Shown here in pieces: positions 1 through 49,237 of a stretch of DNA of 49,237 nucleotides; the first letter of the stretch is position 1; the number at the start of each line of letters is the position of its first letter. Location: contig CAMWVA010000009.1 in NCBI GenBank assembly GCA_947177575.1, positions 1 through 49,237 on the forward strand, written 5' to 3'. The notes below the pieces were generated by a model. That model did no database searches, was not told where the DNA came from, and saw only the letters and a program-made list of their open reading frames with translations. The position numbers and the translations under genes are program-made. Source of the DNA: an uncultured Porphyromonadaceae bacterium (GTDB lineage Bacteria > Bacteroidota > Bacteroidia > Bacteroidales > Muribaculaceae).

Positions 1-2456
1 AGAATCTTATGCAGACACTGATTGCCATGGTAAAGTACTTTCACAATGGCACATTTTGGTTCCTTATCAGTATCAGACACTGTCACTTTATCAAAATTAA
101 TATCAAAATGGATTTCAGAACCTGTATAACCATGTATAGTGTCACCCTGCTGATAACCATTGGTTTCACCATTCGGAGTAATATAAAATCCAGCGTTCTT
201 GTTAGTCTGACCTTCAATATATGCTGTCCATTCTCCCTGTGAGGTGAAGGGTTGGAAATTAGCCATGCCATTACCATTCTCAGCCTCTAATAAAGTAACC
301 TGGAATGCACCATTCCTATCAGCAGCACGCCATACACCTTTAGGATTTACAAGACGTTTCACCTGAAGTACTGTAACATCTTTCTTTTTTACAGTACCGT
401 CAGCAAAAGTTGCCTCTATGTGAAGTACGGCCTTTCTCTCATATCCTTCGTACGGATTATTACCGGAAAATCCTGACTCTGCAATCAGGGTCTTAGCACG
501 GGTCCACACCGGTAACATCAGGGTTTTCTGATTTAATAATTCCTTGTTATTGTCATATACAACCTTTACTTCATAACTATTATCGTCATCAGTTGGTCCA
601 TGAGAACCTACCTCAAGGTCCTTACCGGTAAACCACCGCTTACCCTCACTGACCTTACTATATTTCTCACTATTAATATTATATACCTTACTATAATTAT
701 TTCTAAGCTCATTATTAGCAGTGGCGCTAAAGGATTGGGAAACTGTGGTTGTGTTTCTATTAGGCAAATAAAGTGCAAGAAATCCAAAAGCACAATCTAC
801 ACTATCACGCTCTGTACCATCACTATACCTATGCTTCTTCATATATTCAGGATTTAAATAAGCTTCTCGATTCCATTTAAAAGCATAAACAGGATTTGGG
901 GTAAGTGTGGTTATAGGTTCAGAAGGTGGTACAAAATATGGAGCATTTGAAGCAGCAGAATCATAGGGTGCCCAGTTATTTTCGGTTATAGTCACTGTAA
1001 GATTTGTACATTCTCCGAGTATGCGAATAGGCAGCTCACTCTTCTGATGGTAGAGGTATGAGACACGAAAAACAGGCGGCACCTCAATACCGGGTTCAGG
1101 TTGCTCGTAATCTATATGCCAGTCAGGCTGGTTGGCCCAGCCGTTAAAGCCTAAGGTAAGTTTAAAATGATAATTACGCTGGGCATTATAGTTATAAGTA
1201 ACGTTCTTACCCAACATAAAACGATATTTAATGGAACCCTCGCCTATTTTTCCCGGGTTTGCGGAAATATAGTAGGCCTCTACTTCAATATAAGTGCCGT
1301 AAGGGACACGATCTTTGAAATCCTTATTATCTTTGTCATCCCGTATCGAAGTTCCGACTCCGTCAGGCTCACCGCTTGGTTGTTGCTGTTTATTATATTT
1401 TACCTTGTCTGTTTCATCTTGAAAATCACCTTGCATATTTTCAAAAAAGAATAATGAAGCTGCATTCGTAGCATGTGCATTTGCCGGGACCGGCTCACGA
1501 AGAGAATTCTCCAGCTTATATCCATCTGTATTTGCCGAACCGGTATGTCCACCATTTGTAATAATACCTTCACTATTATATTCGAATCTTGAATTCGGAA
1601 TAGCTGGTGAAGAGGTATTATAGTCAGGTGCTAAAGAAGTTCTCCACTGATTAAGAAGTTCGGAATTTTCAGAATCTTCCTCCGGTTTATTTGTATTACC
1701 GAGCACACAGTACTTCGGAATATCACGAATAGTGACATTCCTTATATATATCGTCACATCCTGATTCAGACCACTGGCATCAAAGGCTATGGTAACTTTA
1801 GATACGACTCGGTTGAGCCATGCATGAAATCTTGAGTTCGTTGGAGTAAATGTCAATTCCGGAGCATTAAAATCTTCTGCACTCTTCGCATCCTCACGGG
1901 TAAAACATCCAAACATCTGATTATTGGCAGTGATGTCATTCTCATTCCACTCAAGTTTGATATTCCTGAGTTTCTCCTCAGTCTGAATGTCATAGTCAGC
2001 CAGATTACCCATGTTGGCCACTGCATAAATCTTATATCTGCCATAAGGTAAACCGGGAAGAGAGAATGTAGCTTGGGTAGTGGTTTCCTCATCAGCATGT
2101 GGCTCATCGGCTTTATCGTCATGAAAATAATCGTTAGGTTGGACATCGTATTTTCCAGAAATGTAGCCCTCTAACTCATCTTTATCTTTAGTTTTAGTAT
2201 ATTTTCGTACCAGGTCACCATCCGGGGTATAAACAAGCACACATAATGAGTTAATATCTTTGATGGTATCCCCTGGAGTACGTGTGGCATGAAGATTCGT
2301 TGCCACAGCAGGCGTGAAAGTCACTGTGGCCCTCAAATCTCCCTCTCCTTCGGGAATATCTCCATTATAATAATTGAAATCATCAGTACATGAACAGATC
2401 ATCAGAGAAAAAATGACTGTCATAACGTATATAAATTTCATTACAATCGTTTTCAT
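1..2456 (-). CDS. Large distal fimbrial lipoprotein, left operon (partial, 3' end outside window)
   Basis: The minus-strand frame is open from an ATG at 2456 to the window edge, about 818 codons, with no internal stop. The N-terminus has a signal peptide and a lipobox-like cysteine (MICSC then TDDF), so it is probably surface lipoprotein. It is a clear paralogue of the 1107-residue gene at 17593-20916: both start with 27 residues before the shared DDF and share long stretches such as NNQMFG, DRVPYGTYIEVEAYYIS, RNYHFKLTLGFNGWAN and VFRVSYLY. About 290 residues are missing beyond the edge. I chose the ATG at 2456 over the in-frame one at 2441 because it aligns with the paralogue's start. As the last and largest gene of an Mfa-type fimbrial operon it is probably a tip or accessory adhesin. 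It resembles the large Bacteroidales lipoproteins annotated DUF4906, but I am not certain of that family name. Confidence 0.8.
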   Translation of the reverse strand, partial: MKTIVMKFIYVMTVIFSLMICSCTDDFNYYNGDIPEGEGDLRATVTFTPAVATNLHATRTPGDTIKDINSLCVLVYTPDGDLVRKYTKTKDKDELEGYISGKYDVQPNDYFHDDKADEPHADEETTTQATFSLPGLPYGRYKIYAVANMGNLADYDIQTEEKLRNIKLEWNENDITANNQMFGCFTREDAKSAEDFNAPELTFTPTNSRFHAWLNRVVSKVTIAFDASGLNQDVTIYIRNVTIRDIPKYCVLGNTNKPEEDSENSELLNQWRTSLAPDYNTSSPAIPNSRFEYNSEGIITNGGHTGSANTDGYKLENSLREPVPANAHATNAASLFFFENMQGDFQDETDKVKYNKQQQPSGEPDGVGTSIRDDKDNKDFKDRVPYGTYIEVEAYYISANPGKIGEGSIKYRFMLGKNVTYNYNAQRNYHFKLTLGFNGWANQPDWHIDYEQPEPGIEVPPVFRVSYLYHQKSELPIRILGECTNLTVTITENNWAPYDSAASNAPYFVPPSEPITTLTPNPVYAFKWNREAYLNPEYMKKHRYSDGTERDSVDCAFGFLALYLPNRNTTTVSQSFSATANNELRNNYSKVYNINSEKYSKVSEGKRWFTGKDLEVGSHGPTDDDNSYEVKVVYDNNKELLNQKTLMLPVWTRAKTLIAESGFSGNNPYEGYERKAVLHIEATFADGTVKKKDVTVLQVKRLVNPKGVWRAADRNGAFQVTLLEAENGNGMANFQPFTSQGEWTAYIEGQTNKNAGFYITPNGETNGYQQGDTIHGYTGSEIHFDINFDKVTVSDTDKEPKCAIVKVLYHGNQCLHKI

Positions 2457-2555
2457 ATATTTGAAAGATTGACAAGGAGCAATCTTATTTAGAATTATTT
2501 ATTACAGAACTATATCAATTTCGGAATCCTATTGGCATAAGGTTTCTTTATGCAT

Positions 2556-4880
2556 CTACTTAACCGTTACAATACAGGTAGCCGAAATCTCAGGATCATC
2601 AACGGAAGTAGCGGTTATTGTAGCTGTTCCCTTACCTCGAGCCTCTATCGTATTACTTGTAGGACTAGTCATAACAGCAACAGAGGGATCACTTGAAGTC
2701 CAAACCACGCTTTTATTAGTAGGCTGCTCAGATGTGCCAGATGTGAATTCAAGGCTTAACGTTTGCTTATTACCTATTCCAGCATCCCATTTATCCGGTG
2801 ATAACTTGAGTCCTGTAACCGGTATTTTCTTGCTGACTTTTACCTTATAAGTCTTCTTTGCATTTGGTCCGACCCCATACTTTGCTGTAGCTGTTATGAT
2901 AGCTTCTCCCTCATTAGAACTTATAGCTGTTACCAGACCATAAGATGAGACAGTAGCAATATCGGGGTTATCTGATTCCCAAATGATCTCTTGAGAGGTA
3001 GGGTTTGACGGCTTGACTACCGTAGCTATCAAACTAAATTGATTTCCTTGATAGAAGGGGTTTGGTTGGTCTCCTGATAGGGTTATCTCTTCAACCCACA
3101 CTCTCGGATTAACCGTTACAATACAGGTAGCCGAAATCTCAGGATCATCAACGGAAGTAGCGGTTATTTTAGTTGATAATCCTTCTCCTCCTGTTCCTCC
3201 ATCTACAGCAGTCACAGTGCCGTAAGATGACACAGTAGCAATATTCTCATCATCTGACCTCCATTTGATATTTTTATTAGTAGCCTTTGCTGGCTCTACT
3301 GTAGCTATCAAATTGACTGTTTCTCCTATATTTCCGGTCCATGTATCCAGGTTCAGGCTGATAGATTCAACCGGAATCTTCTGCGTAACTTTGATTGTGC
3401 ATTCCTTATTTTTAGTAGGATTATCAACAGATCTGGCGGTTATTGTAGTTTCTCCTACACTTATACCTGTTACCAATCCGTCAGCTGCGACTTTAGCAAT
3501 AGAAGTATCTTTTGATGACCATGTAATATCCTTATTATTGGCGTCCTTCGGCTCCACGTATCCAATCAGAGAAACTGTTTGTCCTTCTGCGACTGTTACC
3601 TCTGAGACTTCTGCAGAGGAGTCGGCAGTTTTTATATGAACTGATTCAACCGGAACACTAAATCCGAAGAAGGGATTTAGTGTAACTGCTGTGTACGGAA
3701 AGACAGTGACAGTACAAAATAAGTTACGGTCGTCTAAACTTACATTAAGTGTATAGATATGATTTCTTAAGATAGCGTTGCCGAAATCTAATTCCTGTCC
3801 CTTATAGTCACCACTCATCGGAACTTCAAAAGTCTCCTGTAACAATGGTTTATCTTGGGCATCCGCTTCGTATGTGATGGTTATACTAAGTTTAGGCGTC
3901 TCTTCACTTCCTATCATCTGTTCCGGAATGAAACCAAACCATGTGTTATCCGCATCGTCTGTAGGATCTAACTTACCAAGTTTTATTGTTGTGGATTCAT
4001 TATATTTTGTTTCAGTAGGCCTGGCGGTCTCTACCTGATAACCATTTTCATATCCCGTAAGGGAAGGCACGATATAAGCATTCGGTCTCCAGCCTTGAAA
4101 TGTCACACTTTCAATTCGGGGGAATCCTTCGTCTGATTTATTCTGAATATTGTCAACCACTTTTATTTTAGCAAGAGCTCGTACCATAAATATATCTCCT
4201 ATCTGTTTCTTATATTCCGGACGTGGAGAGAACAGCTCATCCTCCTTTACTGTGAAGGATTGCTGTCCGAACATAGGAATAGCCCCTGCATAAAGGTCTC
4301 TTATAGCAGAGGTAGAGCCATCATTATTATAGATGGAACTCATTTCGAATATCCAGTTCTGGACTTGCGTTATCACGTCATTATATGTGGTTAAGTCACC
4401 GAGAGCTTCATAGCTGTGGTCACTACCTGCATTCGCAAGTACTATAATACGGAAATTCACATCCTCCTTTCCGATATTCTGATCTTTAAGAGTCTCGGCG
4501 GGAATTTTAGCAGTGACTGAATAAGCTCCCGGAGATTTTGTAACTGTCACATGGGAATCGGAAGTGGTCGAATCGTTTAGATGAGTCATTTTCATCACCA
4601 GCGGCCAGGCCTTATCGGTCCCTTCGACAAAAATAAAAAATGCAAAATCGTTGATGTCGATTTTGTCTTCGAATGCGGCCCAGTCACTATCAGTCTCTGT
4701 ATGGCCGAATGTATTATCAGCACGGGTCGGTCTCAGATTGGAGCATACCAACCTGAAGTTCATGGTTACGTATCCTGCCTCATCGTCCTCGGTGTCAGGA
4801 CGGCGGTTTTCGGGATCATCCATTGCGGAACATCCGGAAAGCAGAAAAAACAATATGAATGTCAGAACTTTGAATTTCAT
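2556..4880 (-). CDS. Fimbrial accessory lipoprotein with four C-terminal Ig-like (BIG2) domains
   Basis: 774 residues. It has a signal peptide with lipobox LLSGC (Cys17), then a fimbrillin-like region to about residue 410 that parallels the whole 419-residue product of 16307-17566; both end that region with PYTAVTLNP.FGFS. The left protein then continues with four bacterial Ig-like group 2 repeats of about 90 residues (about 411-774). Each carries the BIG2 pattern: a VxSIxL-type start, ITWSS or IKWRSDD in the middle, IATVSSYGTVTA, and ITATSVDDPE.SATC.VTV at the end. BIG2 domains are typical of surface adhesins and stalks. It follows the anchor gene by 24 bp and precedes the large distal gene, so it is probably a minor or tip-proximal subunit. 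The Ig extension is absent from the right-operon paralogue. Confidence 0.85.
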   Translation of the reverse strand: MKFKVLTFILFFLLSGCSAMDDPENRRPDTEDDEAGYVTMNFRLVCSNLRPTRADNTFGHTETDSDWAAFEDKIDINDFAFFIFVEGTDKAWPLVMKMTHLNDSTTSDSHVTVTKSPGAYSVTAKIPAETLKDQNIGKEDVNFRIIVLANAGSDHSYEALGDLTTYNDVITQVQNWIFEMSSIYNNDGSTSAIRDLYAGAIPMFGQQSFTVKEDELFSPRPEYKKQIGDIFMVRALAKIKVVDNIQNKSDEGFPRIESVTFQGWRPNAYIVPSLTGYENGYQVETARPTETKYNESTTIKLGKLDPTDDADNTWFGFIPEQMIGSEETPKLSITITYEADAQDKPLLQETFEVPMSGDYKGQELDFGNAILRNHIYTLNVSLDDRNLFCTVTVFPYTAVTLNPFFGFSVPVESVHIKTADSSAEVSEVTVAEGQTVSLIGYVEPKDANNKDITWSSKDTSIAKVAADGLVTGISVGETTITARSVDNPTKNKECTIKVTQKIPVESISLNLDTWTGNIGETVNLIATVEPAKATNKNIKWRSDDENIATVSSYGTVTAVDGGTGGEGLSTKITATSVDDPEISATCIVTVNPRVWVEEITLSGDQPNPFYQGNQFSLIATVVKPSNPTSQEIIWESDNPDIATVSSYGLVTAISSNEGEAIITATAKYGVGPNAKKTYKVKVSKKIPVTGLKLSPDKWDAGIGNKQTLSLEFTSGTSEQPTNKSVVWTSSDPSVAVMTSPTSNTIEARGKGTATITATSVDDPEISATCIVTVK
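2560..3168. repeat. Pair of exact 60-bp direct repeats inside the BIG2 coding region
   Basis: 2560-2619 and 3109-3168 are identical over 60 bp, while the surrounding BIG2 repeats have drifted apart. They encode the end of a BIG2 repeat (TATSVDDPEISATCIVTV on the minus strand). The copies are 549 bp apart, exactly 183 codons, so recombination between them would remove two Ig domains without breaking the frame. Confidence 0.9.
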
Positions 4881-4904
4881 CGGGGTCTTTTCGGGCAGGA
4901 AATA

Positions 4905-5951
4905 TTATTGTAATGTAGTATTTTGGGGTGGTACCACAGCCCAGGAATTAATGTATATTCCTCCGGCTGCGTACAAGTTATTGTCTTCGTCTACGAAGAA
5001 CATAATCGAGTAGTCATCCTGACGGTCAAGATAGCTCTGGTCAGACATATCTCCGTAATGTCCTTTGACTAAAAGGAAATACTCGATTATGGGTATGCGT
5101 ATTATGTCGGTGTTGTCCGAGTTTCGGCGTACCGTCAGTGTCGCGTTGGCCCCCTTCATAAGCCGGCTCGACGACAGGTCGAAAATAGCTGTTGAGAAAG
5201 TAGTAAGTACGTCGGGATCATTTTCGTTATCAGGAGTAGTGATATAACCATACGTTACATCCCAAGGGGTGTATGTTACCATCGGTCCCTCAGCCAGAAC
5301 ATTATTGTTCCATCCCAACCATGCATCCGGAATGGTAATCTTTACATCGAAATCATTTTCTCCGATTGCTGTACCGTTATAGCGAGCCAAAAGAACACGG
5401 ATATCATTCGTGTCTTTCATCAGGGGAATTGTCAGCGTTTTTATTGTCGGTGCGGTAGGATTGACTGTAAAGGTATCATTCAGTACCGTACCGTGGTATA
5501 GGCCGGGCAGATGTGAACTGCTTATATTGAGGCCGTTCTTTTCGATAGTCTTAAGTTTGACTTCGAGTTCTTCTTTCGATGCAGGAGTATAGGTTGCAAG
5601 ATTAAAATCTTCATTATCTTTAAGTCCGCACCATGCCACAAAGTCGTATGTGCCCTCTGTCAGTGGTGTTTCAAGTGCAAAATCCTTGTCGGCCAATTCT
5701 TCTCCCGAGGCCGAATCACTCCACACAAGCGTTCCGTCGGCTGTATCAAATGCCCAGACATTCACCGATTTCACCTCATGTGCAAAGGCATCGGCAAACT
5801 TCAGGTTATAGTCATAGATAAAGCGTACACGCATGCTTACAGGACACTCCGGCAGATCTTCATTAAGCAGTGAACAGCCAGCCAATGAAATCAGAATGCC
5901 TGATGCGACGGAGGTTATAATAAGCTTTTTGTTGAGGTTCTTTAAAAACAT
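4905..5951 (-). CDS. FimB/Mfa2-family fimbrial anchor lipoprotein, left operon
   Basis: 348 residues with signal peptide and lipobox SLAGC (Cys26), followed by SLLNEDLPECPVSMRVRF.YDYN, the usual N-terminal signature of the FimB/Mfa2 family. It closely matches the 15291-16310 product (shared YDYN.EFA.AF, KDTN.LRVLL, DFDV.I.D, GWNN.VL, INSWAV or INDWVV near the end). Family members anchor the fimbria to the outer membrane and limit its length. It lies directly after the fimbrillin gene, which is the classic mfa1-mfa2 order. Confidence 0.88.
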   Translation of the reverse strand: MFLKNLNKKLIITSVASGILISLAGCSLLNEDLPECPVSMRVRFIYDYNLKFADAFAHEVKSVNVWAFDTADGTLVWSDSASGEELADKDFALETPLTEGTYDFVAWCGLKDNEDFNLATYTPASKEELEVKLKTIEKNGLNISSSHLPGLYHGTVLNDTFTVNPTAPTIKTLTIPLMKDTNDIRVLLARYNGTAIGENDFDVKITIPDAWLGWNNNVLAEGPMVTYTPWDVTYGYITTPDNENDPDVLTTFSTAIFDLSSSRLMKGANATLTVRRNSDNTDIIRIPIIEYFLLVKGHYGDMSDQSYLDRQDDYSIMFFVDEDNNLYAAGGIYINSWAVVPPQNTTLQ

Positions 5952-5970
5952 GATATTTGTTTTTTATAAG

Positions 5971-5994
5971 CCGGAGGGAAGCTGCTCCCTCCGG
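5971..5994 (-). promoter_or_regulatory. Intercistronic hairpin between fimbrillin and anchor genes (left operon)
   Basis: A perfect 9-bp GC-rich stem (5971-5979 with 5986-5994, six-base loop) lies in the 99-bp gap between the fimbrillin stop and the anchor start. No T-run follows it in the direction of transcription, so it looks more like a partial terminator or an mRNA-stabilising or processing hairpin than a full terminator. The right operon has a hairpin at the same place. Confidence 0.6.
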
Positions 5995-6050
5995 TCTGTT
6001 ACTCCTTGGAGAAGTTTGATTAAGAGTTTATGCCGCTTAAAAGATTTTGC

Positions 6051-8102
6051 TTAAAGTTTAACTGACTGTTCCGGTACAAGAGCCCATTTCAGTATATTGA
6101 CTCTGTAAGCAAGGTAATATTTGTTCTCTTCTGCCGGCGGAACAATAGGATTATCCTTACCTCCGATACCGGTACCGAGACCGAGAATTTCAGTAACTTT
6201 CACATTGTAGCTGTGATTTCGTACTATACCGAAGTCACCTACACGTACTTTGGTCCAGTCCATACTCTCAGCATTCTTATTGGGATTATTAGAACGATAC
6301 CAACCGAAATGCTTGACAGGAATGTTGAAGTAAGCTGCGCCTGCGTTATATTTTGCACAGAAGCCTACCACTTTCATCAGCTCCTGATTTGTTTCAACAA
6401 AAGTAAGCTGGCCAGTTGCCGGAGTCTCAATAGCCTCGTCTGCTATTATCGTTTTATATCCGTCTGCGGTAGCTACATATATACCGCTCACCTGATCAGC
6501 GGTAACACCCTCTCTGAGCTGGAGAGTGCGGTAACGTTCAGGCACCTTCAGGCCACCCTTAACCTTTGCACTTGGCTCAGCTACCTCAAAAACAGCAACG
6601 AGCTTCTCAAGTTCCTCTTCTTTTGTCAGATCAAAATTTTCATAGTTATCACCTACCTTTTTGTAAAGATTAGTGGCTGCTTTAATGAGACCGCGAAGCA
6701 TACTTTCACCGCCGGCTATAGCTGACTCACCGACCTGTGAATCTTCTTTTGCATTGAAATATACGAAAGGTTTATTTGTAGACGGATCTATAAGATAAGT
6801 ATAAAAATCAGTGTCGGTAAGAGTTTGACCACCTATTCTTATAGTATAATCACCGACAAGTATAATTGACGGGAAAGCGGCAAGTATATTTTTTGAAGTA
6901 AGAGCCTTTGAGCCGACGGTGGTTTCATGCACATAGTGTGTGTCGGGTCCGTCTGTTTTAACCTCATATCCTACCGGTTCTTTATCACCGATTCCGTTGA
7001 TAAGTTCGTTGTAAGAGTAGTAGTGCTGGTGAAGAGTAGAAATATTTGCCACATCAGAAGATACTTCAGGATACTCCGCCGTGAAATATGCCGGTGACAT
7101 TCCCCAGTATGAACGGTGGTAGTTAGCGGAATTCCATACCCAGTCACCTGCAGTACCGTTGACAGTTCTGTTGATTATATCATCAAGCTCTTGATAACCA
7201 TAGTTATCAGCAAGAATATCACCTGACAACTGACTTTCTTCGCGGAATGACTTTACAATATAAGTATCTGTACATGACGCGTTAAGCATCCATGTCTGAG
7301 CATTAAATGACAGAATAACATTACTTCCTGTCGAGCCGTCTATAGGATTGGTAGCGGTGACGTAATCCTCCGGATCCACCGACTGGAATTCTAATTTGGC
7401 AGCGTAGCGTTCAACATATATATTCACTGTCAGAGTTCCATCATTCAATGCTTCCTTAGCTGCTGCTTCTGTATTGAAAAGCTGGTTCGGTGCTATCTGG
7501 ACAGCAATCTGGGGAGCTTCCGAATCCGTTGTGGGATAGAACACCGAATTGGACATTGAGAAGTACTTTGTAGTACCATCTGAAGAAGTAGCAAACAGGT
7601 CCGGACGAGTCTGAGTCTGAATTCCACCATTCCCCGTAAGAGGTGCCTCATCGAGATCGCCGGGTGCCTGAGGATTAAGGTAGCATATAACCTGAGTAGG
7701 ATTCTGCTGTCCGTTGCTGATTGTTACTCCAACCGTGGACTGATAAAACTTCTCAATAGTATTGGCTTCACCGGAAGTGACCTGTTCCCATGTTTCCTTT
7801 GAGAGGTCAATACCTACCGGCTCGCCGCCTACCTGATTTCCATCTTTGTCATAGAAGACAAAATAAGCTGTTTTAATCTCACTCTCACCACCTGCGAAAT
7901 CTACGCCATTTTCTGGAGTGCCGTCATCCGAAGCTGCTCGTGTTTCATTGCCGATAGCATCGCTGTGAAGGCTGAGATTCACGTAGAGAGTACGCTCTAT
8001 GTCAGTCGAGAGTTCGTCCCCCTTGTTAGGAATGTCATCTGACTGACAGGCTGTGAAGATAAGGCCTGAGGCTGTCACCCCATAAATAAAGAGTTTCTTC
8101 AT
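6051..8102 (-). CDS. Mfa1-type major fimbrillin lipoprotein, left operon
   Basis: 683 residues. The signal peptide ends in lipobox IFTAC (Cys19), followed by QSDD. An RAA site after about 55 residues (ETRAASDD) fits the arginine-gingipain-like trimming site of type V pilins. The C-terminus (residues near YLAYRVNILKWALVP then EQSVKL) is the conserved last strand of Mfa1-family major subunits, which is donated to the neighbouring subunit during assembly. It is the third gene outward from the shared promoter segment and is followed by an Mfa2-type anchor. It is probably the shaft subunit of the left fimbria. Its sequence differs strongly from the right-operon fimbrillin, so the two fibres would be antigenically distinct. 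Confidence 0.87.
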   Translation of the reverse strand: MKKLFIYGVTASGLIFTACQSDDIPNKGDELSTDIERTLYVNLSLHSDAIGNETRAASDDGTPENGVDFAGGESEIKTAYFVFYDKDGNQVGGEPVGIDLSKETWEQVTSGEANTIEKFYQSTVGVTISNGQQNPTQVICYLNPQAPGDLDEAPLTGNGGIQTQTRPDLFATSSDGTTKYFSMSNSVFYPTTDSEAPQIAVQIAPNQLFNTEAAAKEALNDGTLTVNIYVERYAAKLEFQSVDPEDYVTATNPIDGSTGSNVILSFNAQTWMLNASCTDTYIVKSFREESQLSGDILADNYGYQELDDIINRTVNGTAGDWVWNSANYHRSYWGMSPAYFTAEYPEVSSDVANISTLHQHYYSYNELINGIGDKEPVGYEVKTDGPDTHYVHETTVGSKALTSKNILAAFPSIILVGDYTIRIGGQTLTDTDFYTYLIDPSTNKPFVYFNAKEDSQVGESAIAGGESMLRGLIKAATNLYKKVGDNYENFDLTKEEELEKLVAVFEVAEPSAKVKGGLKVPERYRTLQLREGVTADQVSGIYVATADGYKTIIADEAIETPATGQLTFVETNQELMKVVGFCAKYNAGAAYFNIPVKHFGWYRSNNPNKNAESMDWTKVRVGDFGIVRNHSYNVKVTEILGLGTGIGGKDNPIVPPAEENKYYLAYRVNILKWALVPEQSVKL

Positions 8103-8192
8103 AAAAAATTATTAAAGTATATTAAGTTGTTGATTCACTATGTTACGATATATTGAAGTCTTCTTTTACGTAAGGAGCACGGCAAAATATCG

Positions 8193-9650
8193 TTACTCCG
8201 CAGGTACGAGTTTCAGTCGGCCGTCGCCGGCTTCGTTGAGATTACGGAGGGCTTCGGCGGCGTATGGAGCGCCCATGCGTTCGGCCTGTTCGTAGAGCGA
8301 GCGAGCGGTGGTGTAGTCCTGCTGAAGGGCAGCTATGACGGCACGGGTGTAGACGGTACGCTCGGTGTGACCGGCACGGTCGAGATAGGCCTCGGCGCCG
8401 CGGTAGTCACCGCGTGCTATGGCCGCGTTGGCGGCGCCTAAGCAGAAGTCCTGATTCTTAGGATACAGACGGGCTGCCGTCTCATAGAGGTCGTAATAGC
8501 GCGGTGTGCCGGGTATGAGGGTAGACAGGGCGAAAGTCACTTCCTTCTCGTTAAGCTTTCCGGGAGCCGTGTGCATCAGACCGATGATTTCCTCGGGGTC
8601 CGTGAAGGCGCGTATGGTGTAATAGATGGAGTAGTCCGAGTGACGCAGCGTGGGATAGACGGTGGCTAAGAGCATGGCGTATTCACCCGGGAAGCGGCGC
8701 TGTATGGCCGTGTTCTTGGGGTCCGGCGCGAGGTCGCTGTCGATGATGGCCAGTATCTCGGAGCGGTGAGGCAGGTTGGAGGCCTCCACCCACTCACGCA
8801 GTCCCTCCCAGTCCTCGGCCTCGTAGGAGGTATGAATCAGACCGTGCGGGAAGGAATACATGTTCTCGACATACTCCTTCAGAGTGGCCGTACGGCCCTT
8901 AGCCAGACGCACGTTGTTGGCATACGAACCCTCGGGCGAGGCGAAACCCTTTATAAATATGGAGTCAACCGTCAGGTCCTTATCGTTCCTTACCGAGTCG
9001 ATGGTGGCTATGATTTTGCGCAGCTCGGCGGGATTGTTCATATAGTCGGGATACAGCTCCGTACGGTTCACAGGGAAGTTGATGTAGGCGCGTCCCTTCA
9101 GCGTGTCGGTCTTGTGCCCGAGGTCCTTGTTGACGGGAAGCGGCTTGCCGAAGTCGATGACCGCCCTGAACTGAGGTATCTCACAACGCCCTAACGGAAT
9201 GTTGGGCAGACGGCTCATATCGCAGCAGTTGCGCACATCGACGGCCACGTCCAGACGTGCCGATTCGAGCCACTGCGGAGCCGCTCCGCGGCGGGAGTAG
9301 GCGATGTCCTTAACATGTCCGGCACGGTAGATGTCGAGCAGACGTGTGTCGCCCTTACGTTCGTGCAGGTAATACAGATTGCGCCCCGCAACAGTGACCG
9401 GCTCGAAGCATACCGAGTCGAGTCCGTCGGGACTGTACAGAACGGGGGTGAGTGTGTATTCGCGGTTTTTACCCGGTCGGAGCGTGGCCGCATCGATGGT
9501 CATGCTCAGACCAACCTCGTCGTCATGCTGCTCAACGGCAACGTTTTCAAAGCGTACTTCGGGCGCCGGATAGGTCTTGGCCGTCACCGACGGACTCAGA
9601 ATACCGGAGCCGACCAGCGCCATGAGCGCTGTAAATACTGTTTTCTTCAT
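8193..9650 (-). CDS. DUF3868 / OmpA-like fimbrial assembly protein, left operon
   Basis: 485 residues from the ATG at 9650. I prefer this to an ATG at 9692, because it starts directly with a signal peptide (MKKTVFTALMALVGSG). The N-terminal part matches DUF3868 proteins found in Bacteroidales fimbrial operons. A central segment (INFPVNRTELYPDYMNN..., GFASPEG, N.VRLAKGRT) resembles the OmpA C-terminal peptidoglycan-binding fold. The C-terminal third has TPR-like helices (GAANAAIARGDYRGAEAYL, YEQAERMGAPYAAEAL). It is probably a periplasmic or outer-membrane-associated assembly component. It starts 31 bp after the DUF3575 stop. GC content is visibly higher than in the downstream subunit genes. 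Confidence 0.82.
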   Translation of the reverse strand: MKKTVFTALMALVGSGILSPSVTAKTYPAPEVRFENVAVEQHDDEVGLSMTIDAATLRPGKNREYTLTPVLYSPDGLDSVCFEPVTVAGRNLYYLHERKGDTRLLDIYRAGHVKDIAYSRRGAAPQWLESARLDVAVDVRNCCDMSRLPNIPLGRCEIPQFRAVIDFGKPLPVNKDLGHKTDTLKGRAYINFPVNRTELYPDYMNNPAELRKIIATIDSVRNDKDLTVDSIFIKGFASPEGSYANNVRLAKGRTATLKEYVENMYSFPHGLIHTSYEAEDWEGLREWVEASNLPHRSEILAIIDSDLAPDPKNTAIQRRFPGEYAMLLATVYPTLRHSDYSIYYTIRAFTDPEEIIGLMHTAPGKLNEKEVTFALSTLIPGTPRYYDLYETAARLYPKNQDFCLGAANAAIARGDYRGAEAYLDRAGHTERTVYTRAVIAALQQDYTTARSLYEQAERMGAPYAAEALRNLNEAGDGRLKLVPAE

Positions 9651-9681
9651 AAGCGGATGAGAAATTGCTGCGGTTGAACAA

Positions 9682-10272
9682 TCAGAAAGCATATACGATA
9701 CTTACAGCGGCCTTGGTCGGACCGACGTAGTTGTGAGGGCGCCGGTCGTCGAGCTTGCGCCCGCAAACGGCACACGGATAACGGTCATAGCGAGTGTAGG
9801 CCCAGCCTATCCCTATCTCGGCCTCAAGGCTCCAGTGCCGGCTCAGTATCCAGTCATAGCCGTAACCTATACCCGCTCCCGTGAACCAGCCCTGAGCACG
9901 CGAGTCCTTCAGTACCGAGAAGTCGGTGCCTAAGAAATCGAAATCGAGATTGACGTTACCGATGTTGTACTGCCCCCCGAACACGTGCAGTGCGAGGAAG
10001 TGGCCGCTGAAGGCGTTACAGAACCAGTAGCGCGCCTCGGGCATCGCAGCCCAGTGGCGCCACTGTTTGCCCTCGGACAGCTTCCACAGATTGAACTGCC
10101 CCGAAACATCAAGCGTCCACTTCGGTGCCAGACGGAACTCGACACCGAGATTAGGGCTCAGCGCAGCGTCATAAAGAAGGTTGGTCTTCAGCGCCGCATT
10201 CTGGGCGCCCAAACCACCGCGCCCGAAAATAAGCAGGCTCAGAAGTACAGCGGTTCGTAGAATTATGTTCAT
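9682..10272 (-). CDS. DUF3575 outer-membrane protein, first gene of left operon
   Basis: 196 residues from the ATG at 10272. A longer frame upstream lacks a sensible signal sequence, and MNIILRTAVLL matches the paralogue's MKILLRTAVLL. A signal peptide is followed by ALKTNLLYDAALSPNLGVEFRL, WTLD.SGQ.N, EARYWFCN, GGQYN and YVGPTKAA.SIVYAF. These are alternating beta strands ending in a C-terminal phenylalanine, typical of a small outer-membrane beta-barrel. A CxxC pair (YPCAVCG) lies near the end. DUF3575 genes regularly lead Bacteroidales fimbrial operons next to DUF3868. Identity to the right copy is high. The left inverted repeat ends 91 bp upstream of the start. Confidence 0.86.
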   Translation of the reverse strand: MNIILRTAVLLSLLIFGRGGLGAQNAALKTNLLYDAALSPNLGVEFRLAPKWTLDVSGQFNLWKLSEGKQWRHWAAMPEARYWFCNAFSGHFLALHVFGGQYNIGNVNLDFDFLGTDFSVLKDSRAQGWFTGAGIGYGYDWILSRHWSLEAEIGIGWAYTRYDRYPCAVCGRKLDDRRPHNYVGPTKAAVSIVYAF

Positions 10273-10363
10273 AACATTAGTTTGTCTGAAGTATATCCAA
10301 GCTGTGATAATTTGACTCCGGCAAGAAAGACCGCCTTTAGCGAACTTAAACAAGAGTGGTTGA

Positions 10364-10417
10364 GAGGATTAGCAAGTCAATCGAAGAGGGTAAAAATGCA
10401 CTCTCTTGAAAAGAGAT
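10364..10417 (+). repeat. Left composite inverted repeat (outer 21 bp plus inner 19 bp blocks)
   Basis: The outer block 10364-10384 is the exact reverse complement of 10818-10838 (21 of 21). The inner block 10399-10417 is the exact reverse complement of 10784-10802 (19 of 19). The 14 bp between the blocks differ from the right copy. The inner block contains its own palindrome, AAGAGA/TCTCTT with three central bases. Confidence 0.92.
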
Positions 10418-10739
10418 TTGGATGAGAAGTATATAATTGATTATCAGATATATAAAAGTGAGCAAAAAGTGGATTTGTTAAACACTATATAAGGTTGATT
10501 TTTTATAAGCTATCTAACTTCTTGATTTTATAGTGATTATGTTAATATAAATTAGCTAATACTTAAAATTTTATGTTATTTTTATATATTATTTATAATC
10601 AATAACATAAATTAGCTTTTAAAAAGTTAATTTTATATAATATTAAATAATTTTGATAGCTTAGATATACTTAATTATCCGAACTGATTGAAAAGGTTAA
10701 GTAACTGATTGAAATTTGTTAAAAAAATATGGTTATATA

Positions 10740-10771
10740 TTTGCATAACAGTAAAAGATAATCTAACTTTG
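10740..10771 (+). promoter_or_regulatory. Bacteroidetes consensus promoter driving the right operon
   Basis: TTTG at 10740-10743, 20 bp, then TAACTTTG at 10764-10771: an exact match to the sigma-ABfr -33/-7 pattern. A second possible set overlaps just upstream (TTTG at 10715, TATATTTG at 10736-10743). The start of transcription should be near 10776-10780, giving a leader of about 150 nt before the DUF3575 start. No TAnnTTTG is present on the minus strand near the left end of the segment. Confidence 0.8.
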
Positions 10772-10783
10772 TGCCCGATTAGT

Positions 10784-10838
10784 ATCTCTTTTCAAGAGAG
10801 TGTGATGAAGGTGGCTCTCGATTGACTTGCTAATCCTC
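10784..10838 (-). repeat. Right composite inverted repeat
   Basis: Mate of 10364-10417: inner block 10784-10802, a diverged 15-bp spacer, outer block 10818-10838. It starts about 13 bp downstream of the promoter -7 element, so it would be the first transcribed sequence of the right operon. Its inner palindrome would then form a small hairpin at the 5' end of the mRNA. Confidence 0.92.
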
Positions 10839-10927
10839 AGAAAATACCTCTGTAAGTCGCGGAAAGGGGACAGACCCGGCGGCTTCATTTCCCCCTAATC
10901 ATAGCCCAGATTAGCCATATTACTTTT

Positions 10928-11515
10928 ATGAAAATATTACTACGAACTGCTGTTCTTTTGGGTCTGCTCCTACTCGGGTACGGGACTGCGAGCGCACAGA
11001 AAGTCGCACTCAAGAACAACATCCTCTACGATGCCGCACTGACACCGAATGTCGGTGTGGAGTTCCGTCTTGCTCCGAAGTGGACGCTCGATGTCACGGG
11101 ACAGGTTAATCTGTGGACTGTTGACGGTCACAGGTGGAAACACTGGCTGGCACAGCCCGAGGCACGCTACTGGTTCTGCCGCTCGTTTACGGGGCACTTC
11201 GTGGGGGTGCATCTTTTAGGAGGACAGTATAACGTGGGCAATATCAATTTGGGTTCAAATATTTTCGGTATCAATCTCGAGGCTCTGCGTCACAAACGCT
11301 ATCAGGGATGGGGAGCGGGTGCCGGTATTGCGTACGGGTATGCGTGGCCCATAGCGCGTCACTGGAACATCGAGGCCGAGATAGGCGTGGGCTACATATA
11401 CACACGCCATGATGTCTATCCGTGCGCCGAGTGCGGCACACAGATAGCCAAAGATAAACATTACAATTACGTCGGTCCGACCAAGGCCGCCCTCAACATA
11501 GTCTATCTCTTCTGA
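10928..11515 (+). CDS. DUF3575 outer-membrane protein, first gene of right operon
   Basis: 195 residues with a clear signal peptide (LLRTAVLLGLLLLG, then ASAQ). The body aligns along its length with the left copy (ALKNNILYDAALTPNVGVEF, KWTLDVTGQ, EARYWFC, GGQYNVGNI, YNYVGPTKAALNIVYLF) and has the same CxxC (YPCAECG). It is probably a small outer-membrane beta-barrel used in fimbrial assembly or surface display. It starts 89 bp after the right inverted repeat. Its stop is followed after one base by the DUF3868 start, so the two are translationally linked. Confidence 0.87.
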   Translation: MKILLRTAVLLGLLLLGYGTASAQKVALKNNILYDAALTPNVGVEFRLAPKWTLDVTGQVNLWTVDGHRWKHWLAQPEARYWFCRSFTGHFVGVHLLGGQYNVGNINLGSNIFGINLEALRHKRYQGWGAGAGIAYGYAWPIARHWNIEAEIGVGYIYTRHDVYPCAECGTQIAKDKHYNYVGPTKAALNIVYLF

Positions 11516-11516
11516 C

Positions 11517-12971
11517 ATGAAAAGCCTGAAACATCTGTTAGCTGCCGGCTGTCTGTTAGTTGCCGGCCAGGCAGGCGCCCAGAACGTGGCGCGCTGCCAT
11601 ATCAATGACGTGATGATAGACAAGGGCACCGAAAGCCTCAGCGTCAGCTTCACCTTTCATCCCGAACAGTACCGTATGGGCCGCAACAATCTGCTGCGTA
11701 TCACTCCGGCCGTTACGACAGACGGCGACACGGCACGTCTGGCTCCGCTGACCGTGACGGGTAAGTACGCATGGTATCAGCAGATACGCAACGGAGGCGA
11801 CGACGCGCTGCTGTTCCGTGCGCGTCACGGACAACCGACCGAATATACCGGTACCGTAGCATGGCAGCCGTGGATGGACAACAGCACCTTCACGCTTCTG
11901 CTCGACACGGTGAGCTGCTGCGGCGGCGAACCGAAGTCAGGAGCTATGCGCGTGGCGCGTCTGGACTGGCGTCCGCGCCTTTTCGAGCCTGTGTTCGAGT
12001 ACGTCACACCTTCGGACACCATCGTGAAACGCTTTAACCTCTTGGGACGTGCCGATGTGCGCTTCATCGTCAACAAGACCGACATCGACTGGAGCTATGC
12101 CAACAACCAGACCGAGCTGGACTCGATACTGCGTACCGTCAGAGCCGTACATAATAATCCCGATGCCGAGGTGGATTCCATAATTCTGACAGGTTATGCC
12201 TCGCCCGAGGGTCCGTATAACAACAACGTGCGTCTGGCACGCGGGCGTACCGAAGTGATAAAGGAATATGTGCGCAATCACGGCGATTTCCCGGCTTCGG
12301 TCTATCATACCGCCTCGGTGCCCGAGGACTGGGACGGTCTGTGCCGCTGGCTTGCCGACAGCAATCTGCCCGAACGGGAGGAGATGATACGCTTTATCGA
12401 GACCGATAACGGTCCTGTAGCCACTAAGAACGACCGTTTCGCCGCTGCCTTCCCCGCGCAGTACCCGTGGCTTCTTACCAACGTCTACCCTCCCCTGCGC
12501 CATACCGACTACCGCATCACATACACAGTGCGCCGCTATTACGAGGTGGAGGAGATACTGCGTGTCTTCAACACCTATCCGGGTAATCTGAGTCTCAACG
12601 AGCTCTTTGTGCTGGCCAACAGTTACGGACGCGGCACAAAGGAATTTGACGAAGTGATGAGTACGGCCGTGCTGCTATACCCCAACGACCCGGTAGCCAA
12701 TCTCAATGCCGCCAACGCCAGTATGCAGATAGGCGACCTCCAACGCGCCGAACGTCTGCTGACAAAAGCCGGCGACAGCGCCGAGGCCGAGTATGCCCGC
12801 GGTGTGCTGCTCGGACGTCAGAAACGCTATGCCGAGGCACGCCGGTGCTTTGAGAAGGCCGCCCGCATGGGTGAGCAACAGGCTCAGAACGCTCTGCATC
12901 TGCTCAAAGAACTTGAGACACGCACCAGTCAGCCGGTGACATTCATAATCACGGAGGAAACCGTGAAGTGA
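11517..12971 (+). CDS. DUF3868 / OmpA-like fimbrial assembly protein, right operon
   Basis: 484 residues. The signal peptide ends AGQAGAQ. The architecture is that of the left paralogue: an N-terminal DUF3868 beta region; an OmpA-C-like segment (RFIVNKTDIDWSYANNQTEL, GYASPEGPYNNNVRLARGRTEV); and a TPR-like C-terminus (NLNAANASMQIGDLQRAERL, AEARRCFEKAARMGEQQAQ). It starts one base after the DUF3575 stop. Base composition is GC-rich compared with the fimbrillin that follows. Probable role: periplasmic or outer-membrane scaffold for fimbria assembly. Confidence 0.83.
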   Translation: MKSLKHLLAAGCLLVAGQAGAQNVARCHINDVMIDKGTESLSVSFTFHPEQYRMGRNNLLRITPAVTTDGDTARLAPLTVTGKYAWYQQIRNGGDDALLFRARHGQPTEYTGTVAWQPWMDNSTFTLLLDTVSCCGGEPKSGAMRVARLDWRPRLFEPVFEYVTPSDTIVKRFNLLGRADVRFIVNKTDIDWSYANNQTELDSILRTVRAVHNNPDAEVDSIILTGYASPEGPYNNNVRLARGRTEVIKEYVRNHGDFPASVYHTASVPEDWDGLCRWLADSNLPEREEMIRFIETDNGPVATKNDRFAAAFPAQYPWLLTNVYPPLRHTDYRITYTVRRYYEVEEILRVFNTYPGNLSLNELFVLANSYGRGTKEFDEVMSTAVLLYPNDPVANLNAANASMQIGDLQRAERLLTKAGDSAEAEYARGVLLGRQKRYAEARRCFEKAARMGEQQAQNALHLLKELETRTSQPVTFIITEETVK

Positions 12972-13031
12972 AGCTCCGTCGACACACGGAATTATAAACA
13001 AATCAAATACTTAACATCAAATTATTGAATT

Positions 13032-15149
13032 ATGGCGCATTATAACAAATGGCTCATAGGCTTAATGGGGTTATCGTTGCTCACAGCCTGTAGCGATGAT
13101 GTGGTGCAGAATACCGAGCCGACCCCGGTTGTCGCTGCAGAAGGTGACGGAGTATTCATGTCTATCAACATTCAGCTGCCTAACGGCAGAGATACCCGAA
13201 GCTATACAAACGGTGACGACAGTAGTAATGGCGGAACAGAAGTAGGTACAGATGCAGAAAACAACATTAATGAGGTACTGTTGGTGCTGGCAAATAATAA
13301 CAACGGCTTCATTGCAGCAGCTACTATAAATAACAACAAACTCATCAAGCTCACAGCAGGCGACGCACAGGCTTACCGTGCTACTTCCAAGTTCAGTAAA
13401 ACTGATCTCAACAATTTCTATCAGACCTATACCGGCGAGGGCAATCCTATAGTTAAGGTATTCCTTTTTGTCAATCCCAATGCAGGTATAGTCAATGCTA
13501 TTGAAGCAGCCAAAAAAACTCCCGGCTCAACCGGGTGGGTAAACGCTATCTGTACTCTGACGGCCGATCAGCTCAATACTTTGTGGACTGATAATAAATT
13601 TGTCATGTCCAACCTCTATATGGCAGAGCGCGAACTTCCTGCCAATCTTGATAAATGGGCTGCTTATTCACTCGAGAGTCATGCTTTCGACCTCTCGGGC
13701 TTCAATAATGCCGGCACAGATGATGAGATAGATAACCAAAACTCCAATCGCGGTGCTGTTAGGGTACACCGTATGGCTGCCCGATTTGACTTCAAAGACG
13801 GCTCTCCCGCGGAAACCGGTCCTAACACATATAATGTACTCTCGGTACGTAATGACGATGGTTCGGCCGGGGAGCCTCTGGTACAGGTCAGACTCAACAA
13901 GATGACAATGGTAAACATCAACAACAAGATGTATTACCTTGAGCGTACCTCACCCGACGGTATGTCAACCGATGCGGTCATACTCGGTCCTGAAAAGCCA
14001 TGGTATGTAGACGCAAACGGAAAGCCTATTACAATCACCGGTGATAACGGACAGCCTGTAACTGTCAGTGGTAACTTCGTAGTGACTCCCTGGTCAGATG
14101 ACTTCCAGACATTGACAGACGGGGAATTTACCAAAGCTGATTTTGATAAATATTTTTTAAGTCCCTTCTTCAACAATGAAGGAAGTACAATCAACGGATG
14201 GGTACCCGGAGGTCGTTGGGCAGGCTATACTTATAAAATAGACGATGTATTAACACAGCGTTCTGACAATTATGATAAAAAAGAGTATCATTTCTGGCGC
14301 TATTGTACAGAAAACGCCCTGCCCGATCCTGAAAATGAGAACGAGGTAAACGGTCTTTCCACAGGTGTGGTATTCAAGGGTAAACTTATAGCCACAGAGA
14401 AAGCTAAAGACTACGGTTACATAGGTACCGACGTGCCTAATGATGAAGAGCTGACTCTTTTCGATGTACTTAACAATACCGGTAAAGTCAAACTTGGCGA
14501 CACCAACAAAGATCCGATTATCTACATGCTTAATAACACTCTTTTCGTGACATGGCACAACCTGTACCTTGATGCTATAGCACAGTCTTTCAATCCCGAG
14601 ACAGAAGAGTGGAACCGTGCGAGCAGTCTCTATCAGGCTGTATTCGGTAACGGAGGTACCGGATACTCGTACATCAAAACCGAAGCCGGTGAAGGTCAGG
14701 AGGCAGTAATATACACTGACCCCCTTCCACAAGATGAAACCAGTGCCAACTATCTATGGAATCAATGGGATAAAGCCGGTCGTCCGGCCAGCGGCAATCC
14801 GGCAACCACAGCCTTCAAAGATGCAGCCACAGCAGCAGGTATAACCCTGTATCAGTCAAGCCAGGATGCTGATGACGGCTGGGGCTATTATTGCTACTAT
14901 TATTACTGGAACCGTCATAATGACAACGGTAATAACGGTGTAATGGGACCCATGGAGTTTGCAGTGGTACGTAACAACGTTTACAAACTGGCAGTGACCA
15001 ATCTCCGTCAGCTCGGCCATCCGCGTCAGCCTGAGAATGATCCTGATCGACCCAAACCTAATACTCCCGATGAATCGGATAATGTCTATATGACTGTTAC
15101 TGCTGAAGTTGTACCCTGGGTAGTAAGAATCAATAATATCGAATTCTAA
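13032..15149 (+). CDS. Mfa1-type major fimbrillin lipoprotein, right operon
   Basis: 705 residues. The signal peptide ends in lipobox LLTAC (Cys20) followed by SDD. An arginine at RDTRSYTN (about residue 57) is a candidate maturation site. The C-terminus MTVTAEVVPWVVRINNIEF is the conserved terminal strand of Mfa1-family subunits. An unusual aromatic stretch, YYCYYYYWNRHN, lies near residue 620. By position it is the shaft subunit of the right fimbria, the one expected to be expressed in the orientation shown. It is much more diverged from its left counterpart than the DUF3575 pair is. Confidence 0.86.
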   Translation: MAHYNKWLIGLMGLSLLTACSDDVVQNTEPTPVVAAEGDGVFMSINIQLPNGRDTRSYTNGDDSSNGGTEVGTDAENNINEVLLVLANNNNGFIAAATINNNKLIKLTAGDAQAYRATSKFSKTDLNNFYQTYTGEGNPIVKVFLFVNPNAGIVNAIEAAKKTPGSTGWVNAICTLTADQLNTLWTDNKFVMSNLYMAERELPANLDKWAAYSLESHAFDLSGFNNAGTDDEIDNQNSNRGAVRVHRMAARFDFKDGSPAETGPNTYNVLSVRNDDGSAGEPLVQVRLNKMTMVNINNKMYYLERTSPDGMSTDAVILGPEKPWYVDANGKPITITGDNGQPVTVSGNFVVTPWSDDFQTLTDGEFTKADFDKYFLSPFFNNEGSTINGWVPGGRWAGYTYKIDDVLTQRSDNYDKKEYHFWRYCTENALPDPENENEVNGLSTGVVFKGKLIATEKAKDYGYIGTDVPNDEELTLFDVLNNTGKVKLGDTNKDPIIYMLNNTLFVTWHNLYLDAIAQSFNPETEEWNRASSLYQAVFGNGGTGYSYIKTEAGEGQEAVIYTDPLPQDETSANYLWNQWDKAGRPASGNPATTAFKDAATAAGITLYQSSQDADDGWGYYCYYYYWNRHNDNGNNGVMGPMEFAVVRNNVYKLAVTNLRQLGHPRQPENDPDRPKPNTPDESDNVYMTVTAEVVPWVVRINNIEF

Positions 15150-15235
15150 ATAAAAAGATAATAGATAACGGTGTGACTGTGCCCGGCGGGGGTTGCGATC
15201 CTGACAGCCGAACGCAAGCACGCACTATAAAGACA

Positions 15236-15265
15236 GGTGCGGGAGTTCTCGCGGACTTCCGCACC
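15236..15265 (+). promoter_or_regulatory. Intercistronic hairpin between fimbrillin and anchor genes (right operon)
   Basis: 15236-15242 pairs with 15259-15265 (7 perfect bp), and the stem can extend by about four more pairs. It sits 25 bp before the anchor-gene start, in a 141-bp gap. There is no T-run, so full termination is unlikely. The position matches the hairpin at 5971-5994 in the left operon, although the sequence differs. Confidence 0.55.
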
Positions 15266-15290
15266 GCCAAACTACAAACTTACATCAGAA

Positions 15291-16310
15291 ATGACAACTT
15301 ATAAGACAACAGCTATGTGGCGTCTGCTTACGGCAGTAGTCATCACAGCGGCTTCGGTGCTGGCGTTGCCATCGTGCGAGAGTCTGTATGAAGATCTGGA
15401 TCCATGTCCGCAGGGTCTCCGCGTACGCTTCGTCTACGACTACAACATGGAGTTTGCCAACGCTTTCACCTCGCAGGTGGATTGTCTCACAGTGTTCCTC
15501 TATGATAAAGACGGGCATTGGCTGGCCACACGTACCGATGCCACTCCCGAACAGTTAGCTGACGAAAACTGGCGTATGGACTTCGATCTTGAGGCGGGTC
15601 ATTATACACTGCTGGTATACGGCGGTATGAAGTGTAAAGAATCATCATTCAGTTTTACCTCCGATCCTGCCGAAATACCGTTGCGTGATGTACGTGTACG
15701 TCTTAACAGCAATTGTCTGACTTCACCGGTAGGCACACAGCTGCATCCGCTTTTCTATGGTCGTCTTGATGCTGAGGTAAGGGAAGGCGGTACCGACTAT
15801 AATGAAGTCACGGTTAAGATGATAAAAGATACCAATAATCTGCGTGTGTTGCTTCAGCAGGCATCAGGAGCACAAATCAGTGAGTCGGACTTTGACTTTC
15901 GTGTGGTTGACAATAATACTCTTATGGGTTGGAACAACGATGTGCTCCCATCGCCCGAGGTAAGTTATATGCCGTGGACACGCGGAAACTCCTCACCGGG
16001 ACAGCTGCCAAATCATGATGAGGCCAGTGTGGCATGGGCCGAAATGAGCTTTCCGCGTCTTGTAACCGGACTGGAACCTCATCTTATTGTCACCAACCGG
16101 GAAAACGGCGACACCACCATTGACATACCCCTTAACAATTACTTGCTTCTGCTCAAGAGTCAGGAATATTCAAAAATGGGAGCCCAGGAATTTCTTGACC
16201 GTGAGAGCCGTTGGAGTATGCTTTTCTTCCTTGATTCCGATCTGCGTTGGATCAAGACAACCATAGTAATCAACGACTGGGTAGTACGCATCAACGACAG
16301 TGAATTATGA
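15291..16310 (+). CDS. FimB/Mfa2-family fimbrial anchor lipoprotein, right operon
   Basis: 339 residues from the ATG at 15291. An upstream in-frame ATG at 15237 lies inside the intercistronic hairpin and would place 18 odd residues before the signal peptide. The lipobox is ALPSC, followed by ESLYEDLDPCPQGLRVRFVYDYN, the Mfa2/FimB signature. Shared with the left paralogue are YDYN.EFANAF, KDTNNLRVLL, GWNNDVL, LLLKSQEYS and INDWVVRIN. Its stop overlaps the next start by 4 bp. Expected role: outer-membrane anchor and length control. Confidence 0.87.
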   Translation: MTTYKTTAMWRLLTAVVITAASVLALPSCESLYEDLDPCPQGLRVRFVYDYNMEFANAFTSQVDCLTVFLYDKDGHWLATRTDATPEQLADENWRMDFDLEAGHYTLLVYGGMKCKESSFSFTSDPAEIPLRDVRVRLNSNCLTSPVGTQLHPLFYGRLDAEVREGGTDYNEVTVKMIKDTNNLRVLLQQASGAQISESDFDFRVVDNNTLMGWNNDVLPSPEVSYMPWTRGNSSPGQLPNHDEASVAWAEMSFPRLVTGLEPHLIVTNRENGDTTIDIPLNNYLLLLKSQEYSKMGAQEFLDRESRWSMLFFLDSDLRWIKTTIVINDWVVRINDSEL

Positions 16311-17566
16311 GTAGACAGGCGCTTTATATAATATTGCTGCTCGTAGCTGCATGCCTTGGACAGAGTTGCCGTTCGTCTGAAAACTTAGATATGCCGAATC
16401 CGGATAATGCCGATCCGGAAGTTACGCTGTGTCTTATGGTCGAAATCAACAACAGTGCTGATATTAACCGGCCTGCCACCCGTGCTGACGACTATACTTT
16501 TGAAGGACCCGCATCTATATATGAACGTATCAACTCTCTGCGCGTCATAATAGTACGTCCCGACAACACAGTTGAGTACAATCGATTTGAAAGTCTGGAC
16601 AAAAATGAAGGTGTACAGAAATTCGGTGAACTGATTTTTCAGGTTTCAATCAGTCAGGGCAACCTCGACGACTCTACAGGAATACGTACTGAGAAAAAAC
16701 GTATTTATCTTATAGCCAATGAAGAATCGCTTCAGCCTGAAGAATTGCTTACTACACTGAAAAATCTCGAACCCGGTAACAAATTCTCATCTAAAACGGC
16801 AGAGGAGATGATTATTTCTACCGATTGGGAAAAGGGTATCACCCCACTTATTAACAATACAGAGGAACACAAAAAATTCGTTCCTATGAGCGAATTTTTC
16901 GATGTCGATGTTTCAGCCACTATCAAAGCCGGAGCAAGCAGACCCATACAGTACAAATCATTATTTATAACACGTGCTTCAGTAAAATTTGAATTCTCGG
17001 TTTCGGCTGAATCTTCTGCAGATTTACCCGGGGAGAGTTTTCGTATACAGACTATACGCTTCGAGAAGCTAATGCCTGAAGAATATCTTTTTCCACACGC
17101 AACAGAGTACACCCCCGGCAAATATGTGGACAATGTTATAAACCGGGCTATCACAGCGTTTGAAACGCCCTCGCTCAGCGGCGGAAAAACCGGAGCTATT
17201 GAATTTCACCCCTCCGACTTCGGCTGTGGTACAAACAATAACGGAGAAGCGTATGCAGACGAGTATAAACCTCAGCTATACTACTGCGAAAGCAAAAGCG
17301 ATAGAGGTATTGATGGGAATCCCTCATACGCCGTCGGAGTAATAGCTGAATTTTCCAATCCACCCCTACCATTAACAGGAGAAATCGTTACAGACACAGT
17401 TAAATTCAATCCGGTAGAACTGCCGAATCTTCCAATCCTACCGCGTAATACAGTTGTCAAGGTGCATTTTACCTTTAAAGACCGTACGCCGAAATGTTCG
17501 GTAACACTCCACCCTTATACCGCAGTTACTTTAAATCCGTCATTCGGTTTCAGTAATAGCAACTAA
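16307..17566 (+). CDS. Fimbrial accessory lipoprotein, right operon (no Ig domains)
   Basis: 419 residues. The signal peptide and lipobox (CLGQSC) are followed by an acidic linker and a fimbrillin-like body. It ends with CSVTLHPYTAVTLNPSFGFSNSN. It corresponds to the first 410 residues of the left gene 2556-4880, which continues into four BIG2 repeats where this one stops. The ATGA overlap with the anchor gene shows tight translational coupling. It is probably a minor or tip-associated subunit, as Mfa3/Mfa4-type proteins are in Porphyromonas, but I cannot assign it to one of these specifically. Confidence 0.8.
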   Translation: MSRQALYIILLLVAACLGQSCRSSENLDMPNPDNADPEVTLCLMVEINNSADINRPATRADDYTFEGPASIYERINSLRVIIVRPDNTVEYNRFESLDKNEGVQKFGELIFQVSISQGNLDDSTGIRTEKKRIYLIANEESLQPEELLTTLKNLEPGNKFSSKTAEEMIISTDWEKGITPLINNTEEHKKFVPMSEFFDVDVSATIKAGASRPIQYKSLFITRASVKFEFSVSAESSADLPGESFRIQTIRFEKLMPEEYLFPHATEYTPGKYVDNVINRAITAFETPSLSGGKTGAIEFHPSDFGCGTNNNGEAYADEYKPQLYYCESKSDRGIDGNPSYAVGVIAEFSNPPLPLTGEIVTDTVKFNPVELPNLPILPRNTVVKVHFTFKDRTPKCSVTLHPYTAVTLNPSFGFSNSN

Positions 17567-17592
17567 AATGAAAATCGATAACCTGACAAATC

Positions 17593-20500
17593 ATGAAACA
17601 TATTATATTTAAATTATCATATATTGTAGCTTTCATGAGCTGCCTTCTCGGCAGCTCATGTGCTGATGATTTTCCCCGTTACGAAACAGATATCCCTGAT
17701 GGTGAAGGTAGTCTTGTTGCTACGGTCACTTTTACTCCTACTGTACAGGCAAATCTCGGAGGTACACGCACACCGGGCGACTCTATAAAGGACATCAAAT
17801 GGTTATGTGTACTACTCTATACTCCAGATGGCAACCTCTTCAAAAAATATGGAAAGAGTGAACTTGCAGATTACAAGAGTGAAACTTACACTGTAAGACC
17901 TAATGACCACCTTGACGGTACAGATGCTCAACCTGGTGAGACAACGACTGCCAAGGCTACCTTCTCTCTTCCTGGACTTCCTTTCGGCAGATATAGAATA
18001 TATGCAGTGGCCAACATGGGGGATCTTGAGGACTATGAAGAGAACATAAAGACAGAAGAAGGTCTTAAGAGTATCTCACTCACGTGGAATCCGGTGAATG
18101 TACCCTCAAACAACCAGATGTTTGGCTACTTTACTCCAGCCAATGATATGGAGGCAGAGGGATTTAATGGCGAGTTAATTGTGTTCAAGAGCAGTGGAAC
18201 TGAAATACACTCCTGGCTTAAAAGAGCAGCCTCTAAGGTGACTGTAGCCTTTGATCCCAGCGGTCTCAATCAGGATGTATGGGTATATATTAGGAATGTC
18301 ACAATCCGTGATATTCCAAAGACCTGTTATCTCGGTAAGGAAAACACGCCAACTGACACAGCTTCACTTTACAATCATCTTAAAACTCCGTATCTCGCTC
18401 CTGATTATACCCATAAGTCAGAAGCAATCGCTAATACAAGGTTTGAATATAACAGTAACGGACTCATTACTACTCCGGATGTACACACAGGTCCTGCCAA
18501 GACAGACGGTCTTGAACTTACTAACTCTATACGCAAGGCTATTCCAGCAGGGGCGCATGATAACGATGCTCCCTCTCTTTTCTTTTATGAAAATAACCAA
18601 GGGGATAAAAGTAAAAGAGAAGACAAAGAGAAGTTTGATAAACGCCAATACCATTCCAATGACACAATTAACGGAGTAGGAACTCCTATCCGGAAAGATA
18701 CGCTTAATAACGATTTCAAAGACCGTGTGCCCTACGGCACATATATTGAAGTCGAGGCTTACTATATCTCCACTAATCCGAACAAGGTCGGAGAAGGCTC
18801 TATCAAATACCGTTTCATGCTTGGTAAGGATGTGAGGTTCAATTATGATGCTCAGCGTAACTATCATTTCAAACTGACGCTCGGATTCAACGGCTGGGCC
18901 AATGACCCTGACTGGCATATCGATTTCGAACTTCCTGAGCCGGGTATTGAGGTACCACCCGTTTTCCGTGTCTCCTATCTTTACCAACAGAAGAGTGAGT
19001 TGCCTATCCGTATTCTCGGAGATTGTACAAATCTTACAGTAACTATAACCGAAAATAACTGGGCACCCTATGATTCTGATGCTAAAGCAGCTCCATATTT
19101 TGTACCACCTACTGAAACCGCAACTGATCCTGATCCTGTTTATGCTTTTAAATGGAATCGAGAAGCTTATGAGAATGCTGAATATATGAAGAAGTATAGA
19201 AATAGTGATGGTACAGTGCGTGATAGTGTAGATTGTGCTTTTGGATTTCTTGCTCTTCACCTGCCGGATAGACGTACAACCAAAGTTAACGAATCTTTTA
19301 GCGCCTCTGCTAATAATGAACTTAGAAGAATATATAGAGAAGACAAGGAGGGCAATCGGTCGTTTAACTCTAATGATCTTTCTGTAGGTCATCACACGAA
19401 TACGTATGATGATAAATCCACATCTTCGGATGATGCATACGATGTTAAGTATGTTTATGGTGATAATAAAAATGTACTGCCAAACCAGAAAACACTAATG
19501 CTACCAGTGTGGACCCGTGCCAAGACTCTGATTGAAGGTTCTGGTTTTTCCGGTAATAATCCGTACGAAGGCTACCAACGAAAGGCAGTACTTCATATAA
19601 ATGCAACTTTTGCTGACGGAACTGTAATACAGAAAGATGTTACAGTGCTTCAGGTGAAACGTCTCGTAAATCCTAAAGGTGTGTGGCGTGAGTATAACAG
19701 AAGTGAGCCGTTTCATGTAACTTTATTAGAAGCCAAAAGTGGTAATGATATGGCAAATTTCATACCATTTACTTCAGAGGGTGAATGGACGGCCTTCATT
19801 GACGGTCAGACAGACACACAAAATAAGTTTTCCATTAGTCCCAACGATAAAACTATAGGATATCAGAAAGGGGATACTATTCATGGTTATACAGGCTCCA
19901 CTATTGATTTTGATATTAATTTTAATGTTCCGGTAGATTCTTTACAGTCTGCATGTGCAATAGTGAAAGTACTTTATCATGGTAACCAGTGTCTACACAA
20001 AATCCTTGTTCGCAAAGGCTATCATGCTCCGATAACAATGGGTAATAACAGGTGGAGTTCTTTTTCTCTTTATCAAGCTACTTACGTAAGTGGTGCAGAT
20101 GGTACAACAGACCGTTATAACGCTGTACTTACCAAAAATCCACTTATGTTAGGTTCGATGTTCCGTCGCGGAAAACAAAGTTTAGGCATATTGGTAAAAA
20201 ACAATATGACAAAAGAATTAGGTCCTTTTATGCCACCTGGCAACCTCCCATTCGAAGTAGCTAAAAAAACTAATCCGAATCAGACTGATTGGGATAAACA
20301 GACCTGGTCCCAAATTGGATGTAGAGATGACCGCAGGAGTAGCAGGACCTTGGGTACTTTTACGGCTGAAGATGGCCAAAGATACAGAGTACCTACTCTT
20401 GGGGATTTTCACTCTCTGACTAATAATGCTGAATTCGGATTCGGTGTTGTCTACGGCAGTGCTGCAACAAAGCCTCAGGAAGTGGCAGATAGTGCTTATG

Positions 20501-20916
20501 GTCTTATTGACCCTAACAATACAGGTGAATTTACAGATAAAAGAGGTATGCGTGGAGTAATTGTATATGAGAAGACTACAGGTAATCAGATATTTTTCCC
20601 AATAGGAAAATACGGTACTGGTAGACGTGTCGAATTTCTAAGGGAAGGTGATCAGGCTGGAGAATTAAGATATGGTGATGTCGATTATCTTCTTACTATA
20701 GAACGTAATCATGATAATTTATACCGCCCTATCCCCTACAACCTTATGGTACAGTCTGGAAATATATATTGGATTAATCAATATGTAGCTAATGGAAGTG
20801 TAGAAGGAGGTCCATGTTTAGGTTGGGACATGAATTATTTTAACTTTGACTTCAATCCTTATACGGCAAATAACTGGGCAGATGCATGCCCAATTAAGTT
20901 TATCCTTGATGATTAA
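17593..20916 (+). CDS. Large distal fimbrial lipoprotein, right operon (probable tip adhesin)
   Basis: 1107 residues, the last and largest gene of the operon. It has a signal peptide with lipobox LLGSSC (then ADDF), a fimbrillin-like N-terminal half with an internal RTPGDSI near residue 58, a middle region, and a C-terminal domain of about 250 residues rich in Gly, Trp and Asn (GCRDDRRSSRTLG, YRVPTLGDFHSLT, PCLGWDMNYFNFDFNPY). It is a paralogue of the partial gene at the left edge. Similarity at third codon positions rises sharply after about 19015. It is probably surface-exposed at the fimbrial tip. The family may be the one labelled DUF4906; that is from memory and uncertain. Confidence 0.82.
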   Translation: MKHIIFKLSYIVAFMSCLLGSSCADDFPRYETDIPDGEGSLVATVTFTPTVQANLGGTRTPGDSIKDIKWLCVLLYTPDGNLFKKYGKSELADYKSETYTVRPNDHLDGTDAQPGETTTAKATFSLPGLPFGRYRIYAVANMGDLEDYEENIKTEEGLKSISLTWNPVNVPSNNQMFGYFTPANDMEAEGFNGELIVFKSSGTEIHSWLKRAASKVTVAFDPSGLNQDVWVYIRNVTIRDIPKTCYLGKENTPTDTASLYNHLKTPYLAPDYTHKSEAIANTRFEYNSNGLITTPDVHTGPAKTDGLELTNSIRKAIPAGAHDNDAPSLFFYENNQGDKSKREDKEKFDKRQYHSNDTINGVGTPIRKDTLNNDFKDRVPYGTYIEVEAYYISTNPNKVGEGSIKYRFMLGKDVRFNYDAQRNYHFKLTLGFNGWANDPDWHIDFELPEPGIEVPPVFRVSYLYQQKSELPIRILGDCTNLTVTITENNWAPYDSDAKAAPYFVPPTETATDPDPVYAFKWNREAYENAEYMKKYRNSDGTVRDSVDCAFGFLALHLPDRRTTKVNESFSASANNELRRIYREDKEGNRSFNSNDLSVGHHTNTYDDKSTSSDDAYDVKYVYGDNKNVLPNQKTLMLPVWTRAKTLIEGSGFSGNNPYEGYQRKAVLHINATFADGTVIQKDVTVLQVKRLVNPKGVWREYNRSEPFHVTLLEAKSGNDMANFIPFTSEGEWTAFIDGQTDTQNKFSISPNDKTIGYQKGDTIHGYTGSTIDFDINFNVPVDSLQSACAIVKVLYHGNQCLHKILVRKGYHAPITMGNNRWSSFSLYQATYVSGADGTTDRYNAVLTKNPLMLGSMFRRGKQSLGILVKNNMTKELGPFMPPGNLPFEVAKKTNPNQTDWDKQTWSQIGCRDDRRSSRTLGTFTAEDGQRYRVPTLGDFHSLTNNAEFGFGVVYGSAATKPQEVADSAYGLIDPNNTGEFTDKRGMRGVIVYEKTTGNQIFFPIGKYGTGRRVEFLREGDQAGELRYGDVDYLLTIERNHDNLYRPIPYNLMVQSGNIYWINQYVANGSVEGGPCLGWDMNYFNFDFNPYTANNWADACPIKFILDD

Positions 20917-21001
20917 GCTTACCTATTCATCTTTTAACAATTAATATTAACATTAAAATATCTGTTAAAAGTAGATTTAAAAGCTACTCCGTAATATTTA
21001 C

Positions 21002-21054
21002 AAAATGTCTGAGGACTATGGGCAGGAATCCTGCTTATAGTCCTCAGACATTTT
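21002..21054 (+). terminator. Strong terminator of the right fimbrial operon
   Basis: 21002-21019 and 21037-21054 form a perfect 18-bp stem with A-rich and T-rich ends. A smaller inner stem (GCAGG/CCTGC) sits in the loop. It lies 85 bp after the last fimbrial gene, facing the convergent pseudogene, and could work in both directions. Confidence 0.88.
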
Positions 21055-21102
21055 ATATTATTCTCGTGAGCTTTAAAGCTTTTTGCTTTACTACTTTTCG
21101 TA

Positions 21103-21594
21103 TCAGTTTTCTAAATCTGTTTCTATAAGCTTAAGTATCTCCTCAGCATTCAGACCGGTAGCCTGTTCTATAAAATTAACAGACATTCCCATTTCAAATA
21201 GTCGTTTGGCAGTCATATACTGTTCTTCCATACGCTCTGCTTTTAAACCTTCTTCACGACCCTCTTTCAGACCTGTTTTCAGACCTTCTTTTAGGCCTTC
21301 TTCACGACCTACTTTATGTCCTTCAATACGTCCTTCTTCAGGGCCTTCTTCGTAGCCTTCGTAACGTGGGTCACGGTAGCCGCTACGGATACTTATCTGT
21401 TCGTCGAGTTTCTTACGATAGGCTAAGCTCTCGTCGGGGGACAGACTGTCGAGACGCAGTTTTTCCTGCAAGGCGTCCATGCAGGGGGTATCGGCATTCT
21501 CACCCAACCGGCCGTGTCAGAGGAAGTAAAGCCACTGGTCAAGCGGAATACGCGACCATCTGTCGAACTCGACAACACGCAGGATATAGTAGAA
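21103..21594 (-). pseudogene. Rpn / PD-(D/E)XK nuclease-family transposase, truncated and interrupted
   Basis: The C-terminal part of an Rpn-type recombination-promoting nuclease (PD-(D/E)XK transposase family) is readable: EKLRLDSLSPDESLAYRKKLDEQ, then the family's Glu/Gly/Lys-rich tail (GREEGLKEGLKTGLKEG), ending MGMSVNFIEQATGLNAEEILKLIE. An open frame from a TTG near 21507 covers 134 residues. The same frame continues upstream across a TGA at 21517-21519 into typical family sequence (VVEFDRWSR.PLDQWLYFL), then ends at a TAA at 21595-21597. The nuclease core is gone. It is a decayed gene lodged between the fimbrial operon and rplS. Confidence 0.75.
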
Positions 21595-21627
21595 TTAGTT
21601 GCTATACTGAAATGTATAGGTAAGGTG

Positions 21628-21658
21628 TTGTGTATGTCGGAAAAAAGTTGTAACTTTG
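21628..21658 (+). promoter_or_regulatory. Promoter of rplS
   Basis: TTG at 21628-21630, 20 bp, then TAACTTTG at 21651-21658. The TAnnTTTG element is exact; the -33 element is partial. Transcription should start near 21664, leaving a leader of about 75 nt. Confidence 0.65.
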
Positions 21659-21669
21659 CGGTCGATTTT

Positions 21670-21710
21670 GTGCAATCGCTGCCGCGACATGGAAGCGCGG
21701 TATGTTGCAC
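21670..21710 (+). promoter_or_regulatory. Structured leader of rplS, possible L19 autoregulatory element
   Basis: Nested stems: GTGCAA at 21670-21675 with TTGCAC at 21705-21710, and inside it CCGCG at 21682-21686 with CGCGG at 21696-21700. It lies wholly within the predicted 5' leader and ends 27 bp before the start codon. Ribosomal-protein leaders often bind their own product. Whether this one does is an inference. Confidence 0.45.
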
Positions 21711-21737
21711 GATAACATACAAACACAGATAACAGCA

Positions 21738-22109
21738 ATGGATTTAATCAAGATCGTGGAGGAAGCTTTTGCTACTCCTGAGAAAAAGTTTGATGATTTC
21801 GGCCCCGGTGATACTATCACAGTAGCTTACCGTATCAAAGAGGGTAATAAGGAGCGTATTCAGCAGTATCGCGGTGTTGTGATCAAGATTTCGGGTCACG
21901 GCGACAAGAAGCGTTTTACTGTACGCAAGATTTCTGACGGTGTAGGTGTGGAGCGTATTTTCCCCATCGAGTCGCCGTTTATCGAGTCGATTACTGTCAA
22001 TAAGTATGGTAAGGTACGCCGTGCCAAGCTTTACTATCTGCGCAAACTCACCGGTAAGAAAGCTCGTATCAAAGAGCGCCGCGTGAAGAAAGCCACTAAG
22101 GAGGCTTAA
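21738..22109 (+). CDS. rplS: 50S ribosomal protein L19
   Basis: 123 residues from the ATG at 21738 ([11 protein letters not shown]). An upstream in-frame ATG at 21702 lies inside the leader hairpin and adds residues not seen in L19. Family features are [24 protein letters not shown], the basic segment [16 protein letters not shown], and [15 protein letters not shown] near the end. L19 sits at the 30S-50S interface. It is followed at once by a terminator, so it is probably a single-gene transcript. Confidence 0.97.
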
Positions 22110-22158
22110 ATCCTGTTGGCAGTCTGAGTGGCTGCTAAGGCGAATAAAATGATAAATG

Positions 22159-22194
22159 AAGGTGCGCTGCCCGGAGCGGGCAGGCACCTTTTTT
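22159..22194 (+). terminator. Rho-independent terminator after rplS
   Basis: AAGGTGC (22159-22165) and CTGCCCG (22167-22173) pair with CGGGCAG (22177-22183) and GCACCTT (22184-22190). There is one bulged G at 22166, a GAG loop and a following T-run. It lies about 50 bp after the rplS stop. Confidence 0.9.
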
Positions 22195-22200
22195 ATTTGG

Positions 22201-22300
22201 AGTTGACTTTATACCTGCGTATTGTAGGGTAAAATTGACTTTGTATATGTGCGTATTGTAGGGTAATTTAAAGATATTGAGTATGCGCATTGTAGAATAT
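22201..22300 (+). repeat. Three degenerate tandem repeats of about 33 bp upstream of the AAA/DUF4143 gene
   Basis: Units at about 22201-22233, 22234-22267 and 22268-22300. The first two share TTGACTTT...GCGTATTGTAGGGTAA; the third is looser (GCGCATTGTAGAAT). They abut the -7 element of the downstream gene, so they overlap its upstream promoter region. This suggests a repeated operator, but the function is unknown. Confidence 0.75.
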
Positions 22301-22304
22301 TTGT

Positions 22305-22312
22305 TATATTTG
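22305..22312 (+). promoter_or_regulatory. -7 element for the AAA/DUF4143 gene
   Basis: TATATTTG matches TAnnTTTG exactly, 30 bp before the start codon. No good TTTG lies at the expected -33 position, where the third tandem repeat sits instead. Confidence 0.55.
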
Positions 22313-22342
22313 CAGACCGATTATATTATATTTTAAGTAGAT

Positions 22343-23701
22343 ATGGTTTTTAAAAGAAAGGTATATAACCGTCTTCTTGATTGGAAAGATAAGACACACG
22401 GTAGTAAAGCCCTAATGATAGAGGGTGCAAGACGCATAGGCAAGTCAACTATTGTAGAGGAGTTTGCTAAGAATGAATATCGTTCATATATTCTTATTGA
22501 CTTTAATACGGCGAGCAGTGTAGTAACTGATGCCTTCGATAACTATATGAACGATTTGGATACATTTTTTATGCTTCTGTCATCTGAATATAATGTAAGG
22601 TTGTATCGGCGTGAATCGGTTATTATTTTCGATGAAGTACAACAGTTCCCCAAGGCGCGACAAGCTCTGAAGTATCTTGTAGCTGACGGGCGTTATGACT
22701 TTATCGAGACGGGGTCGCTTATATCTATACGAGAGAAGGTCAAGGATATAACCATTCCTTCTGAAGAACGGCGTATATTAATGTACCCTATGGATTTTGA
22801 AGAGTTCTGTATGGCTTTAGGGGAACAGATTATGGTAGAGTACATACGTAAATGTTTCAGTGAACGTATGCCATTAGAACAGAAGTTACATGCTAAAGCC
22901 ATGTTATTGTTTCGTCAGTATATGATAGTGGGAGGAATGCCTAAAAGTGTGTCGGTATATATTGAGAATGATCGTAGTTTCGAGATGGCTGATCTGGAGA
23001 AACGGGATATTTTAGAATTATATAGGAATGATATAATGAAAATTAATTCAGGGTATCGTTCAAGCGTACTTGCAATATTCGACCAGATACCTGCATTTCT
23101 TTCAAAATCTGAACGTAGAGTGATGTTGAGCAGAGTGGAACAGGGAGCTACTTTTCCGAAATATCATGATACGTTTTTCTGGCTTGCTGACTCCATGATA
23201 GTCAATCAGTGTTTTAATTGTTCTGATCCGAATATTGGTTTATCACTTAATGAAGATCGTACATACGTAAAATGTTATATGTGTGATACCGGATTATTGA
23301 TAAGTCATACATTCGATGAGAATGAAATTTCAGATAATGCTCTTTACCGCGAGATGCTGTTTGGTAAGCTGTCGGTTAATGAAGGAATGTTTTATGAGAA
23401 CGTTATAGCGCAGATGCTTGTAGCCGCAGGACATAAACTTTACTTTTATACTCATTATAATAAAGATAAACATCGTAATGATATTGAGATAGATTTTCTA
23501 CTCTCTAATAATAGTAAACTGAGATATAGAGTGTATCCTGTAGAAGTTAAATCTACGGACCGTTATACGACATCATCGCTTGATAAGTTCGATGAGCGAT
23601 TTCATGAACGTATAGGTGGAAGTTATATCATACATCCTAAAAATCTTAAGACAGAGTGTAATCGTCTGTTTATACCGCCTTATATGGCATTCTGTCTGTA
23701 G
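22343..23701 (+). CDS. AAA-family ATPase with DUF4143 domain
   Basis: 452 residues. An AAA_14 domain opens the protein, with Walker A GARRIGKST at about 28-36 and Walker B VIIFDEVQ at about 92-99, followed by the sensor-like ETGS. The C-terminal DUF4143 region contains the restriction-endonuclease-like strand pattern seen in the family (NDIEIDFLLS, then YPVEVKS). Such proteins occur in many paralogous copies in Bacteroidales genomes. Their cellular role is not established; links to mobile DNA or toxin-antitoxin-like behaviour have been suggested. It stands alone after the rplS terminator. Codon use is AT-richer than in the metabolic genes downstream, in line with acquisition by transfer. Confidence 0.88.
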   Translation: MVFKRKVYNRLLDWKDKTHGSKALMIEGARRIGKSTIVEEFAKNEYRSYILIDFNTASSVVTDAFDNYMNDLDTFFMLLSSEYNVRLYRRESVIIFDEVQQFPKARQALKYLVADGRYDFIETGSLISIREKVKDITIPSEERRILMYPMDFEEFCMALGEQIMVEYIRKCFSERMPLEQKLHAKAMLLFRQYMIVGGMPKSVSVYIENDRSFEMADLEKRDILELYRNDIMKINSGYRSSVLAIFDQIPAFLSKSERRVMLSRVEQGATFPKYHDTFFWLADSMIVNQCFNCSDPNIGLSLNEDRTYVKCYMCDTGLLISHTFDENEISDNALYREMLFGKLSVNEGMFYENVIAQMLVAAGHKLYFYTHYNKDKHRNDIEIDFLLSNNSKLRYRVYPVEVKSTDRYTTSSLDKFDERFHERIGGSYIIHPKNLKTECNRLFIPPYMAFCL

Positions 23702-23762
23702 ATTGTGAAAAATGAGGGCGGAAGAGAGTAGGGAAGACGGTGATTGTTTGTAATTTTGCGGT

Positions 23763-24767
23763 ATGGAAAATTTGAGCATGAAAAATTCAGCTGCTGAGGT
23801 CGGTCGGGAGCGGTATGCGCTGGCTATAGACCTGGGCGGTACAAATACAGAAGTAGCTTTGGTGAGCCGTAAAGGTAAGATTACAGGGCGCAGGAGATTG
23901 CTGACGCGATGCTACGGGGATGTCCGGAGTTTCGTTGAGGCAGTGGCGAGCACGGCGCGTGAGCTTATGGATACTACAGGTACGACAGAGAGTGTGGAAG
24001 GAGCCGGAGTAGGTGCTCCGTGTCTCAATGCTGCGACGGGATGTATAGAGGCAGCCACCGATCTGCCGTGGCCGTCACCTATACCTTTGCGCGAGCTTCT
24101 GAGCGAAGCACTCGGAATGAGAGTCGAAGCTGTCAATGATGCCAACGCTGCTGCGGCAGGTGAAGCCGGTTACGGAGCAGCTAAGGGGATGAAGAATTTT
24201 GTGATGCTGACTCTCGGCACCGGTGTAGGCGGCGGAGTGATGTGCGACGGTCATCTGTTGTCAGGACGTAGTGGTTTTGCAGCCGAGTTGGGCCATGTAG
24301 TAGTCCGCAATGGAGAAGGACGACCTTGCGGTTGCGGTAGATGCGATTGTCTACAGACCTACTGTTCGGCATCCGGAGTGGTGACTACGGCTAAAAAACT
24401 ACTTGAGGAATTTCCCGGCTGGCCTTCGATGCTGCGTGATATGGATATAGAAGCTCTGACAGCCGCCGATGTGTCGGAAGCAGCCGACTGCGGCGACGGG
24501 TTAGCACTCGAAGTGTGGCGTCGCACCGGAGAGAGATTAGGAGATGCCTGTGCATCATTTGCTGCCTTTGCCGACCCGGAGGCGTTTGTATTCTTCGGCG
24601 GTGTGGCAAGAGCATTTCCGCATTTTGTTCAGGCACTGCGCGAGAGTTTTGACCGTAACGCACTGCATCTTTACAGCGGCAAGGTAGCTATGCTTCCGTC
24701 AGCTCTTGATAGCGGTGATGCCGCATTGCTTGGAGCGGCCGCTTTAATCTTCAATGAAAAAGAATAG
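23763..24767 (+). CDS. ROK-family sugar kinase (glucokinase-like)
   Basis: 334 residues. The phosphate-binding motif is LAIDLGGTNTEVALV. The catalytic Asp lies in EAVNDANAAAAGEA, followed by the TLGTGVGGG motif. The ROK zinc site GRPCGCGRCDCLQTYCS is complete, and HVVVR..G supplies the metal histidine. ROK kinases phosphorylate glucose or N-acetylated hexoses in the cytoplasm. The exact sugar cannot be told here, though glucose is common in Bacteroidales. A TAATTTTG element at 23751-23758 ends only 4 bp before this ATG. Translation would then be leaderless, or begin at the in-frame ATG at 23781, which is 6 codons later and may be the true start. Confidence 0.9.
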   Translation: MENLSMKNSAAEVGRERYALAIDLGGTNTEVALVSRKGKITGRRRLLTRCYGDVRSFVEAVASTARELMDTTGTTESVEGAGVGAPCLNAATGCIEAATDLPWPSPIPLRELLSEALGMRVEAVNDANAAAAGEAGYGAAKGMKNFVMLTLGTGVGGGVMCDGHLLSGRSGFAAELGHVVVRNGEGRPCGCGRCDCLQTYCSASGVVTTAKKLLEEFPGWPSMLRDMDIEALTAADVSEAADCGDGLALEVWRRTGERLGDACASFAAFADPEAFVFFGGVARAFPHFVQALRESFDRNALHLYSGKVAMLPSALDSGDAALLGAAALIFNEKE

Positions 24768-24819
24768 TACAAGAAACGATTTAATTGACTTAGCTTTCTA
24801 ACCAACCTTCAGACATAAA

Positions 24820-26151
24820 ATGAAACTTCATACTCTCATCACTTCGGCATTGCTTACCGCAGCGTTCGCCACACAGGCAGAAACCGCTCAGCAGCCAGTA
24901 TCCACATACGTCAGGCAAGCAGCTACGGAACAGAGTCAGAAAGACTTTGCCGCCGACAGATTCGGTATATTTCTGCATTGGGGCATATACAGTATGTTCG
25001 GTCAGGGAGAATGGTATCTCAATTACGGACCGCAGCAGGAAGAATACTCCAAAGCCGCTGCCGGTTTCTATCCGGCCAATTTTGATGCCGGTCAGTGGGC
25101 CGACGCTATCAAGGACTCCGGCGCACGTTACATCTGTTTCACATCACGTCATCATGACGGTTTCTCAATGTTCGGCACTGAACAGAGCGACTATAACATA
25201 GTCGATGCTACACCTTTCGGTCGCGATGTGCTTCGTGAACTTGCCGACAGTGTTGCCGACCGCGGCTTAGCACTTCATCTCTATTACTCACATATAGACT
25301 GGGGGCGTCCCGATTATCCTCACGGACGTACAGGACGCGAGACCGGTGTTGACCTGACACAACCCGACTGGGAAGGATACTACGGATTTATGAACCGTCA
25401 GCTCACCGAACTGCTTACCAACTACGGACCGATACGTTGTATATGGTTTGACGGCTGGTGGGACCATGACGAGGACACCACACCTTTCGACTGGCAGCTT
25501 GACGACCAATATGCTCTGATACACCGTCTGCAGCCCTCCTGTATGGTAGCCAATAACCATCATCAGGCGCCGTTCATCGGAGAAGACATACAGATATTTG
25601 AACGTGACCTGCCCGGTGAGAACACCGCCGGCTACTCAGGACAAGCCATAAGCCGTCTGCCGCTTGAGACCTGCAACACCATGAACGGTATGTGGGGATA
25701 TAAGGTAGTTGATACGAACTATAAGAGTGTGCCGGAACTTGTACGCTACATAGTACGGGCCGCCGGACTCGGAGCAAACCTGCTGCTGAATATCGGTCCG
25801 CAACCCGATGGCAGTCTTCCTGCCGCAGCACTCGACCGTCTGCGCGGAATAGGAGAATGGATGCGTGCCAACGGCGAAACAATATACGGTACCGAAGGAG
25901 CACCGTTCACCGCACAACCGTGGGGTACGGCCACAGTGAACGGTGACAAGATGTATGTGCATGTGCTTGATACACAGACCGCCGAGAGCGGCAAGATAGA
26001 ACTGCCGTGGAGCGGACGTAAGGTGCGTAGCGCTGTGAATCGCACCGACGGCTCGAAGGTGGCTGTGACGCAGACCAAAGACAATATTTCACTCACGTTG
26101 CCTGCTGCCACCGACAGTATTGACCATATAATAGAACTGAGTCTGAAATGA
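24820..26151 (+). CDS. GH29 alpha-L-fucosidase (secreted)
   Basis: 443 residues with a signal peptide (to about residue 20, TQAETA). GH29 motifs are FGIFLHWGIYSMFGQGEWY, SRHHDGFSMF, and the catalytic nucleophile Asp in CIWFDGWWD (about residue 212), followed by LLNIGPQPDGS and a small C-terminal beta domain. The enzyme removes terminal fucose from host or dietary glycans, probably in the periplasm. It is the first gene of a trio with 4-bp overlaps (CutC-like, then transglutaminase-like), so these are co-transcribed. Confidence 0.93.
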   Translation: MKLHTLITSALLTAAFATQAETAQQPVSTYVRQAATEQSQKDFAADRFGIFLHWGIYSMFGQGEWYLNYGPQQEEYSKAAAGFYPANFDAGQWADAIKDSGARYICFTSRHHDGFSMFGTEQSDYNIVDATPFGRDVLRELADSVADRGLALHLYYSHIDWGRPDYPHGRTGRETGVDLTQPDWEGYYGFMNRQLTELLTNYGPIRCIWFDGWWDHDEDTTPFDWQLDDQYALIHRLQPSCMVANNHHQAPFIGEDIQIFERDLPGENTAGYSGQAISRLPLETCNTMNGMWGYKVVDTNYKSVPELVRYIVRAAGLGANLLLNIGPQPDGSLPAAALDRLRGIGEWMRANGETIYGTEGAPFTAQPWGTATVNGDKMYVHVLDTQTAESGKIELPWSGRKVRSAVNRTDGSKVAVTQTKDNISLTLPAATDSIDHIIELSLK

Positions 26152-26939
26152 TACCGATTTCAAAGCCGGATAAGCCTCTTTCGGGTCGACGGAAAGTAGA
26201 GATAGAGATATGCTGTACCGACGTTGCCAGTTTAGTTATAGCCGCAACAGCTAAAGTAGACCGTGTTGAGTTATGCGCCGATATTACTGTCGGGGGCGTT
26301 ACTCCTTCAGCCGGAATGATAGACCGTGCCGTGCGGTTAGGTGTACCGAGTGTCAACGTACTTATACGTCCGCGCGGAGGCAACTTCGTGTACAGTGAGG
26401 CAGAAGTCAAGGTTATGGAGGCTGACATAGCTGTGGCAAAAAGCTTAGGTGCTACCGGAGTAGTGATAGGCGCACTGGATCGGGACGGTAAGTTTGATAT
26501 CGCTGTGATGAAGCGTCTGTGCGAAGCGGCAGAAGGTATGGAGCGTATCGTCAGCCGGGCTATTGATGTTGCCGGTTCGCAGTATGAAGCGCTTAATACG
26601 ATTATTGAACTTGGTTGCGAAAGGGTGTTGACTTCCGGTGGTGCCGATAGTGCTCCGAATGGCCTTGCCGGTCTGCAGCGTATGGTACATCAGGCTGCAG
26701 GCCGTGTGGTGATAATGGCTGGCGGAGGAGTACGTCCGGAGAATGTCATGGACCTATATGATGTGTCCGGTATAAGTGCTTTCCATACTACAGCTCACCG
26801 TTCTGAAAGGAAAGATTTTACCGACTGTGGCGAAGTCAGCGGTTTCGGCAGCTATATAGATGCTTACAGCGATATGGGTACCATATATAAGATGGTTGAA
26901 TTACGTGACACACTTAACAACAGACAAACGACAAAATGA
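26148..26939 (+). CDS. cutC: CutC-family protein
   Basis: 263 residues, a TIM-barrel family. Motifs are EICCTDVASLV, RVELCAD...GG.TPS.G, V.VLIRPRGG.F.Y...E, GVVIGALD.DG..D, RAID...AL..I..LG..RVLTSGG, and IMAGGGVRPENV. Together these match CutC along the whole length. The family was first tied to copper tolerance, but its biochemical activity is still unclear. Its overlap with the fucosidase upstream (ATGA) and with the next gene indicates shared expression more than a shared pathway. Confidence 0.93.
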   Translation: MIPISKPDKPLSGRRKVEIEICCTDVASLVIAATAKVDRVELCADITVGGVTPSAGMIDRAVRLGVPSVNVLIRPRGGNFVYSEAEVKVMEADIAVAKSLGATGVVIGALDRDGKFDIAVMKRLCEAAEGMERIVSRAIDVAGSQYEALNTIIELGCERVLTSGGADSAPNGLAGLQRMVHQAAGRVVIMAGGGVRPENVMDLYDVSGISAFHTTAHRSERKDFTDCGEVSGFGSYIDAYSDMGTIYKMVELRDTLNNRQTTK

Positions 26940-29500
26940 ATTACCGATATACACTGTTTCTGACCTTAGCTGCCGCTGCACTTGTGCCCGCACAGGCACG
27001 TCGTCTTAGCGATACACCCGTCAGCCGAGAACGTCTCGAAGAACGTCTGCATACTCTTGACGCTCCCGAAGTAACAGCAGTTCTCAGCACCGATACACTT
27101 GACGGAGACCGTAGGGAGGCTCTGACGTGGCTTTATGCCTACATGCCTTTAGCTGACATTGCTGACTATACACCGGAATATTATCTACGTAATATCGATG
27201 CTACCCTGAGGGCACTTGACGAAATGCCGTGGGGGACGACGGTACCGGAACGTGAGCTGCGTCATTTTGTGCTACCGATACGTGTTAATAACGAAGCTCT
27301 TGATGACTCACGCACGGTGTTTTACGAAGAACTACGGGACCGTGTGCGTGGTCTCAGCATGGAAGACGCTATACTCGAAGTGAATCACTGGTGTCATGAG
27401 AAAGCCACATATCAGCCCAGCGACGGACGCACGTCATCGCCACTGAGCACTGTCAGTCAGGCCATAGGACGCTGCGGTGAAGAATCGACATTCACCGTAG
27501 CCGCTCTGCGTGCCGTAGGTATACCGGCCCGACAGGTTTACACACCGCGCTGGGCTCACACCGACGACAATCATGCATGGGTCGAAGCATGGGCCGACGG
27601 ACGCTGGCATTTCATAGGCGCCTGCGAACCGGAACCTATACTGGACCTCGCATGGTTTAACGCACCGGCCTCACGCGGAATGATGATGAGTACTACAGTA
27701 CCCGGACCCTACGACGGACCGGAAGAAGTATTAGCCTCCACTCCTTATACAACTACAATTAATGTTACCGACAATTATGCCCCTACAGGCGAAACAAAGG
27801 TACGTGTCACTGATGCCGCCGGTAATGCCTTAGCCGGTATTGACGTAGATTTCTGTCTGTATAACTATGCGAGTCTTTTCAATCTTGCCACACGGCGTAC
27901 CGACGAACGTGGAGAAGCTTCGCTACTGACAGGTTTAGGCGATGTGGTGGTATGGGCAGCAGACGGCGACCGTTATGCCTTCGCACCGGCCGGACCTAAA
28001 CACGGCACAGTTACTTTGTGTCTTGATATACCTGCCGATTCGCTTTACCGACGCGACCTGACTCTTACACCGCCGCCTCCATCTGCCACGCTGCCCGTAC
28101 CTACCGAAGCACAGCGTGAGGCTAACGGCCGGCGGTTAGTGTACGAAGATTCGGTGCGCGGAGCTTACGTAGCCACTTTCACCGACCCGATGATGCGTGG
28201 TAACAGCCATAAACTACAGGCATGGCTGAACAGGCAGCCAGCCACTGACCGTGCCAAAGCCGAAGCATTATTAGCCTCAATAAATGAGAAAGACCTTCGC
28301 GATGTCAGTACCGAAGTGCTTGATGACGTTATGTCCAATACACCGGCAGAGGGGTGGAATGACACTTTCATGCGCGATTACGTGCTGTCTCCCCGCGTCA
28401 TGCTCGAGCACCTGCGTCCGTGGCGCGGTTATCTACAGGATATATTAGGACCGGAAGGTATGGAAGCGCTGCGTCGTAATCCGGCGTCGGTAGTTACGCT
28501 TATAGCCGACAGCATACGTACTGACGACGGAGTAGGTTCACGCGGAGCTATAGCATCGCCTGCCGGTTCGTGGCGTACAGGACGTTCAGACAACCGTTCG
28601 CGTCAGGTATTAGCTGTAGCACTGTTGCGCAGTGCCGGAGTACCGGCACGTGTTGATGCTGTGACCGGTAAGACTCAATGGGCCGATGCTAACCGTCAGT
28701 GGCATGACCTTTGGGGCGGCGAAGTTACAGCCGATGATACCTCACGTCCGGAGGTCCGTTTTGCTTACGATGATAACGGAGTTATACACCATCCGAAATA
28801 TTTCAGTCATTTCACCCTGTCACGTATGGAGGAAGGCAGACCGGTAGTGCTCGAATTTGATGACTTCATGACCATTGATGACCTTAATGCCGCCGCACAG
28901 CATCTCGCCCCGGGCACTTATATGCTTATGTCGGGACAGCGTTTGGCTGACGGCAGCGTGTTAGGACGTGCGGAGTTTGTATATCTCGACGGAAAGCAGC
29001 CATTGGTGACAGTCACACTGCCTGTCAGCAACGAACAGATTTCCGTTACAGGTGCTTTTGATAGCGAAACACGTTATGCTGACGTTGCAACAGGCATGGA
29101 AAAAAGTATATTGTCAACTACCGGCCGTGGATATTATGTGTTAGGTCTGATAGGTCCCGGACAGGAACCGACGGTACATGTACTTAACGAACTGGCGGAA
29201 CTTGCCGGCGAATTTGAAGCTGACGGGCGGCGGGTAGTGCTTCTTGCTCCCGATAGCGCCTCACTTCAGCGTCTTGATGCAGCATGGAGTTCAAAATTAC
29301 CCTCAACTGTGGCTTTCGGTATTGACGAAACCGGTGCTGTTGTACGCCAGCTGACAGAAGAACTCGGTCTCGATGCTTCACAGCTTCCCTTGTTGATAGT
29401 GGCTGATACCTTCAACCGTGTGGTTTACACCTCGCAAGGCTATACTATCGGTACCGGCGAACGCCTGCTTGACCTGTTGCGCCGTTTAGGTAAAATGTAG
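26936..29500 (+). CDS. Large secreted transglutaminase-domain protein
   Basis: 854 residues with a signal peptide (LFLTLAAAALVPAQA). A transglutaminase-like core holds the Cys in AIGRCGEEST (Cys180), the His in DDNHAWVEAW (His213) and a following acidic segment (GACEPEP), so the triad looks intact. A carboxypeptidase-regulatory-like beta domain follows (TKVRVTDAAGNALAGIDV, about 285-370). There is then a second transglutaminase-like half with SAGVPARVD but no obvious catalytic Cys, and a thioredoxin-like segment near the C-terminus (VLLAPDS..., LLIVADTFNRVVY). Related Bacteroidales proteins are usually annotated simply as transglutaminase domain proteins, and the substrate is unknown. It overlaps cutC by 4 bp. 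Confidence 0.85.
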   Translation: MNYRYTLFLTLAAAALVPAQARRLSDTPVSRERLEERLHTLDAPEVTAVLSTDTLDGDRREALTWLYAYMPLADIADYTPEYYLRNIDATLRALDEMPWGTTVPERELRHFVLPIRVNNEALDDSRTVFYEELRDRVRGLSMEDAILEVNHWCHEKATYQPSDGRTSSPLSTVSQAIGRCGEESTFTVAALRAVGIPARQVYTPRWAHTDDNHAWVEAWADGRWHFIGACEPEPILDLAWFNAPASRGMMMSTTVPGPYDGPEEVLASTPYTTTINVTDNYAPTGETKVRVTDAAGNALAGIDVDFCLYNYASLFNLATRRTDERGEASLLTGLGDVVVWAADGDRYAFAPAGPKHGTVTLCLDIPADSLYRRDLTLTPPPPSATLPVPTEAQREANGRRLVYEDSVRGAYVATFTDPMMRGNSHKLQAWLNRQPATDRAKAEALLASINEKDLRDVSTEVLDDVMSNTPAEGWNDTFMRDYVLSPRVMLEHLRPWRGYLQDILGPEGMEALRRNPASVVTLIADSIRTDDGVGSRGAIASPAGSWRTGRSDNRSRQVLAVALLRSAGVPARVDAVTGKTQWADANRQWHDLWGGEVTADDTSRPEVRFAYDDNGVIHHPKYFSHFTLSRMEEGRPVVLEFDDFMTIDDLNAAAQHLAPGTYMLMSGQRLADGSVLGRAEFVYLDGKQPLVTVTLPVSNEQISVTGAFDSETRYADVATGMEKSILSTTGRGYYVLGLIGPGQEPTVHVLNELAELAGEFEADGRRVVLLAPDSASLQRLDAAWSSKLPSTVAFGIDETGAVVRQLTEELGLDASQLPLLIVADTFNRVVYTSQGYTIGTGERLLDLLRRLGKM

Positions 29501-29575
29501 GAGAAATTTTAAAGTAGACGACCGTAAATTTTACAGTCAGACTATAAAATTTCTAAAATACTACAAAAAAATCAC

Positions 29576-29583
29576 TATATTTG
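29576..29583 (+). promoter_or_regulatory. -7 element upstream of gpmI
   Basis: TATATTTG matches TAnnTTTG and lies about 100 bp before the gpmI start. The expected -33 TTTG is not evident. The rest of the 186-bp gap shows no clear structure. Confidence 0.5.
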
Positions 29584-29686
29584 CAGTTGCTGCCGACATC
29601 AATGGTCCTGACAGCGTTATATATTAAACAGAAGAAACCGGGCGCAGGGCCAAGGCACCGGCGCCACTAAAACTATATAGAAAAAC

Positions 29687-31198
29687 ATGGCAAGCAAAGC
29701 ACTGTTAATCATCCTTGACGGCTACGGCCTGGGTGACCACAAGAAAGACGACGCAATCTTCAATACCCCAACTCCCTATATGGATAAGCTGGTGGCAGAG
29801 TATCCACACTCACAGCTTGATGCCAGCGGTGAAGACGTAGGTCTGCCCGCAGGTCAGATGGGTAACTCGGAAGTAGGTCATCTCAATATCGGCGCCGGCC
29901 GCGTCGTATATCAGGACCTTGTAAAGATAAACCGCGCCATAGCAGACGGCAGTTGGAATGAAAATCCCGAAATTAAATCGGCTTTCAGCTATGCCCGCGA
30001 GCATAATGTACCTATTCACTTTATGGGTCTCTGCTCAGGCGGCGGTGTACATTCATCTCTCGATCATCTTTACGCTCTTTGCGACACTGCCAAAGCTTAC
30101 AATCTCGACAAGGTGTTCATTCACTGCTTTATGGACGGCCGTGACACCGACCCCCGCAGCGGTACGACATGGCTGCGTGACATCGAAGAGCACTGCAAGA
30201 AGAGCGCCGGAGTCATAGCCGGAGCCATAGGACGATATTATGCTATGGACCGTGACAAACGTTGGGAGCGCCTCAAAGTGGCATACGACCAGCTTGTGTA
30301 CGGCGAAGGCGAAAAGACAGATGATATAATAGCTGCTGTCGAGAAGTCATACGAAGAAGGTGTGACCGACGAGTTCCTCAAACCGATAGTAAACGAAAAA
30401 GTAGACGGCCGTATCGGTGCCGGTCATGTAGTGATATTCTTCAATTACCGTAATGACCGCGCCAAAGAGCTGACCACTGTTCTCACCCAACATGCTGAGG
30501 ATGGTATGGAGCCTATCGAAAATCTTCAGTATTACTGTATGACTCCATACGACGATTCGTTCACAGGTGTACATATCATTTTCCCGAAAGCTGATGTGGC
30601 AGACACCTTAGCCGAGTATCTTTCTGTCAACGGTAAGAAACAGCTTCATATAGCCGAAACCGAGAAATACGCTCATGTGACATTCTTCTTCAACGGCGGC
30701 CGTGAAAAACCGTTTGAAGGAGAGGAACGCATACTTGTGGCATCGCCTAAAGTGGCAACCTATGACCTTCAACCTGAGATGTCAGCTCCTGAAGTGACTG
30801 AGAAACTTGTCGAGGCTATTGACTCGGAGAAGTACGACTTTATTGTTGTCAACTTCGCCAACGGAGATATGGTAGGTCATACCGGTGTCTATGAAGCTAT
30901 TCAGAAAGCAGTGGCCACTCTTGATACCTGTGTTGAGAAAGTAGTAGAAGCAGCTAAGGCTCACGGTTATGAGACCATAATCATAGCTGATCACGGTAAT
31001 GCCGACCATGCTATCAATGAAGACGGTACGCCCAATACAGCTCACTCGCTTAATCCTGTGCCTTTCATCTATGTAACTCCTAATAAGGAGGCTAAGGTGA
31101 AGAACGGTCGCTTAGCTGACGTGGCTCCATCGCTGCTTCACATACTCGGTATGCCTCAGCCTAAGGATATGACGGGTGATAACCTCATAGAGGATTGA
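29687..31198 (+). CDS. gpmI: 2,3-bisphosphoglycerate-independent phosphoglycerate mutase
   Basis: 503 residues, the usual length. The metal-binding N-terminus is [12 protein letters not shown]. The phosphoserine nucleophile lies in [21 protein letters not shown]. Further motifs are [27 protein letters not shown], and the C-terminal metal site [12 protein letters not shown]. It converts 3-phosphoglycerate to 2-phosphoglycerate in glycolysis and gluconeogenesis. The next genes follow closely (24 bp to the nucleotidase start), so it may lead a three-gene transcript. Confidence 0.97.
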
Positions 31199-31221
31199 GA
31201 CGCCGCAGTCAAGGTCCGGTT

Positions 31222-32805
31222 ATGAGAAAAAATCTTGTAAGTATCGTGTGCGCCGCCGCTTTTGTGGCGGCGCCCGCTATTGCCGAACGTCTGGTTATAC
31301 TCCACACCAATGATACACATTCCAATATAGAGAGTGATGCCAACGGTGTAGGTGGTGTGCTACAGCGTAAGGCTATAATAGACTCTGTACGTGCCGCTGA
31401 GAAAAACGTCATACTTGTCGACGCCGGCGACATGGTACAGGGTTCGCTTTATTTTAAGTTCTGGCGTGGCGATGTCGAGTATCCGATATTCAACATGATG
31501 GATTACGACATACGTATTCTCGGAAATCATGAATTTGACAACGGACTCGAAGAATTGGCACGTCACTATGCCGATATAAAAAAGGCTGATCGGCTTTCAG
31601 CAAATTATGATTTCAGCGACACACCGCTGAAGGGTATGTTCAAGCCATACGTCATAAAGAAAGTCGATGGTAAGAAGATAGGTTTTATCGGTCTTAATGT
31701 TGACCCAGCAAGTCTGATAGCCGATTATAACACGGGTAATATGCGTTTCAACGACATTGTCGAGACCGCCAACCGTCTTGCCTACGAGCTGAAACATAAG
31801 AAGAAATGTGACCTCGTAGTGGCTGTAACGCATATCGGTTATGACGGTCAGTATATGAAGTCTTCAGATGTTGACCTTGCCCGTGCGAGCCGAGATATAG
31901 ACATAATAATAGGCGGACACTCGCATACAGTGATTGACCCGGACAAGCCCGAGGTCAATCCTTCGCTTGTGCCTAATGCTGTAGGACGTCCTGTGCTCAT
32001 AGCACAGACGGGCCGTTACGGCCGTTATGTAGGTTATATAGCTATCGACCTTGACGGACTTAAAGATGCTGACGGCGAAGATTTTGATTATCGCCTTATA
32101 CCTGTCACCGACCGTTTTGACCCGTCGGTATTTGATAAGCGTATAAGTGCTTTTCTTGAGCCCTATAAGCATAGAGTCGATTCTGTCAACCGTCGTGTCA
32201 TAGCCTATAGCGGTATGGATATGACACCGCTTCCCAACAGTGCATACGCTAATTTCGCCGGTGATTTCGGCCTGTGGTACGCACGTCACATCTCGGACAG
32301 CATCAATGCCGCCGGTGGCAATATGCCTCAGGTGGATTTTGCTGTGATGAATGTAGGAGGCATACGTCAGGATATGCCTAAAGGACCTATCACTGAAGGA
32401 CAAATACTGTCTACCTTCCCTTTCTCCAACCGTGTGGTGATAATGGAGGAGACAGGTGCCGACATAATATCGGCTTTGCAGGCTCCGGCACCTAAGGGTG
32501 GTGAGGCAGTAAGTACCAACGTATATGTTGTGCTTGACTCTGCTTCACAGATAAAAAATATGTATATTGACGGTCGTGAAGTCGAACCCGACAAAACTTA
32601 TATAATGGCCTCGATTGACTACGTAGCAGCCGGCAACGACAATATGACAGCTTTTGCCAACGGTCGTGAGCTATGGCGTGACGACAAAGAGATGTCGGCA
32701 GCTATGATGCGTTATATAACAGACTTCGGCAAGCGGGGTATTCCGGTGACGGCTAATCCCAACGGCAGATTTGTCTATGAGATGCCTCTTTCTCCTGAAC
32801 AATGA
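31222..32805 (+). CDS. 5'-nucleotidase / UshA-like metallophosphoesterase
   Basis: 527 residues from the ATG at 31222. An ATG at 31195 overlaps gpmI and would put charged residues before the signal peptide MRKNLVSIVCAAAFVAAPAIA. The calcineurin-like domain shows VILHTNDTHSNIE, VDAGDMVQGS, ILGNHEFDNG, VAVTHIGYD and IIGGHSHTVI. The C-terminal 5'-nucleotidase domain begins around residue 330 (MNVGGIR, EGQILSTFPFSNRVVIMEETG). Exported enzymes of this type strip phosphate from nucleotides for salvage. The stop overlaps the next gene's start by 4 bp. Confidence 0.93.
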   Translation: MRKNLVSIVCAAAFVAAPAIAERLVILHTNDTHSNIESDANGVGGVLQRKAIIDSVRAAEKNVILVDAGDMVQGSLYFKFWRGDVEYPIFNMMDYDIRILGNHEFDNGLEELARHYADIKKADRLSANYDFSDTPLKGMFKPYVIKKVDGKKIGFIGLNVDPASLIADYNTGNMRFNDIVETANRLAYELKHKKKCDLVVAVTHIGYDGQYMKSSDVDLARASRDIDIIIGGHSHTVIDPDKPEVNPSLVPNAVGRPVLIAQTGRYGRYVGYIAIDLDGLKDADGEDFDYRLIPVTDRFDPSVFDKRISAFLEPYKHRVDSVNRRVIAYSGMDMTPLPNSAYANFAGDFGLWYARHISDSINAAGGNMPQVDFAVMNVGGIRQDMPKGPITEGQILSTFPFSNRVVIMEETGADIISALQAPAPKGGEAVSTNVYVVLDSASQIKNMYIDGREVEPDKTYIMASIDYVAAGNDNMTAFANGRELWRDDKEMSAAMMRYITDFGKRGIPVTANPNGRFVYEMPLSPEQ

Positions 32806-34001
32806 AAACTGACAGAAGCCGGATTTTATCGTTGCCGGCTTTACATAAGCATTACCGCCGTGCAGGTCGTTGTCTGAAGACAGCGGCCTGTGCGGCGGTG
32901 CTGTTATGTCTGTACGGTTGTGCACACGGCAGTGACAGGCATGAGGATTCTGAAGCGGACACTACTTCTGTGATAGCGGCAGAGGAAAAGTCCGATTTCA
33001 CTTCGGAGGCGTGGGCATGGGCAGATTCCGTCACTTGCGCCATGAGTGTGAGCCAAAGGGCCGGTCAGTGTCTTATGCCTTCGGTTTATGCTGTTAGTGA
33101 CCGCCCTACGATGCTGAGGCTACGTAATTATGTGACTGATTGCCACATCGGAGGTATCTTGCTGTTGCGCGGTGATAGCTCAGGAGCGACTGCTATAGCT
33201 GACAGTCTGTGGCAATGGGGCAGAGGTGTACCGCCTTGGGTAGCCATTGATGCAGAGTGGGGATTGGGGATGCGGCTTGCTGGCGAACAGGTATATCCGC
33301 GCAATTTCCGTCTGGCTAAGGTAGCTGATGAAGAAATGATGTTTGATTATGGTTATGAAGTCGGGGAACGTTGCCGTGAAATAGGTATAAATATGGTGTT
33401 GGGACCTGTAGTGGATGTAGGACCTATTACCGGCGTTATGGGTACACGCTCGTTCGGACCTGACCCGCAGGTTGCAGCCTCGTTAGGTGTAGCGTACGCT
33501 ATGGGAGTAGAAAGTGCAGGAGTTATGAGTGTGGCCAAGCACTTTCCGGGGCACGGCAGTCCGGAAGCAGACAGTCATAACCGTGTGGCAGTCGTGAAGC
33601 GTGACAGTGCTGCTCTGCATCATATTGACCTTGTACCGTTTGATGAATACGTATCTCACGGGCTTTCCGGTGTTATGGCCGGCTATCTGAGTGTACCTGC
33701 TCTTGACCCGTCGGGCCGTCCGGCAGCCGTGTCACCGGCTGTGCTACAGGATTTACTGCGCGATGAGATGATGTTTCGCGGTCTGATACTGACTGATGCT
33801 ATAAATATGGGAGGTGCGCGAGGCTATAGCGCAGCTGATGCACTTGCTGCCGGAGCTGATCTCGTGGTAGCGCCTACTGACACAAAAGAAGCCTTAGCTG
33901 AGATAGAGCGTGCTATTGATGAGGGAACACTGACTGAAGCAGCCCTTAGCGAACGCTGTCGCCGGGTGCTCTTCTATAAATATCTCTTCGCAGGAAAATA
34001 A
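32802..34001 (+). CDS. GH3-family glycoside hydrolase lipoprotein (beta-N-acetylhexosaminidase-like)
   Basis: 399 residues. A hydrophobic segment at about 26-40 ends in CLYGCAHG, a likely lipoprotein cysteine, after an unusually long basic N-terminus. The single (alpha/beta)8 GH3 N-terminal domain includes AIDAEWGLGMRL, the NagZ-type loop KHFPGHGSPEADSHN with the His/Asp pair, and LILTDAINMGG with the nucleophile Asp. It lacks the second GH3 domain and so resembles NagZ-class enzymes that release GlcNAc from muropeptides or glycans. Being a lipoprotein, it would act outside the cytoplasm, unlike classical NagZ. Confidence 0.87.
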   Translation: MKTDRSRILSLPALHKHYRRAGRCLKTAACAAVLLCLYGCAHGSDRHEDSEADTTSVIAAEEKSDFTSEAWAWADSVTCAMSVSQRAGQCLMPSVYAVSDRPTMLRLRNYVTDCHIGGILLLRGDSSGATAIADSLWQWGRGVPPWVAIDAEWGLGMRLAGEQVYPRNFRLAKVADEEMMFDYGYEVGERCREIGINMVLGPVVDVGPITGVMGTRSFGPDPQVAASLGVAYAMGVESAGVMSVAKHFPGHGSPEADSHNRVAVVKRDSAALHHIDLVPFDEYVSHGLSGVMAGYLSVPALDPSGRPAAVSPAVLQDLLRDEMMFRGLILTDAINMGGARGYSAADALAAGADLVVAPTDTKEALAEIERAIDEGTLTEAALSERCRRVLFYKYLFAGK

Positions 34002-34063
34002 TACTGCCCACCCTAATGGCGCTATCCCAAAGGAATAGTGAACCCGACATGCAAGATTAACAA

Positions 34064-34765
34064 TTAGAGGCGTCCTTCGTCGTTGTAGGAGTAGAAGCCT
34101 TCGGCGGTCACTATCACATGGTCAAGCATACGGAGGTCAATGGCCTGACATGCCTTTTTGAAGATTGAGGTTATATTATCGTCCTGAGGGCTGGGACGTA
34201 GCTGTCCTGAGGGGTGATTGTGACATAGTACGACACCTTCGGCGTTTTCAAGTATAGCTGTCTTAAGGGTCTTCTTGACATCAAATACCGATGAGGTCGC
34301 ACCGCCTTGGGTTATAGGACGCGAGCAGATTATACGGTTGGCACGGTTGAGCATAACCAGCCAGACCTCTTCGTGTGGGAGGTTGGCGTTACGGTTGGCC
34401 ATGTATTCGTAAATGTCGCGTGCTGTACGCACCTGAAGGCGACTGTTCTTCTGTTGCAGCCATTCGTCATGATAACGTGCCACGAGCGTCATCACTGCTT
34501 CTATCTGTACGGCACGGGTCTTTCCTAAGCCTTTAAGTTCCATTATCTGCTGGCGTGAGCGCCGTTGCAGCTGGAGCATCGAGTTATCGACTGTGGTCAT
34601 AAGTTCGCGGCAGAGCACCGTGATGGGTTTGCCCGGCTGACCGACACGCAATATAAGCGCCCACAAGTCAGCGGTCGAGAGAGTATCACAGCCGTATTTC
34701 CAAGCACGCTCCTGAGGACGGTCATCGGCAGCCAGATCTTTGATTCGGGCGTCGGTGTCGTTCAT
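34064..34765 (-). CDS. radC: RadC-family JAB-domain protein
   Basis: 233 residues. An N-terminal helix-hairpin-helix-like region (RPQERAWKYG, STADLWALILRVG, LKGLGKTRAVQIEAV) is followed by the JAB/MPN domain with the metal motif VVLCHNHPSGQLRPSPQDDNIT. Despite the name, a DNA-repair role has been disputed, and the family's function is not settled. It lies 7 bp downstream of the glycosyltransferase gene and is probably co-transcribed with it. The 62 bp between it and the convergent GH3 gene show no strong terminator. Confidence 0.93.
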   Translation of the reverse strand: MNDTDARIKDLAADDRPQERAWKYGCDTLSTADLWALILRVGQPGKPITVLCRELMTTVDNSMLQLQRRSRQQIMELKGLGKTRAVQIEAVMTLVARYHDEWLQQKNSRLQVRTARDIYEYMANRNANLPHEEVWLVMLNRANRIICSRPITQGGATSSVFDVKKTLKTAILENAEGVVLCHNHPSGQLRPSPQDDNITSIFKKACQAIDLRMLDHVIVTAEGFYSYNDEGRL

Positions 34766-34772
34766 AATTTAT

Positions 34773-35792
34773 TTATTTGCCTTTACGCATTGCTACTTCC
34801 TGTTCGATGTCGCGGCCGTGACCCAACAGAATCTTCCATGTATATGCCCGTATGAAACCGGTGCCGTAGCCTGTTAGCTGTACTATGGAGGCTGCAAGAC
34901 CGAGTGTGCCTATCCGCAGACTGCGTGTAGATATAACGGCACAAATCCAGACAGCTATCAGATAAGCTACGAGAGGAAGTATGCACCACCAGTGCCAGAA
35001 TATGGCAGCAGCAATCATAGCTATACTACCGAGTACGAACAGCGCCGGAAGACAGTGAACCGCTTTGAGCGAACCCGGATAAAGAAGTTTTAGGGTTATA
35101 CGAGACATGCCGAACACATGTACCTGATGCCAGAACTTACGCAGATTTCCACGTCGTTTGTGGTAGACATATACCTCCGGAAAGAGAGCTATATTGAAAC
35201 CGGCACGGCGTATACGTGTGCTCATGTCGATGTCTTCGCTGAACATTTCACGGAATCCCCCTACCTTTTCGAATACGCGGCGTGAGAAACCGGTATTGAA
35301 AGTGCGCGGTGTGAACTTCTCCATCGACACCTTCCCGCCACGTATGCCTCCTGTGGTCAGAAATGAAGTCATAGCGTAGTTTATAGCCTTCTGGGTATCG
35401 GTAAATGAATCATGGGCGGCATCCGGACCACCGAAACAGTCTGTCTCGGGATGAGCAGCAAGAGCAGCACGTAAAGAGGCTATATAATTAGGTGGTAAAA
35501 CACAGTCAGAGTCAACGAAGATGAAAAAATCTCCGTCAGCTCTGACTATACCGTAATTGCGGGCTATACTCCGCCCTTCGTTCTCCTTATAATAATATTT
35601 TAGTTTCATGCGGTCGCTATAGGCATCCGCCTGCGGCCGGCATGGTACGGTCGAACCGTCTTCAACCAGAATTATCTCGAAGCCCTTGTCCGATTGGGCT
35701 GCGAGGCTTTCAAGCAGGTCGGCCACTTCGTCGGGCCTGTTATACACGGGCACGATAATTGAAAACAGTATGTCGTGCTTGGGCGTATCCAT
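34773..35792 (-). CDS. Family-2 glycosyltransferase, membrane-anchored
   Basis: 339 residues. The GT2 nucleotide-binding start is SIIVPVYNRPDEVADLLESL, followed by FEIILVEDGS, the DXD-type motif FFIFVDSDCVLP, and FSRRVFEKVGGF.E.FSEDIDMSTRI. The C-terminal third contains hydrophobic stretches (ALFVLGSIAMIAAAIFW, LPLVAYLIAVWICAVIS), so the enzyme is held at the cytoplasmic membrane. It probably adds a sugar to a surface polysaccharide or lipid carrier; the acceptor is unknown. It lies between efp and radC on the same strand, 42 bp after the efp stop. Confidence 0.92.
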   Translation of the reverse strand: MDTPKHDILFSIIVPVYNRPDEVADLLESLAAQSDKGFEIILVEDGSTVPCRPQADAYSDRMKLKYYYKENEGRSIARNYGIVRADGDFFIFVDSDCVLPPNYIASLRAALAAHPETDCFGGPDAAHDSFTDTQKAINYAMTSFLTTGGIRGGKVSMEKFTPRTFNTGFSRRVFEKVGGFREMFSEDIDMSTRIRRAGFNIALFPEVYVYHKRRGNLRKFWHQVHVFGMSRITLKLLYPGSLKAVHCLPALFVLGSIAMIAAAIFWHWWCILPLVAYLIAVWICAVISTRSLRIGTLGLAASIVQLTGYGTGFIRAYTWKILLGHGRDIEQEVAMRKGK

Positions 35793-35834
35793 AGGCTCTG
35801 ACCTTTGGTGACCGACAAATGAAGAGATGACAGA

Positions 35835-36401
35835 TCAGGCTTTAACGCGGCCTACGTAGTCACCTGTGCGGGTATCAACCTCAATGAGTTCGCCTTCGTT
35901 GATGAAGAGAGGAACCTTAACGGTGGCTCCAGTCTCTACGGTAGCAGGCTTGAGAGTGTTGGTAGCGGTATCGCCCTTCAGACCCGGTTCGGTATAAGTA
36001 ATCTTAAGAGTTGTCTTGACAGGCATTTCGGCATAAAGCACGGTGTCAGTCGAAGCGTCAGATACTACTTCGACGGTATCGCCCTCCTTCATATAAGCTG
36101 CACCGGTTACAAGCTCCTTACTGATAGGAATCTGCTCGAATGTCTCGTTGTTCATAAAGATGTCGTCACCGCCGTCAGCATAGAGATACTGATAAGGACG
36201 GCGCTCAACGCGGACGTCTTCAAGCTTCTCACCGATGTTGAAGCGACGTTCGAGCACACGACCGTCAACAACATTCTTCAGCTTTGTACGCATGAAGGTG
36301 TTGCCTTTACCGGGTTTTACGTGGAGAAATTCGATTACGAAGTAGAGGTCACCATCCATACGGATGCAGGTGCCGTTCTTAATATCCTGAGCGTTAATCA
36401 T
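35835..36401 (-). CDS. efp: Elongation factor P
   Basis: 188 residues from the ATG at 36401 ([17 protein letters not shown]), the normal EF-P length; an upstream frame extension has no family similarity. Three beta domains are apparent: a KOW-like domain with the modifiable loop [10 protein letters not shown] (Lys32 at the tip), the OB domain beginning [19 protein letters not shown], and the C-terminal domain with [36 protein letters not shown]. It relieves ribosome stalling at polyproline. A TAATTTTG element on the minus strand at 36455-36462 could be its -7 promoter. Confidence 0.97.
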
Positions 36402-36599
36402 TGTGATTATATGTAGTATATTGTGTTGTTGCGCTGTATCAGCTAATTTTGCCACAAAATTAGAAAAAAAATCGCACACTACCTAACATAAAGCTCATAA
36501 TCATTTGTCATACGCCTTTCTCAGTGAGTCTTAAGAAGAGTAATGAAGCGCCTGTAGGACGTCAAAAAAGGCTAAAAAGGGGGAAAAATGAGGGGATAA

Positions 36600-36631
36600 T
36601 TTGTGAATGTTAAATGTAATAGCTAATTTTG
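36600..36631 (+). promoter_or_regulatory. Promoter of rpmH
   Basis: TTTG at 36600-36603, 20 bp, then TAATTTTG at 36624-36631: an exact consensus match with about 35 nt of leader. It makes a useful internal control for the promoter at 10740-10771. Confidence 0.8.
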
Positions 36632-36671
36632 CACTCTGAAACTCAGAAACGAATAAAATCATAATAGCACA

Positions 36672-36827
36672 ATGAAAAGAACATTCCAGCCCTCAAACCG
36701 CAGAAGGGTCAACAAGCACGGTTTCCGTGAGAGAATGGCAACTAAGGACGGCCGCAAGGTTCTGTCGCGCCGTCGTGCCAAGGGTCGTGCCTCGCTGACT
36801 GTCAGCGACGGTATCGCCGGCAAGTAA
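36672..36827 (+). CDS. rpmH: 50S ribosomal protein L34
   Basis: 51 residues, very basic. It begins [21 protein letters not shown] and continues M.TKDGR.VL.RRRAKGR..L, which is the L34 signature at the normal length. It lies between the minus-strand efp and the small membrane protein, with its own promoter and a strong terminator. It is not next to dnaA or rnpA here, as is usual in Bacteroidetes. Confidence 0.97.
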
Positions 36828-36844
36828 CAAAAACTCCTTCACTA

Positions 36845-36900
36845 AAACACCCGTCCCCCCGTCAACGCTCAGAGGCGTCGGCGGGGGGACGGGTGTTTTC
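36845..36900 (+). terminator. Terminator after rpmH
   Basis: A very GC-rich stem: ACACCCGTCCCCCC pairs with GGGGGGACGGGTGT around an inner GACGCC-type hairpin, followed by TTTT. It starts about 18 bp after the rpmH stop. Confidence 0.9.
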
Positions 36901-36940
36901 TGTTTCTGTTATATTATTCTGATAATCATAAATAACATTA

Positions 36941-37177
36941 TCAGTTACCGTTGATAACACCTGTTGAATCCTCAAGCAGACCGATACTGAAGATCCACCA
37001 CAACAGAATTACTATCAGGACCAGCACTCCAAGCCAGATCCAAAGTTTGTTAGTACGACGTGTTGACATACGTTTACGGTTTTTGCCTTCTGCCGTAAGG
37101 CTCTGGGCGATTATGTCGGCGTTATCCGTCTGGTTGGCGCCTTGATTGTTTCTGAGATTATTTGCGTTCTTATCCAT
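36941..37177 (-). CDS. Small single-pass membrane protein, unknown function
   Basis: 78 residues from the ATG at 37177 (MDKNANNLRNNQ). It has an Asn/Gln-rich soluble head, a basic stretch (KNRKRMSTRRTNK), one transmembrane helix (LWIWLGVLVLIVILLWWIF) and a short acidic tail. By the positive-inside rule the head is cytoplasmic. I do not recognise a family. A 10-bp inverted repeat (37174-37183 with 37210-37219) places the start codon inside a possible hairpin. Alone between rpmH and dnaB, it is not obviously part of an operon. Confidence 0.65.
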   Translation of the reverse strand: MDKNANNLRNNQGANQTDNADIIAQSLTAEGKNRKRMSTRRTNKLWIWLGVLVLIVILLWWIFSIGLLEDSTGVINGN

Positions 37178-37309
37178 AACCTTGTGTTTTTGATTTTTTA
37201 TATTTAACAAAGGTTATGGCATAGTAGTTCACGAAAATTCACATTTCCCGTTTATTTATTATTTTTATCGTTACGGTTTTTGTATTTCTGTAATTCCTTT
37301 AAAGAATTT

Positions 37310-38887
37310 TCAGAAAGGGAAATCGTTGTCGTTCGGACCGGGTGAAAGGTCGGGCATACCCGGAGTTGACAGAGTATTGGGAGCGAAATTGAAGCCGCCG
37401 GAATTTGATGCCGGAGGTTGACCGGGAGCGTTGTTCATGCGGCTTTCGAGTTTGACAGTTGAGTCGCTTAGGGTCTGTTTCATCATACGGTAGCCTTCTT
37501 CCCAGTTCTCGAATTTAGCGAATTTTGAGACGAAGCGTAGCTTAACATCACCTACGGCACCGCTTCGGTGTTTTGCAATGATAAGTTCGGCAAGGCCGCG
37601 TATATCGTTGCCATTGGCATCTTCGCCACTCTTGGTGTAATATTCCGGACGGTGTATGAAACATACTATATCAGCGTCTTGCTCTATGGCACCGGACTCA
37701 CGCAGGTCGGAGAGTACGGGACGTTTATCCTCACGGGTCTCGGTAGAACGGTTGAGCTGGGAAAGTGCTATGATAGGTATATTAAGCTCTTTTGCCAGCG
37801 CTTTCAGCGAACGTGATATAGTGCTGACTTCCTGTTCTCGACTGCCGAGCTTCATGCCCGATGCATTCATGAGTTGGAGGTAATCAATCATTATCATTTT
37901 GACTCCGCGTTCACGTACCAGACGACGTGCCTTTGTACGCAGTTCCGTTATGGAGAGACCCGGTGTCTCATCGAGATAGAGCGGCGCACTATAGACAGAA
38001 CGCAGACGGTTATTAAGGCGGTCCCATTCCTCAGGTGAGAGCTGTCCGCTTTTTATCTTTTCTCCCTCAAGTTCAGCTACATTACTTATAAGACGCTTTA
38101 CAAGCTGTACATTAGCCATCTCAAGGGTAAATATGGCGATAGGTATGTTATAATCAATAGCCATATTCTTTGCCATTGACAATACGAAAGCCGTCTTACC
38201 CATTGCCGGACGTGCAGCGATAATTATGAGGTCGGAATTTTGCCAGCCTGATGTCATACGGTCAAGGTCGGAATAGCCTGTCGACAGACCGGATAAACCT
38301 GTAGTAGTGTTGGCTGCTGTCTGTATCTGCTCGAGTGCGAGATTAAGTACCGGGTCTATCTGAGTGACATCACGTTTTAATTGAGTCTGGGATATATTGA
38401 ATAAACTGCCTTCAGCCTGCTGAAGCAAATCGTCAACATCATTGCTCTCATCGAAAGCTTTGGTCTCGATATCGACTGCAAAACTGATGAGACGACGGGC
38501 CAGATATTTCTGGGCTATAATTTTAGCGTGATATTCTATGTTGGCTGCCGAAAAGACACTTGTAGTAAGCTGCGTGACGCGGAACGCTCCGCCGACTTCG
38601 TTCAAAGTGCCGTTCTGACGCAACTGCTCGGTAACGGTCAGCATGTCGATAGGCCGCTGGTTGAAACCGAGAGTCTGTATGGCGTCGTAAATCTTCTGGT
38701 TGGCCGGGTCATAGAAACTTTCCGGTGTCAGAATATCACAGACGTTCATATAAGCGTCTTTCTCAAGCATAAGCGCACCCAATACCGCCTCTTCGAGATC
38801 TGTATCCCGAGGTGGCAGTTTACCCATTGAGTCGGTTATCGGCTGCTGAGGGCGGCGTGAGTTATATGAGCGTCGGTTATCGTCCAT
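37310..38887 (-). CDS. dnaB: Replicative DNA helicase DnaB
   Basis: 525 residues from the ATG at 38887 (MDDNRRSYNSRRP), chosen because earlier residues overlap the menA end and are not family-like. The N-terminal domain starts PPRDTDLEEAVLGALMLEKDA. The RecA-like domain has Walker A ARPAMGKTAF, IFTLEMANVQLVKR, Walker B MIMIDYLQLM and SQLNRSTETREDKRP..SDLRESGAIEQDAD. The tail is Gly/Pro/Asn-rich, as in other Bacteroidetes DnaB. It unwinds DNA at the fork as a hexamer. There is no sign of an intein. It is 37 bp downstream of menA. Confidence 0.97.
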   Translation of the reverse strand: MDDNRRSYNSRRPQQPITDSMGKLPPRDTDLEEAVLGALMLEKDAYMNVCDILTPESFYDPANQKIYDAIQTLGFNQRPIDMLTVTEQLRQNGTLNEVGGAFRVTQLTTSVFSAANIEYHAKIIAQKYLARRLISFAVDIETKAFDESNDVDDLLQQAEGSLFNISQTQLKRDVTQIDPVLNLALEQIQTAANTTTGLSGLSTGYSDLDRMTSGWQNSDLIIIAARPAMGKTAFVLSMAKNMAIDYNIPIAIFTLEMANVQLVKRLISNVAELEGEKIKSGQLSPEEWDRLNNRLRSVYSAPLYLDETPGLSITELRTKARRLVRERGVKMIMIDYLQLMNASGMKLGSREQEVSTISRSLKALAKELNIPIIALSQLNRSTETREDKRPVLSDLRESGAIEQDADIVCFIHRPEYYTKSGEDANGNDIRGLAELIIAKHRSGAVGDVKLRFVSKFAKFENWEEGYRMMKQTLSDSTVKLESRMNNAPGQPPASNSGGFNFAPNTLSTPGMPDLSPGPNDNDFPF

Positions 38888-38924
38888 GACGTATGAAGAG
38901 GTTATGTAATAGTTCGGTTGGTAA

Positions 38925-39830
38925 TCAGCCCTGCCAGATAGCACAGAGTATCACCATTGATATGCAGGTGATCAGCAGACTCATCGCTGTGTGTTTAAGT
39001 ACAGGATTGAGACCGGAGCCGCTGTTTTGACGCAATTCCTGCCAACAGGCATAGCTCCGTCCAAAACAAAAACCAGGCGGTACGAAGGAAATCCATAATG
39101 GTACGGCTGTATGCATCATAACTATATCAATGAGGATAGAAGCCACTATTAAATCAATCAGGTAAACTATGCTCATAGCACGGCGTCCGAAAATAACTAC
39201 TGTAGTGTGCTTGCCTACTGACTGGTCATCGTCTGCATCGCGGTAATTATTTACAATCAGTACATTAACCGCTAACAGACCGACTGCCACACCGGTTGGA
39301 AGCGCTAATCGCCACACCTCATGGTCCGGTGCCTGAAGCCATGCCGTGAAGGTAACAGGCACGATACCGAAAAATACCAGTACCGCTACATCTCCCAGTC
39401 CGTGATGTGACAAAGGCCATGGCCCAGTGCTATAAGCCACTGCGAATACGGCTACGGCTATACCTACTCCTATAAGCCACCATCCACCCCACCATATCAG
39501 TGACAGTCCGAGCAGGCAGGTGAAACCAAGTACGCCGTAAGTGGCATACAGCATTGCTTTGGGAGAAATGTCACCCTCGGTAACACCTCGCCGAAAGCCT
39601 TCCCGTCCCTTCCGGTCGAGTCCGTTGCGGTAATCGTAATACTCGTTAGCGAAGTTAGAGGCTATCTGTGCACCTACGGCAAAAAACAGGCATATCAGTG
39701 CCTGGGGCCAGGCGAAACTACCGACAGCCAGTGCACAGGCACATCCGGCCAGAACGCCGGCTACACTGACAGGTAAAGTGCGCAGACGCATGGCCTCAAG
39801 CCATGGTCTGAGGACAGCAGGGGAGGACAT
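38925..39830 (-). CDS. menA: 1,4-dihydroxy-2-naphthoate polyprenyltransferase
   Basis: 301 residues with about eight or nine hydrophobic helices. The two Asp-rich prenyltransferase motifs are present: NFANEYYDYRNGLD (about 60-73) and NNYRDADDDQSVGK (about 195-208). It attaches the prenyl chain to DHNA in menaquinone synthesis at the inner membrane. It starts 13 bp after the ADP-ribosylglycohydrolase stop on the same strand. The other men genes are not in the window. Confidence 0.94.
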   Translation of the reverse strand: MSSPAVLRPWLEAMRLRTLPVSVAGVLAGCACALAVGSFAWPQALICLFFAVGAQIASNFANEYYDYRNGLDRKGREGFRRGVTEGDISPKAMLYATYGVLGFTCLLGLSLIWWGGWWLIGVGIAVAVFAVAYSTGPWPLSHHGLGDVAVLVFFGIVPVTFTAWLQAPDHEVWRLALPTGVAVGLLAVNVLIVNNYRDADDDQSVGKHTTVVIFGRRAMSIVYLIDLIVASILIDIVMMHTAVPLWISFVPPGFCFGRSYACWQELRQNSGSGLNPVLKHTAMSLLITCISMVILCAIWQG

Positions 39831-39843
39831 GGAGGTTCAATCA

Positions 39844-40797
39844 TTAATGATGTTCGAGGTCGGCAAGTACGAAATCGCTCCAACGGTGTGCCAGGTCTTC
39901 AATTTTTTCGCGTTCGAGCAGACCTTCGATAAGATGTTTAGGCAGGGCATCGTAACCGTACTTTATTCCGGCCAGTGCCGTTGCCACCGCAGCATTGGTG
40001 TCGGCATCACCGCCGGCCATTACTATTGTGTAAAGAGTCTCTTCGAGCGAATTACAGTGCCACAGAGGCCACAGAGCAGCCATCATTGAGTGAGCGGCAT
40101 CGTTGTACAGTTCCTCATCATCGAGTTGCAGGTCAGCCAGACTTCCCTCGTAGGCACGGTACAGATAAGGTACTATCGTTTCGTCAAAATTTCGTGCCCA
40201 GCTTGTAAGGACTTCAATCGGAGTGACATGACCGTGCCAAAGCAGGTCATATCCTATATGGCCTACTATATGAGCCGTACACATGCAGCGTGTGCCATAG
40301 TGTGTAAGACGTACAAGAGCGGAGGTGTTTTCACGGGAATTGTTGTGCATTGTAGCACCTAAAATGCCGCGGCCGAGTGCTTCGTTGGTAGAGTCGAAAT
40401 GTCCCATCTGGCTCCATACCTTGCGGGTTGTACCGACAGGATCTGATACATATTCCGGATCTGAAAGACACCAGCGTATACAAGGTGTATAATCAGTAGT
40501 AGGGTCATCATTATACCACGCTACAAGCCGACTGGCTATAGCTTGTTGATCTACATGCCCTTGTTGGATAATTTCTTCAGCTATATGCAGCAACATCCGT
40601 GTGTCATTGGTGAAATCTCCACGTTGCCACTGACCGCGATGAGCGTCGCGTATTATCTGACTGTAATCAGTCAGTCCCTGCGGATAACGTAGGGCAGCTT
40701 CGTTACGGGTCATGAATTCGGTGCCCAGACCAAGAGCATCACCGATGGCATAACCCATAAAACCTCCTAACAGGCGCTGGCGGTAAATATCATTCAT
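39844..40797 (-). CDS. ADP-ribosylglycohydrolase-family protein
   Basis: 317 residues. Family motifs are GGFMGYAIGDALGLGTEF, a metal site TNDTRMLL (63-66 read TNDT where TDDT is usual), GRGILGATMHN and, near the C-terminus, GGDADTNAAVATALAG (from about 262). These proteins remove ADP-ribose from proteins or metabolites, as DraG and ARH enzymes do. The Asn in the first metal motif may alter metal binding, though it is seen in some relatives. It heads a minus-strand cluster with menA and dnaB and is divergent from the ATPase/TOPRIM gene. Confidence 0.88.
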   Translation of the reverse strand: MNDIYRQRLLGGFMGYAIGDALGLGTEFMTRNEAALRYPQGLTDYSQIIRDAHRGQWQRGDFTNDTRMLLHIAEEIIQQGHVDQQAIASRLVAWYNDDPTTDYTPCIRWCLSDPEYVSDPVGTTRKVWSQMGHFDSTNEALGRGILGATMHNNSRENTSALVRLTHYGTRCMCTAHIVGHIGYDLLWHGHVTPIEVLTSWARNFDETIVPYLYRAYEGSLADLQLDDEELYNDAAHSMMAALWPLWHCNSLEETLYTIVMAGGDADTNAAVATALAGIKYGYDALPKHLIEGLLEREKIEDLAHRWSDFVLADLEHH

Positions 40798-40856
40798 ACT
40801 GTGTGATATGAGTCATTGAGGTGAAAGGGAGGAATAGTTAAGAGGGAGAGTGACGG

Positions 40857-40864
40857 CAAAGTTA
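40857..40864 (-). promoter_or_regulatory. -7 element upstream of the ADP-ribosylglycohydrolase gene
   Basis: On the minus strand this reads TAACTTTG, 60 bp before the start codon; no clear -33 partner. The remaining bases up to 40999 are AT-rich and must hold the divergent promoter for the ATPase/TOPRIM gene, but I see no good consensus for that one. Confidence 0.5.
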
Positions 40865-40999
40865 ATAAAAAGAATTGAAAAATTCGGAATGACCGGACCG
40901 GAGAATGCCACAGCTTCTGTCGAAGGCACCGTTTTGATAGAAATATAACTAAACTCTGAAAGGACACAGTAATCTAAACTATAATTCAAATTTACTTAT

Positions 41000-42682
41000 A
41001 TGAATCTGATTACTTTGCCTCCTCGTCCGGACGGTAGTGTACCTCCTGTGCTACCCGAATCACGACAGATAACACTTGTGGGCGCTGCCGGTGCCGGAAA
41101 GAGCAGTTTTATGCAGCGCATGATAGCTGACTGCGGTGACCGGGCTTACCGGGTATCGGCTTTGGAAGCCTTTTATAGTCATCACGGTTGTAACTGTGAA
41201 ACAAATAATACTGCTCAGTCTCCCGATGCCTCCGGTTCGGTAGCTGCGCAATACAGGCGCATGGCTGCAGAGAGACCATATCTGCGTGATGACGCACCGA
41301 CTGATCTCGACAGGCTGGTATGCCTGCTTCTTACTGATGAATTTGAACATCTTCTTGACCTGAAGATTCGTCTTAATCAAGGGGAGAGTCTTCCTTCCGA
41401 CACAGCTCCTACACGTCTTGATACGTTGCGTAGTCTTTGGGAACGGATATTTCCTTCCAATCGTATAGTGCGTGCAGCCGGTTCGCTGATGTTTGAGACT
41501 TCTGCTGGTTCAGACCTTATCGACACACGGCGTCTGAGCCGCGGAGAACGTACTGTGCTGTATCATATAGCTGCCGTGCTTTACGCACCGCAGGGAGCAG
41601 TGGTATTTGTCGAGGAGCCCACACTGTTCGTACACCCGGCTATACTTAATAATCTGTGGACTTCACTTGAAAGACTACGTCCGGATTGCCGTTTCATCTA
41701 TGATTCGGTAGATGTGGACTTTGTAAATTCGCGAACAGCCAATATTATAATATGGGTTAAAAGCTACGATGCCTCATCTCATGCATGGGATTATGAAATG
41801 CTGCCGGCCAGTCATCTGAGCGATGACTTTTTTATAGACCTTATAGGCACACGTAAACCTGTACTGTTTATAGAGGGTGATGCCGAACGTAGCATTGATG
41901 CACGTCTTTATGCACTTGTCTTTTCCGACTATACGGTCAGGCCGTTAGGTTCATGTGACAGGGTGATTGAAGCCACACGTACATTTGGCTCATTACGTCC
42001 GATGCATCATCTTGACAGTCATGGTATAGTAGACCGTGACAGACGTACGGACATCGAAGTTGCCTATCTGCGGCGCAAAGGCATTGATGTGCCTGAAGTA
42101 GCAGAAATCGAGAATATATTTCTGACAGAAGGGGTAATAAGAGTTATGGCTGAAATGCGCGGTCGGAATGCAGACAGAGTGGTGGGACGTGTAAAAAAGG
42201 CTGTGTTAAATACTTTCAAGCGTCATATAGAGCAACAGGCTTTACAACATGTGCGTTATCGTGTCAAGCGTGAGGCGGAATGTAAGATAGATGCCCGTTT
42301 CAGCTGTATAACAGCTATGGAGCTTCATCTGTCACGTCTTGTGGAACGTCTGAGACCACGTGAACTATATAATAGTCTGGTAAAGGAATTTAAAGCTATG
42401 GTGACATCCGGTAACTATGCCGGAATACTGAAAGTATTTAATCATAAGCCTATGCTCGGTGATAGCGGAGTGGCTACATTATTGGGTTATAAAAATCGTG
42501 ATGAGTATATAAACGGTGTGCTTGACGCTCTGCGTAACCAAGACAGTTGGAGCCAGCATCTGGTGGCGGCTGTACGTGATTGTTTCACGTTGCCTGTGCC
42601 TGTAGAAAATGCCGGAAAAGGCAATAAGAATACGAAGGTTGTCGAAAGCTCGGGTAAGTCGCAACACAAACGCCACCAATAG
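41000..42682 (+). CDS. Fused ABC-type ATPase and TOPRIM (DUF4435) protein, PARIS/OLD-like
   Basis: 560 residues. The N-terminal half is an ABC/SMC-type ATPase: Walker A LVGAAGAGKSS (28-35), signature LSRGERT (179-185) and Walker B AVVFVEEPTLFVHP (201-214). From about residue 285 it becomes a DUF4435/TOPRIM-like nuclease: VLFIEGDAE with Glu292, then HGIVDRDRR with Asp345 and Asp347, then EIENIFL with Glu residues near 370. The TOPRIM acidic residues look intact. In PARIS anti-phage systems, AriA (ATPase) and AriB (DUF4435 TOPRIM) supply these same two parts, and fused forms are known. A defence role is therefore plausible but unproven. It stands between a divergent ADP-ribosylglycohydrolase and glgB. 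Confidence 0.8.
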   Translation: MNLITLPPRPDGSVPPVLPESRQITLVGAAGAGKSSFMQRMIADCGDRAYRVSALEAFYSHHGCNCETNNTAQSPDASGSVAAQYRRMAAERPYLRDDAPTDLDRLVCLLLTDEFEHLLDLKIRLNQGESLPSDTAPTRLDTLRSLWERIFPSNRIVRAAGSLMFETSAGSDLIDTRRLSRGERTVLYHIAAVLYAPQGAVVFVEEPTLFVHPAILNNLWTSLERLRPDCRFIYDSVDVDFVNSRTANIIIWVKSYDASSHAWDYEMLPASHLSDDFFIDLIGTRKPVLFIEGDAERSIDARLYALVFSDYTVRPLGSCDRVIEATRTFGSLRPMHHLDSHGIVDRDRRTDIEVAYLRRKGIDVPEVAEIENIFLTEGVIRVMAEMRGRNADRVVGRVKKAVLNTFKRHIEQQALQHVRYRVKREAECKIDARFSCITAMELHLSRLVERLRPRELYNSLVKEFKAMVTSGNYAGILKVFNHKPMLGDSGVATLLGYKNRDEYINGVLDALRNQDSWSQHLVAAVRDCFTLPVPVENAGKGNKNTKVVESSGKSQHKRHQ

Positions 42683-42735
42683 CGTTATTTATATAGTAAG
42701 AAACTTAACCCGTACTAAAAACACATACAGTCAAA

Positions 42736-44856
42736 ATGGGAAAAAAGAAACAATTAGCCATATTACGCAACGACCCGTGGCTTGAGCCTTTCGCGCCGGC
42801 CATCGAGGGACGTCATCAGGATGTGCTCCGCAAGTTACATGAGCTTACCGTCAATACAGACGGCTCACTCTCAGAGTTCGCAAACGCCTATAAGTATTTC
42901 GGTCTGCACCGTGAGGCTGACGGTAGCTGGATCTTCCGTGAGTTCGCACCGAATGCTACTAATATATGGCTGATAGGAACTTTCTCTGACTGGAAAGATG
43001 TTGACCGTTATCGTCTGAACAACATCGGTGACGGTGTGTGGGAGTTGCGTCTGCCGGCAGATGCCTTACATAACGGTGACCTTTACAAGATGCTGGTGAC
43101 ATGGGACGGCGGTCAGGGTGAACGTATACCTGCCTACGCTACCCGTGTGGTACAGGATCCCGATACTAAGATATTTTCAGCTGAGGTTTATGCTCCTGAG
43201 CACCCCTACGAGTTTAAGATAAAGAAATTTACTCCCGATACGAAACCGCTTCTTATCTACGAGTGCCACATCGGTATGGCCCAGCAAAAAGAGGGTGTCG
43301 GTACGTACCGTGAATTTATGGAGCAGACTCTGCCGCGTATAGCTAAAGACGGTTATAACGCTATACAGATTATGGCTATACAGGAGCACCCGTATTACGG
43401 CTCGTTCGGTTATCATGTCAGCAGTTTTTATGCAGCCTCATCGCGTTTCGGTACACCCGACGACCTTAAGGAGCTTATCGACCGTGCCCACGAAATGGGT
43501 ATAGCCGTTATCATGGATATAGTACATTCACATGCAGTCAAGAATGAAGTTGAGGGTCTCGGCCGCCTTGACGGTTCGTATGATCTCTACTTCTATGGTG
43601 ATAATCGCCGTGAGCATCCGGCATGGGATTCCCTTCTATTTGACTATGGTAAGAATTCGGTACTTCATTTCTTGCTTTCAAATTGTAAATTCTGGCTGGA
43701 GGAGTATAAATTCGATGGTTTCCGTTTTGACGGTGTGACTTCAATGCTCTATTATGATCACGGTTTAGGTAAAGCCTTCGGCAGCTATGATGATTACTAT
43801 GACGGCGGACAGGATACTAACGCACTTACATACCTGTCACTGGCTAATATATTGATACATGATGTTAATCCGCGTGCAGTCACCATAGCTGAAGAAATGA
43901 GCGGTATGCCGGGCCTGGCCATGAAGTTTGACGACGGCGGTATCGGTTTTGATTACCGTATGGCTATGGGTGTACCCGATTACTGGATAAAGATGATAAA
44001 GGAGAAGCGTGACGAAGACTGGCACCCGACTTCGATATTCTGGGAACTTACCAATCGTCGCGCTGACGAAAAGACAATATCATACTGCGAAAGTCACGAC
44101 CAGGCTCTTGTGGGCGATAAGACGCTTATATTCCGTCTTATCGACAAGGAGATGTATTGGCACATGATGGTAGATGACAATAATGGTATAGTGGCACGTG
44201 GTATGGCACTTCATAAAATGATACGTCTTGTCACCATAGCTACTATCAACGGTGGTTATCTTGATTTCATGGGTAATGAATTCGGTCATCCGGAATGGAT
44301 AGATTTCCCGCGCGAGGGTAACGGCTGGAGTTATAAATATGCACGTCGTCAGTGGGATCTTGTTGATCGTGAGGATTTGAAATATAAATATCTCAACGCT
44401 TTCGACAATGCTATGGTCGAATTGGTTTCCGGTGTCTATGACTTCCAGGCTCTGCCTGTAGACAAACTCTGGGAGAAAGATGATGATCAGGTATTAGCTT
44501 TCCGTCGTGGGGACCTTGTGTTTGTATTTAACTGGAATCCGGTTAAGTCGTTTACCGATTACGGATTTTTAGCTCCTGCCGGTGAATATGAGGTGGTAAT
44601 GGATAGTGACGCCCGCTGCTTCGGTGGTTTCGGCAACGTTGAGGACCGTATGCATCACTTTACTCAGGATGACCCGCTTTATTCACCTTCCGGCAAGGGC
44701 TGGCTGAAGCTTTATATTCCTGCCCGTTCGGCACAGGTGCTGCGTATGGTAAAGGCTAAACCCCGTCATAAAAACGTTAAAGAAAAGTCGGCCGGAACAA
44801 GTAAGACAGCCGCTAAGTCTGCCGCTAAGCCGGGACGTAAGAAGAAAGGGGAGTGA
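42736..44856 (+). CDS. glgB: 1,4-alpha-glucan branching enzyme
   Basis: 706 residues. An N-terminal CBM48-like domain (HREADGSWIFREFAPNATNIWLIG.FSDW) is followed by a GH13 barrel with HPYYGSFGYHVSSFYA, VIMDIVHSHA, the nucleophile Asp in DGFRFDGVTSM, the acid/base Glu in TIAEEMSGMP and the third Asp in CESHDQALVG. The C-terminal beta domain is followed by about 35 residues of Lys/Ala-rich tail (KAKPRHKNVKEKS..., KPGRKKKGE) that is not part of the enzyme fold. It adds alpha-1,6 branches to glycogen. Sequence style is closer to the eukaryote-like branching enzymes common in Bacteroidetes than to E. coli GlgB. It is 16 bp before cmk. Confidence 0.94.
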   Translation: MGKKKQLAILRNDPWLEPFAPAIEGRHQDVLRKLHELTVNTDGSLSEFANAYKYFGLHREADGSWIFREFAPNATNIWLIGTFSDWKDVDRYRLNNIGDGVWELRLPADALHNGDLYKMLVTWDGGQGERIPAYATRVVQDPDTKIFSAEVYAPEHPYEFKIKKFTPDTKPLLIYECHIGMAQQKEGVGTYREFMEQTLPRIAKDGYNAIQIMAIQEHPYYGSFGYHVSSFYAASSRFGTPDDLKELIDRAHEMGIAVIMDIVHSHAVKNEVEGLGRLDGSYDLYFYGDNRREHPAWDSLLFDYGKNSVLHFLLSNCKFWLEEYKFDGFRFDGVTSMLYYDHGLGKAFGSYDDYYDGGQDTNALTYLSLANILIHDVNPRAVTIAEEMSGMPGLAMKFDDGGIGFDYRMAMGVPDYWIKMIKEKRDEDWHPTSIFWELTNRRADEKTISYCESHDQALVGDKTLIFRLIDKEMYWHMMVDDNNGIVARGMALHKMIRLVTIATINGGYLDFMGNEFGHPEWIDFPREGNGWSYKYARRQWDLVDREDLKYKYLNAFDNAMVELVSGVYDFQALPVDKLWEKDDDQVLAFRRGDLVFVFNWNPVKSFTDYGFLAPAGEYEVVMDSDARCFGGFGNVEDRMHHFTQDDPLYSPSGKGWLKLYIPARSAQVLRMVKAKPRHKNVKEKSAGTSKTAAKSAAKPGRKKKGE

Positions 44857-44872
44857 AACTATTTTAACCGAA

Positions 44873-45598
44873 ATGGAAAATAACAGTAAACGAGCAGATA
44901 AAAAAATAACCATAGCTATAGACGGCTATTCATCGTCGGGTAAGAGCACTATGGCCCGCGAACTGGCACGACGTGTGGGTTATATATATGTTGACAGCGG
45001 TGCTATGTACCGCGCTGTGACACTTTATGCCTTACGTCATGGATTTGTAGGTCATGGTAAACCTCTTGACCGTGAAGCTCTTGTGGCTGCTTTGCCTGAA
45101 ATACACATAAGTTTTGCAGCAGCTACAGGTTCTGACGGAGTACAGCATACTTTGCTTAATGGTGAAGATGTCGAAAGTCAGATACGCGACCTTGAGGTCA
45201 GTTCATACGTGAGCCCTGTGGCTGAAGTAGCTGAGGTGCGTCGTGCACTGGTGCGTCTGCAACAGGAAATGGGGCGTGAGAAGGGTATAGTCATGGACGG
45301 ACGTGATATAGGCACAGCTGTCTTTCCAGATGCTGAGATGAAAGTGTTTGTCGACGCTTCTGCTTCCGAACGGGCGCGACGTCGCCTGCGCGAACTTGAG
45401 GCTAAAGGTGAAAAAGTAAGCTACGATGAAGTACTGCATAATATAGAAGAACGTGACCGCATTGATACGACACGTGAGGTATCTCCGTTGCGTAAAGCTG
45501 ATGATGCACACGTGCTTGACAATAGTACTCTCACACGTGAAGATCAGATGAAGTGGCTTATTGATTTATTTGATAGTATAACCGCGTCTCATGAGTGA
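44873..45598 (+). CDS. cmk: Cytidylate kinase
   Basis: 241 residues. P-loop AIDGYSSSGKSTMARELA, then YVDSGAMYRAVTLYALRHG, VMDGRDIGTAVFPDAEMKVFVDASASERARRR and the family's DRIDTTREVSPLRKADDA. It phosphorylates CMP and dCMP for nucleotide supply. The end overlaps ispH by 8 bp, placing it in a run of cmk, ispH and tadA. Confidence 0.96.
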   Translation: MENNSKRADKKITIAIDGYSSSGKSTMARELARRVGYIYVDSGAMYRAVTLYALRHGFVGHGKPLDREALVAALPEIHISFAAATGSDGVQHTLLNGEDVESQIRDLEVSSYVSPVAEVAEVRRALVRLQQEMGREKGIVMDGRDIGTAVFPDAEMKVFVDASASERARRRLRELEAKGEKVSYDEVLHNIEERDRIDTTREVSPLRKADDAHVLDNSTLTREDQMKWLIDLFDSITASHE

Positions 45599-46502
45599 GA
45601 ATGCTGTTAACGTATGTCCCCGCATCGAAATAGACCCCGGCTCGGGGTTCTGTTTCGGTGTGGTGACTGCCATACGCAAAGCTGAGAAGGAGCTTGCCCA
45701 TTCGGGTACTCTGTATTGTCTGGGCGATATAGTGCATAATGCTGTTGAGGTAGACCGTCTTGGCCGCAAAGGACTGAAGACCATTACCCATGACGGACTT
45801 AAGGAACTGCATGATGTTAAGGTTCTGCTACGGGCTCATGGCGAGCCTCCGACAACCTACGCTTTAGCAGCCCGCAACGGTATTCACATAATAGATGCTA
45901 CCTGTCCGGTAGTGCTACAACTTCAGCGGCGCATTAAACAATCGTATGATGCCGGTGTGGAACGACGCCGTGCCGGAGGAAGCGAGCCGCTTATAGTCAT
46001 TTACGGTAAGGTAGGTCATGCCGAAGTCAACGGTCTGGTAGGTCAGACTGACGGTAATGCTGTGGTTATACAGGATGAAAGCGAACTGGATAAAATAGAT
46101 TTCAGTCGCGATATAGTATTGTATTCCCAGACTACCAAGCCACTGTCAGGCTTCCAGCATATAGTCCAGCTTATCGGTGAGCGTAAGAAGGACGGCCATT
46201 TTGAGTATTACGACACTATATGTCGTCAGGTAGCCAACCGTATGGAGCATATACGCGAATTTGCTGCTGCTCATGATGTTGTGCTGTTTGTAAGCGGTGC
46301 TAAAAGCTCTAACGGTAAGGTGCTGTTTGCTGCTTGTCAGGAGGTGAATCCCCGTACTTATATGGTGAGCGACGAGACCCACATAGACCCTACATGGGTA
46401 GAGGGTGCTGCTACGGTAGGTATAACCGGTGCCACATCGACACCACGATGGCTGATGCAGCGTGTAGCTGAAAGTCTGCTGGGTGAGGAGACTTCAGAAT
46501 GA
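45591..46502 (+). CDS. ispH: 4-hydroxy-3-methylbut-2-enyl diphosphate reductase
   Basis: 303 residues. The three iron-sulphur cysteines lie in GSGFCFGVVTA, IIDATCPVV and YYDTICRQVANRM. Other motifs are LGDIVHN, LRAHGEPP, SQTT, and the substrate-binding SGAKSSNG. It makes IPP and DMAPP in the last step of the MEP pathway and so feeds the prenyl chain used by MenA. Overlaps on both sides (8 bp with cmk, 4 bp with tadA) show co-translation. Confidence 0.97.
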   Translation: MSENAVNVCPRIEIDPGSGFCFGVVTAIRKAEKELAHSGTLYCLGDIVHNAVEVDRLGRKGLKTITHDGLKELHDVKVLLRAHGEPPTTYALAARNGIHIIDATCPVVLQLQRRIKQSYDAGVERRRAGGSEPLIVIYGKVGHAEVNGLVGQTDGNAVVIQDESELDKIDFSRDIVLYSQTTKPLSGFQHIVQLIGERKKDGHFEYYDTICRQVANRMEHIREFAAAHDVVLFVSGAKSSNGKVLFAACQEVNPRTYMVSDETHIDPTWVEGAATVGITGATSTPRWLMQRVAESLLGEETSE

Positions 46503-46960
46503 TAGGAGAGACTCTCGTACAACAAGATGAGCGTCTTATGCGTGAGGCACTTATTGAGGCACAGCGTGCCGGCGAAGCGGGAGAGGTGCCTGTAGGAGCT
46601 GTCATAGCCATTAATGGACGTGTCATAGCACGCGGACATAATCTCACCGAGACCCTATGTGATGTTACAGCTCATGCTGAGATGATGGCTATAACGGCGG
46701 CTGCCTCATATCTCGGCGGTAAATATCTTCCGCAATGCACACTTTATGTTACAGTCGAGCCATGTGCCATGTGTGCCGGCGCATTGGGTTGGAGCCAGAT
46801 AGGACGTATAGTCTATGGTACAGCTGACCCGCGACGGGGTTTCAGCCGTCTGTGTGCGCCGGGTGAGACACCGTTACATCCGCGTACTATAGTAAGTGAG
46901 GGTGTTCTGGCCGATGAATGTCGTAATCTGATGCAGTCGTTCTTCAAGCGTCGTCGCTAA
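46499..46960 (+). CDS. tadA: tRNA-specific adenosine deaminase
   Basis: 153 residues. Zinc deaminase motifs are TAHAEMMAITAAA and VEPCAMCAGALGWSQIGRIVYGT, with EVPVGAVI upstream, and the C-terminus ends LMQSFFKRRR as in TadA. It converts A34 to inosine in tRNA-Arg. ATGA overlap with ispH. Confidence 0.93.
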   Translation: MIGETLVQQDERLMREALIEAQRAGEAGEVPVGAVIAINGRVIARGHNLTETLCDVTAHAEMMAITAAASYLGGKYLPQCTLYVTVEPCAMCAGALGWSQIGRIVYGTADPRRGFSRLCAPGETPLHPRTIVSEGVLADECRNLMQSFFKRRR

Positions 46961-47005
46961 ATCAGTCTTGTCATTTCAGAATCAGAAAATCGGAAATATA
47001 AAAAT

Positions 47006-47620
47006 ATGTTTTCAGGAATTGTAGAAGAAGCCGCCCCTGTGGTGGCAACGGTTGCCGATCAGGGCAATCTTCATATAACCTTACGTTGCTCCTTTGTCGA
47101 TGAACTGCGTATTGACCAGAGTGTCTCGCATAACGGAGTCTGTCTCACGGTAGTTTCACTTCCCGGCGACGGTACCTATACCGTGACGGCTATACGTGAG
47201 ACTTTGGAACGTAGCAATCTCGGCGACCTTAAACCGGGTTCGCTGGTCAATCTGGAACGTTCAATGAAGATAGACGGACGCCTTGATGGTCATATAGTAC
47301 AAGGTCATGTTGATACGACCGCTGTATGTACCGGAGTTGAGGAAGCTGACGGAAGCTGGTACTATTCATTTAAGTATGATGTTGACCCGGCTATGGTACG
47401 TAAAGGGTACGTAACTGTTGAGAAAGGGTCGGTATGTGTCAATGGAGTGAGTCTTACAGTCTGCGATTCGGAGCGAGATTCTTTCCGTGTTGCTATAATA
47501 CCCTATACTCACGAACATACCAACTTCAGTCATATAGAGAAGGGCACACGTGTCAACCTTGAATTTGACATAGTAGGTAAGTATATAGCCCGTATGACCG
47601 AGCTGTTGCCTAATGTGTAA
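47006..47620 (+). CDS. ribE: Riboflavin synthase, alpha subunit
   Basis: 204 residues. It begins with the hallmark MFSGIVEE. The two lumazine-binding barrels are visible as a repeat: residues 1-95 (SVSHNGVCLTVV, then ERSNLGDL.PG..VNLERSM), and from GHIVQGHVDTTAVC onwards with KGSVCVNGVSLTVC, HTNFSHIEKGTRVNLEFD. It dismutates two lumazines to riboflavin. It starts 45 bp after tadA and ends the plus-strand run before a palindrome. Confidence 0.96.
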   Translation: MFSGIVEEAAPVVATVADQGNLHITLRCSFVDELRIDQSVSHNGVCLTVVSLPGDGTYTVTAIRETLERSNLGDLKPGSLVNLERSMKIDGRLDGHIVQGHVDTTAVCTGVEEADGSWYYSFKYDVDPAMVRKGYVTVEKGSVCVNGVSLTVCDSERDSFRVAIIPYTHEHTNFSHIEKGTRVNLEFDIVGKYIARMTELLPNV

Positions 47621-47642
47621 ACTATTGAGTGCTTACCTAAGT

Positions 47643-47699
47643 GAAATAGAAAGAGAGTGCATCAAATTGATTCAATTTGATGCACTCTCTTTCTATTTC
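47643..47699. terminator. Perfect 57-bp palindrome, probable bidirectional terminator
   Basis: 47643-47670 is the exact reverse complement of 47672-47699 (28 bp arms, one central base). It sits between the convergent ribE and the lipoprotein gene, 22 and 16 bp from their stops. No long T-run follows on either side, but the arms end in T/A-rich sequence. Termination in both directions is the simplest reading. Confidence 0.75.
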
Positions 47700-47715
47700 T
47701 GAATCGGTGAATCGA

Positions 47716-48984
47716 TTATTTCTTGAGATTGATACCTATCTCGACTTTTGTTGTTGTTTCGATGATACCCGGAAGAGAATTAAATATACTTGGAAGCATT
47801 TCGGCCATTGAGCCCATTGTCGGGTCTTTTTTGGCTTCTTCCACTATACCATTGACAAAATCTGCATCGCTCAACAGTGGAGCAAATGTCTTGAGAAGGG
47901 GAAGCAGGGTCTCTGTACCAAGATAGAAGCTAAGGATGTTGGGGTCCTCATTAAGCTGACCTTCGGAATCCATAATGGCCTTTCCATAGCTTACAGGAAT
48001 ACCTTGTGAAAGCAGCGGAATAAGCTGCTGCATCATACTCTCTACAATAAGAGACATATCAATGGCTCTGGTTTTGCTTTTTGCGATAGCCTTTGCCGTA
48101 TTCATAATTATGGCGGTAGGATTAAGGAAGAGTCTCAGATTTCCTTCAGAGGTGATGACATACTGAGCAATTCCTACCGGTGAAGTCACAGGAGCCTGAT
48201 TCATGTCGGCGGCATTGATATAGGTGGCCGTGACATTTCCGTCTTCGTGGAAAGTTACGTTTTTCAACAACATGGTCAGCATTTCTACCGGAGATACCTT
48301 GCCGTCACCGTCACCGATCATAGGCATCACGAGTGTCATTCCCAGAATTGTCTCTATAGGCATTCCAAAATTCGGCGCAAGTTCAATCATCTTTTCAGAT
48401 TGCCAGACAATACGAGCTACATTATAGATATTTGGCTGCTCGTCTCCCCAGAAGGGATCTATCTGGTATAACTCAGGAAGTGTCCATGTACCGGCAAGTG
48501 ATATGTTCTTCAGTTTGACATCAGTCAAGTTTAAGTTCATTTTTTCTGCGGTCACAGATCCTGAATATGAATAGGTACAGTAGTCAGTATCTCCGGTTCC
48601 TTCGAAAGTGCAGTTGTCACTATCACCTGTAAGAGTTACATTTATCACAGTCTCCTTGGAACCTGGAAGTACACCTGCGGAAGGAATAGTAAGAGAAGGC
48701 TCTGTCTCCTCGGCTTTTGAGATTCCTCCCATGAGTTCTGATATGTCAAATGGTTCTCCGGCCAGAGTCACAGTAGCTGTCCCGTTTGTGTTCGGAGTGA
48801 AGGTTACGGTTTTCCCGACGAGCGGAGCTCCGTTATAGGTCATGGCGAGACCGTCATCAGCCATGGTATAGGTCTTCTGAGTTAGGGAGTCTCCCGGGAG
48901 GACTTTTGGGTCATCTTTGCTGCAAGAGGTAGAAATTGCTAATAAGCAAGCTATTGCAGAAATGTTTAAAAATTTAAGTTTCAT
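47716..48984 (-). CDS. Lipoprotein of unknown function (possibly DUF4925)
   Basis: 422 residues with signal peptide and lipobox ISTSC (Cys21) followed by SKDDP. The N-terminal half is beta-rich with Thr/Gly repeats (MTYNGAPLVGKTVTFTPNTNGTATVTL, ISLAGTWTLPEL). The C-terminal half is helical and hydrophobic (IIMNTAKAIAKSKTRAIDMSLIVESMMQQLIPLLSQG). It resembles Bacteroidales lipoproteins annotated DUF4925, but I am not sure of that. It should sit in the outer membrane or on the surface. A minus-strand TAATTTTG at 49042-49049 lies 58 bp upstream and is the likely -7 element. Confidence 0.72.
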   Translation of the reverse strand: MKLKFLNISAIACLLAISTSCSKDDPKVLPGDSLTQKTYTMADDGLAMTYNGAPLVGKTVTFTPNTNGTATVTLAGEPFDISELMGGISKAEETEPSLTIPSAGVLPGSKETVINVTLTGDSDNCTFEGTGDTDYCTYSYSGSVTAEKMNLNLTDVKLKNISLAGTWTLPELYQIDPFWGDEQPNIYNVARIVWQSEKMIELAPNFGMPIETILGMTLVMPMIGDGDGKVSPVEMLTMLLKNVTFHEDGNVTATYINAADMNQAPVTSPVGIAQYVITSEGNLRLFLNPTAIIMNTAKAIAKSKTRAIDMSLIVESMMQQLIPLLSQGIPVSYGKAIMDSEGQLNEDPNILSFYLGTETLLPLLKTFAPLLSDADFVNGIVEEAKKDPTMGSMAEMLPSIFNSLPGIIETTTKVEIGINLKK

Positions 48985-49237
48985 AATTGTCTGTTAAAAA
49001 TCTCTTATGATGTTTTCTATTGTGCTGAATAAAGAATGGCGCAAAATTAATAAAAATAAATTTAAGTACATAATAAAAATATGAGTACATTGAATTATTT
49101 AAAGTGTGTTATTTTTATTATCAGGTCAATTTGCTCTTGTATTCTTTGTATAAAATAGGAGTAGTTTTATTAATTTTGACAACCTATTGTGAGCCTTAGT
49201 GATTTTAATGTTTAAAAGTTGTCAGGAGTTTTGTTAA
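48985..49237. other. AT-rich upstream region at right edge
   Basis: 253 bp without a recognisable gene. It contains TAATTTTG on the minus strand at 49042-49049, a -7 match for the lipoprotein gene. No repeat, RNA gene or further coding frame was seen. Confidence 0.5.

Follow-up and report, generated by a model that had tools for sequence, protein, structure and literature searches.

A putative invertible promoter shared by two divergent type V pilus operons of a Muribaculaceae bacterium, found in the opposite orientation in a related species

Inversion of a promoter-carrying segment swaps expression between alternative surface proteins in the sap system of Campylobacter fetus and the Hin system of Salmonella. 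These systems belong to other phyla, depend on other recombinases and act on S-layer protein or flagellin, Hin acting through a repressor, whereas at the locus described here it is type V pili that would be toggled. Type V pili are described as surface structures of Bacteroidota with largely unknown ligands (PMC12632263). The nearest described arrangement is the Tsr19 (BF2766) system of Bacteroides fragilis, in which one tyrosine recombinase is described to invert a promoter immediately 3' of its own gene and also a distant one (PMC4747536). The likeness is one of layout, a local plus a distant promoter; each invertible promoter of that system, as presented, serves one gene cluster (PMC4747536), whereas here two operons would share one. 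For the capsule promoters of B. fragilis, Mpi is described as a global invertase of many surface promoters, with UpxY-type antiterminators downstream (PMC12632263, PMC4747536). A NusG-family gene likewise follows another switch of the genome under study, but Mpi is a serine recombinase, and since no match to PF00239 (serine recombinase) was found in this 3.2-Mb draft of 210 contigs, 86.5% complete, a serine invertase of the Mpi system was rejected as the candidate. In gut Bacteroidota, fimbrillin genes and tyrosine invertases are reported to be enriched near invertons, some of which carry the Bacteroides promoter motif; promoter orientation is used there to sort genes into regulatable and non-regulatable ones, and the word "divergent" is absent from the main text of that paper (PMC11892184). 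No report of a two-operon pilus toggle in Bacteroidota was found in the literature searched, which is weak evidence of absence. The mechanism considered here is of a known kind, of which a toggle serving two paralogous type V pilus operons represents a less common form. New are this pilus toggle of two operons, with its natural inversion from one species to another, and a family of switches across the genus in which a spacer rule is obeyed by all 26 pairs among the matches listed.

Within the window, i.e. the whole stretch of 49,237 nucleotides analysed, the segment 10418-10783 is very probably an invertible promoter, flipped by a tyrosine recombinase, that toggles between the operons R1-R6 and L1-L6 (Table 1). 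Each operon is a run opened by a DUF3575 gene and continued by genes for a TPR protein, an Mfa1-type fimbrillin, an Mfa2 anchor and two more proteins. The stalk fimbrillin and the Mfa2 anchor, present in both, place the two operons with the type V (Mfa1/FimA) pili. The Mfa2 anchors are 32% identical across the axis, and the L3 and R3 fimbrillins gave no mutual match at E 1e-3. The first-pass annotation had described two complete, mirror-image Mfa-type operons; the mirror image is borne out by the DUF3575-TPR-Mfa1-Mfa2 runs on both sides, and each operon does have its Mfa1-type fimbrillin and Mfa2 anchor, but completeness does not hold for the left one, as L6 runs off the window at the contig end.

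Table 1. Coordinates of the predicted features of the pilus locus and of the candidate recombinase (positions in the window unless a contig is named)
Feature	Coordinates	Strand	Remarks
L6, large probable tip protein	3..2456	-	cut by the window end; weak DUF4906 (below cut-off); 64% to R6
L5, Big_2-domain protein, probable tip/accessory subunit	2556..4880	-	part similar to R5 (27%)
L4, Mfa2 anchor	4905..5951	-	
L3, Mfa1-type fimbrillin (stalk)	6051..8102	-	NCBIfam 114.8 (<130 cut-off); over Pfam Fimbrillin_C cut-off
L2, TPR protein	8193..9692	-	35% identical to R2 over 470 residues
L1, DUF3575 protein, first gene of left operon	9682..10272	-	61% identical to R1
Left outer 21-bp repeat	10364..10384	+	in left-operon leader
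Left inner repeat	10399..10417	+	repeat search; recombination core TCTCTT-GAA-AAGAGA at 10402-10416
Putative 366-bp invertible segment	10418..10783	.	repeats; interior reversed relative to flanks in G123/L036
-33-like TTTG	10740..10743	+	20 nt before -7 box; read directly
Putative -7 promoter box TAACTTTG	10764..10771	+	consensus match; 21 nt from right core, toward right operon
Right inner repeat	10784..10802	-	repeat search; recombination core 10785-10799, + strand spacer TTC
Right outer 21-bp repeat	10818..10838	-	in right-operon leader
R1, DUF3575 protein, first gene of right operon	10928..11515	+	
R2, TPR protein	11517..12971	+	weak OmpA match
R3, Mfa1 family fimbria major subunit	13032..15149	+	over NCBIfam cut-off
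R4, Mfa2 anchor	15237..16310	+	
R5, probable tip subunit	16307..17566	+	Mfa1/FimD-tip matches far below cut-off
R6, large probable tip protein	17593..20916	+	L6 homologue; no Pfam match of its own
Tyrosine recombinase C107, 400 aa	C107:10124-11326		domains Arm-DNA-bind_5, Phage_int_SAM_5, Phage_integrase

Between the divergent DUF3575 genes lie an inner inverted repeat of 19 nt, with 366 nt between its arms, and an outer one of 21 nt that nests it, both 100% identical; inner and outer arms combined make 54/55 nt at 81%. In dinucleotide shuffles of two regions of the window (20 each), perfect inverted repeats reached at most 11 and 13 nt. Of 104 regions shuffled overall, 20 had some shuffle reaching at least 13 nt, so that little weight attaches to repeats of 13-14 nt at other places. 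The 21-bp and 19-bp blocks and the 366 bp between them lie exactly where they had first been placed, and both blocks of the composite repeat then proposed are real; they are better split, the inner one holding the core shared by a genus-wide family of switches and the outer 21 bp being found without mismatch, among the loci scanned, only at the locus family of this toggle. Its part GAGGATTAGCAAGTCA is kept in G132 and, on both sides, in the related species G123, and stands on both sides at a near-constant distance to the core in two species. With a 15-nt probe of the outer repeat, the remaining loci scanned gave only two matches, with 2 mismatches (L082 and L113), which look like chance. The outer repeat, for which the best explanation given here does not account, may serve as an accessory site or be a leader element common to both operons. 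That the repeats act as part of a structured leader was dropped as unsupported, since there was no Rfam match up to E 1 across 9900-11300 and the two leaders showed no advantage in folding over shuffled sequence (z 0.47 and 1.15).

The presence of the outer repeat in both leaders, mismatch-free at this locus family only, and the mirror-image paralogy of the operon starts (205 nt at 75% outside the repeats) speak for another reading, in which the repeats are leader elements copied along with the duplicated operons and no inversion takes place. This reading is contradicted by the comparison with G123. When the 521-bp region was searched by DNA similarity in 111 genomes of the genus, some match at E 0.01 was obtained in 38 of them, matches covering the outer repeat in G000, G123 and G132 only, and the toggle was found in 2/111; G007 (7.6e-12) and G033 (6e-7) matched the inner repeat and the non-promoter end. 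In G123, in which loci L036 and L141 lie on one contig of 90,642 bases, the flanking genes keep their orientations and are 90% (L1), 79% (L2), 92% (R1) and 85% (R2) identical to those of the window, and the direct-orientation blastn alignments extend no further than 10417 and 10783, the edges of the repeats. Local alignment of the interior ends in inverted pairing gave scores of 65 for the left end of the window against the right end of G123 (null maximum 28) and of 54 for the right end against the left (null maximum 27), and direct pairing gave 15 and 16 (null maxima 24 each). Between its repeats, G123 carries the segment the other way round, with both flanks in place, and the segment must have inverted at least once since the species parted. 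As in other invertons, both orientations were found between the same flanks, here between species, so that they attest inversion in evolution and not a rate in one population. A search of related genomes for both orientations, named in the first-pass annotation as a check, thus turned up the reversed segment across species, and the promoter inversion switch proposed there appears well founded on this reversal and on the promoter box at one end only (see below). Copied leaders without inversion are considered very improbable, the occurrence of the core at unrelated genes and the spacer matching described below also standing against them.

Inside the segment of G123, between the outer cores, a third degenerate core was observed (L036:9703-9717), with one mismatch and the same TTT spacer. 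G132 (L035/L260) is a third case and is counted as disrupted or unresolved: its right operon is joined to a window-like non-promoter end (score 84 vs 28), a PD-(D/E)XK transposase-family gene starts about 175-200 bp past the core, at the position of the far half, the second core is absent from the contig, and a piece of the left operon lies on a separate contig ending in L2. Divergent DUF3575 pairs were recognized by eye in G000, G122 and G123 among the matches listed. The view that all such pairs are toggles was rejected, as G122 has no inverted repeat. Since these counts concern the matches listed, and the search by DNA similarity misses diverged switches, other toggles may exist.

The inner 19-bp repeat contains TCTCTT-NNN-AAGAGA, a palindrome except for the spacer, and this core itself may already be included in published inverton motif tables. 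Seven exact copies are present in the genome under study (control pattern, 1): the window pair with spacers GAA/TTC, a second pair with GGA/TCC upstream of the NusG-family gene, and one each on C107 and near the starts of C16 and C75. Three of the seven (C16:22-36, C75:45-59 and C107:11398-11412) are no more than about 150 bases away from a contig end, and the C16 and C107 cores, of which the spacers match, may represent opposite ends of a single assembly-breaking switch. Across the genus, 70 of 101 genomes contained the core, at 256 sites in total. From 82 of these sites, in 24 genomes, 26 pairs of cores less than 1.5 kb apart were obtained, the window pair included; among these matches listed, the spacers were reverse-complementary in 26/26 and identical in 0/26, against a mean of 0.94 and a maximum of 5 reverse-complementary pairs in 10,000 shuffles. 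Such matching is what strand exchange with a required matched overlap predicts, and alone it cannot tell tyrosine from serine enzymes. With its paired cores and reverse-complementary spacers GAA/TTC, the window locus belongs to the switch family defined here by TCTCTT-NNN-AAGAGA. None of 10 locus pairs within the same genome shared a spacer, but 70% of shuffles likewise give 0, so that non-colliding spacer addresses within a genome gain no support from this count.

Several members of the family are of interest in their own right. The second complete switch of the genome under study (C46:16973-17194; L138:8974-9195), with spacers GGA/TCC, has its promoter box facing away from the NusG-family gene. 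In G007, a switch (L142:4648-4850; G007:C10) ends some 9 nt ahead of a gene for an aromatic amino acid lyase, with the promoter box toward the lyase, and reads from the sequence as a putative invertible promoter on a metabolic gene. Another switch (L205:4663-4851; G101:C34) is located upstream of SspB-/SspC-like genes (PADLOC), its promoter box pointing away and a C107-family recombinase nearby; this locus is possibly a phase-variable phosphorothioate defence system. L143 (L143:3076-4971; G033:C17) adjoins a 488-aa Phage_int_SAM_5 protein that may be a diverged recombinase, and its promoter box stands at 68 nt and not at 20-24 nt from the core. Runs of N within two switches (L207:3665-4641, G124:C64; L094:9582-9749) could be mixed-orientation assembly gaps or masking. 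Besides the window, eight switches have divergent flanking open reading frames (L143, L205, L206, L207, L208, L209, L210 and L217); the nearest long frames across them gave no mutual match at E 1e-3 in 8/8 (a 110-aa right frame skipped for L208), and hence no second paralogue toggle was found among these eight.

Near the right end of the segment, the putative -7 box is preceded by a TTTG that resembles a -33 element in sequence and spacing. The consensus of the Bacteroides promoter is given as TANNTTTGY (PMC12632263), and TAnnTTTG is named as its -7 consensus (PMC4747536). Among 25 distinct unmasked switches, the window's included and two being near-identical copies from two genomes, a single end carried TAnnTTTG at a distance of 20-24 nt to the core in 23, both ends in none and neither end in two (L143 and L214); from the TAnnTTTG frequency elsewhere in the same segments, 0.23 hits were expected in this register, which had been picked after inspection of the switch readings. 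The inverted repeats of the window, bracketing a promoter predicted from the consensus box, are those of an inverton.

In the window, two more TAnnTTTG boxes are present on the + strand (10648 and 10736); the minus strand has none from one start codon to the other, this box type being the one scanned. No other TAnnTTTG aims at the left operon, which is itself cut by the contig end. In L036 of G123, TAnnTTTG between the start codons is on the - strand only and faces left, and in G122, the divergent DUF3575 pair without inverted repeats, there is one each way. This distribution weighs against a looser arrangement, in which the switch does invert but the left operon has a promoter of its own outside the segment, so that inversion would turn the right operon on or off and boost the left. 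Promoters of other types could nevertheless feed the left operon, as the scan covered TAnnTTTG boxes and alternate sigma factors are described in Bacteroides (PMC12632263). In addition, 18 of 28 switch rows, in a crude reading of open reading frames with some loci repeated, are without two divergent flanking genes, so that on/off control is the commoner layout. The looser arrangement is regarded as unlikely, though it retains a real share of the probability.

Six PF00589 matches were identified in the genome under study, among which the C107 gene is the only one with a core in the examined flank, 71 nt past its stop codon. A tyrosine recombinase with an adjoining core, as befits the switch family, is thus present in the genome, on another contig than the toggle. 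In the best 30 loci of the C107 family, the core with at most one mismatch was found in the examined flanks of 17 and the exact core in 9; in 17/17 core-bearing loci it lies 3' of the recombinase gene, 59-779 nt away, and in the other 13 of 30 loci the examined flank has no core. Exact cores numbered 15 in 111 kb of recombinase loci vs 11 in 1,329 kb of DUF3575 loci, and at least two cores were found in 46/73 genomes with the C107 family vs 9/28 without it (p 0.007, ignoring kinship). A second homologue (66%) is located on C37 of the same genome, with no core nearby. G007 has no C107-family match at E 1e-30 despite six cores, implying that another enzyme can serve such sites. In NCBIfam, C107 gave only Xer-type matches far below the cut-off and no invertase-specific name, and no PDB relative was found at E 0.001. 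Judging from this co-occurrence, a C107-type tyrosine recombinase is the likely invertase. The arms of 54/55 nt at 81% would also be open to general homologous recombination over about 54 nt, with no dedicated invertase; against it, most other switches have perfect repeats of just 15-24 nt (two rows are longer, one of them via an N run), and the frequency of cores next to tyrosine recombinase genes far exceeds the background, which leaves this route hardly credible.

With inversion by a tyrosine recombinase as the preferred reading, the enzyme would recombine the two head-to-head TCTCTT-NNN-AAGAGA cores with matching spacers and thereby turn the segment, also within one population. At one of its ends the segment would hold a single promoter that points outward; as assembled, this promoter would transcribe R1-R6 and, after inversion, L1-L6, and a single switch would thus give cells with one pilus or the other.

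The operons selected in this way differ between species in an uneven manner. When the window is compared with G123, identity is 79-92% for the right anchor and for the two leading genes of either operon; R3 is 43% and R5 49% identical, L3 has no match in the G123 locus at E 1e-10, and the left anchor of G123 is closer to R4 (55%) than to L4 (28%). Between G132 and the window, R1, R2 and R4 are 86-96% and R3 44% identical, and R6 and L6 are intermediate (57-69%). From these comparisons, the selector and the early genes appear to stay and the stalk and tip genes to change. Taken jointly with the core family, a broader proposal, which is offered as tentative, would be that one tyrosine invertase serves genome-wide switches by 3-nt spacer addresses, one of them being a two-way type V pilus selector with exchanged pilin and tip cassettes. 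The odd-length spacer would always fix polarity, permitting inversion within a pair and forbidding joining across loci, and the genus would have evolved a selector of which the switch and assembly genes are conserved and the pilin and tip genes swapped like cassettes.

If the toggle is true, one promoter would divide a population into cells of two adhesive types, and both pili would never be expressed from this locus in the same cell. For the family, the spacer-matching rule offers a simple sequence signature for finding its switches, among them those ahead of a NusG-family gene, of the gene for an aromatic amino acid lyase and of defence genes like SspB and SspC.
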